Assembly: GCA_019787685.1 (NCBI GenBank)
Contig: JAHNUO010000007.1
Span: 868,001-932,000 of the forward strand
DNA length: 64,000 bases
DNA from: Chiua virens
Taxonomy: Eukaryota; Basidiomycota; Agaricomycetes; Boletales; Boletaceae
Reading direction: 5' to 3'
In this document: positions 1 through 64,000 of the stretch, piece after piece
Position numbering within the stretch: position 1 is the stretch's first letter
Layout of the letters: every line of letters begins with the position of its first letter
Translations under genes and position numbers: made by a program
Notes under the pieces: model-generated
Databases searched by the model: none
The model's input: only the letters and a program-made list of their open reading frames with translations
Told to the model about the DNA's origin: nothing

Positions 1-159
1 TCGTCGCTCTTTCGGAGCGCATCCTCGTCAATGCAGGAGTAGATTGGTGGCACGGACGAAGGCGGGAGAGTGGTCAGTGTGACGATTGACGGTATTCTCG
101 AGTAGTGAGCATGTTGTTTTCGTTCTTCTAGAAGCGTGGCTGATCTTATTTCGAAGAAG

Positions 160-3101
160 TGACAACCTCTCTTAGTTGGGAGCTTGCGATTCCGTTTGAT
201 CGCCAAGTCTCATAACGTCAGTACAACGCCGAACAACGTGGTTCAGTGGTTCGAAGCGAAGGAGAAGCAAATGACGGTACGTTACTGTATCTAGTCTTGT
301 CGTCCCCCTTTTTGCTCAGTGCACCATGAAATCAGTTATTCTCCACTTGCAATAGAATGAAGACGACGAATACCCTTCGTTTGTTGAAACCTCCCCTACC
401 AGCAGTCGTACGCGATTGACTTCGCCGCTCTCGGCATCACGGACCCGCGTACTCGTATCATCGCTCTCAAGATCACTGTCGTCAATTGTCACTCCTCAAC
501 GTTGGCAGTCGAATCTTGGTATTTTTGTCAATACGACAACTCTTTCAATAGGTCCTCATTCCCTTGCGACGCCCAGCATGCCCCTCTCTTCGTTTCTCTC
601 ACCTGTCCCCGTTCAGGGATGCCATTGTCCTTGGTAGACAGCAAAGCTATCGGCGGCGAGGGATTCTCTATTAGATTTGGACGTCCAGCGATCTTGATAG
701 CCCCTCCGAAAGTTATTGCCGTGTGGAGACACCAGACGTTGGAGAAGCGTCACCGCTACTAAATTTAGTTCGAGGATGGGGGCTGAACGAAGAGTGTGTC
801 ACCTATGTGCTTGAATTGATCGATTTTCTGATTTTTGGATAGGTTTTGATGACCACCCACGTGGGCAAGAAAAGGTTTCATGCCATGTTCGACACTCTGG
901 AAACAGAGATGGGGGAGAGCAGTGACGACAAGTTGATACTCGACTACCTGAATCGTCGTCTCGCGAGTCCTGAGCCAGGCGTAGACATTGATACGAACGT
1001 CATACCCTCTCTGAAGCATAGGTGGCTTCTCTATTGTCATTGTCATTCTCCGGCCCTGCGCTCTCTCCTTCAAGTCCTGAATCGTACTCGTCCACTTCCG
1101 CTAACACGATGCACGAATCGCTTTCAATGCACGAGAGGACTACACTCTTCTGTGGTCGGGTCATGAGCACTGACGCTACCAATGGTGTTCCCTTCCATGT
1201 TACACAGGTTACATGTGCACGGAATGCCACTCAAATGATACCTATCACAAATCCGATGGGACGAACAGTACGCTTCCTGGAGTACAGTGAGGCGAGGCGA
1301 ATGAGCCAGGCAGAGAGGAACCGCTTACATATACAGCTTCGTCAAGAAGATCGTCTACCTACCACCTCCCGTACTGGCGTCGTGGGCAAGGGGAATGTTG
1401 TGCAAGTGCCCGATTTGCGTCTCATAAAGGTAGTGTTCAGCGTAACTGACAAGTGATTTAGCACTCCCTCCACAGCAGAGAAATCATGGACGTTGAGCAT
1501 CCCGAACGTCCTTCCAGACCTTCAACAAGCCAGCGTTATTGTTCAGATCAGCCAAGAACCATGCCACGAAGAAACAGCCATGGCTTTATCGCCATCTAAT
1601 TAACTAGCCAACTCTCATTGCCGCCCAGTCCCGGAGATCTTGATGCATCGTCCATTACGATATTCGGATACAAGCTCACACCACTATCCTTGATTAGACC
1701 GACTCGCCGAAGAGATGGCTTAGCGAAGTCCTTTCCTTGCTGAACGTCAAGTCCGAGGAGATTCAACAGTGCTTGAATGCGAGCTGTCTGAGGAGCGCAA
1801 AAGGTTGCAGGGCTTGAAGGTCAAGCTTGTCGTCCGACAGTCCTCGGAGCTGACAGGCCCCGTTCTCACTGCCTGAAAAGTGGAGCACGCTCGATGACCC
1901 GAGGAGCGTTGCAAGTGGGAGAATGATTCCTCGGCGTGGTAGACGCAGCACAAGGCGAAGTCCGAGGAAAGGACGAATTTCTCCTGGTGCGTGTCACCGA
2001 GTTATGGGACGCAGCTGCACGAACTGAAGAAGTTCGTATCCAGTTATCAGGATTGGAGGCCGAGCGTGTCGCCTGGACGAAGAAACGCGATCCTCTGCTG
2101 AATGCCATGACACAACGACCAGAAGAATTGACTGCGCCAGCCAAAGTCTGCGGGGAACTGGACAAGGACCGGGTGAAGTGGTAGGAGGCCAAGAAGACTT
2201 CGTGGGTCAAGGAAAAATAAGAATCCTTGTTACGTTCTATCGAGGAAGTCCGTGCATCCGTGGAGTCGCAGAGGTCTGCCACGGCTTCTGCTCAGGAAGA
2301 CAGACTTCTTCCGCGAACAATATGCACAAGCGTCTGCGTCCATCAGTTCCATGCGGGATGAGAACCTAGAACTGGAGAAGAGGGTGAAAATAGCTTAGGG
2401 ACAAGCGCCTGAAGGTGTCGCAACAATCAAGGCATTCTACGAGGTATCTCCTTTCTTCGACTCAGCGATTTGGATCAATGGTGCTCACTGATATCAAAAG
2501 GGTTTTCACACTAACGTGGCCCGATGGAAAGGGTTGGCGGAGCTCCTCAAGAAAGGGACACACGGGCGAATGACGAACTTCGTACAAGAGCTACGCAAGT
2601 TCTTGAGCTCGGGAATCTTTGCGGCCATGTAACGGCGGAAAGCAAATCCCTCGAAGCTGAGACATGGAAACTCGCCCGGGCGCAACAACGCAGCGTCGTC
2701 CAACGAAAAGATTTGTGTCACATGATCCTCTTGCTCCAGAGCGAGAGGAAATCTCTTAGGTCCAAGCTCTCAAAACTTGTGAAGATGGCCGGCAGTGGCG
2801 GCCAGGGGACCTCGCAACCCGCGCCCGTTCCACTGATTCTCGAGGATACCGACAGTGCCGATCAAAGCAATTTGGAAACTATGCCAGATCCGACTCCTCA
2901 CTTCTCGGACCCTAGCTTTGACGAACCGACATTATTTCCGTGCATGTGGCGTCCGCAGTGGAGGAACCAGTGCCAATTCGTCTTTGATGCCAAAGAGGTG
3001 CGTTCTGTTCAACGATCTTGTACGAAAGTCTTCTTTATGACGTCGTGTAGGATCTTGAGAGACATGTACAAGAACATTTTCGTGATTTGGTCACTCAATA
3101 A
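160..3101 (+). pseudogene. Disrupted coiled-coil / C2H2 zinc-finger-like gene
   Basis: This is a run of coding-like segments on the plus strand in changing frames; I do not recognise the family. The first exon, around 160-288, reads into a plausible intron (288-355, GTACGT..AATAG) and continues with a Ser/Thr/Arg-rich stretch (TSPLSASRTR). A second exon starts at 845 after a good acceptor and reads TTHVGKKRFHAMFDTLETEM. From about 1740 to 2800 the translation is rich in Glu, Lys, Arg and Leu heptads, as in a coiled coil, but the frame breaks several times. The last part (2524-3101) ends with a C-x3-F-x5-L-x2-H-x3-H pattern (CQFVFDAKEDLERHVQEH) that forms only when an intron at about 2998-3050 is removed, and then a TAA. 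That pattern matches the second half of a C2H2 finger. The breaks mean it is either a pseudogene or badly called sequence. Gene limits are uncertain. Confidence 0.35.
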
Positions 3102-3856
3102 CATCGTGGTCGTGTCTCAGATGCCCTATGTAATTTCACGCCTTGCTTTTCTATCTGGTCTTTCTATCTGGAATTGTGAGCATCGTATGAAGAAGGTAAC
3201 TGCCAGTGGGTATACACTGAGGGCCGTTCACAAGGGGATCACAAATCATGTTTTCCTGCGTTCTCATTAATTTGGTCTGCTTTTCGTAGTTTTCCGTCGG
3301 CTCTCAGCATCCCACGTTTCGCAGCGATGTTAAAGAACTCAACTTCTGCGTCCGTTCAATACCCCGACATTTTCCGCCATCTTCTACTTACCATTGTCGA
3401 ATCGGTTCTACAGCCACTAACGATCACTTAGTAGCGGGTTCAATACTGGAAAGATCCTGGTGTACTAGTAGGTGCGATCGTCGTGCTGAGCATCATATTG
3501 ACTTGTTTCTTTGAGTATCATTTCGTCGCGGCATGTGTCGTTGGTCGTTTAGTTGGAGAATGAGCTCCAGTGGTAACCTTCGCCTTCCCCTCTCCCCTCG
3601 CCGGCTCATGAGTCTGGGGGTCGCATCACCGATTTTAAATTTATGGGATGACTCAGAAGCAACTCGAATCGTTCTCTTGCGCTCAACGCTCAACACATTG
3701 ATACCTATCCATCAAGCCACCCGCTTCAATTCTTACCATGCATCAGAAAGAGATTCGGACGGTTCCGAATCCTTGTCATCGGCCGGGATGCCCCTTCTCA
3801 AGCAAATTTGTAACTCGACGGAGAATCCAGAGATCTATAACGAAAAGGGAAGAAAG

Positions 3857-4879
3857 GTGCATTTGTAGGCTATCCTTGGATTTCCGATCTTGCTGGTGCA
3901 CTGATCGTCTGCAATCAGGTCGATCCAGCACAGATCCAAGAGTTTGCGGCGGTGAGTACCGGCACGTTTTGCTGAATTTATGTGGTCCGGCACAACTCTT
4001 GGCGATATTCGGATTATACGGTGTCGACGGTCCCGATGCACTATCACCCTGGAACGCTGTCGTCGTCGATACTGCATTCGTCCTCAACACCTGGACCTCG
4101 GACGCTTTTCTCGTGCGTGTCTCTACCTCCATCTTTTCACCCGCATGCTGAACCGAGGATCAGCTTTATCGATGCTACATCGTCGGCATGGGTAGCAAGC
4201 CCATGGTAGCCCTTCCTGCGTTGATATACCTTGCCACCGTCGGTGCCTCACTCGCCTGGTTGGTCGTCAGCGCCGCACCAGGTGCTGTCTACAGCACCCA
4301 AACCGTCCAGATCGCTGGAATCGCCTCTTTTTCGTGTTCCGCCGCAATGAACGTCACCGCCTCCATACTTATTACAATACGCCTTCTGATGCACCGTCGC
4401 GCCATCTCCCAGGCAGTTGGATCGCAACAAGGTCGTTTTTACCTCAGTTACCTTGCCATGACGCTCGGGAGCGCGGTCTTGTACACCGTGTTCGTCATCA
4501 TCACGCTGATCGTGTTTACGATCAACAGTCCGCTCGTCAACATTTTCTTCCCCGTGTTGGGTACCATTCAGGTGGGTCAAGCGACCCGTTCTTTCCCCTC
4601 TACAGCTGACCTATTTCCCCGCAGGTCATTGCGCCATCGCTCATCATTTATCGTATCGGACGCGGGATTTCGTTCGAGACGGATAGGTATGGCAAGGATT
4701 CCACAGAGGGCACACTACGTTTCGCTTCGGGTCCTCTACGTCGCCAGATCGGACGGACGCCCGGGCACGAGTTCTCGGATGCATCAAAGACGATGCAGCT
4801 CTCCTCAGACGGCAGCACCATGTCGAAACGGGACGGTTCCGATTCGTTTACCAACGAGCTCAAGCATGAGCAAGTCTAG
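3857..4879 (+). CDS. Seven-helix membrane protein of a basidiomycete-specific type (5' end unclear)
   Basis: This is a multi-pass membrane protein of unknown role. Family members of this kind in mushrooms are receptor-like seven-helix proteins with no proven ligand. Spliced reading gives GYPWISDLAGALIVCNQVDP, then VVVDTAFVLNTWTSDAFL, then (after an intron starting near 4111) LYRCYIVGMGSKPMVALPAL, several hydrophobic helices up to about 4570, an intron (4573-4624, GTGGGT..CCGCAG), and VIAPSLIIYRIGRGISFETD. The tail is hydrophilic and ends ELKHEQV before a TAG at 4877. The LYRCYIVW-like motif after helix 3 and the RxGRG motif after the last helix are typical of the group. I could not fix the first exon or the start codon; the upstream open frame at 3738 does not look like a membrane segment. 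The region 4,880-5,600 after the stop has no gene I can support. Confidence 0.6.
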
Positions 4880-5607
4880 ACCTCGTAACATTGACAAGTA
4901 AAACCAGCGACCACCAGGATGAAAAGGGAGGACGGACAGTCCGCCCACGCTGTCATGGATTCATCACTCTCTTTCGTTTCGTCTCTTACCATCACCATCA
5001 ACTGATTTCGTTCATACACTACGGATACGGATATTTCGGAACCTCGCGGATTTTTGTTCCCTCATGTTTTTGATGGTCGCGATCGTTATTCTTTACGCGT
5101 GACCCTAACACCAAGCGCAGAAAAGGAAGGGGAGGGAGAAGCTGAGCGGAAAGGAACCATCTATAATTTATACGCCTACATGCGATATCTACGTACTGTA
5201 CTGCCTCTTGTGAATGAGCGATACCAGCCCCGATTCCTATTCGAATCTCGGATTCGCGTTTACATACCCTCGTATAAGTTATCCTTTTGACACCGACCTA
5301 GGTCAACGAGGAGAAACTTTCGACACAGGTTCAAGTTGATGTAAGACCCGCAGATATCCCGGCACTCTTACAAGATGTATAAATAGAGTCTGTCTTCCGT
5401 ACACAAATATACCAGGGTGGGAGCACGATAGATTCCGTGAAAAGGGGGTATGACTCTCAGCGTGAGCACGCCAGACATCCCTATGCCGTCTTCAGACCCA
5501 CGGTGACTCATCTGCAGAGGTCTGCCACTTAGAACCGCCTGACCTCATTTTGTCTCCTCTGTCACGCACAATCCATCAGTCGGGAGCTTGAAACAAACAG
5601 CCTGAGA

Positions 5608-6041
5608 TTAACGCGACTCACGCTCAGAGAGATCTACGGCGTTAAACCAACCGCTATCCGCCCCTATGTGAAATGCAGATCGTTAGTGCCAAGATGAAAC
5701 CTCCGGGAGCCGCGACTCACGCTTAGAGGCACCAAGCAATTCTCCTTGGACATCCTCCCGTTTCGAGAGCCAGAGACGGTCTTTCAAGTCATTAGAACGA
5801 GTGAGACTTCCAGTTTGTTTCATTCGAGTAAAGCAGACGTACCAGTGTCGACGGCCGTACGTGCGATTTCTGGGTTGATGGCTGCACTGTGTTGGATGTC
5901 ACGAGGGAGAATAGTGGCGCGTTCCGAGTTGGACTCACCAACAGCGCGTACGCGTGCGACCGTCGTGCACGTCAAGAGGATGAGCGACACGGTGAAAAAT
6001 GGTTTTGAAAAGCACAAGTCAGAAACCGGCTGTAACTGCAT
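5608..6041 (-). CDS. Small secreted or membrane-anchored hypothetical protein with three short exons
   Basis: The ATG at 6041 opens a hydrophobic leader (FFTVSLILLTCTTVARVRA) that looks like a signal peptide or single anchor. Exon 1 ends at a GTACGT donor after VDT. The next intron has a CTAAT branch site and ends TTGAAAG. Exon 2 reads DRLWLSKREDVQGELLGASK, and a second intron (GTGAGTCGCGG..CACATAG, with CTAAC) leads to RADSGWFNAVDLSE and a TAA a few codons later. The product is about 105 residues. The 3' end of exon 2 and the end of exon 3 share the block GAGCGTGAGTCGCG or AAGCGTGAGTCGCG, so exon 3 may be a duplicate of exon 2. I recognise no family. Splice signals are good, but there is no homology to confirm expression. 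Confidence 0.4.
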
Positions 6042-6617
6042 GGATGACGTCGAGGCAAAAAGAAAATACAAGAGCGTCTACACACTCACTGAGTTACATC
6101 TCCAAACCAACCGTATATGCGCGATTCCGCATGTCGAGAGCCTGAGACGGAGTCGGACACTCTACAGAGGCATTGTGGCGGCGCCACTGCTTCTCAACTT
6201 TCGTTCCTCTCGCAATTACCATCAATGGAATTCATTCACCGTCCTCTGAATCGGATATGATGTTTCGGAACCACTCGTATCCTTTCGCTTCCGAGTCAGG
6301 TCATTTTGATGATCATGATGGCTTCGAACTCGTTTAGGAGGATCAAAAACAAGGGAAACTTGAGGCTGGAGGGAGGACGAATGGAATGGAAAAAAAAGGT
6401 ACGGTTGTTTCGCAGCTTTCCGAGTCGCTATCTGCAAATGGTTGGTCCAAGTTTAGACTTTGTACTTGTAATTCTGCGACTCGACGTCCGGTCGACAGCC
6501 TTGCGTCGATAATGTGGTGCTAGCTGATTTTCGGCCCTATATCTAGTCTGGGTACTGTACTGGTCAGTGACCAGGCGCATCAGAATTGCGATGTAATTAA
6601 TATTGATTCCTTGTTAG

Positions 6618-7022
6618 GTTGTAAAATATATTTATCGCCGGCGGTGGATGGCTCCTGAATTGTTTGACCTTCAAGTCCATGGTCCACAGGCAATGCCTAG
6701 CATTCAAAGTGATGTATATTCTCTCGGGAGCATCATGTTACAGGTGTGTGACACAAGCGTTTGTCTCATAATCTCAGTGATTGACTGAAAGCATCAGATT
6801 TTTACAGGCAGTATTCCCTACCACTATTTCACCGAAGCACAGGTCAGCCATGCGGTTGCAATGGAGGTGAAACCTGAACGACCAGATAAAACGGTGGCCA
6901 CGGAAAACAGGTGGAAATTCATTGAGCACTGTTGGTCTTCTGCCACGTCACGCCCTTCTAGCGACCAGATTGTGGAGTTTACGAAGAAGGAGCTTGCGGA
7001 ATCCAAGGTAGTGAAGGTGTAG
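6618..7022 (+). pseudogene. Protein kinase C-lobe remnant (HGDLSG-type family)
   Basis: Only the end of a kinase domain is present. After an acceptor (TTGTTAG) at 6617 it reads YRRWMAPELFD, the APE motif of subdomain VIII, then SDVYSLGSIMLQ (subdomain IX, invariant Asp). An intron of about 60 nt follows, then IFTGSIPYHYFTEAQVSHAV and the subdomain XI pattern CWSSATSRPSSDQIVEF with its conserved Arg. It ends in a TAG at 7020. The ATP-binding lobe, the catalytic loop and the DFG motif are absent upstream: 6050-6617 has no kinase sequence. It cannot be an active kinase. It is closest in style to the minus-strand copies at 7.4-7.9 kb and 35.8-36.8 kb. Confidence 0.65.
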
Positions 7023-7077
7023 TGGGCATGCCATTGTCCCGAATCTTGTACGAGTTGGTCATTCTCAATCATTGCAT

Positions 7078-7339
7078 CTATGTACTTATTGCCATCGTTA
7101 CCGGACAAAAACCCAGACGGCCAAACCAAATGGCGATCACGGACAATATGTGGCAATTCATGGAATGGTGCTGGTATCCTGCCAAGTCACGCCCCTCTGG
7201 CGACCAGGTTATGGAATTCACTAGGCAAGAGCTCGCGAAATCTATGGACGGGGATATCGTTATCACTGTACAAACGAGCCGTAATCATCGCATGGACGCG
7301 AGGGAAGATGCATTCACCAGTTGTGTCTATACACTGTAG
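7078..7339 (+). pseudogene. Second copy of the last kinase exon
   Basis: This is a partial tandem repeat of the exon just upstream. It reads QKPRRPNQMAITDNMWQF, then MEWCWYPAKSRPSGDQVMEF and TRQELAKS, matching WKFIEHCWSSATSRPSSDQ and TKKELAES of the 6618-7022 fragment. Nothing upstream of it encodes the rest of a kinase domain, so it is an orphan exon left by duplication or unequal exchange. Confidence 0.6.
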
Positions 7340-7379
7340 ACCCCTTATCTGATTTCACTACATATGCGTAGATCTTTTC

Positions 7380-7905
7380 CTTTATCAGACAGGTAAAAGG
7401 CATAGTACTGTAAGCCATGGGCTACATCATTCACCTGGAAAACAATATCCAGTTCTCATTAAAGTCAAGTCTCCTTGAGAGGGGCAGCTCATCGTCTCTC
7501 TGGAGATATGACGACAAAGTACCATTCTGAATCCAAAGACACACCATAGCTGGTATCTCGGGGTGAAAACTGGGGTCTCTAATGGTCCCAAGTAATGACA
7601 GAACGTTCGGATGGTTCAACTTCAACCACACGGTAGTTTCTCTGCGGAATCTCTGTTCATAATAAGTAGGTGGGTGACGATCATGCTTGACAACATACCT
7701 TCAAATTTTTGTCCAGGTGTTCGTCGCCTAGCAACACAATCCTGCACTCTTAATTGCGACCTGATATCCGATTGATTTCCCCCTTCGAGAACACTTTGTG
7801 ACGCACCTGAGTCGACGTCCCTCTGATGTTCACAATGCTTCTATAGATGTCCCCACATGAGCTCCGCATGCGAACGGAAAATGATCAAATCTCATGTAGC
7901 AACGT
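7380..7905 (-). pseudogene. Protein kinase N-lobe remnant (HGDLSG-type family)
   Basis: On the minus strand, starting near 7905, broken frames read DIYRSIVNIRGTST, then QVAIKS (the lysine strand of subdomain II). After an intron comes RFRRETTVWLKLNHPNVL, then SLLGTIRDPSFHPEIPAM and GTLSSYLQRDDELPLSRRL. A further exon gives VNDVAHGLQYY, where the homologous gene at 36.2 kb has VGDITRGLQYQ. The reading frame is interrupted between the lysine strand and the next exon. The catalytic loop and everything after it are missing. It meets the HET remnant directly at its 5' side. Confidence 0.55.
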
Positions 7906-7914
7906 ACAGAGGTG

Positions 7915-8624
7915 TATTATCGTTATCCTCGCGCTCTGAAACCGGATCCGAATCTGTCGTTTCGATGTCTTCTGGTCGCGTGTAAGTATGATACCAAGAA
8001 AATCGAGTTTGGTCGGAATCTTTTGCGATAATATGGTGCTGTAGGTCTACGAAAGCGTCGTCTATCCCCTAAGTGGAGACAATGTTGACGCCGAATTAAC
8101 CTAGCAATGAGTACGCCACATCTTCCATCTTGGTCGTCTGCCTCTTCGCTGCCAAGCACATTCTTTGAGATATCGTTACGCCTCTAGGAATTTTCGCAGA
8201 TCGGAGAACTCCACGACAGATTCCTGTTGTTTCTGAAATGGGGCCTATCGGGCGATCAGCTCTTGTAAGGTCCAGCCACGTGAGAACCAATCGTTCTTGG
8301 TAAACTCGGAGAGATCGTTGACATCGTGCAGATAGGCATAGCAGACGTCCGACATAGTGTTGATCACCTCGTATCTTTCAGTGCTGTTGTTCTTATCGAT
8401 GCAACATGCACCCTCTATCTTAGCGCAGCCCTTGCCTTTGCTTCGGGTCTGTGCTTCGTCAGTGAATCGTCACCAATGTTGGCGAACAAGACTTCTTCCG
8501 ATCCACTGCCCCATCGATGGGACACGATTGCATAATCGGACGTCACGTGAAATAGTTTTAGTTGGTGCTACTTGGAATTGAGAAGACGTCTGAACAACAT
8601 GAAGTTGAAGTCCAAGTGCGACAT
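7915..8624 (-). pseudogene. HET-domain (heterokaryon incompatibility) gene remnant
   Basis: HET proteins trigger cell death when incompatible hyphae fuse. The minus strand keeps the order of HET motifs, but in three different frames. They are YAIVSHRWGSGSEEVLFANI (the start motif, normally ILSHTWG..EVTF), an acid pair plus ACCIDKNNSTE (normally DTCCI[ND]K), INTMSDVCYAYLHDV, the signature NDWFSRGWTLQELIA, then AAKRQTTKMEDVAYSLLG, and finally GIDDAFVDLQHHIIAKDSDQ. Each segment is recognisable and the spacing is normal, but several frameshifts and stops separate them. A single hidden intron cannot explain all of them. The region from about 8,640 to 9,290 beyond it holds no gene I can see. Confidence 0.7.
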
Positions 8625-8639
8625 ACTCGTGGAGACGCG

Positions 8640-9290
8640 TTCAAAAGCTCCTTGTCTGCCGTTTATCTTTCTGCTGTAGGGAAATCTTCTGGCTAGAACA
8701 AAAAAGTTAGCATTGAAAACCACATTTCAAGCCGAGTAAAGGTAAGTACTTTCCAGCAAAACAAGAGATGAGTGCAATCGAAAGGACCGGCAGCCTGTAG
8801 GGTATGCTCACCGGCGCTCACCGGGACTTCCATGGTCCGAGTCCAGATTGCTTCTTTCGTCTTCAGTTTGGTAACATGGGGTTCGTATGCATCGTAAGTA
8901 TCGCCGGCGACACCAAGTTTTCAGCCTGCGCGGTTGCTTGACACCTTGCCAGCCTGAGGTTCAAGTCGCGGACCGACGCGGCGACATGGTCCAATCATGT
9001 CTTCCCGGATCTCCAATTTCCGTTTGCCTCTTACCCCATGCTCTTATAACGATACTTTTTATTGAAAAAATCGTCATCCAGCGTGATATTACATAGCGTA
9101 TAGCCATACATGGCCGAGCAACGTGCAGAGATGATTGAAAAATGAATCTCGGGTAGAGGAAACAAAGAGAGATCAGAGACGCCATGCGACAGGAGCCTAC
9201 GTGCGGGCCCACCAGTGGAGAGAATACTTAATAGAGAGCGTGCGGCGGGCTACGGCGATATCGCATTATGTACAAATCCAGTCTATCCAT
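8640..9290. other. Intergenic stretch without a supported gene
   Basis: About 650 bases lie between the HET remnant and the 3' end of aconitase. Short open frames on both strands show no family pattern. The right part is likely the 3' untranslated region and terminator of aconitase, because that gene ends at 9291. Confidence 0.5.
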
Positions 9291-12237
9291 CTATTGTTTT
9301 GCCTTCGCGGCCATCTGAATCAAGCAGTAATGTTAGTGGTCAGAAACATTGAGAAGTCAAGACAAGACCAACCAAGTTGAGTGCCGAACCAGCCTTGAAC
9401 CATGCAATTTGACCTTCATTGAACGAGTGAGCAAGAGGAATTTCCTAAAACGAGGATGTTAGTATTGGATTGGTGCGACATTATTCCGAGTACTGACATC
9501 CTTGGTGCCATCGATGTGCTTGGCAACGAGGGTCAAATCCTTTCCAGGAGCGAACGATTCGAGACCGAGAATGTCCACCTTGTCTTGGGGTTGCATCTTC
9601 TCGTAGTCCTCAGGGTTGACGAACGTCAGAGCAAGCATTCCCTGCTTCTTCAAGTTGGTCTCATGGATACGAGCAAAGGAGCGGACAATGATAGCAAGAC
9701 CACCAAGGTAACGGGGCTCAAGGGCAGCATGTTCACGAGAGGAACCTTCACCGTAGTTGTGGTCACCAATGACGACCCACTTGATACCGTGGTCACGGTA
9801 GTAGGCAGCAGTTTGAGGGATACCGCCATATTCACCGGTGATCGAGTTCTTGACGTTGTTAGCCTCACCGTTCTCCGAGTTGATGGCACCAATCAACATG
9901 TTCTCTGGCATAAAGTGAGAACGAGATTCCAAACATGCGATATCCATGACTCACGGGAGATGTTTTGAAGGTGTCCACGGTACTTGAGCCAGGGTCCACC
10001 AGCAGAAATGTGGTCCGTTGCTATCAATCAACGATTAACTTCACCAATTTCAACTACGAAAATGGTTCACTTACTGCACTTGCCCTTGACTTTGATCAAA
10101 ACAGGGAGGTCAGTGGGGGTCTTGCCATCCCATGGCGTGAACGGCTGAAGGAGTTGAAGACGGTCACTGGTCGGGCTGACGGCGACGGAAACGGCAGCAC
10201 GGTCCTCAGGGGGAGGTTGGAAGGTGTCCTGTCCAGGGTCGTATCCACGGGGAGGAAGCTCATTGCCAGATGGGTCCGAGAATTTGAATGACTTGCCATC
10301 AGTGCCGGTGAGGGAGTCGGTGACGGGGTTGAAGGTGAGGTCGCCAGCAAAGGCCATGGCAGTCACGACATCGGGAGAGGCGACGAAGGCGTGGGTAGCG
10401 GGGTTGGCATCGTTGCGACCAGTGAAGTTACGGTTGTAAGATGTGATGACTTGGTGAAGTTAGACAGTCCTCAACCAATTAGAGGAAGCCACTCACTGGA
10501 GTTGACCTCTCCCTTTTTGACATCCTGTCTGTCCCATTGACCGATGCAAGGACCGCAGGCATTCGCAAGAACCAGACCGCCAGCCTTCTCGAAAGCACCC
10601 ATTTGACCGTCACGCTCGATGGTAGCACGAATTTGCTCGGAACCGGGGGTGATCGTGAACTTGCTCTTGACCTGAAGACCGTGCGCAGAAGCTTCATTAG
10701 CAATCGAAGCGGAGCGGGACATGTCTTCGTATGAAGAGTTGGTGCAAGAACCAATGAGAGCGACCTTGAGTTCCTGGGGCCAATTGTTCTTCTTGACTTC
10801 CTCGGCGAACTTGGAAAGAGGAGTAGCAAGATCGGGCGTGAATGGACCGTTGATGTGGGGCTCGAGCTCGGACAAGTTCTGTTCCGGAATGATTAGAACT
10901 AACGCTAGACACTGAAAAGGGACACGTACAATGTCGATGACCTGGTCGTACTCGGCACCCTCATCAGCCTGGAGGTTGTGTGCGAAGCGCTGAGCATATT
11001 GGGCGATCTCTGAACGTTTAGTAGCATTCAAGTAATCGACCATGCGGTTGTTGAAGGGGAAGAGCGAAGTAGTAGCACCAATCTCAGCACCCATGTTGCA
11101 AATGGTAGCCATGCCCGTGCAAGAAAGTGACTCGACGCCAGAACCACGGTACTCAACGATAGCACCAGTCCCACCCTTGACAGTGAGAATACCAGCAACC
11201 TTGAGAATGACATCTTGATGAAAACACCATGAACAACCAGAAGTAAAAATCAGTGAGATAAGCCTACCCTTGGGGGTCGTCCACCCGTCGATCTTGCCAG
11301 TTAAGTTGACACCGATAACCTTGGGGCACTTGAGCTCCCAAGGAATATCAGCCATCACGTCGACGGCGTCAGCACCACCAACACCACACGCAACCATTCC
11401 GAGACCACCCGCGTTAGGCGTGTGCGAGTCAGTACCAATCATAAGGCCACCAGGGAACGCGTAATTCTCCAAGATAATCTGGTGAATGATACCGGAACCG
11501 GGTTTCCAGAAGCCAAGTCCATACTGAAGTGAACTCCCAGATGAGACACTGTTACGCACAAACATAGGAAAAGGAACCAACTCACCTTGGCGGTAGCGGT
11601 GGCCAAGAAATCATACACCTCCTTGTTGATGCCGACTGCGCGTGCCAAGTCCTTGACACCACCCACTTGGGCCTCGATCAAGTGGTCACAATGGACGGTG
11701 GTAGGGACAGCAGCAGTGTCCATACCGGCCGACATGAATTGCAAGAGTGCCATCTATATTACATCAGCGGAGATCGGACCGTAACGCATGGAAATGAGCC
11801 TACTTGAGCGGTTGCATCCTGGCAAGCCACGCGCTAATACGATGATAACCGTTGAACAAACCAAGAGTGCTTTCGGAATGAGTGGTAAACGTACGTCGGG
11901 ACGAAGCTTGAGGTAAGAAACACCCCGAACAATATCCTGATTGTGAGGATCATCCAAATGGCCGTATACAATCTTCTCCGACAACGTCAATGGGCGACGC
12001 AATCTAACATGAATGGTCAGAAGGGCTGGTCCGAGGGAGGAAAGAAGTGTGGGATCACCTTTCGCGAACGATGGCGAGGTTGTCCTCGATACGCTGGTAG
12101 TTGATGTATGCGCCCTTTTCGAGGAGCGACATGGGAACTTTTGTGTCGCCAATGCGCGGGGCGACAGTAGCCATGCCAGCAGCAATGCGGCGCACGAAGC
12201 GGAGCGCATCACGAGCTCTTGGAGTGATAGAGAACAT
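9291..12237 (-). CDS. ACO1: Aconitate hydratase, mitochondrial (about 775 aa, about 12 exons)
   Basis: Aconitase interconverts citrate and isocitrate in the TCA cycle with a 4Fe-4S cluster. The ATG at 12237 opens an Arg-rich leader ([20 protein letters not shown]) suited to mitochondrial import. Spliced reading gives [32 protein letters not shown], the [20 protein letters not shown] core, [10 protein letters not shown] (first cluster cysteine), [14 protein letters not shown] (second and third cysteines), [10 protein letters not shown], and the swivel domain with [16 protein letters not shown]. It ends [17 protein letters not shown]. All exons join in frame with GT..AG introns of about 48-75 nt. 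One exon, 11804-11818, is only 15 nt (codes DATAQ). The whole gene looks intact, unlike several neighbours. A long open frame on the plus strand at 9456-9968 is only its shadow. Confidence 0.97.
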
Positions 12238-14262
12238 CGTCGTTGAAAGCGTCGACGACGACGAGCAAGTTGATAGCTAAAGCCAAAGAAAAAGGCTCGT
12301 TCCGGCTATTCCCGTCAGAAAGGCCCAATTTATTTATCCTTGTGATTCAATTAGCCGCCCTAGCCAATCATAGTTACCTATTTATAAATCTTACCTCCGC
12401 TGGCTGTTGTCCTTCGGCCGCTCTGTTGCCGATCCCATGAATGCCCACAGTGGGAGTAACATGTCGTTAGGCACCTACTCGTGGGCGCCGCGTTCAACAT
12501 AACCGACATATACAAGTCCGATATAGTGTCCATCGCCTCCCGCAACCTGTCCAACTCCACGCGCTACCAGGAACAAATCACATACTAACGGGTGCATCGT
12601 ACCCTCCAGTCCTCCTCCTACCGTGCAGCCTCCCTCGTTCTCTCGATCTACAGTTCAGTCGCCAAATCACCTCGCGGATCAGATCGAATCATTGGACTTG
12701 TCCAACTACAGCCTACACTCGTACCCCGTTTGGCCTCTGGTGTAGCCTCGGAGTGCACGAATCCCTCCTGAAATAGCACGCGTCGGTCAGCGCGACGACT
12801 GGCAAAACGTTCACGCTGATACGTACATTAATCAGTATCCAACATGGTAAACAACTCACTCAGATTCTGAATCTTGGCGAAACACCCGCACACGAAGGAT
12901 CGGCCGACCTCCCTTTTGTCAACAATGGCGCTGCCATCACCGAGGGCGCTCAGCCAATAAGCCTTCGCCGGAAGGATCTCGGACGCACCAGGAACTGCCC
13001 CGTGCCTTGATGCATTAATGCGATGTGCAGTGAGCCCAAGAATTAGTTGCAACGCAGGGTGGCAGTTTGTTTCCACAGCGTGCTTTACCATCATGCGTAA
13101 GTCTTTAATGTACGGCAGCAATGCCTGATCAAATGCAGACTCACAGTGAAAGAAAGCCCTGGATTCTGCCATCGCAACGGTGTTAACCTGATCGGGGCAT
13201 TCCCAGATTCCATGAGTCCTTGCTGCTCGCACATCAACAGGTAGCGCTCGCGACACTACCCTCATTCCCTGATGCTTTTCAGTGTCGAATTACATCGTGG
13301 GCGGGTTCAGTTCAATGATGATCAGCATGTTCGCCAATGTAAGTCATACATACCGCTGTGATTCAGAGCTGTGATTCAGAGGGAATGCATATCAGCTTGC
13401 TGGAAAAATGCTGTCGACTGCGAAATCTTGCTCTTCCCCGAAGCTTAAGATATCCTGTGTCATGACATCACCCACAGAAATGTCGATCCACTGTTGATCC
13501 AGAGTGTAATTCAGCAAATGCTCCTATGTGCGGTGCTAGAGTGGCCGGATTGGCGTGCCGCTACTTCTCCACAATACCATATCGACGTCACTGCCCGGCC
13601 CCAGATTTCACCCCAAGTCCTTAGCCCGCAATCGCAGAAACGCCAGACATCTCTTCGAACAACGACCACTTCGTTGTGTCCACAGGCTGTTTTTGAAGGG
13701 CATCGGCGGGCACTCCGCAGCTCCGGGGTCTTCGGGAGAACAAAGTTGTCACCCACAACGACGCCATCACACTTGTGTGTTATAACGTGTAGCGACATAT
13801 CTCCAGAAAGTAGATGTTATGTTGGTGGAACGAGGTGATGCTTGGGATATCGAATGGAAGATTACACTCCATCGACGAGGTGCGCACGAAAGTGTGATTC
13901 AGACTCATGCCCACCAGTGGGAGTGACTTGCCGTTATGCCCTCTTTGGCTGATGCTGGGCGAACGTTGTAGTGGTGTAAATGATCAGGGAGCTGCTCGAT
14001 CGGTTATCTCAACTATGCATTGCAATGATGCATCCATCATGTCGAGAATACAGAAAACTGCCATTAGCGTAACGTCGTCACAAACAAGATCGACATGATA
14101 AAAGACTAAGTATGATGGCGTATCCAGCATATATCAACAAAATGAAGAGATCCATGAGACATTGCGAATGCAACAGAAAATCAAAGAAATGACATTATAA
14201 TGACATCAGAAATCAAGAGCTACACTTGAGCACAAGATCACGCACTATCTCACCCTTCAAAT
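12238..14262. other. 2-kb stretch with only weak open frames
   Basis: The left 100-200 bases are the aconitase promoter. An open frame on the minus strand, 12828-13265 (145 codons, true ATG), has no family pattern and no clear splice partners; I would not call it a gene without transcript support. Around 12436-12475 and 13907-13945 there are two related short segments (ATGCCCACAGTGGGAGTAAC against ATGCCCACCAGTGGGAGTGA), probably pieces of one old repeat. A 13-bp tandem duplication (GCTGTGATTCAGA twice) sits near 13354. I see no RNA gene. Confidence 0.4.
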
Positions 14263-17200
14263 TCAAAATTTGTTCAGATCCACAGGCGGTGCATGAACCG
14301 CGACATGTCCCTTCGCGTCCATTGTCACCCCCGCCGTCGTTGCCAACACACCAGACCCTTCGTTCGCTGCAACCTCTTCCTTGCCCAGCCCGAGCGTGTC
14401 CTCCGGAATCCAAACGATGCGCTGAGGACGCGCCAGCGCAGGCTGCGTGAACCCGTAATCAACCGTCCCGTCGAACGTCAAAAAGTGGACGTCGTCAAAG
14501 TAGGCGTCAACTTCTTCGCCGTCGGGCGACGAGTCGGTGCCTTTGCGCTGCATGGTCGGTTGCGACGTGGACGGGTCAATGGCCGAATCGATCGTGTCGC
14601 GCCGCTTCTCGTCTGATTTACGAACGGGCTCAGCCTCAGTTGAACCTTCAGACCGGTGGGTCTTGTCCGCGATGGTGAGGGGGAGTGCGCTAATGAGTGG
14701 ATCGTAAGACGCGTTGATCACGATTTGGAATCCGGCCTAAGATACAAGTACATCAGCAGTTTGCGGACCGTAAAGAACCGGGACTCACAGTCAAACATAT
14801 CAATACCACTGTCAAGATCCCCTCTGGGACTGCACTCGCGTTGTTGTTCTCGTCCCGGGCGAGGAAGAAAAGTGCGCAGAGACAGATCTGCTGGACATAC
14901 AAGCCCACGAACACATGCTGCATGGCTTTAGGATAAAATAGACCACCAGTGTCCGTAGTCGATGTCTGGGTGTACTGGTACAAGAAGAGGTATTTGTAGA
15001 GCAGATAGAAGAGGAAGAAGGCGAGAACAGAGAGACCATTGATAATGGGGGAGATGATGGAATAGCCAAGAGCTGCACGGGTTGTAAGCAAAAGGTTGCC
15101 ACAAGATGTGGATGCACTGACTGATGACAGTGAGGAGAGTGATACCCGGAAATAGCGTGCCCCACGCAACCGTTCGGGGACCGAACTTGATGTCAGTAGA
15201 TCGAGCGAGCAGTGCTTCCGAGGACAAATAATTTCACATAGTACAAGATCAACTGAACATAGCCAAGGAAGCCACCTGCACATACGGTCAATCCTTGCAG
15301 AATAATGTACCTGTTCAAAGTAAATGAACACAGCAACGAACAGAAACAGAAAACGGAGCGCACGTAAGGAAGAAGGTTGAAGCCTGGGGGAGGTACGTCG
15401 CCAACAAATTTGCGACGGCACTAGGATTCTGAAGAATGCCTGGGAGAGCAGCCATAATTCCAGAACTCAAAGTGACAACGAGGAATGAGTGCTATAGACC
15501 ACTGATGAACAACACTTCTCTGAGTGTGAAGAAAGAAACTTACAATAACTTGGAAGATAAAGTAACGCGTCATCAGGCTAAGCTCCAATCCCGTGCGAGT
15601 AGGGATACCCTCGAAGCGAGCAAACAACCTCAGGACGATGGGAAGGAGCATCATGAGGACCGCGAGCAACACTGGGGGTAGGATACCTTGAATGATACCA
15701 AGGACCACCGGTGGAATTGTGCAGAGCCATGCGAGCCACTTTTCCTGGACACAAAGACCCTCTATATTCGATATGACACCCACAAATGCGACAGGAATTG
15801 CCCAGAAAATGATCAGAACGGCGGTCAAAGCATAGCTAATTGCCGTCCTAATGCGTATCTCGTACGGATTCATGCCGAGATTACCCCACAGGACGTCTTC
15901 TGGAGAAACTTCGAGGTACCGGTCAGCCATGTGGTATGGCGCGTGGTGCGCGAGTGAACCATACGCCATGTGCGCCGCGATCTGCTGATTGAAGGTAATG
16001 AAAGCGGAATTAAGAGGTGGGTAGGATTGTGTTGGATGGTCCGCTTCATTAGATTTCCCTTCGTTGGGCACCTCGTCCGATTCAGAACACGGAATAGAAG
16101 ACTTCTTGAGAAATGGTCCTGCGGGCCTTCACGCAACAGAGCAGTTGTAGTAGCAATTTCGTTTCGGCACCAGTCAATCGTATCCACTTCCTGACCAATG
16201 AAAGGAAGGGAGAAGGGCATGAAGGAAACAGGAAGACGGTGAGTGGGACGCTTGGCGCGTGGAACGAGTTGCTCGGCGAGAGTGAGGTTACGCTCTGCTT
16301 GATCTGCGGACTCGACAGGGTCTGTAGAATTGTCGCCTTGCTTCTTGAGTGCCTGTGCACGAAGTTTGGCGGCAGTAGCAAGTAAGGAATTTTCAGCAGA
16401 CTCCAGCTTCCCACATGCAGCGAGACGGCGGTCATAAATGCCAGGTAGCTCTTTCAAGTCACTGCAGAATATGGATGTATGCGGTGTGATTAGTCGGTTT
16501 CAATTCTGGGAGAAAGACATACCGATTAATCCAGATCTTTTTCACGCCACCTGGGAAGCGCGAATACAGCTGCGTCAAAGCTTTTTCAGACAGGTATTTG
16601 GAAGGGATCCCAGATACCAGGATAGTATTCGCTTGCGCAGAGCGAGAATGTACTGGATCGATGAGGTGGAGTTGTCGGACATTGATAAAGTGGGTCATTT
16701 CGTGCCTGATATTCCAGAATATCCAAACTACGAGTAGGGTGAGGGAGTGGATTGGAGACACATGCATGCTACTCACGGGTTGAGAGCCAAACCAAGATTA
16801 CAAAGGCAGCATATCTCTCTTTCTGGTCGAGTTCGATATTTCCGAATGTAAATCTACTCAGACCAGTGTTTCCGGAGATACCATTGTTGACGGAAGTGAC
16901 AGGTAAGATGACAACCCATGTGATGAACCAAATAGGAACGAGCACGCGGACCATAACACGGAGAAATCGAACGAAAAAATAGGCGTCGAGACCATTGACG
17001 CGCTTGATGTCTTCGTAATCTTCCTGAAAAAGTGTAATCGGCCATGTGAGCAGGCCAGTTTGGAATGGTTTGACACGTTCGCTATAAAGCAAAGCGGGGT
17101 GAGCAGGCGGTATGGAGACGACATGGAGTGGCGCACTTATCAACCGGAGTAACAGTGCGGGGTTCATAGACGGCTTTGAAGTATGGGCGAAGAAGGGTAA

Positions 17201-17347
17201 ATGCAGCGATTTCGATACCGAATACGATGGCGTTAAAAACAAGGGCGGTCTCAAACGTGGTCGTCGTCGCCGACTTGGCGCTCGAGACGTCCGACCTAGA
17301 AAAGATTGAGGAACGAACGGACAGAAGAAAAGTAATTGGACATACAT
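14263..17347 (-). CDS. CSC1/OSCA-type calcium-permeable osmosensitive channel (about 870 aa; two frame breaks)
   Basis: This family (RSN1, PHM7, CSC1) forms plasma-membrane cation channels opened by osmotic stress. Domains in order are an N-terminal transmembrane region (TTTTFETALVFNAIVFGIE), a cytosolic RNA-recognition-like domain (ILVSGIPSKYLSEKALTQLY), the seven-helix channel core (MADRYLEVSPEDVLWGNLGM, ISYALTAVLIIFWAIPVAFV, ARFEGIPTRTGLELSLMTRY, FVLGSTARS), and a C-terminal tail (FQIVINASYDPLISALPL) ending DLNKF. There are about ten exons with introns near 50 nt. The start codon appears to be split by an intron: AT at 17346-17347 joins G at 17295 to give MSDVSSAKSATTT, as in relatives. 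Two single-base breaks interrupt the frame, one near 16121-16128 (a C run after LLREG) and one near 15196 (after STARSIY). Everything on both sides is conserved, so sequence error is more likely than loss. Confidence 0.88.
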
Positions 17348-19097
17348 GGTGGAAGGAAGACAAAGAGTGGAGGTGAAAAGGAGCCGTACTTAACGAACTG
17401 TATTAGGTGACCATAAGCGAGCTCGTTGTCCATGTTCTCGATCAATCGCTTACGTACTTTGTTCCTTTTCCGGAACGAAAACTCCGAACATCGATGATCG
17501 AGTGCCCTCCACTCCAACCCACTCCTCTCAGTACGTACATGGTAAACGACTCATCATAGTCCACTCTTGCATTTAGGCTCGCTCATTTCTGACAAGACAT
17601 CATGCAAGAATTGCGGGAGTTTTGGATAGGAACTGTGTACTCTATATTTTGACACCTTGATACGCACCTGTCAAAAGCGGAATGGAAGTTGCTGCAATAC
17701 TGCTTCTAGCTCAGGGTACCGACGCATGATTTATATCTACATCCCTCGACCCTTCTGAGCGCCGGTGAGTAGACCCACTCGAACCATCCCGGTAGTAACT
17801 CTTCCAGCCTGTGCAGCCGCATCAAAACCTCGTCAAAACGTCATAGGTCCTCGCCGACTCCTCGGGTGCCCCACATAATTCAGCCTCGATCACGGACCGA
17901 CTTAAGATTCAATTACGTTTTTCATTCACACCTGTGTGGCATGTGTATGGCAGCTGACCTGATGGGCCACTAAATTGCCACTAATCATACTATGCTGCAC
18001 CGTGATCCAGATACTATATTCGATGCTTCCAATCATCCAGAAAGCATTTCCCTGAATTCAACCAAGTCGGAGCGCAACTCTCCCCAGCTTGCTTCCGCTC
18101 AATGCACCGCCACTTCGGAACATTGACATCACACTATCAAATATAGATATTGCCACGACGTCATTTTTTCCAATTACATAACTTTTGAGGATATGCTCCT
18201 GATCTCTACCGCCGCCTCGCGAATTGATATGGAGCCTCGACGTTACTAATACTAGGTAGAATTGAATAGGAGCTCAGACGCTGCGACATCCGCGGTGAGG
18301 GCGAGCCGAAGACCTGTAAGAGGAGGTTCTCCAGAGACACATGTGTACCCACGCTCTACACACCCTATCTGCCAGCACAGGGGAGGTTACCAACTCAGAT
18401 TCTGAAAGCATGACTCATTGACACCGTCTGACACTGCACCACGTGTCTTTGCGACAGTTCTTCGAGTTTCACCGACTGAAGCTTGAATTGGTGATAGCCA
18501 CCGACGATCTGTGGACCCCGAGATTGTAGACAGATCTCGTTGTAAATGTTTGAAGCTGAGTGTCTGAGCTCACGGACCCTGTCACAGGTCAAGCATGCTA
18601 AACCCCTAGGTGAACACAGACCGCGCCTGATTGAGATAGTTCAACTGATTTTCTGTTCGCCCCTGCACAATGTTGTGTACAGGCCTAGTAACCCTCTCCA
18701 AAAGCGCAGTCGCATGTCATGAAACAATTGATCGATGATCCTTGTCACCCGTGGACCATACTTATATTGATGGTGGTTTTGTAAACTTCCATGGCTGTTG
18801 CCAAACACGTAAGTCTGATAGTCTGAACAACATATAGCAACTCGTGTATAATGTATACTGCCTCTAAAAGTGAGTATGTGTGACAGGTATTATGGGTAGC
18901 TCGGGATATAAAGCACAATGAAAAGCAACAGAAAAGCGCCGCCAGGGCGGCGAGCTAAGTCGCACAAGGTAGCAATGCATCTAAATTGCGAATATGCACC
19001 GAAAGGGTCATGATCGAGCATTTGTTCCACATGCCTGTGTAGTGAGTATGTACTAGGGGCGCAAAAAGCCGACCATTCGACACGTTTCAACACTGCC
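17348..19097. other. Intergenic stretch, promoter of the channel gene and 3' flank of the transporter
   Basis: The 1.75 kb between the channel start (17347) and the transporter stop (19098) has scattered short open frames on both strands and no recognisable motif. I see no tRNA-like fold, repeat or coding exon. The bases next to 17347 carry a CCACCAT context that fits a translation start. Confidence 0.45.
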
Positions 19098-20445
19098 TTA
19101 CTTCCCGGAACATGTCTTGTACAAAATAAGACCGCACAACGCAACGGAGTACCCTAGTTTCCATCAGTAACCGAGCGTGAGAACCGATAGCAAGATCCGT
19201 ACCAAATACTTGCAATGGCGTGATAGGTGCACCAAACAACAGAACAGAACCAGCGATAAGAAGGATATCCTAAAAGAATGTGCATTCAGACCTCAAGAGT
19301 TTAATGTATTGCCAGGACCGACCTTGAAAACTCCAGCGAGTGTTAGCACCAAGCCACTGCCAGACCCCACCAGGAAGACGGCGGCAACATTGAGCAAAAA
19401 GGCCACCAAGGCATTCGAAATCAGGACACCCCAACCTATCTGACCGGTTGCGATGGCATAAAAGGGCTCGAGACCCTCTGTGAAAGGAATGACGAGGAGA
19501 TTGATGATCGCGCAGACAGGGTGCATAATAATGCAGCGAGACGAGGGGGTCCATCTTGAGCCCGTGCAGAAGAATCTCGATCATGACAAGACGGGACGCC
19601 TCAAACTTGATGCATTACAACCATCAATCGCGACGAATCATCGAATAGAGCAGCGATACTTACGGCAACAGCAGCAGCTTGGGTCAAGAAGCCAGTAAGA
19701 TTAAAGTGAGTTCTCCGTGGGAGGCAAGGGCGACGCCCATCGAGATCATGCATACGATCATACCCAGGGTCCGATTAGGCTCCTTTATCCGACTTAGCCA
19801 AGAAATGAGCAGGATGGCGACTGGGGTGAAAGCCTAGCAAACGAATCAACATTAACGGCATGAAGCACATGGAAGGCGGAAATTAAGGATGGAACGTGTA
19901 GAAAATACCTTGAGCATCTGGATGTAGGCTATGCTGAGATAGAGGTAGGTGGTGTTACTGAGGATGAGGCTCCCGCTGAAGAGGAACCCGATGGGAAGGA
20001 TAGAGCGGACGAACATCGCTCGGGACACGTGAACATCTTTGACGCCGTCAAGCAGACTTGTCGTCCGCTGTAGTACTCTCGTACCGATGGCCTATCGAGA
20101 CACGTCAGAGTCAGAGGTCGAAAGGGAGGTGAAAAGAGGGAGACTGACAGCGAAAGTGAGATGCCAAGTGACAAGAAATACGGGGTATCGGAAGCCAAAG
20201 GTATTGTAAACATGGTTGTTGTATAGGATGACGGTGGAACTGAGGACTATCCATACGGGGATAATGGCTGCAGCGGGGATTTTGGCGCGTTGCGGTTTGG
20301 AGGGGGTGGTGGCTGGGGCTGGGAGGGAGGACTGGTCATCGTCGAGGGGGTGTTGCTCGATTTGGGGAACATCGTCGTGTTCTTGTACTCGGAGCTGAGC
20401 AAGCTCGTGCTTCTCGACTGGGACGCTCTTCTCGTCTAAGGCCAT
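19098..20445 (-). CDS. Triose-phosphate / nucleotide-sugar transporter family protein (about 350 aa; two frame breaks)
   Basis: TPT-family (DUF250) proteins of fungi sit in Golgi, ER or plasma membrane and exchange sugar phosphates or nucleotide sugars for phosphate. Which substrate applies here is not visible. The ATG at 20445 is followed by a hydrophilic tail with a Pro-rich patch, then the family signature VWIVLSSTVILYNNHVYNTF and RYPVFLVTWHLTFA. Exon 2 reads RAMFVRSILPIGFLFSGSLI and LSNTTYLYLSIAYIQMLK. Exon 3 reads AFTPVAILLISWLSRIKEPN. Later parts are APVCAIINLLVIPFTEGLEP and VAFLLNVAAVFLVGSGSGLV, ending YSVALCGLILYKTCSGK. One C seems missing near 19708 (SHGEL-HFNLTGF) and one extra base is present near 19519 (HYYAP-VCAIIN). 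Otherwise the exons join cleanly. Confidence 0.87.
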
Positions 20446-20908
20446 GCCAAGAGAGAGTGAGGGATAAAAAGACTGAATGGGGTCAGCTATATAAGGTGGT
20501 AAATGAGAGCTTCTTACAGTGAAAGACGAAAAAAGTAAATAAATGACGGCGGACTGTCTAGACCGCAAAGCGATAAGTAGCCCGCCTTCCAAAAGGGGAA
20601 TCTTATTAGACACATGCACTCATCGTGGCTACAGCCTAGGCTCGCTCTTACGCCGTCTCTTGGCCGGCTTATGGCCAACTGGTCATGAGGTCCGGGTCAA
20701 GTTCACACCTCCTTGCCGTTAAACAGCCACCGGCCATCAACTTCAGACGTTTCACTACGTGGCAAGCCCGCGTATATTTACAGCTTGTTAATATGATGTT
20801 TTGCTCAAGTCAACCTACACCTTCAATTTCCAAGTCCAAAATACAAGTACTGTACGCACAACATCAAGCTCATCTTCTCTCTCGTACTTATTCATCGCAG
20901 GTTGGACC

Positions 20909-21516
20909 ATGAACCTCGGCAAATCCTCAATCGAGCTCGCTCAAAAGCACCCCCTTCAGTTCTTTGAACAAGTCTTCACCAAGCTCTATGTCGACGACTT
21001 CAAATTCGGCCCAGGAGAGAGCGGTAATCTAGGCTTGAACATGATCTCACAATACGTCGTCATGCCGGCGCACACCCTGCCGGGCGGCTTGAAACCCGTG
21101 TCAGAGGGCAACGAGCTGGCGATCCACCTTAATTGCATCGTCAAACCTTCCGCCTTGCATAACAACAACATTGCTATCAACGTGCAGCAGTTCCATCTCA
21201 CTGTGCGCTCCCTGGCAACTCAAAAGAAGATCGATGCCCACGGTCCATCGATCATCACAGCCGATAACAGCATCCACCTCAACGTCAATAGTACCCAGTG
21301 GGGTCGTGCAGAGAATCTCAAGGCCCTGGCCCAGGAAGTTGGGATCAATCAGGATCAGACCCTTCGCACTGAAGTCGGCAGGAAGCAGGGATACAATAAT
21401 GCGTATATGGTGTTGTTGCTCAAGACATTCAGGGCCAAGGTCGAACACAGGATCACGAGTACCTTGGAGGGGACGTCGTCATCAAATGGGATGGTGACAA
21501 GACCTTCATCCCTTAG
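20909..21516 (+). CDS. Uncharacterised protein of about 202 aa (one frame break near the end)
   Basis: I do not recognise this family. The ATG at 20909 sits 8 bases after a possible acceptor (TTCATCGCAG), so there may be an upstream untranslated exon. The product is soluble, with no signal peptide or membrane segment: NLGKSSIELAQKHPLQFF, VMPAHTLPGGLKPVSEGNEL, IAINVQQFHLTVRSLATQ, and GRKQGYNNAYMVLLLKTF. As written, the frame stays open to 21826, but the last 100 residues are Cys/Tyr-rich nonsense. One extra G in the G4 run at 21469-21472 would give RITSTLEGDVVIKWDGDKTF and a TAG at 21514, which reads like a natural end. I take that as the true terminus. Confidence 0.55.
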
Positions 21517-23564
21517 ACTCCCCATACTCTGTAACCATCCATATTCTATGAAGTTTCATTCGAAGTCCGTCTATGGCCAAAGTGCGTTCCGTTTTTGCTT
21601 GCTGTGTTACGTGTACTATCATTCTCCGCGCCGTGCGCCCTCGTTGATCATTCTTGTCTGGCGAGTGTTTTCAGTGCATTCTAGGTCTTACTATGTCGCT
21701 TCCCGGACTCACATTCCTACTATTCCCGAGATATCTACTAGGCGCGAAACGAATGTTACAAATGAATTTGAAGAAGACAACTCCACATACTGGCATATAC
21801 CAAAAATAGTTCCTGTTCCGCTGTGAGGTTTTAATGATGCCGCTAGATGTTATTTTTAGCTGGTAGACTGCCGGGTTTGGTCGACGCTCAACTTGCTGTC
21901 GGCAACGGAGTAGCGCGGCCTTGTGACCCAACACATTGTAGAGGTCTGGTGACTGTCAGAGAAGTCCCCATGATCGTGATGTTGACAATGCTTGCTTACA
22001 ATGTCTGCCTCGCAGAATGTATTGGTCGTCCGCGGACATGCCGTCCATCACGCGCATCACGTTCGATCCCAGTATAACCGTACGTGACTTCTACGGGCGG
22101 CATCATCCTGGATTGATGCGTTGGAGCGATGGGCTGTTCTTGAGTAATATTACTAAGGGTATGTACGTGAACTTGAGTTGTCTACATACCAGTGGAGCAC
22201 GATCGAGGTACATTATTGACATTATTGACAGTCTGACAGCCTACCCTTCAATTCAGGTTTTTTTCGCATCGTTCCTGGCCTTGGAGCGCGCTCAACGGAT
22301 TTACAACTCCCAACCGAGTGCCTGTGGCAAATTTAAACGATCGGGATGGAGCATCGTGATAGGCTACGTATAGCTCAGGTCCCGCATATATCGGCCATTT
22401 CATCCCTGCTGGCTATCGAACGAGACAAGCACTGCCTTGATGTGAGCGGGCGGCATTGTTGACATACTCATGACCCACGTTTTCGCGACGCTCCCGGGCA
22501 ATCGAGGAAAACTTGGCAGGGAAATACCACGATAAGTAACCGACAAGGGCCTTGAGCGCTTGAGCTCATAGTCTTTCTCACTGCTGGATACTAGGATGGA
22601 TCTCACGATCCGTAGAATATACCCTGGCCAAGCATCGCCCAGTCTCGGATCCGAGAGAACAATAATAACCTTCGGGCGGAAATCCGAGTGTCACGATGCG
22701 ATTCTTATTCTATCGGCGCGCATATTATCTCGGGGCCACGAACTTGGCAAAGTGTCGCCTTGGTACGCCGGTGTATTGTTTTGTATTCACTAACGAGAAT
22801 AGCTCGAATCTTCCTGTAGTCGCGTACGGTCGTTGAAATGATGTATCAATTCCGTTCCCTGCCGTGGTAAGTACACATGACGGCTCGGACCCGACCCGGC
22901 CCGGGGTGACATACTTGCTTCATACGTCCCTTCTGCTATCGATATATCGACCAATCCCTTCATGACCAGACAGCATTCCTGACACACCGCGGGTTCTCAT
23001 GACCAAATGTCACGGCGTCCTTTTTTTTGGGCGACGCTCACAGTCAGTTAAATTATGTAAAGTTTTGGGAAATGCTGCGATGAAGGACCGCCGAGGTGTA
23101 GTTCTTTCCCACTGCAAGATGGAATAGATCACACGATCCGTTACGGCATCATCCACACTCGGGTCCGGAAGAGATGGTGACCTTCGTCGGGTGGGAAGCC
23201 TGAGACAGTGAGAACACGTCTCCGTTGTCACGATGATCAGTGGACAATTTCGAGCTTTATCTCATCCTCGGTTAAATCTCACGATCGAATGTGATCGTTT
23301 GGGCATCGCATCGTTGTATTGCCTTGGCTTGATGTTGGGCGTCGTACCAGCAAGTTATTTCTCAGACCTGTATCACGAGACCATGTGTAACTCTCTTCCT
23401 GGGTTAATTTTTTTTTTTTGCCACGTATAATGGAGAGCATTGAGATTATACTTGGCAGCCATCTTCCATGCATCGACTCGTAGAGGACAAGGTAAGTAAA
23501 AGCCTGTCAGAGACACTAAGTGAACAAAGATCTACGCGGACTCGCTAGCACCGGGCACCGTATC
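21517..23564. other. 2-kb stretch with two related decayed segments, no intact gene
   Basis: On the minus strand, about 22400-22700 reads SDPRLGDAWPGYILRIVRSI, and about 23040-23240 reads PDPSVDDAVTDRVIYSILQW. Each is preceded by a GFPP[DE]-like stretch in another frame. They look like two diverged copies of the same unknown sequence. A plus-strand frame at 22017-22373 (RDFYGRHHPGLMRW) is open for 119 codons but has no known pattern. I cannot assign any function here. Confidence 0.35.
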
Positions 23565-26500
23565 CTATCGCTTCCGCCTTGAACTGCTACGTGTCGCCAC
23601 CGGCCCGCTCCCACTGGCAGTGGTCGACGCTCTTGGACCGCTGGCAGAACTCTTGCGTCCCCCCTTCTTCGTCGGTGACGCCAGCTCGACGGGTTGGTGA
23701 TCCGGCGACACCGAAGACGCGGTCGAGAGCCTCGATGACCTACGTGCAGGCGTCCTCACCTCGGACGGCCGGGCTTTTGCCTTGCCTTTTGCAATGGCAT
23801 CAGTAGTTGCCGCCTTTGCCACTCCACTCGGCTTAACACTTGATTTCGATTTGGTCGACGTGCCGACATGCCCCGAGCTGCGCGTACGCCGTGAGCCGCG
23901 CGAGGGAAGCGGTGCAATTGCATCGTCCTCTTCCTCCTGTTCGTCCGTCTCCGTGTCTTCGTCTGCGTGCTCTGCGTGATCTTGTCCATGCTCATCGTGT
24001 TCGTCATCCATCAGTCCACCGGGTATCGTCTGATTGTCGCTCAATCTACTTGATGTTCTTCCTGGGCGCGTCAACGGTTGGGTGGTTCCGCCTGTGGCCT
24101 TGGACCTGCGTCGGGGTTGGGTGCGAGGTGAAGGGCGTGTAGGAGTCTCGGTTGGCATCCTAGCGCGTGTGCTTCTCCGCGGTGTTGTCAGCGACGCCTG
24201 CTCGTCTTCTTCGTCCTCTCCCTCATGCACGCCTTCGTTTTTGGCTTCGTCATGTCTGTAATGGTCTTCTTCTTCCTCCTCTTGATGAAAGGCGCCTGGT
24301 GGTGCACGCCATTTACTAGACGGAGTGGAGCTGACGCTCACGTTGAGAGTCTTTGCTTCGCGAAGGGGCGAGACTGGAGCACGAGGCGGAGAGGCATACG
24401 GAGTCTGATCATTCTCGCTCACGCGTTTCTTTGTTTGTCCACCAGGGCTCCCATTTTCTACACGTCTGCCCCCGCTGAACAGGCTGAACCCAAGCTCTGG
24501 TCTAACTGCATGGTCCTCACCTACCATCTCATCGACGTGGCGCATATGGATGGTGAGGTCTGCAGCACCGCTTTTATCGTTTGTGATAAAGTGTCCTGCA
24601 TCTTCTTCCTCATCTGTTGCGGCTTCCATTTCCTGTTCCTCTCCACCTGACTCCTCGTGGTGCTCATCTTCGATGATCTCGACATCAGACCCAGCGCCCA
24701 TGCTCACATCCTCGCCATCGTTGTCGGCTCCCTGTGCGTTTCCATTTTGTCTCGCAACGCTAGCACTCGGTCCTGTGCCCTTGGCACTACTCGAGCTTGC
24801 CAGCGCGCTGGTCACGTCAAGTGACTCTCTCACAACAGGGGCCGGAGGTGGTCTGTAGAACGCGTTCGGGGCATTTTTTGCACTTCCTGCAGTTTCGAAA
24901 AGCGAGACATGGGTAGGAGGTTTCGCGGCGGCGCTCGATCCACCCGTTGTACTGGTAGAGAAGAGTGTCTTTCCTCGGTCTGTGATAACACCCCTGCCAG
25001 TGCCCACAGCCGTAATAGTGGGTATTGGCGATCCGAATGCTGTAAATTTGGGTATCGGGGGCGCTTGGCGAGTAGAAGCTGGCTGCGGTCGGGATATATG
25101 TGACGAAAAGGGTGACGCAGAGGTTGAGAATGCCGATGTCCCAGCCTTGCTGGCTATTGACGCGGGAGCTGCCGTCGCCTTGCCAGAGAAGCCAACGCTC
25201 ACCGCGGATGACAACCGTGAAACTGAAGGAGAGGGCGCAGGTGATCCCGTATTTGCGCGGACGTCTTCCCAGCTGGCGCTCGAGCTCATCTCAGCTGTGA
25301 GAGGCTTTCTTGCGGGGGCAAAAACGCCTTGTTTGGGCATCAATGTCAACGTGCTGTTAACACGCACTCCAGTGGCGACCTTGCCGATCTCATCTTCTAG
25401 AAGCGTGCGCTCCGCAGGTGGCAGCGTTGCAAAAAGGTCCTGCATAATCGACTTTCGGTCGATCGCGTCGCGGGCAGATGAAACGGTTTGTGAAGTAATG
25501 TTAGAAGAAGACATGCCATTGCCAAGAGACGACGAAATAGAAGAGAATTGGCGGTCGAGTTTGATCGCGTGGATATAGTCCCCAGACTGGATCGCGCGCA
25601 CGCAAAGGAGGTCTTGCAGGACTGATATCGCTTGGGACGATAACACGGGCCCAGCTGCGGCACGTGAGTTGACAATGGAAGACGACGTTGAGAGCTGGGA
25701 AGGGAGGGCAAGTGCGTGTAGGGAGGACTGTTCGTAAGACGAGAGTGGGAATTCAAGCAGTTGAGCAACAGGTTCTTGCTTCGGAGTGGCTGAAATGATT
25801 TGAATGGATTAGCTTCTATCCTGAGCATATCAGAAATGTTCACATACGCATCAAGCACCAGCCAACTAATTTTTGAAGAAGTCTCTCCCTCGTGTCGCTT
25901 CCTTCTGGAAACGACCTTTGATATGCCCATGCGTCCATGAAGGATAGTTGAGCGAGTGAGAGGGTGTATAGGTCGATATCATCTGGTTCGGTGAGTAGGG
26001 GTTTGGCAGTACGGACATACTTGACAACAAGCGGCGCGGAAGAAGACGACAAAGCAAGTGATTGTAGGATTTTTGAGGCATAGTCAGTATTGAGACGCGC
26101 ATCTGAGAGTAGGCAGACTGCGTTCTGAATGCGACGAATGAGGGCAGAAAAGTAGAGAACAGCCAATAAAGGACGTACAGAAAGACAAATGCCTGTGTCC
26201 ACCTGCCAATACGCGTCTGCCAACAATTCAAATTGGGGTGGTATGCACCGCTCCTCGATGTAGCGTTCCCTCCAGCCATGGTTGGGATCCTTTACATCCA
26301 AGTCCCAAGCAAACCTGAGAAGGATATAGATCAAGCAATCCTTTTTGAGGATGTCGTAGACGCTTTCATCGATGGCATTGAGGAGTTTCTTGAGAGATGC
26401 CCAGTCGAGCGGAGGGAAGAGCATGTCGGGACTGGGTATGCCACCGCGAATAAGAAGGACATCAAAGATGAGCAAGTCAGACATGCGTGCCCGACGAACT

Positions 26501-26687
26501 TCAATGAAGTTTATCGTGTCTGGGGTGAACGGAAAGGCTCCAGGTTTGGAGCCGACGAGGGAGAAGTATGCAAGCCAAGCATCCATGTTCGAAATGGAAC
26601 CAGCCTGGATCTGTGTCCTATGAGCGTTACATCCGGTCAGCGTTGGAAACGACGAGGAGGATGAGACAAGTCACGCACGACGTCCAT
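23565..26687 (-). CDS. ELYS-like nuclear pore assembly protein with long charged tail (about 985 aa)
   Basis: The first 240 residues match the ELYS-like domain of nuclear-pore assembly factors, which link the Y-complex to chromatin. They read AWLAYFSLVGSKPGAFPFTP, DVLLIRGGIPSPDMLFPPLD, KKLLNAIDESVYDILKKDCL and IYILLRFAWDLDVKD, and further QSLALSSSSAPLVVKYVRTA. The coding start is probably a 9-nt exon (ATG at 26687, MDV) joined to IQAGSISNMDAWL. Introns end near 26130 and 25795. The last exon (to 23565) is a long low-complexity tail, acidic in the middle (EEEDAGH, DEDTETDEQEEEDD) and basic at the end (TPARRSSRLS, ATRSSSRRKR), suited to DNA or chromatin contact. It shares a 121-bp divergent promoter with the RMD1-like gene. 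All exons are in frame. Confidence 0.85.
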
Positions 26688-26808
26688 GGTGGTCAACAAT
26701 GGTCGGGATTCGGATGTCTTCCGACAACGCGCCTCTGATGTAATACATTTCCCGAATCCCGACCCGATACCACATACAAACGTTTCCCACGGGTCTTGAC
26801 TGTAACCC
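26688..26808. promoter_or_regulatory. Divergent promoter between ELYS-like and RMD1-like genes
   Basis: Only 121 bases separate the two start codons, which face away from each other. Both transcripts must start here or within each other's leader, so they may be co-regulated. No TATA box stands out. Confidence 0.6.
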
Positions 26809-28877
26809 ATGTCAGGACCAGCGCAAGCACCGTCGCCGCTGCGTACGCTGCCCCACACGACGCTCCCGTCTACCCGCCCAGCGTACAGACGTCCTTCCCA
26901 GCCAAGAATCGCATCTCACACTCGCCAGCCATCGACCTCCAAGCCGAAACCGAAACCAGCAGCCGTTGTCACCGGTAAACCCCTCCGCACATCAAAGACA
27001 ACAGAGAAACTCGTTCTTCTCCCTTCTGCACCTCAGACAAAGCCACTTCTCGTCCCTCCAGCTGCCGGTTATCCCGGTGCACCAGAGGAGGACGTCCTTG
27101 GCTATGAGACCGATGCCGGTCTAGTTCGCGAGTACAAGAGCGCCGCCGAGCGCATGACCAAGGATCAGAGAGAGAAGGCTAGCTATAATCGCATCACGTC
27201 ATATTGTCTTGCAGAGGAACTGAAGATGAAGCTCCTCGCTGGCTTTCTCAAGCGCGAACACAATGTACAGCCGCGGCTGTTTGACGAGGCAATATATGTG
27301 GTTAGTGACGCCCTCGTTGTTGTCGGACCGCGCTGATATTCATATGCTCATATACTTCCATAAGATGTACCGTTTGCCACTTTTGCCTGGTTACTCTCCA
27401 TCCACTACCGTTCGTTCCTCGGCGGCCTTCACAAAGGCCCAACTCACGCGCCTCTCAGAGGCAGAAGAAAATGGTTACCAAGGGTCGTACTTTGCTACTC
27501 CGCGCCCACGTTCGCGTGAGGACACTTCCAGGCGGGAAGACGATGGGTATGTCACGGAAGGCCAGGAAGGTGGTTATGTCACTGAGGGCAGTCCTATTGA
27601 GTCGAGAAGAGAGCCTCCTCACATGCTTCCCGTAGAGGCCGGAGTTGAGACAGAGGCCGAGGGCGGATTCGTCACCGATGCTGCTGGAGTGACCGAGGTG
27701 GAACATGAGAACCCCCAGGATGGAGACCAGCCACAAACACCTACGATTCATCTGGCTTCATCGCAAAGAGACCATGATGTAGAGGCAGAAGAGCCGATCG
27801 CTGAAGTTGTCTTTTTCGCTTACGGCGTCGCCGTCTTCTATGGCTTCAATGAAGCACAAGAACGAAGTATTATCGACGACCTTGCGAATGCTGGCATTTT
27901 CCGTCGTATGATCAAGGAGCGCGACTGGGAAATCGAAGAATGTCATTTTGCTGTACGTTTATTAGTTCCACTGGATCAATTTGAGAAGAATGGTACTAAT
28001 GCCACAATCAGATCGATCCATACATCCCCCATCCAAGGATATACAATGATTTCTTCAGTATGCACTTCCATTTTTTTTTCTTTATTCAAGTGTTTTTACT
28101 GTCCTCTTAGCATTCAAGTCCCCATCTCATCTTCTCAAGCTCTCCGTCGCGCATGCCCTTGCACAGTCAACCTTACTTGCCATGTACGAAACCACTGCTT
28201 CCCGTGTCCTCTTAGACCCGCTGGCGCTTTCTATTCCGCGTCAACTCGCCGAGTCAGGGGCCCTCTCGCTGAAGCGCAAGGACGCCCTCCGTTTGATGGG
28301 CCGATTATTCAAGCTTCGCCGCGACGTGAACCTCGTGTCGAACGTCCTCGACGTTCCCGAACTCTTCTGGACAGAAGCCAGTCTTGGTGGGTTATACGAA
28401 AGCGTCAGGGAGTATATGGAAGTCGAGGGGCGTGTCAGGTCGTTGAACGAGAAACTGCTTGTTGCCAGTGATTTCGTGCGCGACTCTTCTCTTTTCTCTT
28501 TGCGCTGTTTCCCGATGTTGTGTGTTCCAGCTCGACGCGATACATGACCATCTAAATAACAGCGCTATGGAACGAATAACCTGGATCATTATATGGTATT
28601 GTTTCTGATTTCTCTGTTTGTCTGTATATCGACGTTGTCCTCCTTAGGCTTATCATACTTGTCATATTTGTCGAAGTGGTAAGCGATGCTTTCTGTACAT
28701 GCTGGAAGGAACGCTCATTTGATTGTCCAGGGCGAAGTGTTTGCTCGTCTCGTTGTGCATATACCAGGTCCCGCGAACGACTCCGGTGTCGGACGCACTG
28801 TGATTAAAGGACTGATGCCTCGTGGAGGACTGGTGAGGATGCTTATCAGAGTCCTCGACAACGTCAAGAGATCGTGA
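26809..28877 (+). CDS. RMD1/RMND1-family (DUF155) protein (about 578 aa)
   Basis: Relatives include yeast Rmd1 and the human mitochondrial protein RMND1, which supports mitochondrial translation; the fungal paralogues may act elsewhere. The N-terminal part is Pro/Ser/Lys-rich (STSKPKPKPAAVVTGK). Then come RITSYCLAEELKMKLLAGFL and FDEAIYV, an insert with three VTE/VTD repeats (GYVTEGQEGGYVTEGSP), and the DUF155 core: VVFFAYGVAVFYGFNEAQER, DDLANAGIFRRMIKERDWEI, IDPYIPHPRIYNDFF, LKLSVAHALAQSTLLAMYE, RRDVNLVSNVLDVPELFW. A short membrane-like helix (ITWIIIWLIILVIFVEVV) follows, as in the family. The final exon ends LIRVLDNVKRS before the TGA. There are seven exons with all junctions GT..AG and in frame. 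Confidence 0.9.
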
Positions 28878-29140
28878 GCAGGTCGCCAGCTAGACTGGTT
28901 CAAGTGCACTCTCTGGTGAGTCGACGAGCCTTGCGAAGGTAGACACCCTTTGGGATCATTGACTCGTACATCATTCATCTTGTCCCGTTTCAACTCCTTC
29001 CTTCCGGTAGTGAGATCAGATTATTATCTTCGCATCCTGGCATTGTATTCACCACGATAAATCACATCCTTATTTTACTATACACGATTTAAGGCGTGGA
29101 GACCATAGGTCAGCTATGTATAAGTAGATACCTAAAATGC
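28878..29140. other. Convergent 3' flank between RMD1-like and thaumatin-like genes
   Basis: The two genes end facing each other 263 bases apart. The stretch holds only their terminators. It is AT-rich near 29030-29090 (TTATTTTACTATACACG). Confidence 0.5.
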
Positions 29141-30094
29141 TTAGGTGTAGTCGGACGTGGTTCCCGGGCAGAGCGTCAGCGTGATGTCAGCGTTGCCACA
29201 GGTATAGTCGACGTAGTCAGCGGGCGTATATCCGTCTGTAAGAGCACCGTCAGCACATGGATGACGATCGTTCACAACGAAAAACTTGAAGCACCCACCT
29301 GCACCGTCGTTATCGGGGAACGCATACGCGTTGTAGCACGCGTCGTAGTAAAAGTAGCTATAAGGTCCAGGGCCAGCATTGTCAACGCAGCCGCCTCCGC
29401 TAGCTGGGAGCGCGCCACCGTCGCACGCGTCCGCGGACGAGCAACAACCGGAGTAGCAACTACCATCCGGACCTGGAACAGGCTACACAGCACTGCGTGA
29501 GACAAACACGAACGACTGCGTCGCTTTCGCGAAAACGTGACCACTTACGCATCCGGAAGAGATGGTACATGCGAACGCGTCGCAGCTGGCATCGGCGGAC
29601 GAGATCTGCATGCCGACGTTGTAACCGTAAATCAGGGAGATGTCGTAAGTGACACTTCCTGGGATGGCCCACTGTGGATAGGAGGATACGGTCATATACT
29701 CCCTGACGCTCGCGCGCGAACGAGTCGGTGACTCACGAAATTGAACTCGGCTCTGCTAAAGGGCGTGGAGCCATCCCAAGTTGGTCCGCCCGTCGTGCAT
29801 GAGGACGCATCGCTGTTGCAGCCCGTGCCTAGCGAGAGAGTGAACACAATTTATACGCAAGAGCGACAGTCGCCACTCATCGTACTTACCGACGTTGACG
29901 GCGCCATCCCAATTAGAGCTGATGCCTATGTCGACCGTCGCACCCGCATCAACATAGACGTAGTTGTCGATCGAGCCATAGCTCGTCTGCGTGAACAGGA
30001 GGACCTCTTGATCGCATTGGTTATAGACGTTCAGGGATTGTGCGTTCGCCGTTACAGCGGTGGCCACGACAGCGAGAAGCGACAGCGAAAACAT
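29141..30094 (-). CDS. Thaumatin-like secreted protein (about 231 aa)
   Basis: Fungal thaumatin-like proteins are secreted and act on or in the cell wall; some bind or cut beta-1,3-glucan. The ATG at 30094 starts a signal peptide (MFSLSLLAVVATAVTANA). The mature part begins QSLNVYNQCDQEVLLFTQ and continues GCNSDASSCTTGGPTWDG, RAEFNFWAIPGSVTYDISLI, the Cys-rich part (CYSGCCSSADACDGG), and the C-terminal family motif YNAYAFPDNDGADGYTPADY. It ends DITLCPGTTSDYT with a TAA at 29141. There are five exons with introns of 61-66 nt, and all junctions are in frame. Cysteines are plentiful, as expected for disulphide bonds. The acidic catalytic-cleft residues cannot be checked without alignment. It is not a known toxin. 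Confidence 0.85.
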
Positions 30095-31272
30095 GATGTC
30101 AATGAAATCGGACCAGATGCAGGCTCTAGAGCGTTGATGGCCTCGTCGACGCTATCTTGCGCGCGTTTTATACCGCTCCTGACCGTTCTTTACATAGATA
30201 CATATTTTATTTTTTGTTCCTCCGTCGGCTGGATGGAAAGTCATCAAGGGTGCCAGTCGAGGGGATGAGTAGCACACGGTGCTCAGTGGTTAAGCGATCG
30301 ATGTGATCCTTGTGGCCGCGCAAAAGCGAGGTGGTTGCCGCAGCAAAGCGTCTGATGGTTCTCGCCCCTGAGTTGACCTAATGGAACAAAGCTTCAAGCT
30401 TCAGGATCTATTCCCGGATTCTGTGAGCTAAACTTGGTGAGGATGTGAACCGAGTATTGGAGAGTAGGATGCTATGCTCTCGAACAGGCCGCGTCAAAGT
30501 CACTGTAACACATGTCTGCTACTTTCCGGCTTTGAACCCAGAAAGAGAGCAAGCTCACTTCCGTCGAAAATTTGTGACATGAAACACTTTGAACTAACCT
30601 GTTCGACAATTATATACGCCTTGTTAAAACTGGTACGTCCTCGGGAAATTGGCAAGAGGGCTTGACGGACTCCTGGGGACCAGGTTACCCGACAGTAGGG
30701 AAGGCTGTCTCCGCATGGGAGCATCAGAGTCACTGCCCCGCGCGAAATATAGGACAGGTCGCGTGTCTTATTTCTGGGTGACGGCGTTACCGCGGTCTTG
30801 CATCCCGAGCTTTTGACAGAGGTCTTACAAAGCTACTCCGGGGACTTGTTGAAAGTTGAAGCTGAAGTGCCAGTGGTCGTTCGGAACCGGACTCGGAGAT
30901 GTCCGCCACACTCCCGGGCCGCCAGTTTTCCGCCCCTGCCATTCAGCTGCCGATGGGCCAAGATCATCCGAGATTTTGATCTGTCAAATCGCATCGAAGA
31001 AAATGTATGCATGATACGTTGACTATTGACTAGAAGATGGCAAATGGACTATACGTAAGACATAGTGAATGACTCCAACATCCATCCTCTTCCTCTTTTC
31101 CATGGACGTGCCACTCGTCAAACGCTGATTTTTAGGTAAAGACAGTTGCGGAATATGTCGGAAGAGCGAGGAGCGACGTCGAGTGAATGCATCTCTAGTG
31201 ACACAAGGGCGTTGCACCCGTGTCGCGCACACTGGCGCGCGATGAGTTTTAAACGAGGCATAGCGAGCGCCA
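30095..31272. other. Intergenic stretch, thaumatin-like promoter
   Basis: Small open frames occur on both strands at 30474-31022 but none shows a family pattern. The left 100 bases should carry the promoter of the thaumatin-like gene. I see no repeat or RNA gene. Confidence 0.4.
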
Positions 31273-31734
31273 TCAGTATCGGATCGGGGGGATAGGTTCC
31301 GCACGGATAGCAGAGAGGTCAACAGCTTGATCAATGGCATCATCTAACTCTCCCGATGAGGGCGCTGGAGAGGGTATCGTATCAGACAAAGCGTCTCTTT
31401 ATGCCAAACGGAAGACGCACATCATGTCGCCTTTGACGAGGTAGAGTCCAAGTGGGATTTCCTCGACCCCTTCGTCCATGCTGTACACGCGCTCCTTGGA
31501 CTCTGAGAGGACGACATTGGATTTTTGGTCAAAGCCTGCGAGCACGCCCTGTCCACATAGCGCGCGCGTCATAATGCGACAGACCCGAGTACGAACCAAG
31601 AGATACCCACCACGATCGCCCTGCCATCTTGGAGCACGAGAAGTACGCGACCTTGAGAACGAGGTCCGGTAAGAACACGCGAGACGAGATCAGATTTAGT
31701 GCTTACGGTCGACATAGCCCTGAAGGCTGGCCAT
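31273..31734 (-). CDS. LSM8: U6 snRNA-associated Sm-like protein LSm8 (about 97 aa; one frame break)
   Basis: LSm8 is the subunit that makes the LSm2-8 ring nuclear; the ring binds the U-rich 3' end of U6 snRNA. The ATG at 31734 gives MASLQGYVDRR, then (after intron 1) VLLVLQDGRAIV, the Sm1 motif, and (after intron 2) GVLAGFDQKSNVVLSESKER and VEEIPLGLYLVKGDMM, the Sm2 motif with LYLVKGD. A third intron (GTGCGTCTTCC..CTCTCCAG) leads to IALIG, and after one surplus base near 31350 the frame gives ELDDAIDQAVDLSAIRAEPI, the conserved LSm8 tail, ending IPPIRY with a TGA at 31273. Without the last intron the protein would stop early at 31399 and lose that tail. The tail separates LSm8 from LSm1 and other family members. 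Confidence 0.88.
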
Positions 31735-31860
31735 TTTTCAAAGGACAAACCTCCTACTAGTAGCGGTCCTCACTGAGCACGGTGTGTTCGGGGTCCGCCA
31801 CGTGGTTTGAAGTGAATTAGGATGTCTTAGTCAGCAAGTCATTCAGCGACATCAACCACC
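31735..31860. promoter_or_regulatory. Divergent promoter between LSM8 and CWC21
   Basis: The two start codons are 126 bases apart and point away from each other. Both products act in pre-mRNA splicing, so shared control would make sense. I found no clear box element. Confidence 0.6.
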
Positions 31861-33119
31861 ATGTACAACGGTATCGGGTTGACAACTCCCCGTGGAAGGT
31901 GTGTCCTTGGTTCGGATTGGTCTTATTAAATAGATGAGTCTCATTACATTCTAACTAGTGGTACTAATGGTTATGTGCAACGGAACCTGTCTATTCTAAG
32001 GACACACGACACCGCCGCCGAGCGCGCAGCGGCGTGGGACGTCGCACCTCCCAAGCACAGGGAGCCCGACGAAGCGATCCTAGAACACGAACGAAAACGA
32101 AAGTAGAGGTCAAATGTCTGGAGTTGCAGTTGAAACTCGAGGACGATGGGTACATCCGCATCCTTCATCTTTTCTTTGTCGCTCATGCCCGTTTCTTTTT
32201 GACAGGCTCGAAGAAACTGAGATTGAAGCCAAGGTGACGGCACTTCGTGAGGAGCTTTTGGCTGACCTCGCATCGCTCGCCACCTCTGCCAAAAACTTGA
32301 AGGCGTCCGACACGCACGGAATCGCCGCCGCCAAAAAGACCGAGCTGGACAAGATGGCTCGTGCACTCGGTACACGTAGAGATTATACGGAAGGTGACGC
32401 CTTTGATCGCGAAAAGCAAGAAGAGAACAAGCAGGTCAGGATGGTTGAGCGGGAGGAAGCGGGGGAGAAAACGGGAAGAAGACCGGGCGAGGATGCAAGA
32501 GCAACGTCAGCGGTGGGAGGTAGAGAAGCGGGAACGAGATCGGTTGAGGAGGAGGGATGAGGATCGGATGAGACGGGAACACGAAGCGAATGAGATCAAG
32601 AGACGGGAAAGGATGCCACCCCCGCCCGTGCCAGCCCATCGCGAGAGAGGAGGGCGTGGTTCGTACAGGAGGCCATCTCCCCCGCACCGTCGTGAGGGCG
32701 CATATGAACGAACGCGCGCAAGATCGAGGTCGCCATCGAGGTCGCGGTCACCTGATCCAGAGCGCCGTCGCCGTCCACCTTCACCCATGTATTCGCGCCG
32801 GCGGTCCCCTCCGCCTCGTCGGGAAATGGAGCGCTCTGTTTCTCCGCCCCGTCGCCACTCCCATTCACCATCCCCGCGTCGTGCCCGTGACCGGTATGAT
32901 TCACCACCGCGGCGAGAGCGCGACAGGAGCGAGTCACCAATTCGTGATGACCGCTCGCCTTCCCCGCGCAGTGACGATAGCCGGGACCAAAGGAGAGGAC
33001 GAGATCTTTCTTTGTCGCCCAGACCGTCAAAGGGTCATGCTCGCTCACGCTCCCGGTCGGCTGGGTCCTCGATGTCTGTGAGCACTAACCACAGTCGGTT
33101 CAGTGGTCAAAGCGGTTAA
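31861..33119 (+). CDS. CWC21: Cwc21/SRRM2-type spliceosome protein with RS tail (about 380 aa; two frame breaks)
   Basis: Cwc21 (human SRm300/SRRM2) sits at the catalytic centre of the spliceosome and contacts Prp8 and Snu114. The ATG at 31861 starts with the near-invariant MYNGIGLTTPRGS, split by an intron, then GTNGYVQRNLSILR. The cwf21 domain follows (EAILEHERKRKVEVKCLELQ), and after a second intron LEETEIEAKVTALREELLAD. The rest is a charged K/R/E stretch (MQEQRQRWEVEKRERDRLRR) and an RS domain (RARSRSPSRSRSPDPERRRR, SPPRRHSHSPSPRR), more like metazoan SRRM2 than short yeast Cwc21. One G is missing near 32103 (KRK-VEV), and one extra G lies in the G5 run at 32461-32465. After these changes all frames agree. 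The stop is TAA at 33117. Confidence 0.88.
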
Positions 33120-33312
33120 AAAAAGTACATTCCTCAATGGTTCGGTGTTGCTCGTGATCACTTTGTTACCGAATTGGTTTCTATCTTATGCTTTTGTAAA
33201 ACGAGAGGTGATGATGAACTGTTTCCTGAGTACCGATGGTTATGGATCCATTTCTCTAACTGACAGGAAAGGAAATGCCCCTGTTGTGAGTGTAATGTAC
33301 AACTTGAAAGTC

Positions 33313-34349
33313 TCAACGTGCTGTTGTCTGCTGTCCTCCAGCATTTTGCTTCAACCGGTCGACCAAAGGCGCATCCGCCGCGTCTGCTGCGGGTATCTCG
33401 AGTTTATTCGTTCCTTCCTTCCTGACTATCCTCGCATCACCCTTGAACCCTATATAATAAACTCTGGACAGATCTCCGCCAACCGAATCTCCCTTCAAGT
33501 TGTCCGGGGTATGAGTACACGTTTACCAAATATAGAAGCATCAAAGGAAAGAAGCAGCCCCGCACAGCACATCCCAGGCAAAGGGCATTCGTCCTTAGGG
33601 GGAACGTTTCATGAAGGAACAGCGGAACTCACGAAGTAGAGGCTCAGTGTGTGCACGCTCGTAAATGCCGCCACTCTCAGAGGGTACTCCACAGCCCCAG
33701 GTTTCGCCTTCGAGAAGGGCTATATCGAGGTGTGGCTTCGTGTTCTCGGCGTCTGCGAAATCGATGATGTTCGGGTAGTTGGCGAAGAGTTTGAGATGGC
33801 GTGGCGTCGTTTCGCCGCGTCCTGTATTCAGTTCATGTGTTCATGTGTCACGTCCACCGGGCGTCCATGCATCGCAATTGATTGGCGAGCGAGTAGACGG
33901 GTAGGACGAATTGGCGACATGAAAGGAAGGTATTAGCGATCGTGGCATGGTTGTGGATGGAATGCGCAAGGCGGAAAAAAAAGGATGGATGCTTTACCGA
34001 GTTTGAGGATGACAGACTTGATGCGCACGTTTTGGGAAAAGGGAACGTGTATGATCATCTGTGAATGGCAGGTTCGAAATGGTATGAATGGGTTCATCGT
34101 GGTTCGTGCGCACCTGGTCGTCCACGCCTGACTCTGCGAACTGGGTCGTATCGTCGCGATCAGACCATGGTTTGATGAGTGCTTTGGCTTGTTCCGGAAC
34201 TGCGAGATTGAGACCGTGCACGCTGTCATCGTTGCAGTGGTGAATGTATTATCTGGATGGTGTAAATGAGCTTACTTGTCTCGATCTATGTAGCCGAACA
34301 AGTTTGAATGTTCTGCACCGTTGAGATCTGTAGCGACGCCCTCCGACAT
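33313..34349 (-). CDS. PITH-domain protein (about 220 aa; one frame break)
   Basis: PITH is the proteasome-interacting domain of thioredoxin-like TXNL1; stand-alone PITH proteins are near-universal in eukaryotes. The ATG at 34349 gives SEGVATDLNGAEHSNLFGYI. Then come VHGLNLAVPEQAKALIKPWS, DDTTQFAESGVDDQ, MIIHVPFSQNVRIKSVILKL, TPRHLKLFANYPNIIDFADA, YPLRVAAFTSVHTLSLYF, and finally VYYIGFKGDARIVRKEGTNK, ending GGQQTTAR at 33313. One extra base near 33698 (EGET-GAVEYP) breaks the frame. The last intron has a good donor (GTGAGTTCC), but the expected acceptor before DNLKGDS reads CCCCGGAC, without AG, so a base error or a downstream acceptor is likely. The gene ends facing CWC21, 193 bases away. 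Confidence 0.85.
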
Positions 34350-34410
34350 GCTAGGGTTCACGCAACTATAATTTGTATTATATAATCAAATATTTTTGTG
34401 CAAGACGGTC
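34350..34410. promoter_or_regulatory. Divergent promoter between PITH gene and mitoribosomal uS5m
   Basis: There are only 61 bases between opposite start codons. The stretch is AT-rich (ATTTGTATTATATAATCAAA), the clearest A/T core in the window. One bidirectional promoter must serve both genes. Confidence 0.65.
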
Positions 34411-35423
34411 ATGAACACGCTCCGTCTCGCGTCTGCTCTGCGCAGGTCTCAACTCATAAGATCTTATTCGTCCTCCTCTAGAAAACCCGCACAGACCACT
34501 CAACCTGACCCTTCCTCATCGCCCTCAGCCAATGCCTCTACCCTCGGAACACCTCTTGCAGACATTCCTCAAGACGGCTTCCTCCCAGACCTCATGCAAT
34601 ATGACAAACTCCTCGACGAACACTCCGTCGCCGACTTCCCCCCCACAAACCGCGCCCCCTTTGCCAATCGCGTCATCGTCGCAACGACCCCTCCATGATC
34701 ACCGGCAACTTCTACGACACTTCTACCCAAGACCCCCACCTCGACGCGCTCGGGGGCGACTCCGAGGGCACCAACATCCGGGACGAAGCCGAGGAGCTGG
34801 ACGACGAAGAGACCATGGCCAACGACGTCCGCGACACGAGAAGCGACTCGCCCCTCACCCCCGCACAAGTCGCCAACCTGCACATGTACCCCCTACTCAT
34901 GCGTCGCGTCACCCAGCAAACCGGAAAGGGCAAAATCCACTCCATGTACTCCCTCGTCGTCGTCGGCGACGGGAACGGTCTCGTCGGGTACGGCGAGGGC
35001 AAGGACGAGGAGGCCGCGGTGGCCCGTGAAAAGGCCCTCGCCAAGGCGCTGAGGTCGATGGATTATGTCGAGCGCTTCGAGAGGCGGACGTTTTGGACGG
35101 ACATCGAGAGCAAGTTTGGGGGTACCAAGATTATTTTGCGACCGCGGCCTGTCGGGTTTGGGTTGAGGTGTAATCCGAATATACACCAGGTTCTCAAGGC
35201 GGCGGGTATCAAGGATGCCAGTGCAAAAGTTTGGGGGAGCAGAAATCCACTCATGGTCGTCAAAGGGCTGTTCAGGATGCTCCAGGCTGGCCATGCGCCA
35301 TTGGGTATGGGCGATGGCGTAGGTGGTGGGATGAGACGGTTAGACAAAGGGAGTGGTTTGAGAAATAAGAGTGCGATTGAAAGGGATAGAGGAAGGAAAA
35401 TGGTGAACATGAGGACGTTGTGA
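34411..35423 (+). CDS. MRPS5: Mitochondrial small-subunit ribosomal protein uS5m (MRPS5; about 337 aa; one frame break)
   Basis: This is the bacterial S5 homologue of the mitoribosome small subunit. The ATG at 34411 opens an Arg/Ser-rich mitochondrial leader (MNTLRLASALRRSQLIRSYS). The N-terminal extension carries DGFLPDLMQYDKLLDEHSVA and FANRVIVATTP. The S5 double-stranded RNA-binding part reads KIHSMYSLVVVGDGNGLVGY and GEGKDEEAAVAREKALAKAL. The S5 C-terminal part reads TKIILRPRPVGFGLRCNPNI and ASAKVWGSRNPLMVVKGLF. As written, frame 1 stops at TGA 34696 while the downstream frame has ATG at 34695. One more C in the run at 34688-34691 joins the two parts (ATTPS-MITGNFYD). No introns were seen. 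It cannot be two genes, because both halves are one ribosomal protein. Confidence 0.9.
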
Positions 35424-35832
35424 TCAGGCATGAGACTCTTTGGCATCCTACTACGTGTTTCACACTATGCTCGTAATAGCGGACTCATCGACATCTGCAT
35501 GCATGGGTGGGTCTCTATTGGACTTGGAATCAGATTCACAGCGACTGCAAGTCTGAGGTATGATAAGGAAGGCTTCGGAATCCCCTGAGCAGTATTGACG
35601 ATATAACACCACAAAGTTGGTGGTTGCCAAAAATTGTGTCGTCTTCCATTAGACCTCCGCTGCCATAGATTCCGTGAGCTTCTTCCCTGTCAACTCGGAT
35701 CCACTAGCTGGTCGCTGGACGGGCGTGATTTGGTGGGAGACCAACACCATTCAATGAAGCCCCATCTGTTACCCGTAACTATTGTTTGATCCGGCCGTTT
35801 GTGTGTTACCCCTTCGTAATGTTCACAATGAC
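35424..35832. other. Intergenic stretch, no gene seen
   Basis: About 400 bases follow the uS5m stop. There are no coding patterns on either strand, and it likely includes the uS5m terminator. Confidence 0.45.
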
Positions 35833-36783
35833 TTATATATCAGAAGCGACGTAATGGTAAGGGATACGGCCTGTCAAAATCTGACCACCATTGCAATGAA
35901 TCATAACCCAAAATAAAACAAGGCGATCGTGTCACTTACCTGCAATGTGATGCTCCCAAACGAATACACGTCGGTTTGCATAATCGTCCCACCATCAACG
36001 ACTACTTCAGGAGCCAGATATCGTAAGGCCCCGGGAGATGTCGAATCCAATTGATCTGTCAATAATTTGGATAACCCAAAGCCGGCAATGCGCTCCCATC
36101 AGCACAGACAAGTATATTTCCCTAATAAGAAGACAGAACCACATTACATACACCAGAAAGATCGCCGTGTATAACTCCTTCGGAATGCACTATCGCACAT
36201 CTCCCGTTAGATCAGCAAAGCTTGTAGGATAACAAACCTACACTGGTACTGCAAGCCACGGGTTATATCACCAACCTATAAATCGATATTCAACTGCCAT
36301 TGATCATGGATGCTGGTGAATACCTACCAGACCAAGTCTTTCTGAGACAGTGAGCTGGTCATTTACCTTGAGATATGGCGTCGATGCACCCTTTTCAATC
36401 CATGGAGACACTAGCAGGAATCTCGTGCGAAGGCCAGGGTCTCTAATGGTCCCAATCAATGGCAAAATGTTTGGGTGGTCCAGTTCCAACCGCACAGCGA
36501 TTTCTCTGCGAAATTGCTATCTGTGGTAAACAGGATAAGACGTACTTGAAGTGTGGGGGGACAGATACTCTCGTCCAAGTCCTTGTCGCGCAAGTAGTAT
36601 CTGCATACCTTGATCGCGACCTGGTGGATTCCGTTTAGTTTCCCATATTGAGGGTACACAACGACGCACCTCCATCGATCCACTTTCCATATCCATATCT
36701 AAACGACCTTTGAAGATGTCCAGAATCGAAGGCAGCTGAACGGGAAAGGCGCTCCAGATGTCTCGAAGCGGATGGTCAGACAT
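35833..36783 (-). pseudogene. Protein kinase pseudogene (HGDLSG-type), truncated after subdomain IX
   Basis: This is the fullest kinase of its family in the window. The ATG at 36783 gives MSDHPLRDIWSAFPVQLPSI, then YGKLNGIHQVAIKVCRYYLR (glycine strand and VAIK lysine). After an intron come REIAVRLELDHPNILPLIGT, IRDPGLRTRFLLVSPWIEKG and SERLGLV. GDITRGLQYQ and the catalytic loop GVIHGDLSG follow, then NILVCADGS. A frame break of one base (or four) and a change of DFG to GFG (IAGFGLSKLLTDQLD) come next. The APE motif (LRYLAPEVVVDGG) and TDVYSFGSITLQ follow. The sequence then stops soon after ILTGRIPYHY at 35833, so subdomains X-XI are missing. The frame break, loss of the metal-binding Asp and the truncation all argue for a dead gene. 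Confidence 0.75.
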
Positions 36784-37280
36784 CTTGTGAATGACTACGG
36801 GATAGGTCTAGTCGGACGAAAAGATCAATGTAGGAAGATCATTGAAGCGACAGGAAACGAACGTTCTCAAGAAGTGTCACCCAGCAGGAGTGACTGCAAC
36901 GGTAGCAAAAGGAAACTGGACGGGGGGTGTTTAATGGTTCGTGACGTTGGCCAGTACGTGAAATGCACCTCGTCGAGCAAAAGTTGGTTTATGATGTCAG
37001 ATGGGTGAAGCGGTTGCATGGACATCTTAAATCGATGGAATTCTGATTTCTAATGGGTGGGGATCTCACTTTTGTTACTGGCGGAAAGCGTTGGATCGTA
37101 GTATCATCCCCAATGTTGTCATTTTGGCTATCGACAAGATCATTCTCGTTGGCATTGGTGCTCGTATTAGTCCTTTTTGAGGTATTTTCGAACTCCTTCC
37201 ACTGCCACCCTGAGGTAATCGATCCCACAAGCTCGGGATCCACGGGCCTTTCGAAGACTCGCGATAAGGTCGTACAGAAG

Positions 37281-38198
37281 GGACATCTGCCCTGACGTTT
37301 ACCGATTTTTTGCGCAGTACACTTTACCGGATGGCAATTTTGAGCTCCTGTATGAACACGGTCTGGTTTGGCATCCCATTGTAGAACCGGTCTCAAGGTC
37401 CTACACGGCGCCGATCCATGACTTGCGTAGTCTCCCAGGAATAATAACTTGCTGTGACATTACTCTCGCCAACTTGCACGGCTCTGAGTCTTGCTGTGGC
37501 TTCACCTCTCCCAGCATCTTGTTGATATGCAGCAAGTGCCCAAGAACGGGATTTGTAAAAACCGGTGATCATATGTAGAGAATTGTGGTTGATGATTCGA
37601 CCGAGACGTTGTGTCGCGAACCTGTACCAGTCCACAGCATTTCGAATTGCTAGATCACAAAAGGGAATCTCATTTCGGAGATACCAACGTTCGACGCCTT
37701 CAGGGAGAACGAGGACAGCGCATCACTGGGGGGCAGCGTGAATTCGTAACTCGGAGGACCAGCATGTGCGTGCCTCGGGAAGCCAGCACATCTAGATCTA
37801 CATGGAGACACTTGCTGCGAAATCGTGTCGCACCTGTCTGGATCTCCCTCAGGCGCGCCTACGCTCTTCACCACTGCCACTGATGTACTCGAAATGACAC
37901 AGCCTGCATCTTCGGCTTCGGGAAACTTGGCAATATCTCTTCCGCTGAGCAAGATGGGAGTGAAGTTATCGGGAATATTTGTCTCTGTGTAAAGTGAGTG
38001 CGTATCGAGTAGGCAGACATTGAAAAGGACGTCAAAGCTCCCATCCTCTGGGACGCCGACGCCCACGTCTCCAACTTTGAGTCCTTCCCTAAGGTAGACG
38101 TTTGGAAGACTCATGTTAAGCTGTGGCGTCCACAACGATAGACGTTCTGGCGGGAATAGGTTAGCATGATGTTTTGCGAGGGGGTAGAGAACTTCCAA
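37281..38198 (-). pseudogene. Disrupted member of a common basidiomycete protein family of unknown function
   Basis: Several frames on the minus strand join into one family I know only as a hypothetical mushroom protein. The segments are LYPLAKHHANLFPPERLSLW, LNMSLPNVYLREGLKVGDVG, PILLSGRDIAKFPEAEDAGC, VISSTSVAVVKSVGA, then YEFTLPPSD, AVLVLPEGVERWYLRNEIPF, RNAVDWYRFATQRLGRIINH, NSLHMITGFYKSRSWALAAY, VQVGESNVTASY, and PNQTVFIQELKIAIR. The order and spacing match the family, but the frame breaks at least three times (near 37,840, near 37,710 and near 37,400). The 5' end is not found. It may be a decayed copy, or an intact gene damaged by sequence errors. Confidence 0.6.
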
Positions 38199-39941
38199 GC
38201 ATAATCACATTGCTCGATAACTTGCTGTGTCGGTGGCGATGTAGAATTTTCTTCGGAAAAGCTATTACTTAGTATAGGAAATCAATTCCGAACCGTCGAG
38301 GCTATGGCTCGACGATACCTAACTCGAGGGTCAGCGGGACCGGCCACTAAGCCTGGTCCGATCGGACTTACCAAAATTATCTGCCGGTCCGAGTTACGGC
38401 TTCAGTGACTCCAGCAGTACTTGATGATTTGCTCCGCTGTCTCGCACATCCGATGCAATCTTTGGCGAATGGTTATACATTGCAACCCTATAGATCATCA
38501 AATTTGACATTGATCATCGAGGTTAAACTGTTACTGAGTCCCAATGTGGGTGTCCGGGTTATGGTTGTTCCCAGAATGTATCCTCTTTCAAATCTGACTT
38601 AGGCTTTGACTCGAAGTGGGCCTAGAAAACGGGCCCCTGGGGCGACGGCCTTTATCGTTAGAGAGCCAGGCCAGGCTTTGGGAGTGCACGCGTCCATACC
38701 TTCCAATTTTGAGGCACTCAGTGGGTATAAACTTTATAGAAGATTTTCATACCAGCAGGTCTTTGAGCTTCGTTACGCGACAACTTCACGTCATAGGTCA
38801 ACGTTTCAATCCGTGAAATGGACGTGATGCTTACGCACTGAGTGCTGGAAGGCACACTTGGTTGGACTCATCGAGGAACAACGCTAATCACGGATAATAA
38901 GCTTGTCACCAGAGACCGATTTCGGAACCGCCAAGCATTTCCAAAGTCTCCGTTTCTCGCAGATCGCACGTCCAACATCGTGCATGTTGTTTCGGATGAT
39001 CTTCAAGTTCCCCTTTGCCCCTGGCAAGCCCACGTGTTTCAGCCCGCCCTGGCACAACAGAACAAGAGCGTTCGTCTCAGATGGCTCGGCGAACCCGTGG
39101 GTCCGAGTGGGTCTAGATACACTGTGGCTGCCGACATACGTGCGGTCATCGGTCGCTCCTCTTAAGACAGCGCGCCCGAAAGTCTCGGATTCGTGCGACA
39201 CCAGGTCTTACTCGTTCCTTATCAATGCTTGGTCAAAACTCCCAAAGATAGCAGCGGGAAGACAAATTTCATTTTCTGGGGTCCAGGATCTTGCTTTGTT
39301 TGCTAAACGATGTGTCACAAACACGTTACAGGTTTCCAAACACGGGTTCTCCAAATCCGCCACAATGGGGTTCTGGTTTTCTAGAATGGATGATTCTGGA
39401 AAGCCTTCGACGTTCCATTTTGGTGTTCTGGAAATCTTTACTGCGCGTCTGTAGTTACGCGGGCTTTTGCCTGGTTAACGATCGAGCGGCCACCTTCCAA
39501 AGTTATGACTCCATTTGCGCGTATCCAGCTCCATCTACAATTGGTGAGAGAATGATGCTATTGTGGTGTGCGCGCTAAGTGATTGGTCAACGATACATAC
39601 AACATGCGTGAAGGAAATTTCTCGTACACCTGGTACTGATACATACATTGCTGTGGCGGACAGCAAAATGAAACAGACAGCACGAATGGAAAGGGGAAAA
39701 GAAAAACGAAGCAGGGGTGAACGTCGAAGGTGGCTAGATATGTATACGCCAACTTGCATGAAAAAGCAAAAAAGACGAAAAAATGGGATGCTGTGTGATT
39801 TTCGTACAAACGCGTTCTCCGATCGTCTACGTGAAAGGTACACTGTTCGTCTGGATACCTGATGCATGAGCATGTCGTGTGTGCGAAAATGTGAGAAGAG
39901 AAATGGAAAATTCGGTAGAGAGCGACGATTGTTAGGGCCTC
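38199..39941. other. 1.7-kb stretch without a recognisable gene
   Basis: One minus-strand frame at 38884-39201 (ETNALVLLCQGGLKHVGLPG) and overlapping plus-strand frames are open for about 100 codons. None has a family pattern, a proper start or splice partners. The right 100 bases are the 3' flank of the RAN1-like kinase. Confidence 0.4.
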
Positions 39942-42216
39942 CTATGAAGCACCAGCTGTGGCAAATAGTTTACCTGGATAGAACCAGCGCCGCCCTGTGC
40001 GTTGTCGTGCAGCGTGACGACACTGCTCTGGCATTCGACCTTTCACTGTGGCAACAGCCTGCGCCGGCGCAACCGTGAGAATCGCAGAGGTGTCCGAAGC
40101 AGGTGGAGAAGGCGAGCGACGCCAGGATGACGTAGGACTGGAAGTGAAAAGGGAATGAAACGGAAATGCATCTGTAAACGAGCCCCTCCGGCCACGATGC
40201 TCGTCCTCGCTCGGTGGCGTCCGTGGCGGTGACGAGGTGCGGGGAAAGGAAAACCGCCAAAGGGATGAGGACCACCGTTTTTCCTCACTGCCGTTTGAAG
40301 ATCGAGGGATCGGGATAGGGACGGGAGAGCTGGGTCGTGGAAGCGACCCTGAAATGCCGGTCGGGACATGTGGCGAGGGGAGTGGAGGGTGCGTGGGCAA
40401 AGTACCCATTTGAGCGTGTGCTTCCTGCCGACACGTGTTCATGACTACAGCGGGCACATAGGGATTCATAGCCTTAGTGAAGACGGGATCGCGCCGCCAG
40501 ATGGCCAAGTGGGCAGGAGAGGTGTCTTCCAGCGACTTCTTCGAGGTAACGTCTAAGTCTAGACCCACCACGCTTTCCACTGAGGATGACATGGTGGAGG
40601 GGTATGACGACGAGTAATCGCTATCGGAGTAGTCCCACATCGGGTTGGTGTGATGGCTATCGGGCGTGGCATAGACACCGAGGTCCATACTTGATGGCAT
40701 AGCAGAGGATGTCCAAGGGAGGGAGATCTTGGAGATCGAGTCGGACGAGGGAAGATAGAAGCAGGAAGAGAATGGGGTGGCGCTTTCGACGGCGGTGTGC
40801 ATGGAAGACAAGGTGGTGTGCGTAGTGGTGCTACCCGTGAAGAATATGCGACGACCACAATCAGTATTGATTTTGAGAGGCTTCGAGGGAGTTGGCCGGT
40901 TGCGCAACACGCTAACGCCCTCCGGAGTGGGGGGGATGGAAGGGATGGATCCTGATGCGACGGGGGATAGTGGAGAGTACGTGGAAGGTGGTGTGCGAGG
41001 AGCTTCGTAAATTTTGAGGGGCTCGAGCACCGCGGACGATGGAGAGCGTATCGATGACTCAATAGCCCAAGTCGCATTGCACGAAGAATACTCCTCGTCC
41101 CACATCGGGTCCCGAATGGAATGCCTTGTGTACTCCATTTCCGAATCGCTGTCCTTGCTCCACTTGGAATGAAGTTCTTCAAGTTGCTCGGCAGGCTCGG
41201 CGGGAGTAGACGAATCCGAGTCACTTTCGATGTCGACATCGATCTCCCAGGCACACCGTGCCATGCTTCCCTCGAAGATGACACCCTCTGCGTAGAAGTG
41301 ATCCACCTGCTGAATGGCAGCCCTGACCTCCGACAAAGTAATGCGACGGCGCCAATCTACCTCGAGCATGCGGCAAAGGATGTTGTTTACTTCGGCAGAG
41401 ATAGGAAGGACGGTGGGAAGGAAGTTAAAGGGGTCCCGAAGGTACGCCTGGAAAGTAGGGTCGGATGAAGATGCCGACTTCCAAGGATTGCGACCGGTGG
41501 CGAGGTTCAAAAGTATAATGGCCAACGACCAGATATCGTTGAATAGGGGGGAATAAGACCCTGTCGGTGCGAACTCGCCACCCTGACACTCTAAATCCGA
41601 CATGTCAATTATGCGAAGGAACACGATCGAGGTCATACGCACCTGGACTCATGTGGTAAACGCTACCAGTGCGGAATTCCTCACTAAACCTATCTGTGGT
41701 GGCGAGGCCGAAATCGGTGATAGCAACTCGGAGTCCGCCGTCGAAGCACAGAACGTTCTCTGGCTTGAGGTCCCGATGATATATCCCTAGCGAATGGCAA
41801 TACTCGACGGCATCAAGAAGCTGAAGGAATATGTGCTTAATTAAGTGATCTTGTCCGAGGTAGCGGCAATGATGCAAAATTTGAGAGAAGAGATCACCAT
41901 CGGAAGCGTAGTCCATGACGAAGTAGGTGTAGTTGTGCTCCTCCACAACCCGGTGGAGAGTGACGACGTTTGGGTGGGCTGACGCAAGGCGGTGTAGGGC
42001 TATTTCCCGCATGTGTAATTGACGCTGGCGGGAACCGCTGTGAACCTGTGAACTGATGAGGCACTTGACTGCGTAATTGTGCGCAAGGGGGTCCACGGCG
42101 CGATAGACGACACCATAGCCTCCTACGCCGAGGCCCTGGACGAGTTCGAGATTGTCGTTGTCGATGAGGGTACCCAGGGCTGGGGGAGGGGGGGAATTCG
42201 ACTGCTTGAGCGGCAT
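39942..42216 (-). CDS. RAN1/PAT1-like serine/threonine kinase (about 740 aa)
   Basis: Fission-yeast Ran1/Pat1 blocks meiosis in rich medium, and related fungal kinases (Ksp1, Sks1) act in nutrient signalling. The ATG at 42216 is preferred because upstream codons in frame lack ATG. The kinase domain starts ELVQGLGVGGYGVVYRAVDP (glycine loop), with YAVKCL (ATP lysine), PNVVTLHRVVEEHNYTYFVM, GIYHRDLKPENVL (catalytic loop HRDLKPEN), ITDFGLATTDRFSEEFRTGS, VYHMSPECQGG (split by the single intron of about 52 nt), DIWSLAIILLNLATGRNPWK and the closing LEVDWRRRITLSEVRAAI. All catalytic residues are present. The remaining 430 residues are Ser/Pro/Thr-rich and probably disordered, with a repeated patch (MWDEEYSS, MWDYSDSDYSSSY). 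The stop is at 39942. Confidence 0.92.
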
Positions 42217-43057
42217 CCTGGGACGACGCTGCAACAACGAGAGGGAGGGCGGAGACCTAAGAGGCCGAGGGGGCGTCCGAAGGCCAGGAAAGTGGTGAAG
42301 AGCAGTGGGAAGTAAGGGCGAAGAGCGACTTAAACACGCTGGCAATTTAAGTGAGTTACGCCCCGTTGCAGCGTGGCTAGCATGAGGCAGCCTGACCCCC
42401 AGTTGTTAGCGGCTGTTCGTGATAGACGAGTGGAGGGAAGGATTCCTGCAGGAAGGTTCGATAATGACATCGAGGCAGACGACCTTTTCTATCGCCACCG
42501 AACCACAGGAGATCAGTCATCATTTGAATATCATTCTAATCGAAGGAGTACCCCTAAAAAGGCAGGAGTCGGGAGGAGTGGAATAAAGCGCGGACATCGG
42601 ACCCAATTGGGAATGCAACGATCAGGATTTGCCAAGCGGTGTGACAATGGAGATTTGTAGAGCTTTGAGTCGACACGAAATCATATGGAATTACGCCCGA
42701 TCGCTGACGGAGTAACTACTAAGGTGTAGTCACTAAGCAGAGTGGACCCTGGGCACCTGCTCGACCAGACAGCTGTAGATCTCAGCACCTTGCACGGGTT
42801 GTAGACTCACCGAACCGAACCAACCTGGAGTGTGCATGTTACACAGCAACCGGGTCTACATAACGAGTTCACGTGACGAGCACGCGTCGCGACGCGATTG
42901 AGGCGGGTCGGAGCGTCGGGGTCTAAAAATGGCAAGTGTGAGTTTAAATGCTAAGCGAGCGTGAATGCGGTTCAGTTTCTCTTCCTCAACGTGTTGCACA
43001 GCGCCCACGCGTATCCCTACCTCGGCTCCTCACATCTACTCCACCCTTTCTATTTCA
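42217..43057. other. Divergent intergenic region between kinase and KEN-box gene
   Basis: The 841 bases between two start codons facing away from each other hold the promoters of both genes. A plus-strand open frame (from ATG 42382) is short and unlike any family. The stretch before 43058 is rich in pyrimidines, as in many fungal promoters. Confidence 0.5.
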
Positions 43058-43909
43058 ATGTCCGTGCGCTCATTCACCGTCTTCCAAGATACCCCTTCCG
43101 ACTTCTTGCACCACTCTCACGATGACCTTGATTCATCCGCTATAACCCTCTCGGCCACGGACACAGCTGTCACATTACTATCCACACTTGCTGCCATCGA
43201 GAAGGAGAATCTTCACCCAGTCACTGGTCAGCGTCCTGGTCCCACCGTGGGCTCTGAAGCGAAAAAACGCAAAAATAGCGTACTCGCTACCAAGGTCCTT
43301 GTCGTTTCTTCCTCGAAAAAGCACAAGGAATCAAAAGGGGAGCCAAAAAGGGCCCGGAAGCCTCTTAGTTCGACTGGCAAGTCCAAGAGCTCTGACGCAA
43401 GGAAAGGTAGCTCCAGGTCGTCCCGTTCTCGCAAGCCCTCTCCATTGCCTCCTGTCGTCGAAGAGCAGGAATCCCAACGACAACCACCGCGTCTTTCTAT
43501 TTCTCAGACTGCCATTGATTCTCGATGCTACGAGTTGACTGTCTCACCTTTGGCGGACGTCTCGGAAGCTTATGATGCGACTCGCACGGACAGTCAGGAC
43601 TCTGACGTACACACTGACAGGGTTTGTACGAACCTCTCCCTTTATCGGCGACGCTAACAACACACTCACTAGAGCTCGGTAGAACCTGCCGTTCGTGATT
43701 ACTTCTCTCCTTCCATGGTCGACCGGCCTCTCCCAGACGCACCATCCAACACTGATGGCACATCTTCCACCAATGACTTCACAACGCCAGAACGCAAGCA
43801 CATTTATTCCGCTTTCACTTTTTCCTCGCCATCGCCCAGCTCCGAATGCTTTAGGCAAGCTCAATTGTCGCCGACCCGTCGTGACCTCCCCGCTTCTAAC
43901 TCGGAGTGA
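43058..43909 (+). CDS. Ser/Lys-rich nuclear protein with a KEN box (about 266 aa)
   Basis: I do not recognise the family. The ATG at 43058 gives MSVRSFTVFQDTPSDFLHH. At residues 49-51 there is a KEN motif in EKENLHPVTG, a degradation signal for the anaphase-promoting complex. A basic cluster (KKRK at 69-72) and a long Lys/Arg/Ser stretch (KPLSSTGKSKSSDARKGSSR) suggest nuclear location. One intron (GTTTGTACG..CACTCACTAG, about 51 nt) joins exon 2, which has SP/TP sites (DYFSPSMVD, FTTPERKHIYSAFTF, SPTRRDL) that could be CDK targets. The stop is TGA at 43907. KEN box, SP/TP sites and size recall cell-cycle regulators such as securin or sororin, but no core motif of either is seen. A cell-cycle role is only a guess. 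Confidence 0.65.
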
Positions 43910-44591
43910 CGAAATTACTGGTCACACTTTTGTTCCAATGCCACAATGAACACCCTGATGCGGTTATGCGCAAGCCTCACAAAAGGATACCATTGCATAT
44001 TTGTGTATATCATCACTTTCATCTATTCCAGGCATCTCTACATCATCTTTATGATCGAGCATATGAATTTCATCTAGCTTCTATATCTCTCGTCTGGTCT
44101 GCTTGCTTTGCTTTCGCTTGTTGTTTTGTGATTCCAACACACTCTTGTTGGCTTGCGCCTCAAGCACACATTCTTGTATTACCAGACACGCATCAATTTA
44201 ATTCATATCCTCCATCTCGATCGCTTCGCTGATAATGCCATCATTGTTAACGTGACTTTGCACAGCTATCCATACATTCTCTTCACGCGTGCCTCTGTGT
44301 CTTGTCTTGATTACATGTGGGATGTAATGGTTACTATTTATGACAAGTACCAATGGTGTGTTTGATGAAGATGAGTGCCTTATCTCTGGCCCTCTCAAAG
44401 TGAGTATGTACATACGTTCCCAGAGGACGCTTATCGAAGCGTGCCTTCCGACGGCTAACTAAATAACTTTCACTTGCTTCAGGGACAAAGATAAGAACAA
44501 CGTCGGGTTCCATTTCGTGATTCCCTGCGGTTCCCAAGATACCATCATCGTTCTCAACATCCGCCAAGGAGAAACCTTACTTACCTTTGCA
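43910..44591. other. Intergenic region, promoter of the NCS1 permease
   Basis: The first part is the AT-rich 3' flank of the KEN-box gene. The last 250 bases (44340-44591) lie just upstream of the permease ATG. No other gene is supported. Confidence 0.45.
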
Positions 44592-47224
44592 ATGGGTTTG
44601 GTCCGCAAACTAACCCAAACCCTTCAGGTCCCTCACGATCTAAGCCTCACTTTAGCCCAGCAATTAATCACCGTGCGTGCGCTCTGTTGATGCTCCAACC
44701 CAGTTTTCAAACTTTCCATCTCGGCTGTCACTAGAATGAGGACCTCCTGCCTGTAGTCCCCGAGAACAGGACCTGGCGAGGATACAACTATGTTGCATTG
44801 TGCGTCTAGGCGATCCTTTTTTTTCACCCTTTTGAATGACACACATATGATCAATATTCGATCCTCATGACTGCGTTGCCTTGGGCATCAAACGCACACA
44901 GCTGGGTGGCGGACATGTTTAATATCAACACGTGAGTCGCTCGTGTAATTCCAGGAAACCACATAACATCTCTTCGAGTTGGATGATCGTCTCTTCTATG
45001 ATTCAACTCGGCATGTCATGGTGGCAAGCTTGGGTTTGTGTATGGGTGGGGTACGGTATCGTGACGCCGTTTTTGGTGTTGAATGCACGGCCCGGGGCAA
45101 TGTTCCACGTCACCTTTCCTGTCGTCGTGCGCACGAGTTTCGGAGTTTTTGGAAGTTTGTGGTGTGTCTTCAATCGAGGCGCAATGGCCTGGTATGGACA
45201 CCTGACAGCTCCATTCCTCGTGTTCGTCGTGTTAAAAAAGGAAATTACAGTATATGGTATGGGGTCCAAGCAAGCATTGGAGGGACGTGCGTGTTGGTGA
45301 TGCTACGGGCTATGTGGCCTAGTGCGAACGACATTCGTGAGTGGATCTCTTCTGTAGGAAGACAATCTTGTTTATGAACACGATTGGAACCCAGCTAATT
45401 CACTTCCTGCTTGGTCCGGAACAAATACGCGGGACTTTATGTGCTTCTTCCTGTTCTGGCTCCTATCGCTGCCTTTGATGTGGTTTCCTGTGCACAAGAT
45501 GTTCGTAAGAGAAGGCTCTTGGTTCCAGATCCTTAGACTCATACATTTGGAAAGTCGACACTTCTTTGTGGTGAAGATGGTGGTGGCACCTACCGCGGCG
45601 ATTGTATTCCTCATATGGTGTATCGTCAAGGCACATGGTCTGGGTCCGATAGTCCACCAACCTGCATCTATCCATGGATCAAATCTCGCCTGGGCAATGG
45701 TCGTGAGCCTCATGTCATGCATCAGCAACTCGGTGACGCTTCTCACGTCAGCACGCCTCATTCCGTACTCCGTGCCCATCTCACTTGGAACCAAACTAGG
45801 AACGCACCGGACTTTGCGTCTAGGGCAAGGACTCCCGCTGCGGCACTTTGGCCACAGCTTTTTGCATTCCCCCTCGCGTCTTGTATCGTGTCTTTGATCG
45901 GTATCCTGGTCAGTTCATCTTCCCAGGCTATATATGGAGAAGCTATCTGGTCACCCATCGATTTATTGGGCCGATTCCTAGATGACAATCCATCTTCCGC
46001 GACGAGATTTGGGGTGCGTGCAACACTTGCTCCATTCAGCATTCCTGATGTGGCTCACCACTCCCTAGGTATGGTTCATCTCCGTCTCGTTTGTCATTGC
46101 ACAGGTGAGCGACTGACTTGCTTTCTGGTAATGTACAAGACGTACTATCATTACTCACGGAATAAACCATGCCACGCCAGATGGGGTATGTTTGTTTCAT
46201 GTTCCCGAGCGGTAAACGGCGATTCATGCTTGGTTCTTCTTTCCGTTCGGTTATGCGGCAATGTACGATTCGGGGATGCGGTTGCGCAGAACGAACATTT
46301 CCGCAAATTCGGTTTCGGCTGGATGCGACCTGACCGCGTTGTGTCCTCGTTTCATTGTGGGTGTCGTTGTCAGCTGCGGCATCTGAAGATCATCTTATGC
46401 AGTCGGATACGATTGCATTAATGATTGACACCGCTTGCATGTAGAACATCCGACGAGGTGGATATATCGCAGCGATCGTTGGCTTATGCATGTGCCCATG
46501 GAACCTGCTCAAGAGCAGCAACAACTTCACGTCTTACCTGTCTGCATATTCTGTCTTCCTGAGCTCCATCGCTGGAGTTATGGTGAGTCGACCTCCACAG
46601 CCATTGATCCATGCAATTCGAGCTCACTGTGAAATGGACGGGGTTTGCTTCGATGCTTGCGACGCAATTAGGTCACGGAATATTACTTTATCCGCAAAGG
46701 TCACTATAATGTAGTCGACTTGTATCAGACGGGAAAAGGCACCTGGTATTGGTATTCTTACGGGTTCAATTTCCGGTGAGCGGCTTTAACTTGGGTTCTC
46801 CTGACTGGGACATCCGGACGACTTACGACACTTTCTGTAGTGCCTACACCGCCTACATCGCTGGAATTTTGATCAACGTTGTCGGGTTTGCGGGCGCCAG
46901 TGAGTTCCATATTTACTTTCTTTCTCAGCCTGTCCGTTGGCGATGGTCCGCACGGGCCGGCTGAGAAGATGCCAGTAGGCACACACTGACGCGATTGGCG
47001 ACGGTTGCCGTGGTTCTGCGTGTCACGCAGCTGGTCGTACGGTACCGATTGCCGCCACACGGATATACGAACTAGCGTTCTTTACGGGATTTGGGGTATC
47101 GTCCGTCGTGTATTATGTGCTGAATTGGTTCTACCATGTGGAGGGTGCGGCTGCAGTGTTTGAAGAGATCGATGTGTCGGGGTACGAAACGGCGAAGGGG
47201 ATGGACCTGCTGGCACGTCGGTGA
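44592..47224 (+). CDS. NCS1-family nucleobase/allantoin permease (uracil-permease type, about 520 aa)
   Basis: FUR4/DAL4/FUI1-type permeases carry uracil, allantoin, uridine or related compounds with protons across the plasma membrane. The ATG at 44592 reads [11 protein letters not shown]. Spliced exons then give the family hallmarks [233 protein letters not shown] and [18 protein letters not shown]. It ends KGMDLLARR. There are about 14 exons, and all junctions are in frame, so the gene looks intact. One intron (46105-46289, 185 nt) is far longer than the rest and is also found in the decayed copies at 56.6 and 59.5 kb. Confidence 0.93.
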
Positions 47225-47380
47225 TTGAAGGGGCGTTCATATGTACCTTGTGGTATGCTGGATGCCCAAGTCTGCTTGATATGAAACAAGTTTCCTTTTT
47301 TTGCGTATGTTTTCGGGAATACCCGATGCATGATGTCACACAAGAATCACAGTGCAAGCTTCTGTTTCAATACAGACAAG

Positions 47381-47714
47381 ATGTCGTCGTCTGGTACTCA
47401 ATCACCCCCGCTTGAAGCGACAGGATCCCATCTCCCAATGGGCGTATCGTCCATCGAAGGGACCTGTTCAAGACCCATGAAGGACACCGAACAACGCGCA
47501 GGTAGGTGTTACATCGCATCACGTTCTACAGGGGCTACGACTGATTTTCTAACAGAGTACTTCAGTGATGCAGTATGTTTTTGTTTGGCGAGTTGAAACG
47601 TTGATATATCTTCGACCTCATACCTTTGGCGTACGATAGGTCAAGGAACAGTATGCGGAATGCTTGCCCGCGCAGAAGCCACCTCCGGTAGAGAAGGAGG
47701 CGCAAAAGAAATAG
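47381..47714 (+). CDS. Small hypothetical protein of 70 aa with two introns
   Basis: The ATG at 47381 opens SSSGTQSPPLEATGSHLPMG, continuing RPMKDTEQRA. An intron (GTAGGTGTTAC..TTTCTAACAG) leads to a 17-nt exon reading EYFSDA. A second intron (GTATGTTTTTG..GTACGATAG) leads to VKEQYAECLPAQKPPPVEKE and the end AQKK, TAG at 47712. Two textbook introns with a frame kept through a tiny exon strongly suggest a real gene, although no single open frame would reveal it. I do not recognise the family. It is charged and hydrophilic, with no signal peptide. It ends facing the reductase gene, about 100 bases away. Confidence 0.55.
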
Positions 47715-47814
47715 GGAAGTCATTTGACACATAAAAAGTCTGCAGTCTTGGGAGAGTAAACTGTTCATATTCTTATTCCGTGGTGTACGAATAAGTGACT
47801 GTTCTGACCGAGGC

Positions 47815-49168
47815 CTACTTTGCTGAAGTCTCCTTCAAATGGTCCGACCACCACTCTTCAAATTTCGAGCACCCCAAGTTTCCGACCAACGCTATCGTTT
47901 CTTCAGTGGCCAAGTGACAGTCTCTAGGACGTGCAACAGCGTCTGCTGGCACAGAGCTATCGCGAATGACGTGGCCAATAGGCAGTTGGAGAATCCTTGC
48001 AAAAATCTCGCATATATTGTACTTGGTCATGCATTCATCGCCAGAGTAATGCACGATGCGAGGAAGAGCCTTGTCCAGATCTGCGCTAAAGTGAAGCTAA
48101 AAGCGAAAGGGTGACATCAAGCACTTACCGGACAAACGCACGAGGAATGCCGCTATATCGAGGACATTGGTGGGATACCTTTGGGCGTAGTCATCCATCT
48201 TGTAAGTCTTCCCGAACTGATCTCGGACGACATCAATGAGAGTATTGACCGCGCTATCTGAATTCTTCGGTGCGGGCCCATAACTGTCGAATAAATTCAG
48301 GTCAGGTCAGACTGGACTCTAAACTAGCCGAGACCGTGACTGACAGGACCGGAACTCGAAGTACGACAGCCTTGGCGCCACTCACACCTAACACAGCCTT
48401 CTCACCCGCCAACTTGGTGACGCCATACTCCTGCAACGGGTTGGTCTCGCTCTCCGGCTTGTAAGGGGGATTCTTGCCGTCGAAGACATAATCTACATTT
48501 CAGGGGATCTTCTGTGTGAGACAGTACGTACGCCCGACATGACGGGCTAGCCTACCAGTGGAAATGTACACTAGGGTAGCCCCGTTATCTTTGCAAACCT
48601 GAGCGAGTTGTCCAGGCACGTCTTGATTGAGCTAAACCCCGCAAACAACGACGGTTACTAAATGATAAAGTGTGGTGAGGTCACGAAACATGTGGGGCAG
48701 ACCTTAACGGCGGCGGCGGCGTTACCCTGCAGAACATGTCATTCCTCTGTAATACAATACTAATAGTAAACCAGCTCGTGACGTACCTCTTTGAACGCGT
48801 CAGGCCGTCTTTCGGCTGCACAGTGAATCACCCCTTGATTGGATCCAAATCATCAACGTTTCAATAACGAAACCGGCCTAATCTGTAGCGATGCTATTGA
48901 AATATGGACGTACAATCGAATCTGTGCTCGTTAAACAACCTACGGAGGGTTGCACCTCCCTGAGAGAGTAAAGTCATCGGTCAGATCGAGTCTGATCAGG
49001 CCTTCTTTGACTTGAGAGTATGATAGGCCGAGGGTGTGCGCGTCAGCGCGCTGGAAGGCGTTGTACACGGCAGTCCCAAGGACGCCAGATGCACCTATGT
49101 AGGGGTCAGTCAGATCATCATGGGAGATGGCTCGATGGATTAAAACCTGTGACTAGAACGCTCTTCAT
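47815..49168 (-). CDS. RmlD-like NAD(P) reductase, MAT2B type (about 305 aa; one frame break)
   Basis: This is a short-chain extended reductase with the RmlD substrate-binding fold. The nearest eukaryotic relative is the methionine adenosyltransferase regulatory beta subunit; dTDP-rhamnose-type reductases are the alternative. The ATG at 49168 gives [20 protein letters not shown], with the GxxGxxG NAD(P) site split by intron 1. Then come [16 protein letters not shown], a 24-nt exon (GNAAAAVK), [40 protein letters not shown] (the STDYVFDG motif), [18 protein letters not shown] (catalytic YxxxK), LRVPVLYGPAPKN and [20 protein letters not shown]. It ends [12 protein letters not shown] at 47815. 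One base is out of frame near 48975 (between LTDD and LRRLFNEH). All other junctions are in frame. Confidence 0.88.
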
Positions 49169-50595
49169 CATGCCTCAGAATTACACGTCCGTAGTCTCTC
49201 TCTGAGCACCAAATGGTTTTAGATCAACTGCCAGCGAGCAAGCCGACCCTCGTGGGTTGTTTTCGGAAGCAATAACGGCCCCGGAGCATTTTTTCTGCGG
49301 GAACTTTCACAAGCTGCCTAAATATTGGTCAGACATTTTGCTCAGCCTTCTTTTGCCGCGGGCTCGGAACATCATCACCGTCATGATTCATGATGGTTTC
49401 GAAAAATCATCGGTTGGATCACGGTGCCAGTCAAGTTGTCTGCAAGTGCTAGTGCTCAAGTTTACTGATGGATTTCGTGAAGCTATCCTGCCTAGAAATG
49501 ATTGATTTCATTCATCCGCCAAGGTACCGTACCATGATCTTGGCTTGGCTTTGAGTCCTACCCTCACTGGCAAGTCGGATGCGAACCCGAGCGTGGAGCT
49601 TCTATTACATCAATTTACGTTCATGGTTAGTTGGTCTCTCCAAAAATCGGTCCCATCTCTCAGAAAGCCACTTGCGTCATCCCAATAATACCTCCAATCG
49701 TGACGAAGCGCTTCTGGGCTAGCGCCTAGTATTCTTAACTCTCAACCCCTGATCTAATTTAACCGCTTCGCAACGACCCTGATCGTGCCTGTGGGACAAA
49801 CTCGAAAAGATCTGGGCTGCACGCCATCACGGAAAGTGTCCGTCCCCTCCGACTAATCTGGCTGCCAGCCCGAAGGATCGTGGTTTTTTGGAAGTGGATG
49901 GCGGACATCGTATCCTTGGATTGAATGGTAAACATTTAAACGTCGACTTCGACTTCGTGTGACATGCTGAAAGTCCCCGAGTTGCGGACTCGGGTTAGCC
50001 GCAGGGTCTTCACCCCAGTTCACTCCACGGCATGTTTTCACACCTGATTTGCAATCCGGTTGGCAACCGGCCGTCACCGTTTCCAAGTTTGCTACGGGCG
50101 ACGTTAAAGAGGATAGAGTTTCAAACCCTGGAGTCAACACTGGTGCGTAACGCTAGCACTTTGATCAAAGAGACTCTTGGCAATTTACTGATTAATTGCA
50201 GGATCTCTGGTTAGTTCGACCTTTGCTGCAAGCCTCAGGGTCCAATTCAGAGCACTATTAGATTCTCACGGCTCTGAAGACCCCCTCTGGCAGTTGGCAA
50301 AACATACTCCCTGCGAATTCTCGCCCACGAGGCCCGGCCTCGGAATGATCCAGTCCAGGGATTAGCGTGGATGTCTAGATAAAAATGCGCGTGCACGCGT
50401 GCGGTCCGATCACATGGCTACGTAGGGCTGGAGACACGGACCCCCACGCTCGTACATCTGCTTCTCTGTCAAGACTTTCTGTCAGATTATGGTAATAATC
50501 TGTACGGCAGGTCTGTCGGGCAAACGTATATCAGTAGGGGGGATTTGTTGGAGCTCGCCTTTCTCCACCCCGTTCCTCGTATTCTCTGGCCCGGT
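49169..50595. other. Divergent intergenic region, no gene seen
   Basis: The 1.4 kb between two start codons pointing away from each other holds several short open frames. None has a family pattern or splice partners. The 3' part before 50596 is pyrimidine-rich (CTTTCTCCACCCCGTTCCTC), probably the core promoter of the arrestin-like gene. Confidence 0.45.
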
Positions 50596-52267
50596 ATGCT
50601 ATCGCTCAAACCTTCCCTCGTTATCCAACCCCCTATAGTATCCCCGAGCTACGTGCAGGGCACAAGACTCGAGTCGAAACCCACTTCTTCGCATGCACAC
50701 ACTTCATTCTTTCGGTAAGCAGAACCCGTGTACTAGAGAAATTCTCACTGAATTGGATTGTTAGCTCCTTTCATTTAGACATGCAAATATACAGTCCTTC
50801 TGTTCAAGTTGTAAAACATTCTGGACTAGCGATCTTGCAATCGTGTCCAGTATTTGGTGATCAGGATAAGATCCAAGGAAAGGTTATGCTTGATTCTAGC
50901 TGCTCCCAAAACGGTCGCTTGACAATCACTGTATGTTTATCCCCATCTTATTTGTTTTCATTTCTGATGGAAGGTTAGCTGGATGGAACCTTTGAATATT
51001 TGTCCGTCAAGGACAGTGCAGACGACGACGGTCCTCGAAAACCGATCGTCCGAAAGTATCGACATGTGTTCCTGTCTTCATCAGCAACTATACCTATCTT
51101 ACCCATCCCTGAATCTCGGTCAACCATCCGAGGCGCTCTTTCCGTTCGCAAGCGACCGAGTGCATCTAGCCTAAACAGTCCTGCTTGCCGGTCTTGCGAA
51201 TTCAGCTTTGAACCCCCCCGCGGGTCTCGGACCGGCGTGGAACTGCCATCAACGTTCTCATTCAAAACTTCCCGTGCAAATCCGAGGAGACAACCGCGCT
51301 TGGAAGAAATCGAAGTCGCGTACCGGATTACGGCTGTCTGGGAACCATCTGATGAGTCTGGGAAACAGGCGATGTAAGTCGATCGCCAGTTTGCAAGATC
51401 AACTTTGACCATTTTCTTCTAGATTAGAAGCTCCCTTAATGTTCCAACCGGACACGGACTTTCAATCTGTCGACGGTTCCGATGTGGTACCTGAATCTTG
51501 GCTCGAAATACCTCTATTCCCCGAACGTCCGATTCCATTCAACTGTGCGGTGAGCAAATTCATGTAGACTTTGTTGTGAAGGCGGGACTGAGGGCACTTG
51601 TCATAGGTGACACTTCCCTGCCCCCAATCGTTTTCTCGCTGTAGCTCCATCCCATATTTTGTTGTGTTCATGACGAATCCTAGATCACCAAGTCTAATTA
51701 AGGAGATCGCCGCCGATGCAACCATAGTCGTATCGCTTATTAGAAAAATTACCATAACTCCTCAACGCACGCCACCGCCACCGCCTACTCCAGCTCTTCC
51801 GGATACACCACCTGCTAGTGATGATTCGGACCACCAGGCATCCCCACTGACGCCTCGCTATGGGCTCTTGAAACGAACGATCAAGAGGCCCACTCGATCC
51901 CACTCTCGGGACCACCTGCTTTTGCAGACAAAGCCGCAACTTGAACGCCCAGAAGAAGTGTTCTCCGTCACGCGGACCTTGCAGACCGAGGTTTTCATTG
52001 GTTTTCCAAAACGAGCTCGAGCGAACCGTGATGGTGCGTCGCACGTGCTTCCTGATGGACTGTACAAGGGCAAGGTGCAATTGTCAAAGGACATGTTACC
52101 TAGCATGGACTGGCCTGGAATCAGCGTTAAGGTGAGAACATTTGCCGCGCATGATGATTCAGCATAACTCACTTGCACCCGTTTCGTTTATGTAGTATTA
52201 CTTAGACGTGTCCGTCTTGTTTGGTCAAGACGACGTGAGGGCACACATTCCCATAAAGATTTGTTAG
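50596..52267 (+). CDS. Arrestin-fold protein (about 466 aa)
   Basis: Arrestin-like proteins of fungi act as adaptors, often bringing ubiquitin ligases to membrane transporters. The ATG at 50596 gives MLSLKPSLVIQPPIVSPSYV. After the first intron (about 50 nt) comes FHLDMQIYSPSVQVVKHSGL, then the arrestin N-domain pattern GDQDKIQGKVMLDSSC, LTITLDGTFEYL, KYRHVFLSSS, and, after a Ser-rich stretch, SFEPPRGSRTGVELPSTFSF, ARLEEIEVAYRITAVWEPSD-like sequence, and EAPLMFQPDTDFQ. The C-half reads SSIPYFVVFMTNPRSPSLIK, a Pro run (TPPPPPTPALPDTPPASDDS), VFSVTRTLQTEVFIGFPKRA, PSMDWPGISVKYYLDVSVLF. It ends IPIKIC with a TAG at 52265. Six exons are all in frame. No PPxY motif was seen in the parts read, so a link to Rsp5-type ligases is not shown. 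Confidence 0.75.
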
Positions 52268-53650
52268 CTTCACTCTTTGTCGAGCGAATATTGTCTGCTT
52301 TCAAATTTCATGGCCGGAGTGCCTTCTTTCTTGTTTTATTAGACTAGGTTCAACTTATTGTTATTATTCATTCTCTGGCACATATTTTAGAGTAATCCTT
52401 TTCATGGATTCACCGAGTTATTAGGAATATGTAGAGTATGTATCACTTAGATCATCCATGCATACGTAATGTAATTCTCTATGGGTAAAGAGCAAGATTC
52501 GGACTGAATTCAATTGTGCTACATTGATAATTGACTATCTTCCATCACTACTTATGTTTATACCAATTGTGGCGTTCTCTCGAGACTCTGAATCCGAACT
52601 CCCTTTCGGAAGGACCCACATGCTCCGAAATTTCCCCGACTTCCACAACATTGTACATTGACGATCCAGAAGGGGGACGAGTGGGCATCACCTTGAATCA
52701 GTTGTGTTCAGACAACCCGGTCTACCCTCTACGTAGCGGTCTCAACGAGCGAGCAACAAAATAGGTATACCGTATTAACTCACGACAGGTAGGACTCGGA
52801 AGCTCGGATCAATGAGTAAATTAGCTACCAAGCTCTTTGGGGCTGATGAATCGCACGCAAACCATGATTCATGCCGAAGGAGTCATGAACTTGGATCCAA
52901 AACCATGTCCCCGAGTCACGGTAGTCCGAGTGTTCTCCTACATGTGCCCGGACTCTTTTACTTGGCAATGGTCTTGGGCGGAACTGGCTGATTTCTCAAA
53001 GTTGCTTGAATGTGTTGGCTCTGCGCATGTGGTTCAAGAGTCTTCGCCGATCTCTCGCAGTGAAGCATTTCGAGCGCTCCTCAAGGGTCCAGTACTCAGT
53101 TTTTCAAAACAATACAAATACCGTTTTCAAGTTTGCCGAACCGGGTGTTTCAAATTCACCACTGACGAGTTGACCAAGGCATTGCGCAGGCCGCGCACCT
53201 AAACCATATCGACTCTCTGGCGACGGGCCCACGAAAATCAAAAGGCCCGGAGCTCACATCCTCGAGAAATACCCAGTAAAATAATTGGGACATAAGGGCT
53301 ATCCGGACACCGTGACGACGCGGCCCGCGTCGACGAAAATAGTGCGGGCGCTGCGGTCCAATTCACTTATCCGACGAACTTGGCATAATTTAACCGCACA
53401 CAGAGAGGTAAGGACCAGTATAATGTATTGAACTGTTTGGACACGTTCAAATCCCTCCATTGCAGGAATGTGCAAATCAGAAAAGTTAGCATGACCCATT
53501 GTCTACCATGCATATAAGTTAGGCCCGAAAGTAGCTCAGAAATCCCTGCTTTAAGTATACTTGAAGTTGTTCGGTATCCCGTAAGCCCTGTCATTTGAAT
53601 GGTCCATTTACCTTATGATGATTGAAGGGCCGGCGTTAAATTAACACTAG
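52268..53650. other. Intergenic stretch left of the inverted duplication
   Basis: The left part (52268-52520) is AT-rich 3' flank. Open frames at 52531-53202 (plus) and 53299-53594 (minus) show no family pattern. No gene is supported. Confidence 0.4.
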
Positions 53651-53727
53651 AAGACTTTGATAAGAATGACCCGAAATAATTCGGATGGGACCGAGTCGCA
53701 GCTTTGCTCCACCCGGTCCAACATAGC

Positions 53728-56055
53728 ATGTCTCAGCCATACTCTGTCAATTTCAGCCTAAAGGTTGGTATCAAGTTAGACGATACTGATACGATTGGTG
53801 CGCTCGCTGATATCATTGAATAAGGAGCTTTCTGTGGAATCCGCAAATTGTGCCAAGGGTGTCGAGCCTCTTGACAAAGAAGAATGTGATAGGGTTTTGA
53901 GGAAAGTAGATTGGCATCTTCTGCCTTTCGTCTCGTTGTTGTACCTCCTGTGTTTCTTGTGAGTTATCCCAGTGGTTACTTGCTTTCCGTTGTTCTTGAC
54001 GGACTAGCACTGTCCTTCCAAAAGAGACCGCTCTAGCATCGGTGGGTGGTGTCATTGAATCAATTGACAGACCGTATCATTATGCTACTTTTCAGCCAAC
54101 GCCAAAATCGCGGGAATGGCGACCGATTTGAACCTCATAGGACTCAGATACAACACTGCCGCGGCGATCTTTTTTGTGCGGAGCCGTTACGACTTATAAC
54201 GAATCTCGACTAACAATCATCTAAGATCCCGTACTGCCTTGGACAAATCCCATCGTAAGTCAAAACGACTGAATAATCGATATCGGATAAGCCCTTAAAC
54301 CGTCAAACGTTCGCAGAAATATCACCCTGAAGCTCTTTCGGCCATCCAGATGGAGTATGGTGATCTCCATTTCGACGGACATTGCTGAACCACGATTCCT
54401 TACAGTACCTGTAATTATGGTTGCGTGGGGTCTCGTCATGACCTTGATGTGTCTCGTGAGTACATATCAAGGACTCCTTGTGTAGGTGTTCTGTTCGTGA
54501 AATGGTAGACCCCAATCACTGACGTTGGTCTCGACTGTGTCCAGTGCCAGGGTTTTTCTTGGTCTAGCAGAATCTGGGTTATTCCCTGGCGTGACATATT
54601 ACCTCTCGCGGTGGTATCCGCGTGCCGAGCAGGCCAAGCGCATTGCGATATTCTGCTCTGCTGCGACCGTGGCAGGCGCATTTGGTGGTCTTCTGGCGTA
54701 AGTCTTCTTACACTCAGTATGGCATGCCACTCATGCGTCCATAGTTATGCTATTGAAAAAATGGAGGGGTAAGCAGCACCTTGGAGATTTTTTGTCATCT
54801 CCGAGCCGACGATCTTGGGATAGGATTGGTGGTCTCCATGGCTGGCAGTGGATTGTAAGTCATTACACAAAATGGACATAGAATATGCTCAACCTTGAGC
54901 GCTAGTTCTGCCTAGAGGGTCTCAGTAAGGCTCCAGTCATCGCCAAATTACAGTTTAATGTGAGTTTTTGCAGCGACGGTTGTTATCGCATTCGCGGGTT
55001 TCTTTATCATGCATGATGTTCGTGCATTTACCCATCATTATTTCCTTTATCATTACTTAAATTGGTTCAGTACCCAGAAACAGCATCATTTTTGACAGAG
55101 ACCGAGAGACGCTGTCTTGTTCAGATGATGAAGGCTGATTCGCAGCATCTTGCAACACATTTCCATTTCCGTTACGTTCTGCAGGCTCTCAAGGACTACA
55201 AAATCTACCTTCAATTTGGCATACTCATCGGGTAGGTGCATAATATATCCAGAGAGAACAGGGCCCTTTTGATGTTTTGTATTATGGTGGATCAGTGCGG
55301 TCATCCCCGCGTACACAACTACGCTGTTTACGACAACCATCATCAACGACTTGGGTTTCTCTGCTGCTAATGCACAATTGCTTTCCGTGCCCATATTCGT
55401 TTTCGCTTGCGTATGCACCATTATAATCGGTACCTATTCCGACAAGTATCGTCGTCGTGGGCCCTTTGCGCTCGTGGGACAACTTACCGCTCTCGTGGGC
55501 TACATCGTCCTGTACACCCAAACGCAGGCCTGGTGCATCGTACGTTGGTGCCGTGGTCGCCGCCATGGGCGTTTTCCCACAAGCGCCAGTCGTACTCGCG
55601 TGGGTCAGCTCGAACGCTGGAGGCGACATGAAACGCGGGACTGCCCTCGGGGCAGCCATTGGGTTTGCAAATCTAGGCGGGTGCGTCACCAGTAACATGA
55701 CATAACATGACTCACATCTGACTTGACTTGTGTATCGGCCTACAATTGTAGGATATGCTCGTCGTTTATCTACTTTGACCCGCCCCGCTTCCATATCGGC
55801 CATGGCACGATGATGGGGTGGTTGAGTCTCTCGTGAGTCTTTGCTTTGTCACTGTCGAGGCTACGTCGGTCACGTTGCTGACGTTACGCTGGGAATAGGA
55901 TACTGTTGAACTGCTTTTCCATGTGGAATTACAACCGGCTCAACAAACAGAAGGAGAAAGAATGCCTGGAGCGCGGTATCCAGGATTCAGACGACCAGAA
56001 GGAGGAATTTAAGGATGATGGGGATGAGAGTCCTCTCTTCAGATATGCGATCTAG
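53728..56055 (+). CDS. MFS transporter, DAL5/TNA1 (allantoate/nicotinate) type, copy 1 (about 486 aa; one frame break)
   Basis: Members of this anion:cation symporter family take up nicotinate, allantoate, ureidosuccinate or similar acids. The ATG at 53728 gives MSQPYSVNFSLK. After an intron come KGVEPLDKEECDRVLRKVDW and HLLPFVSLLYLLCFLDRSSI (helix 1), NAKIAGMATDLNLIGLRYN, IPYCLGQIPSNITLKLFRPS, MVAWGLVMTLMCLV, ARVFLGLAESGLFPGVTYYL and SRWYPRAEQAKRIAIF (the helix 4-5 signature), GGLHGWQWIFCLEGL, YPETASFLTETERRCLVQMM, IINDLGFSAANAQLLSVPIF, YSDKYRRRGPFALVGQLTAL, and FIYFDPPRFHIGHGTMMGWL. It ends GDESPLFRYAI. There are about 15 short exons. One extra base near 55526 (YTQT-RPGASYV) breaks the frame. 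Copy 2 is intact there, which proves the expected reading. Confidence 0.85.
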
Positions 56056-56299
56056 TTCCCAGCATAGCCGGTGTGAAGATCCTCACGCTCTTACCTCGGA
56101 TGTTTCGTGATCAAGACCTTTCAGTACCCTTTGATATGTTTCATGAGCAATCGTATCGCGTCGTTGTGTTCGTTCAGGATGCCCAGTGAGCTTGTCAGAT
56201 CAGAACGTAGTGTAATCCCCTATTGGAATATGACTCCATTCCGAGCTTCGAAGGAACAAACCACTATCCAATGCACCATGTCAGAAGCTTATAACTGGA

Positions 56300-57375
56300 T
56301 TGCAAAAAAGGCACGTACCCAACTTCATGGCGAAGGCAAGAACACCCGCGGTGACGTTTTGGCATGTAAGCGTGGCCGCCATGCGTCTGGCAAGTATCCT
56401 TGTTGGTTTGTCTTTGCGGGCGATCAGTGGCCTCCCGTAGATTTACTGTGTGCCAGAGTTCTTGCATTGGCATACTTCTTGCGCGACACAGTTCGGCATG
56501 GTTCACTGCTCATGTTCTATCCAATGTGGCTCATAAGCCGGACTTGGTACGGTATATCTCCGCGTGCTTCATCACTGCGTAGGCCACTGTAACAGAAGAA
56601 AGCGTTCTCTGTTAATGTGAAAGACACGTATCACTGGCACGATGACTCACGGAATAAAACTTGCATGCGATGCCAGAAGAAGATTCAAAACGTTTCCTTA
56701 TGTCACCGAACATGAACGGCGAATATACGCGTCGCTTCTTCTTGCCACCAATGCGCCATCTTCAGGACAATTGGCATCTAATTCGGTCTCGGCTGGGTGC
56801 GGCTCGAACGCTGGCACGCCGTTTCCCCGTTTTTCGTAGATGGCTTCTTTGAATGCGGGCTTTAGAATTTAGAATCCTGACCATGTGTCGCGTGCATAGA
56901 TTAGTCGACATGCTGGATACATGATACTAGCCATCGTTGGCCTGTGCATCTGTTAACGGAACTTGCTCAAGAGAGTGGTAACTTGAATGTAGTACTTCTT
57001 ACCTGTCCACGTGTTCCGGATTTATAAGCTCGATCGCAGTCAGTACTAGTGTCCACTGGCATGCCATTAATCCAGGAACATAGACTGCTCGCGTGCGATA
57101 TTACTCGGTCCGCGTGGGGTTATATTACAATGGGGTTGCTGGAAGGGGACTCGGAGACTGGGACTGATTTACGTGCGGGGTGAATTTCTGAAGACTCTCA
57201 TGGGTCGTCTCTGCCAGCGTGAATGAGTCGCCATGTTCGACACTTCGACACTACCTTGCCCTTGGGCTTGAGCGACAGGTCCGAGGGAGAAGGCACGATA
57301 CCGTGAACGATTGATTACGGCTGCTCAGATACAGTTTCTCTCGTGTATCGTATGATATGCGCTGAATCGGTTGTC
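56300..57375 (+). pseudogene. Decayed NCS1 permease copy (left arm)
   Basis: The order follows the intact gene at 44.6-47.2 kb. At 56425 CAGTGGCCTCCCGTAGATTT matches the codons for IWSPIDL. At 56640 ACTCACGGAATAAA matches the long intron. At 56780 TCTCGGCTGGGTGCGG matches SVSAGC. At 56937 GCCATCGTTGGCCTGTGCAT matches AIVGLCM, followed by TTGCTCAAGAG for LLKS. At 57100 GATATTACTCGGTCCGCG matches EYYFIRK. At 57350 GCGCTGAATCGGTTG matches LNWF. Stops and small gaps are scattered all through, so this copy is dead. The 5' half of the permease is not clear here, though 56055-56300 is the shared 3' flank of the MFS gene. Confidence 0.75.
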
Positions 57376-57682
57376 CCCTACTATCATAGTAGGCGCTCTG
57401 TGTGAATCTGCACGCTCACTGTGTACTAGGAGCCCCCGACGCGCTGTGTGGAAGGAACAAAAAAATCTATTACTGGACATCCAGGGCCTTCGAGTTGTGA
57501 AGAAAGTGTCATCATTGCGTCCCACTTGAGAGTTAAGATATGGACAGAGTCCGAGTCGCGTGTATTCCATCAGAATACATATTCTAGCTACACTTGTATA
57601 CAGCCAGATTTTTAATTTGGCAGCGGAACGCCCCGACTCCGAGTTGAGGCGTCGTGATCCGGTCGACTTATCACCTAGTAGA

Positions 57683-58303
57683 CTAGGTCAAGTGGACGTA
57701 GATGGTGCTCGACACACACAGAACCTGTCAAATTCGCTGATGAGCAGGACCATCACGACCACAAGCCAAATGCCCTACCTCGCCGGGGTAGAGGTTGGTG
57801 CAAATCTGGTTCACGTTGGGGTTGTTGGTGATGAGCGTGTTCACTGAGATGTTGTATGCACTTGCGATGCCAGCGCACGTGTTTCCAGACTGCGAGACGT
57901 AGGTGGTCGAGCAATCTTGGCCAGTGATACCCAAGCAGATGACCTAGGCGGATGTACTGAGTCTTGGACACAACACGGAGAAGGGGTGGCTTACCTCGCC
58001 GACGTAGAGGTTGTCGCAAGAGGCGTCGATGATGCCCGTATTCACGGCTGCGAGTTGGTAGCTGTGGATGATATTATGAACCGTTAATGCAGGACTTAGG
58101 TGAGACTCACGTTGAGACGTTGTAGTTGGCGGAGATGCTGTTACAAGTATCACCGGCGGCGACTGTTACGTTGCGATCGCAACCGGCGGGGAGCGTCTGG
58201 GCTACAGTACGGTCAGACACGCGTCAGCACGCGATGGTGGGACAAGCGACGCACCATAGAGAGCAGTTGCAGCAAGCGCAAGGGTAGTGAAGAGACCAAG
58301 CAT
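57683..58303 (-). CDS. Secreted LysM protein, two LysM domains (about 137 aa)
   Basis: Secreted fungal LysM proteins bind chitin; many shield hyphae or dampen chitin-triggered host responses. The ATG at 58303 starts a signal peptide (MLGLFTTLALAATALYA). LysM 1 reads CDRNVTVAAGDTCNSISANY and NTGIIDASCDNLYVGEVICL. LysM 2 reads CSTTYVSQSGNTCAGIASAY and LITNNPNVNQICTNLYPGEV. The end, LCVSSTIYVHLT, appears only after removal of a last intron (GTAGGGCATTT..TTTGACAG); without it the frame would run to a false stop near 57728. There are five exons, all in frame, with TAG at 57683. No catalytic domain is present, so it is a pure LysM protein. It lies alone in the spacer of the inverted duplication. 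Role as effector is inferred from the family. Confidence 0.9.
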
Positions 58304-59039
58304 GTCGAACAGGTATTGTAGAACGGGTGTCAGACAAAGAACGGTGCGGAGACAAGTGCTGTTCCAATCTGCCCAAAACGCAGTGGATTTTATACGTTTT
58401 TCGTTTGAACACGGCTTTCATTTTGTTGGGCGATGAGGTTGGCACCGGCGCACCAAGTTGGACGAGTGTAGCGGTACCCACGACGTGCACAGAAGGAGAA
58501 ACAGCATGGGAAGTCAGAACAGGAACTTGCGGCAGGGTACTCAAAAACGAAGGCAATCAGAGGGCGGTGATCCGCGGTGACTTCCGATGCGGCGGGTCAC
58601 TTACCCTCCCGAGTATCAGGCGGGTTAGTGGGACTGTGCCTGGCGAGAAAAGGTACGACGTTAGCGTGTGCAGCACCACCATTAAAACAAGGACTGGGCC
58701 GTTTTCTGGTGGATATCTTTGACCGTCCTGTGAGTGGTCGTTCGAATACAGACCTGATGGACGAGTCAGTAGAAATCGGTGATGCGTGTTCGGGGTTATT
58801 TTGGCTCGATCAATGTCAGGAATGTATTTCTGGAGTGAACTCGAAGAATGTATCAAACGAACCAACATCTGTGAGACCTTGTGAGCAGTTGTCAATGAGT
58901 CTCACGAGTTCCATAAGCAGTGACTACCGTTTTCGCACAACACTGAATAATACCCCTCGACGGCGCGGAATCAGTCGGTCTTCTCCACTGGATCCGCCGG
59001 ACCTAGCGTAATCGGCAAATTTGATCGACTATGCAAATT
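58304..59039. other. Spacer right of the LysM gene, likely its promoter
   Basis: About 740 bases between the LysM start and the right arm. Open frames on both strands lack family patterns. The part next to 58303 must contain the LysM promoter. No copy of this stretch was seen in the left half of the spacer. Confidence 0.4.
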
Positions 59040-60130
59040 TTCAGGCGTTTGGATGTCCCACAATAGTCGTGCCTGGTCGGAATTTATCCCGTGCGTATGC
59101 CCCAAATACAACTTGAAGTAATTCCGTGACCCAACCGCACCGCGAGCAGTTCTCGTCCATGTCGCCGCCCGTGCATAGATTCTGGGATATTGATGACACG
59201 GAGAATGGAGTCGTCACGATGGAGATACGGACCATACGATAAGACTTCGAACTGCTTCTGCTATGCACTGAGCAAGTTCTATGGGCCTAGAAGCTAGACC
59301 CACCCGTCGAATACTCCACAAACAAAAAATGACCGTGCTTCAAACATTCATGCACATGTCTCTCGGCGTTTACGGACCCACATTAATGAAATGAGGGAAC
59401 AGCAGGTCAAGCCACACCTAGTTCGCAACAAGAGACCTACCACATTATGGCGAAGAGAAGAAGCAATCCATGAATCGCCGTTCATGCATCATGTTCGGTA
59501 AAATGAAGGCATAGTATGTAACCCATCTGACATCGCCCTTCATGAATCGTACTGATACATTTCTTGCACGTCAAGAAAGAACACTGCTCGTCTCTATGGA
59601 GACGAACCGCATCAGCACGGTGGACTCATCAGAATCTGGCAAGTGCTGGGCTAATTTGGTCGTGGGAGCGGCACCCTGTCAAGGGCAGCACGGCGAACAT
59701 ACCGCAGCGTGCGGCCCCGCCCTCGACACGAAGTCGCGTGCGTTCCAATTTTCGTTCAGTGAACAGATGTATACGATACTGGCGTAATGAGCGTCAGGGT
59801 TGCCAATGCACGACATGAAGTTGATGAACACCGCTTAACCAGCTGGACCCGTGGACGTGCAAATTGGTGCACGATTTCTTGTCGTGAGCAATAGCAATCT
59901 CGAACGGAAACGGCTAGACATTGGCTTACGAATATTTTATGCTCTAAGAGAACCAGATCAACAGCAGTGATAGGCGCCAGAACAAGAGAAGCGGATCAAG
60001 TCCCCTGGTAAGTTGTTCTGGGGACACCGGGAGTGTTCCAACATCCTGGGAAGCTGCGGCTCTTGGCATGTTTAAGCTATTCACTTTTTTATTGATAACC
60101 AGGACGTCGTGGCTTCGGGGTTGTCATCAT
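59040..60130 (-). pseudogene. Decayed NCS1 permease copy (right arm)
   Basis: Read on the minus strand. Near 59990 GTTCTGGCGCCTATCACTGC matches the intact gene at 45453 (GTTCTGGCTCCTATCGCTGC, codons FWLLSLP). Near 59870 GTGCACCAATTTGCACGTCC matches IVHQPAS. Near 59815 TTCATGTCGTGCATTGGCAA matches LMSCISN. Near 59735 AACGCACGCGACTTCG matches NAPDFAS. At 59490-59560 the long-intron words recur (GAACGGCGATTCATG). Near 59285 AGAACTTGCTCAGTGC matches WNLLKS. Near 59125 GGGTCACGGAATTACTTC matches VTEYYF. The frame is destroyed by stops and small indels. This copy keeps both the 5' and 3' parts of the permease, so together with the left copy it shows the whole gene was duplicated. Confidence 0.75.
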
Positions 60131-60386
60131 GTCAGGTTTTAGGTGAGACTTACCGAGTGGTATAACTTTATCATCGTCGAATCTTGTCCTCCACTGCCAA
60201 GCTTCGAAGATGACAAGTTACAGACTATTCGTCCTGACTGATTGACACTGAGCGAACACACAATGTAGCGACATACAGCATACATGACCGTGAAATTACA
60301 GGGGTAAAAAAAAAGAAAGGGAGCTTGAGCGCGAAAGCCTTGGAATACGCGTATAAGAATCTTCACACCCGGCCTGATGTTGAGAA

Positions 60387-62697
60387 CTAAATTGCATATC
60401 GGAACAAAGGACTCTCATCCCCATCGTTCCTGAAGTCCTCTTTCAGTCCCTTTGAATCGGCCATCCCGCGTTCCAGGCACTCTTTCTCCTTCTGCTTAGT
60501 TGAGCCTGTTGTAATTCCACATGGAAACGCAGTTCATCAGCATCCTGTTTCCGGAGTGACGTCAGAGACGCGACCGTCGTGTGACAAAGGCAAGACGCAC
60601 GAGAGACTCAGCCACCCCATCATCGTACCGTGACCGACATGGAATCGAGGTGGGTCAAAGTAGATAAACGATGAACATAACCTGTGTGGCACAGATTCAT
60701 AATGATACCTGTCATGCCATGTTCTGGTAACGCACCCGCCTAGATTCGCAAGCCCAATGGCCGCCCCGAGGGCTACCCCGCGTTTCACCTCGCCTCCAGC
60801 GTTTGAGCTGGTCCATGCGAGTATGACTGGCGTCGATGGGAAAACGCCCATAGCGGCGAGCACGGCGCCAACGTACGATGGACCGGGGCGCGTTTGGGTA
60901 TACAAGATGATGTAGCCCACTAGAGCGGTGAATTGTCCCACGAGTGCAAACGGCCCACGACGATGATACTTGTCCGAATAGATACCGATGAGAATGGTGA
61001 ATATGCAACCGGCAACAAACGGAGGGACGGAGAGTAGCTGTGCATTGGCCGCAGAAAAACCAAGGTCATTGATGATGGTCGGCATAAACAGCGTGATTGC
61101 GTATGTGGGGACGACCAAACTGATTCATTATGATATAAAACATCAGGAATGGCTGCACTGGACACACGTTGTGGCGCATCATACACCTACCCGATGAGTA
61201 TACCGAATTGAAGGTAGGTTTTGTAATCCTTGAGAGCCTGCAGAACGAAACGGAAGTCAAAATGTGTCGCAAGATGCTGCGAGTCGGTCTTCATCAACTG
61301 AACGAGACAGCGTCTCTCAGTCTCTGTTAAAAATGACGCAGTTTCTGGATACTGAACAAGATTGAATGATGATAAATGAAATAATGATGGGTAAATGCAC
61401 GAACATCTTGCATAATAAAGAAACCCGTAAATGCGACGCCAACCGTCGCTGTAATGATCAACATCAAACCATTGTCGCTTGGTGATAACGGGAGCCTTAC
61501 TAAGACCTTCCAGGCAGAACTGGTCGTCCTAGGCTCAATATGTTTCACGTATATTATCTGAGGAATGACTCACGATCCATTGCCAGCCATGGAGGCCACC
61601 GATCCTACCACAAGAACGTAAGCTTGGAGACGACAAAAACGTTTCTAAAAATGTACTACCTACCCTTCCATGTTTTCAATGGCATAACTATTGGTGCGTG
61701 AGTATAATGTCAGTGCTGCAAGGGATATAATAAAGGGTGCTCACGCCAGAAGACCACCGAATGCGCCTGCTATCGTCGCAGCGGAGAAGAATATTGCAAT
61801 GCGCTTGGCCCGTTCACCCCGCGGATACCACAGCGAGAGGTAATATGTCACGCCGGGAAACAACCCAGATTCTGCTAGACCAAGGAAAACTCGGGCGCTG
61901 GACACAATCAAAAGCAGCGTCAGTGATTGGGGAGTACTATTTCACGAGCAGGCACTTACACGAGGAGTCCCTGATATGTCTTCACGAGACACATTAGGGT
62001 CATGACAATACCCCACGCAACCATGATCGTAGGTACTACAGGGATCGTGGTTCAGTAATGTCCGTTGAGATGGTGATCACCGTACTCCATCTGGATGGCC
62101 GGAAGAGCTTCAAGATGATATTCCTGGTTCAAATGCTTATCTAATGATCGTTCAGTAACTTGTTCGACTCACGATGGAATTTGTCCTAGACAGTATGGGA
62201 TCTTGAGAGTTGTTAGTCGAGAGTTGTTGCAGGTCAACCTGGTTACGTACAAAGAAGACCGCAGCAGGCAGTATTGTATCTGAGTCCTACGAGGTTCAAA
62301 TCGGTCGCCATGCCCGCGACTTTGGCGTTGGCTAAGAATTGGCGTAAACTGATATGGTCCTCTACCAAAATAAATATCACTACTCACCGATATTAGAGCG
62401 GTCCCTTAGTAATGGAAGGACATTCGTCCGTCAAGAACAGACTAGAAGTAACTTGACCATGACTCACAGGAAACACAGAAGGTACAACAACGAAACGAGG
62501 GGCAGGAGACGCCAATCTACTTTCCTTAGGACCCTATCACATTCTCCTTTATCAAGATACTCGATATCCTTGGGACTATCTACATGTTCAATGGAAAGCT
62601 CCTTAATCAGTCATATCAGCGAACAGGTCAAGACGTTAACAATGTCACATCTAGAATCGATACGAACCTTGAGATCGCCAGAGAGTGATTGAGGCAT
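60387..62697 (-). CDS. MFS transporter, DAL5/TNA1 type, copy 2 (one frame break near the C terminus)
   Basis: This is the paralogue of the gene at 53.7 kb with the same exon pattern. The ATG at 62697 gives MPQSLSGDLKELSIEHVDSP, then CDRVLRKVDWRLLPLVSLLY, DRSNIANAKVAGMATDLN, ARVFLGLAESGLFPGVTYYL, LWYPRGERAKRIAIF, GGLHGWQWIFCLEGL, YPETASFLTETERRCLVQLM, VVPTYAITLFMPTIINDLGF, YSDKYHRRGPFALVGQFTAL, RPGPSYVGAVLAAMGVFPST, VKRGVALGAAIGLANLGG, DPPRFHVGHGTMMGWLSLS. One extra base at about 60497 turns NRLNKQKEK into a stop (NRLN-TAA), but the same C-terminal tail (DESPLFRYAI) goes on in the next frame to 60387. Loss of about 40 tail residues would not remove a helix, so even the short form could work. 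Confidence 0.85.
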
Positions 62698-62775
62698 GTT
62701 ATGGTCAAGGTGGAAGCAGACTGGAGCTGCGAATTCCAGCTAAGACGACCGTCGGTTTATGTATCCATATCATCA

Positions 62776-64000
62776 ACTTGAATGCTTTAGGACACTCTCA
62801 CCAAACTCTTCTGGTATTCATTTACCGTCAGCTTCGGTAGTTTATTGAGACCCTCACTCGTCGGAGCTTATGGGATCACCGCGGACACATTTCTGGAGAG
62901 ATCAATGTGCAATGCCGCATCCGTCAGAATGGCAGTTACGCGGGCACGGGATTTGATCGCTTACTGCTATAAGGCTAGTGTTAATGTTGGATAGCTTCAG
63001 TGAGATCAGGTGTTACAGCACCTGCCTTAGCGTATTATGTACGACTAGACTAGTTCGGTTGCTACATAATAAAATCGCTTGACCAAAAAAATACCGAAGT
63101 GCATTAGTCCGGCCCCTCGGCGAATACTGAGCACGGCGTATCCATGCGGGGACAGTTAGGTAACGCGCTTCGAAGGAGTAAATTCTCAACGGACATATTG
63201 ATAAGCACAACCTTGTTGGTCGAGAATCGAGACGACTCCACAACGGCATTTTGGACGTCGCGCCGGTCGCGGGACTCCTCGCGTGATACACAGATCATTC
63301 AGAAGGGCATCGCAGTCTATTTTGAAAAATAGGACTCCATTGGCACGAATTCCATTGCTGCGGTCAGTTTTTAGATATCTGCGACGGGGTGTGATGTCAT
63401 ATATCACAGCCAGATAGCATCATACACCGCCATACATTGATGCGAGGTGCTCGCAGTTCCCACCTTAATGGGCTACCTCCAATCCAGATTCCAGCCAAAA
63501 ATACGCATGCTGAGAAGATCCGGCGGCCATTATGTAGAGATGGGGTGTGATTCAACAACGTTCCCATCAGAACAGCCAAGGTACGTCAATGCGCAACGTA
63601 ATACGCTTTCCAGAGAGAAACAAGCATGTCGATGGTGTGGAAATTTGAGTAAGAGTTGGATGAGCTCGGGTGTGTCACAGAAATGTCACGTTGACATAAT
63701 GACGACGCCGAAAACTTCATGAGATTACTCAGACCATCGACTCAGTTCTTAGACTAGGTAATGTCCGTTTCACTGTTAGTATCCGTAGTATGCACCCGTG
63801 TTTTTCTCTTTCCTTTTCGTCATTCATGGTCCCTGTCCACCCATTCAAGTCCAGCAGATACCACGGCCTAAAAGATAACAGATTGAATGTGCAAGGCCGA
63901 TGATCGAGTTTCTGGAACCTTGGGAAGTCGCCCGGTTCCCGGGTTAATTCACTGGCAATTTGCAGCTGATGCTCGTTGGAAGAGGGTCATCGGATCTTGT
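62776..64000. other. Right flank of the duplication, no gene seen
   Basis: 1.2 kb to the window end. Open frames at 63013-63722 on both strands have no family pattern, and the frames shadow each other. I see no repeat, RNA gene or exon. It may hold the start of a gene beyond the window. Confidence 0.35.

Follow-up and report, generated by a model that had tools for sequence, protein, structure and literature searches.

How two transporter arms came to face each other across a gene for a small LysM protein in Chiua virens, and whether this layout endangers the gene between them, is the question raised by the stretch of DNA analyzed here (64,000 nucleotides, termed the window; C7:868001-932000). 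The window lies on contig C7 (2,250,022 bp), and the assembly searched comprises 48.3 Mb in 136 contigs. A first-pass annotation of the window had described an inverted duplication of an MFS gene and an NCS1 permease gene with a LysM effector gene in the loop, and had taken the facing arms for a long palindrome that might promote hairpins, gene conversion, or amplification and thereby make the effector locus variable. A literature search by species name returned no paper with the Chiua virens genome in its title; the accessible part of PMC12135008 mentions it where numbers of best hits are given.

The arms themselves proved to be as described. The order upstream block, MFS gene, 3′ flank, and NCS1 sequence is found on the plus strand at about 53.63 to 57.19 kb and on the minus strand at about 62.83 to 59.12 kb (Table 1). 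Comparison of the window with itself by blastn gave a single long inverted pair (53804-56083 versus 62622-60356; 78.3% identity over 2325 columns), and a permissive setting widened the match of the MFS arms to 53722-56122 versus 62703-60315 (77.4%, 2449 columns, E 0). Across the arms with M1 and M2, 481 differences were counted in 2270 ungapped positions (21%). The 54-bp upstream block is 72% alike in the two arms. A block just 3′ of the MFS stop is also common to both (73 columns, 68%) and is weak taken alone, its 26.8 bits equaling the best shuffled control; it is absent from a comparison of the 800-bp flanks of five MFS copies, and the longer permissive blastn alignment spans it. The spacer, previously put at about 1.66 kb, measures a similar 1.7 to 1.9 kb depending on how the weak NCS1 end pieces are counted, but the well-aligned part of the arms ends near the MFS stop codons, which lie 4.3 kb apart.

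Table 1. Coordinates of the arms, the LysM gene, the reference NCS1 gene, and the neighboring MFS copies (window numbering, continued past its end for M3 to M5)
Feature	Position	Strand	Remarks
NCS1 permease gene (PF02133), near-complete	44598..47191	+	Yardstick for the relics; outside the arms
Upstream block, arm 1	53629..53682	+	72% to 62832-62780 over 54 bp
M1, MFS transporter gene, arm 1	53728..56055	+	16 exons in the model; exon 14 carries the single net +1 frameshift
Arm 1 NCS1 relic, 5′-truncated	56303..57188	+	Further weak piece at 57341-57377
Two-LysM small protein gene, intact	57683..58303	-	137 aa, 5 exons; JVU11DRAFT_5868, P0241
Arm 2 NCS1 relic, 5′-truncated	59116..60021	-	DNA evidence only
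M2, MFS transporter gene, arm 2	60387..62697	-	16 exons in the model; exons 4 and 16 each carry a net +1 frameshift
Upstream block, arm 2	62780..62832	-	Pairs with 53629-53682
M3, MFS copy beyond window end	66696-64376	-	
M4, MFS copy beyond window end	70827-68470	-	
M5, MFS copy beyond window end	~74464-72102	-	

Within the arms, the MFS genes are the better preserved part. A 16-exon model was read on the intact copy M4 in an alignment of five copies and then transferred to M1 through M5; its translation in M4 is 100% identical to the listed Chiua virens protein P0001. The sharing of introns noted earlier extends to all five copies, which have 15 intron positions in common, with GT at 73 of 75 donors and AG at 75 of 75 acceptors. 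As to the description of M1 and M2 as nearly intact, M1 carries one net +1 frameshift in the shared model and M2 carries two. The annotated protein P0041 (470 aa) fits M1 via a different splice choice around the exon 14 shift. M3 has three net +1 shifts in the shared model (exons 14, 15, and 16), and M5 is open across its aligned part; its first exon, clipped by the alignment window, is spanned by the listed protein P0079, which fits this copy. Within the M4 codon columns, none of the five copies has a stop before the end, and among the best 120 of 1998 hits, none of the proteins could be assigned to M2 or M3. All six frameshifts in M1 to M3 being net +1, base-level assembly errors are possible, and this is the one observation that speaks for the arms as a product of mis-assembly. 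Against it, each of the copies M1, M4, and M5 has a listed protein of its own, and arms that differ at 21% of their ungapped positions make a false inverted copy of a single locus very unlikely, so that we give this explanation almost no credence. As to function, PF07690 (MFS_1) matches M4 with 123.1 bits (cut-off, 33.4), and the only solved relatives by sequence are the D-galactonate transporter structures PDB 6e9n and 6e9o (E 2e-9 and 5.6e-9, respectively), the likeness consisting of this sequence relation and of PF07690 in the fungal gene. We take the D-galactonate transporters to be members of the anion:cation symporter branch of the MFS and the genes described here to be probable kin of the fungal Dal5/Tna1 permeases; judged by these relatives, the substrate may be a small organic anion.

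The arm pair does not stand alone: three further MFS copies follow past the window end, giving five copies within 53.7 to 74.5 kb in the orientation + - - - -. In a tree of 48 rows (M1 to M5 and 43 relatives chosen from 120 listed), the five copies form one clade (100/98) with none of the 43 relatives inside, and M1 groups with M2 (100/99). The clade excludes two further Chiua rows, P0053 and P0059. Copy-number growth has thus occurred in the MFS family. M1 and M2 are the youngest pair of the five, their intron Jukes-Cantor (JC) distance being 0.44 versus 0.83 to 1.13 in the other nine pairs. For this pair, dN is 0.10 and dS 0.52 by NG86 (0.11 and 0.39 by YN00), and since dN is far below dS, purifying selection has acted on the MFS coding parts during most of their history. 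MFS transporter paralogues that form local arrays evolve by birth and death, and the copies described here resemble known arrays of this kind in being neighbors, in forming one clade, in being under purifying selection, and in being partly broken; they differ from those arrays in the inversion of one member and in the truncated NCS1 fragment found behind two.

We therefore consider an old local inverted duplication inside a birth-and-death MFS array, with the LysM gene as a bystander, to be the best explanation of the layout, and we hold it with considerable confidence. A segment consisting of an MFS gene and an already 5′-truncated piece of an NCS1 permease gene would have been duplicated a single time, in reverse orientation, on the far side of a LysM gene already in place, and the same MFS family would have given rise to the three further copies M3 to M5 on the minus strand beside M2. 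That M2 through M5 all stand head to tail leaves some room for a different route, in which a tandem duplication came first and the M1 segment was inverted afterward; the resulting map would be the same. This route requires a second event, and we regard it as a possible but rather unlikely course; inversion breakpoints were examined only via the 800-bp flanks of the five copies.

The relics bear on whether the MFS gene and the NCS1 fragment were copied as one unit. The NCS1 gene at 44.6 to 47.2 kb served as reference: PF02133 scores above its cut-off, and relatives match over the full length. The closest relative listed for it shows 88% identity, and none of the listed matches is an identical protein, so that the gene is perhaps unannotated or annotated outside the searched size range. 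Two more NCS1 loci in opposite orientation were seen at C17:44424-45673 and 86464-87832, with stops inside some of the matched frames, some of which may be introns. At the DNA level, the arm 1 relic matches the reference gene at 56303-56363 (E 9e-5), 56428-57101 (E 1.2e-14), and 57341-57377 (E 0.036), collinear with gene positions 45792-45852, 45948-46635, and, weakly, 47099-47135. The arm 2 relic matches in two main blocks, 60021-59925 and 59875-59692 (E 6e-13), and in three weaker collinear pieces (E 0.002, 0.036, and 0.036) reaching 59116; the corresponding gene positions are 45416-45509 and 45649-45853, followed by the three weaker pieces up to 46688. A control stretch at 47.3 to 53.6 kb gave E 0.14 against the same gene. 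When 40 of 120 listed NCS1 proteins were used as tblastn queries, up to 26 of the 40 matched the arm 1 relic (best E 2.4e-5; reversed control, 0) and none matched the arm 2 relic. PF02133 gave no match in the arms among 18 candidates scored, and neither relic has a full-length open frame. Both NCS1 copies are hence truncated, frame-broken fragments, that of arm 2 by DNA alone, in agreement with the decay noted previously.

In arm 1, NCS1 sequence begins 248 bp after the MFS stop, with a first matched position 1194 bp inside the full gene; the corresponding values for arm 2 are 366 bp and 818 bp. As the NCS1 5′ part is missing and there is too little room for it before the relics, the piece was presumably truncated from its start before or at the duplication. 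Joint copying of the MFS gene and this fragment is suggested by NCS1 matches 3′ of M1 and of M2 that have no counterpart behind the other copies: the M3 flank yields none at E ≤ 1, and the best values for the M4 and M5 flanks are E 0.73 and E 0.53. Against it, either relic resembles the reference gene more closely than it resembles the other relic: in a three-way comparison over 585 columns, they agree at 54.7% of positions with one another and at 61.7% and 62.1% with the gene, and they are also less alike than the introns of M1 and M2 (69%). Their direct match is weak (at best 150 columns at 61% and 31.1 bits, compared with 26.8 bits for the highest of 100 shuffled controls). This is not the simplest prediction of a joint copy, although the comparison is blurred by decay and indels and by the constraint under which the reference gene evolves. 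That the relics are less alike than the M1 and M2 introns would also fit relics that are older local copies near the LysM gene, beside which the MFS genes arrived later and separately. A hint that NCS1-LysM linkage predates the MFS copies here comes from contig sizes in Tylopilus felleus, where one contig size, 2,260,286 bp, is given both for the best NCS1 relative (P0121) and for a LysM relative (P0248), and the three listed MFS relatives (P0008, P0018, and P0060) are on contigs of 2,791,302 and 2,410,575 bp. On the other side, both relics begin shortly past the 3′ end of their MFS gene and are oriented alike with respect to it, both are devoid of the NCS1 5′ part, and the other three MFS flanks have no NCS1 match; separate arrival accordingly appears unlikely to us, if worth keeping in mind, and we tentatively infer that the two were copied as one unit.

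The loop contains, as first described, one intact gene for a protein with two LysM stretches, and its model is 100% identical to the listed protein P0241. The LysM profile scores 65.5 bits (cut-off, 20.9) on the 109 of 137 aa scanned, and the N terminus is hydrophobic by eye. The predicted product would thus fit the description of a fungal LysM effector as small, with LysM domains and little else, and with its 137 aa and two LysM stretches it resembles known small basidiomycete proteins with two LysM domains, some of which are listed under CBM50. It is 75 to 85% identical to its seven best-listed other relatives. Of 112 listed relatives, the top ones come from genera that we assign to the Boletales; others come from Serpula, Phanerochaete, Trametes, and Ganoderma, presumably wood-rotters or saprotrophs, and for this reason the name effector is only a label for the protein. 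In a tree of 35 rows (the window's protein and 34 of 111 other listed relatives), the Chiua row falls within a 22-row clade (99/91) without a resolved place in it, under a bootstrap that had yet to converge. Boletus edulis, B. edulis BED1, and Imleria badia each have two LysM relatives with a single contig size in common, which, from contig sizes only, suggests that linked LysM copies may exist in other boletes. No close second copy was found in the assembly, the best other place (C12:758653-758928) being 43% identical; the LysM domain model matches three further places, on C6, C27, and C22. A search of the assembly with the 4.3 kb of DNA that separates the MFS genes gave one match, which speaks against a loop made of dispersed repeats, although rarity is not proven by a search that skips very common words.

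Gene conversion between the arms finds no support in the alignment. Identity is 1225/1455 (84.2%) in exons and 564/815 (69.2%) in introns of M1 and M2, a comparison that the annotation had itself recommended; the longest identical run is 30 bp, a length reached in 607 of 2000 shuffles, and identical positions are not clustered. The 2270 ungapped positions contain no long identical tract, and the spread of the differences and the divergence of the introns lend recent conversion no support; old conversion is possible.

An unstable palindrome would have near-identical arms and a short spacer, whereas the arms here are 77 to 78% alike, with stops 4.3 kb apart. Inverted Alu repeats in yeast are comparable in having two inverted homologous arms and a spacer. 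In wild-type yeast, according to the accessible part of PMC10164571, rearrangement rates of such repeats with a 12-bp spacer are about 58- and 1087-fold lower at 86% and 75% homology, respectively, and spacers of 1.5 or 20 kb cost inverted repeats 31- or 47-fold; both the divergence and the kilobase spacing seen here would accordingly lower the rate strongly. The same part reports that inverted repeats 30 kb apart still exceed the spontaneous rate in wild-type yeast and that, where long stretches of DNA are single-stranded, repeats that lie far apart and diverge by up to 25% can still interact. These reports, the truly inverted arms, and the local expansion of the MFS family are what can be said for a variable LysM effector locus. 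In view of the scattered differences, the spacing, the single match of the loop, and a LysM protein without a close second place in the assembly, we consider this very improbable: instability is conceivable under special conditions, but nothing here points that way. The first-pass annotation is thus partly supported, right and careful in its observation, with its instability reading not upheld.

A further conceivable consequence, which we regard as extremely improbable, is that read-through from M1 to M2 across the LysM gene would produce a fold-back RNA feeding small-RNA silencing of the whole MFS array. The MFS arms of such an RNA would share identical runs of at most 30 bp; when M1 is compared with other copies, the runs reach 32 bp. 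If such an RNA did form, the LysM gene would be embedded in a transcript that feeds silencing.

Elsewhere in the window, two stretches at 6702-7650 and 35646-36514 are similar (66 to 75% DNA identity), and their frames resemble, by eye, pieces of a protein kinase domain; they are apparently decayed kinase-like fragments. A scan of 10 open frames, of which 4 had no family, revealed ordinary neighbors at 34605-35420 (ribosomal protein S5 domains), 10474-11610 (aconitase), and 39945-42405 (protein kinase). In the assembly, paired matches with near-equal positions or equal scores (C54:42363-44209 and C55:42501-44253; C6:180136-180267 and C27:1803-1934) suggest that allelic or duplicated contigs have been retained.

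The locus illustrates that facing arms, however striking in one window, can turn out to be the margin of a local gene array of ordinary type, and it gives a modest example of how a transporter family turns over in a bolete, intact members standing next to broken ones. It also carries a warning that effector instability should not be read from layout alone.
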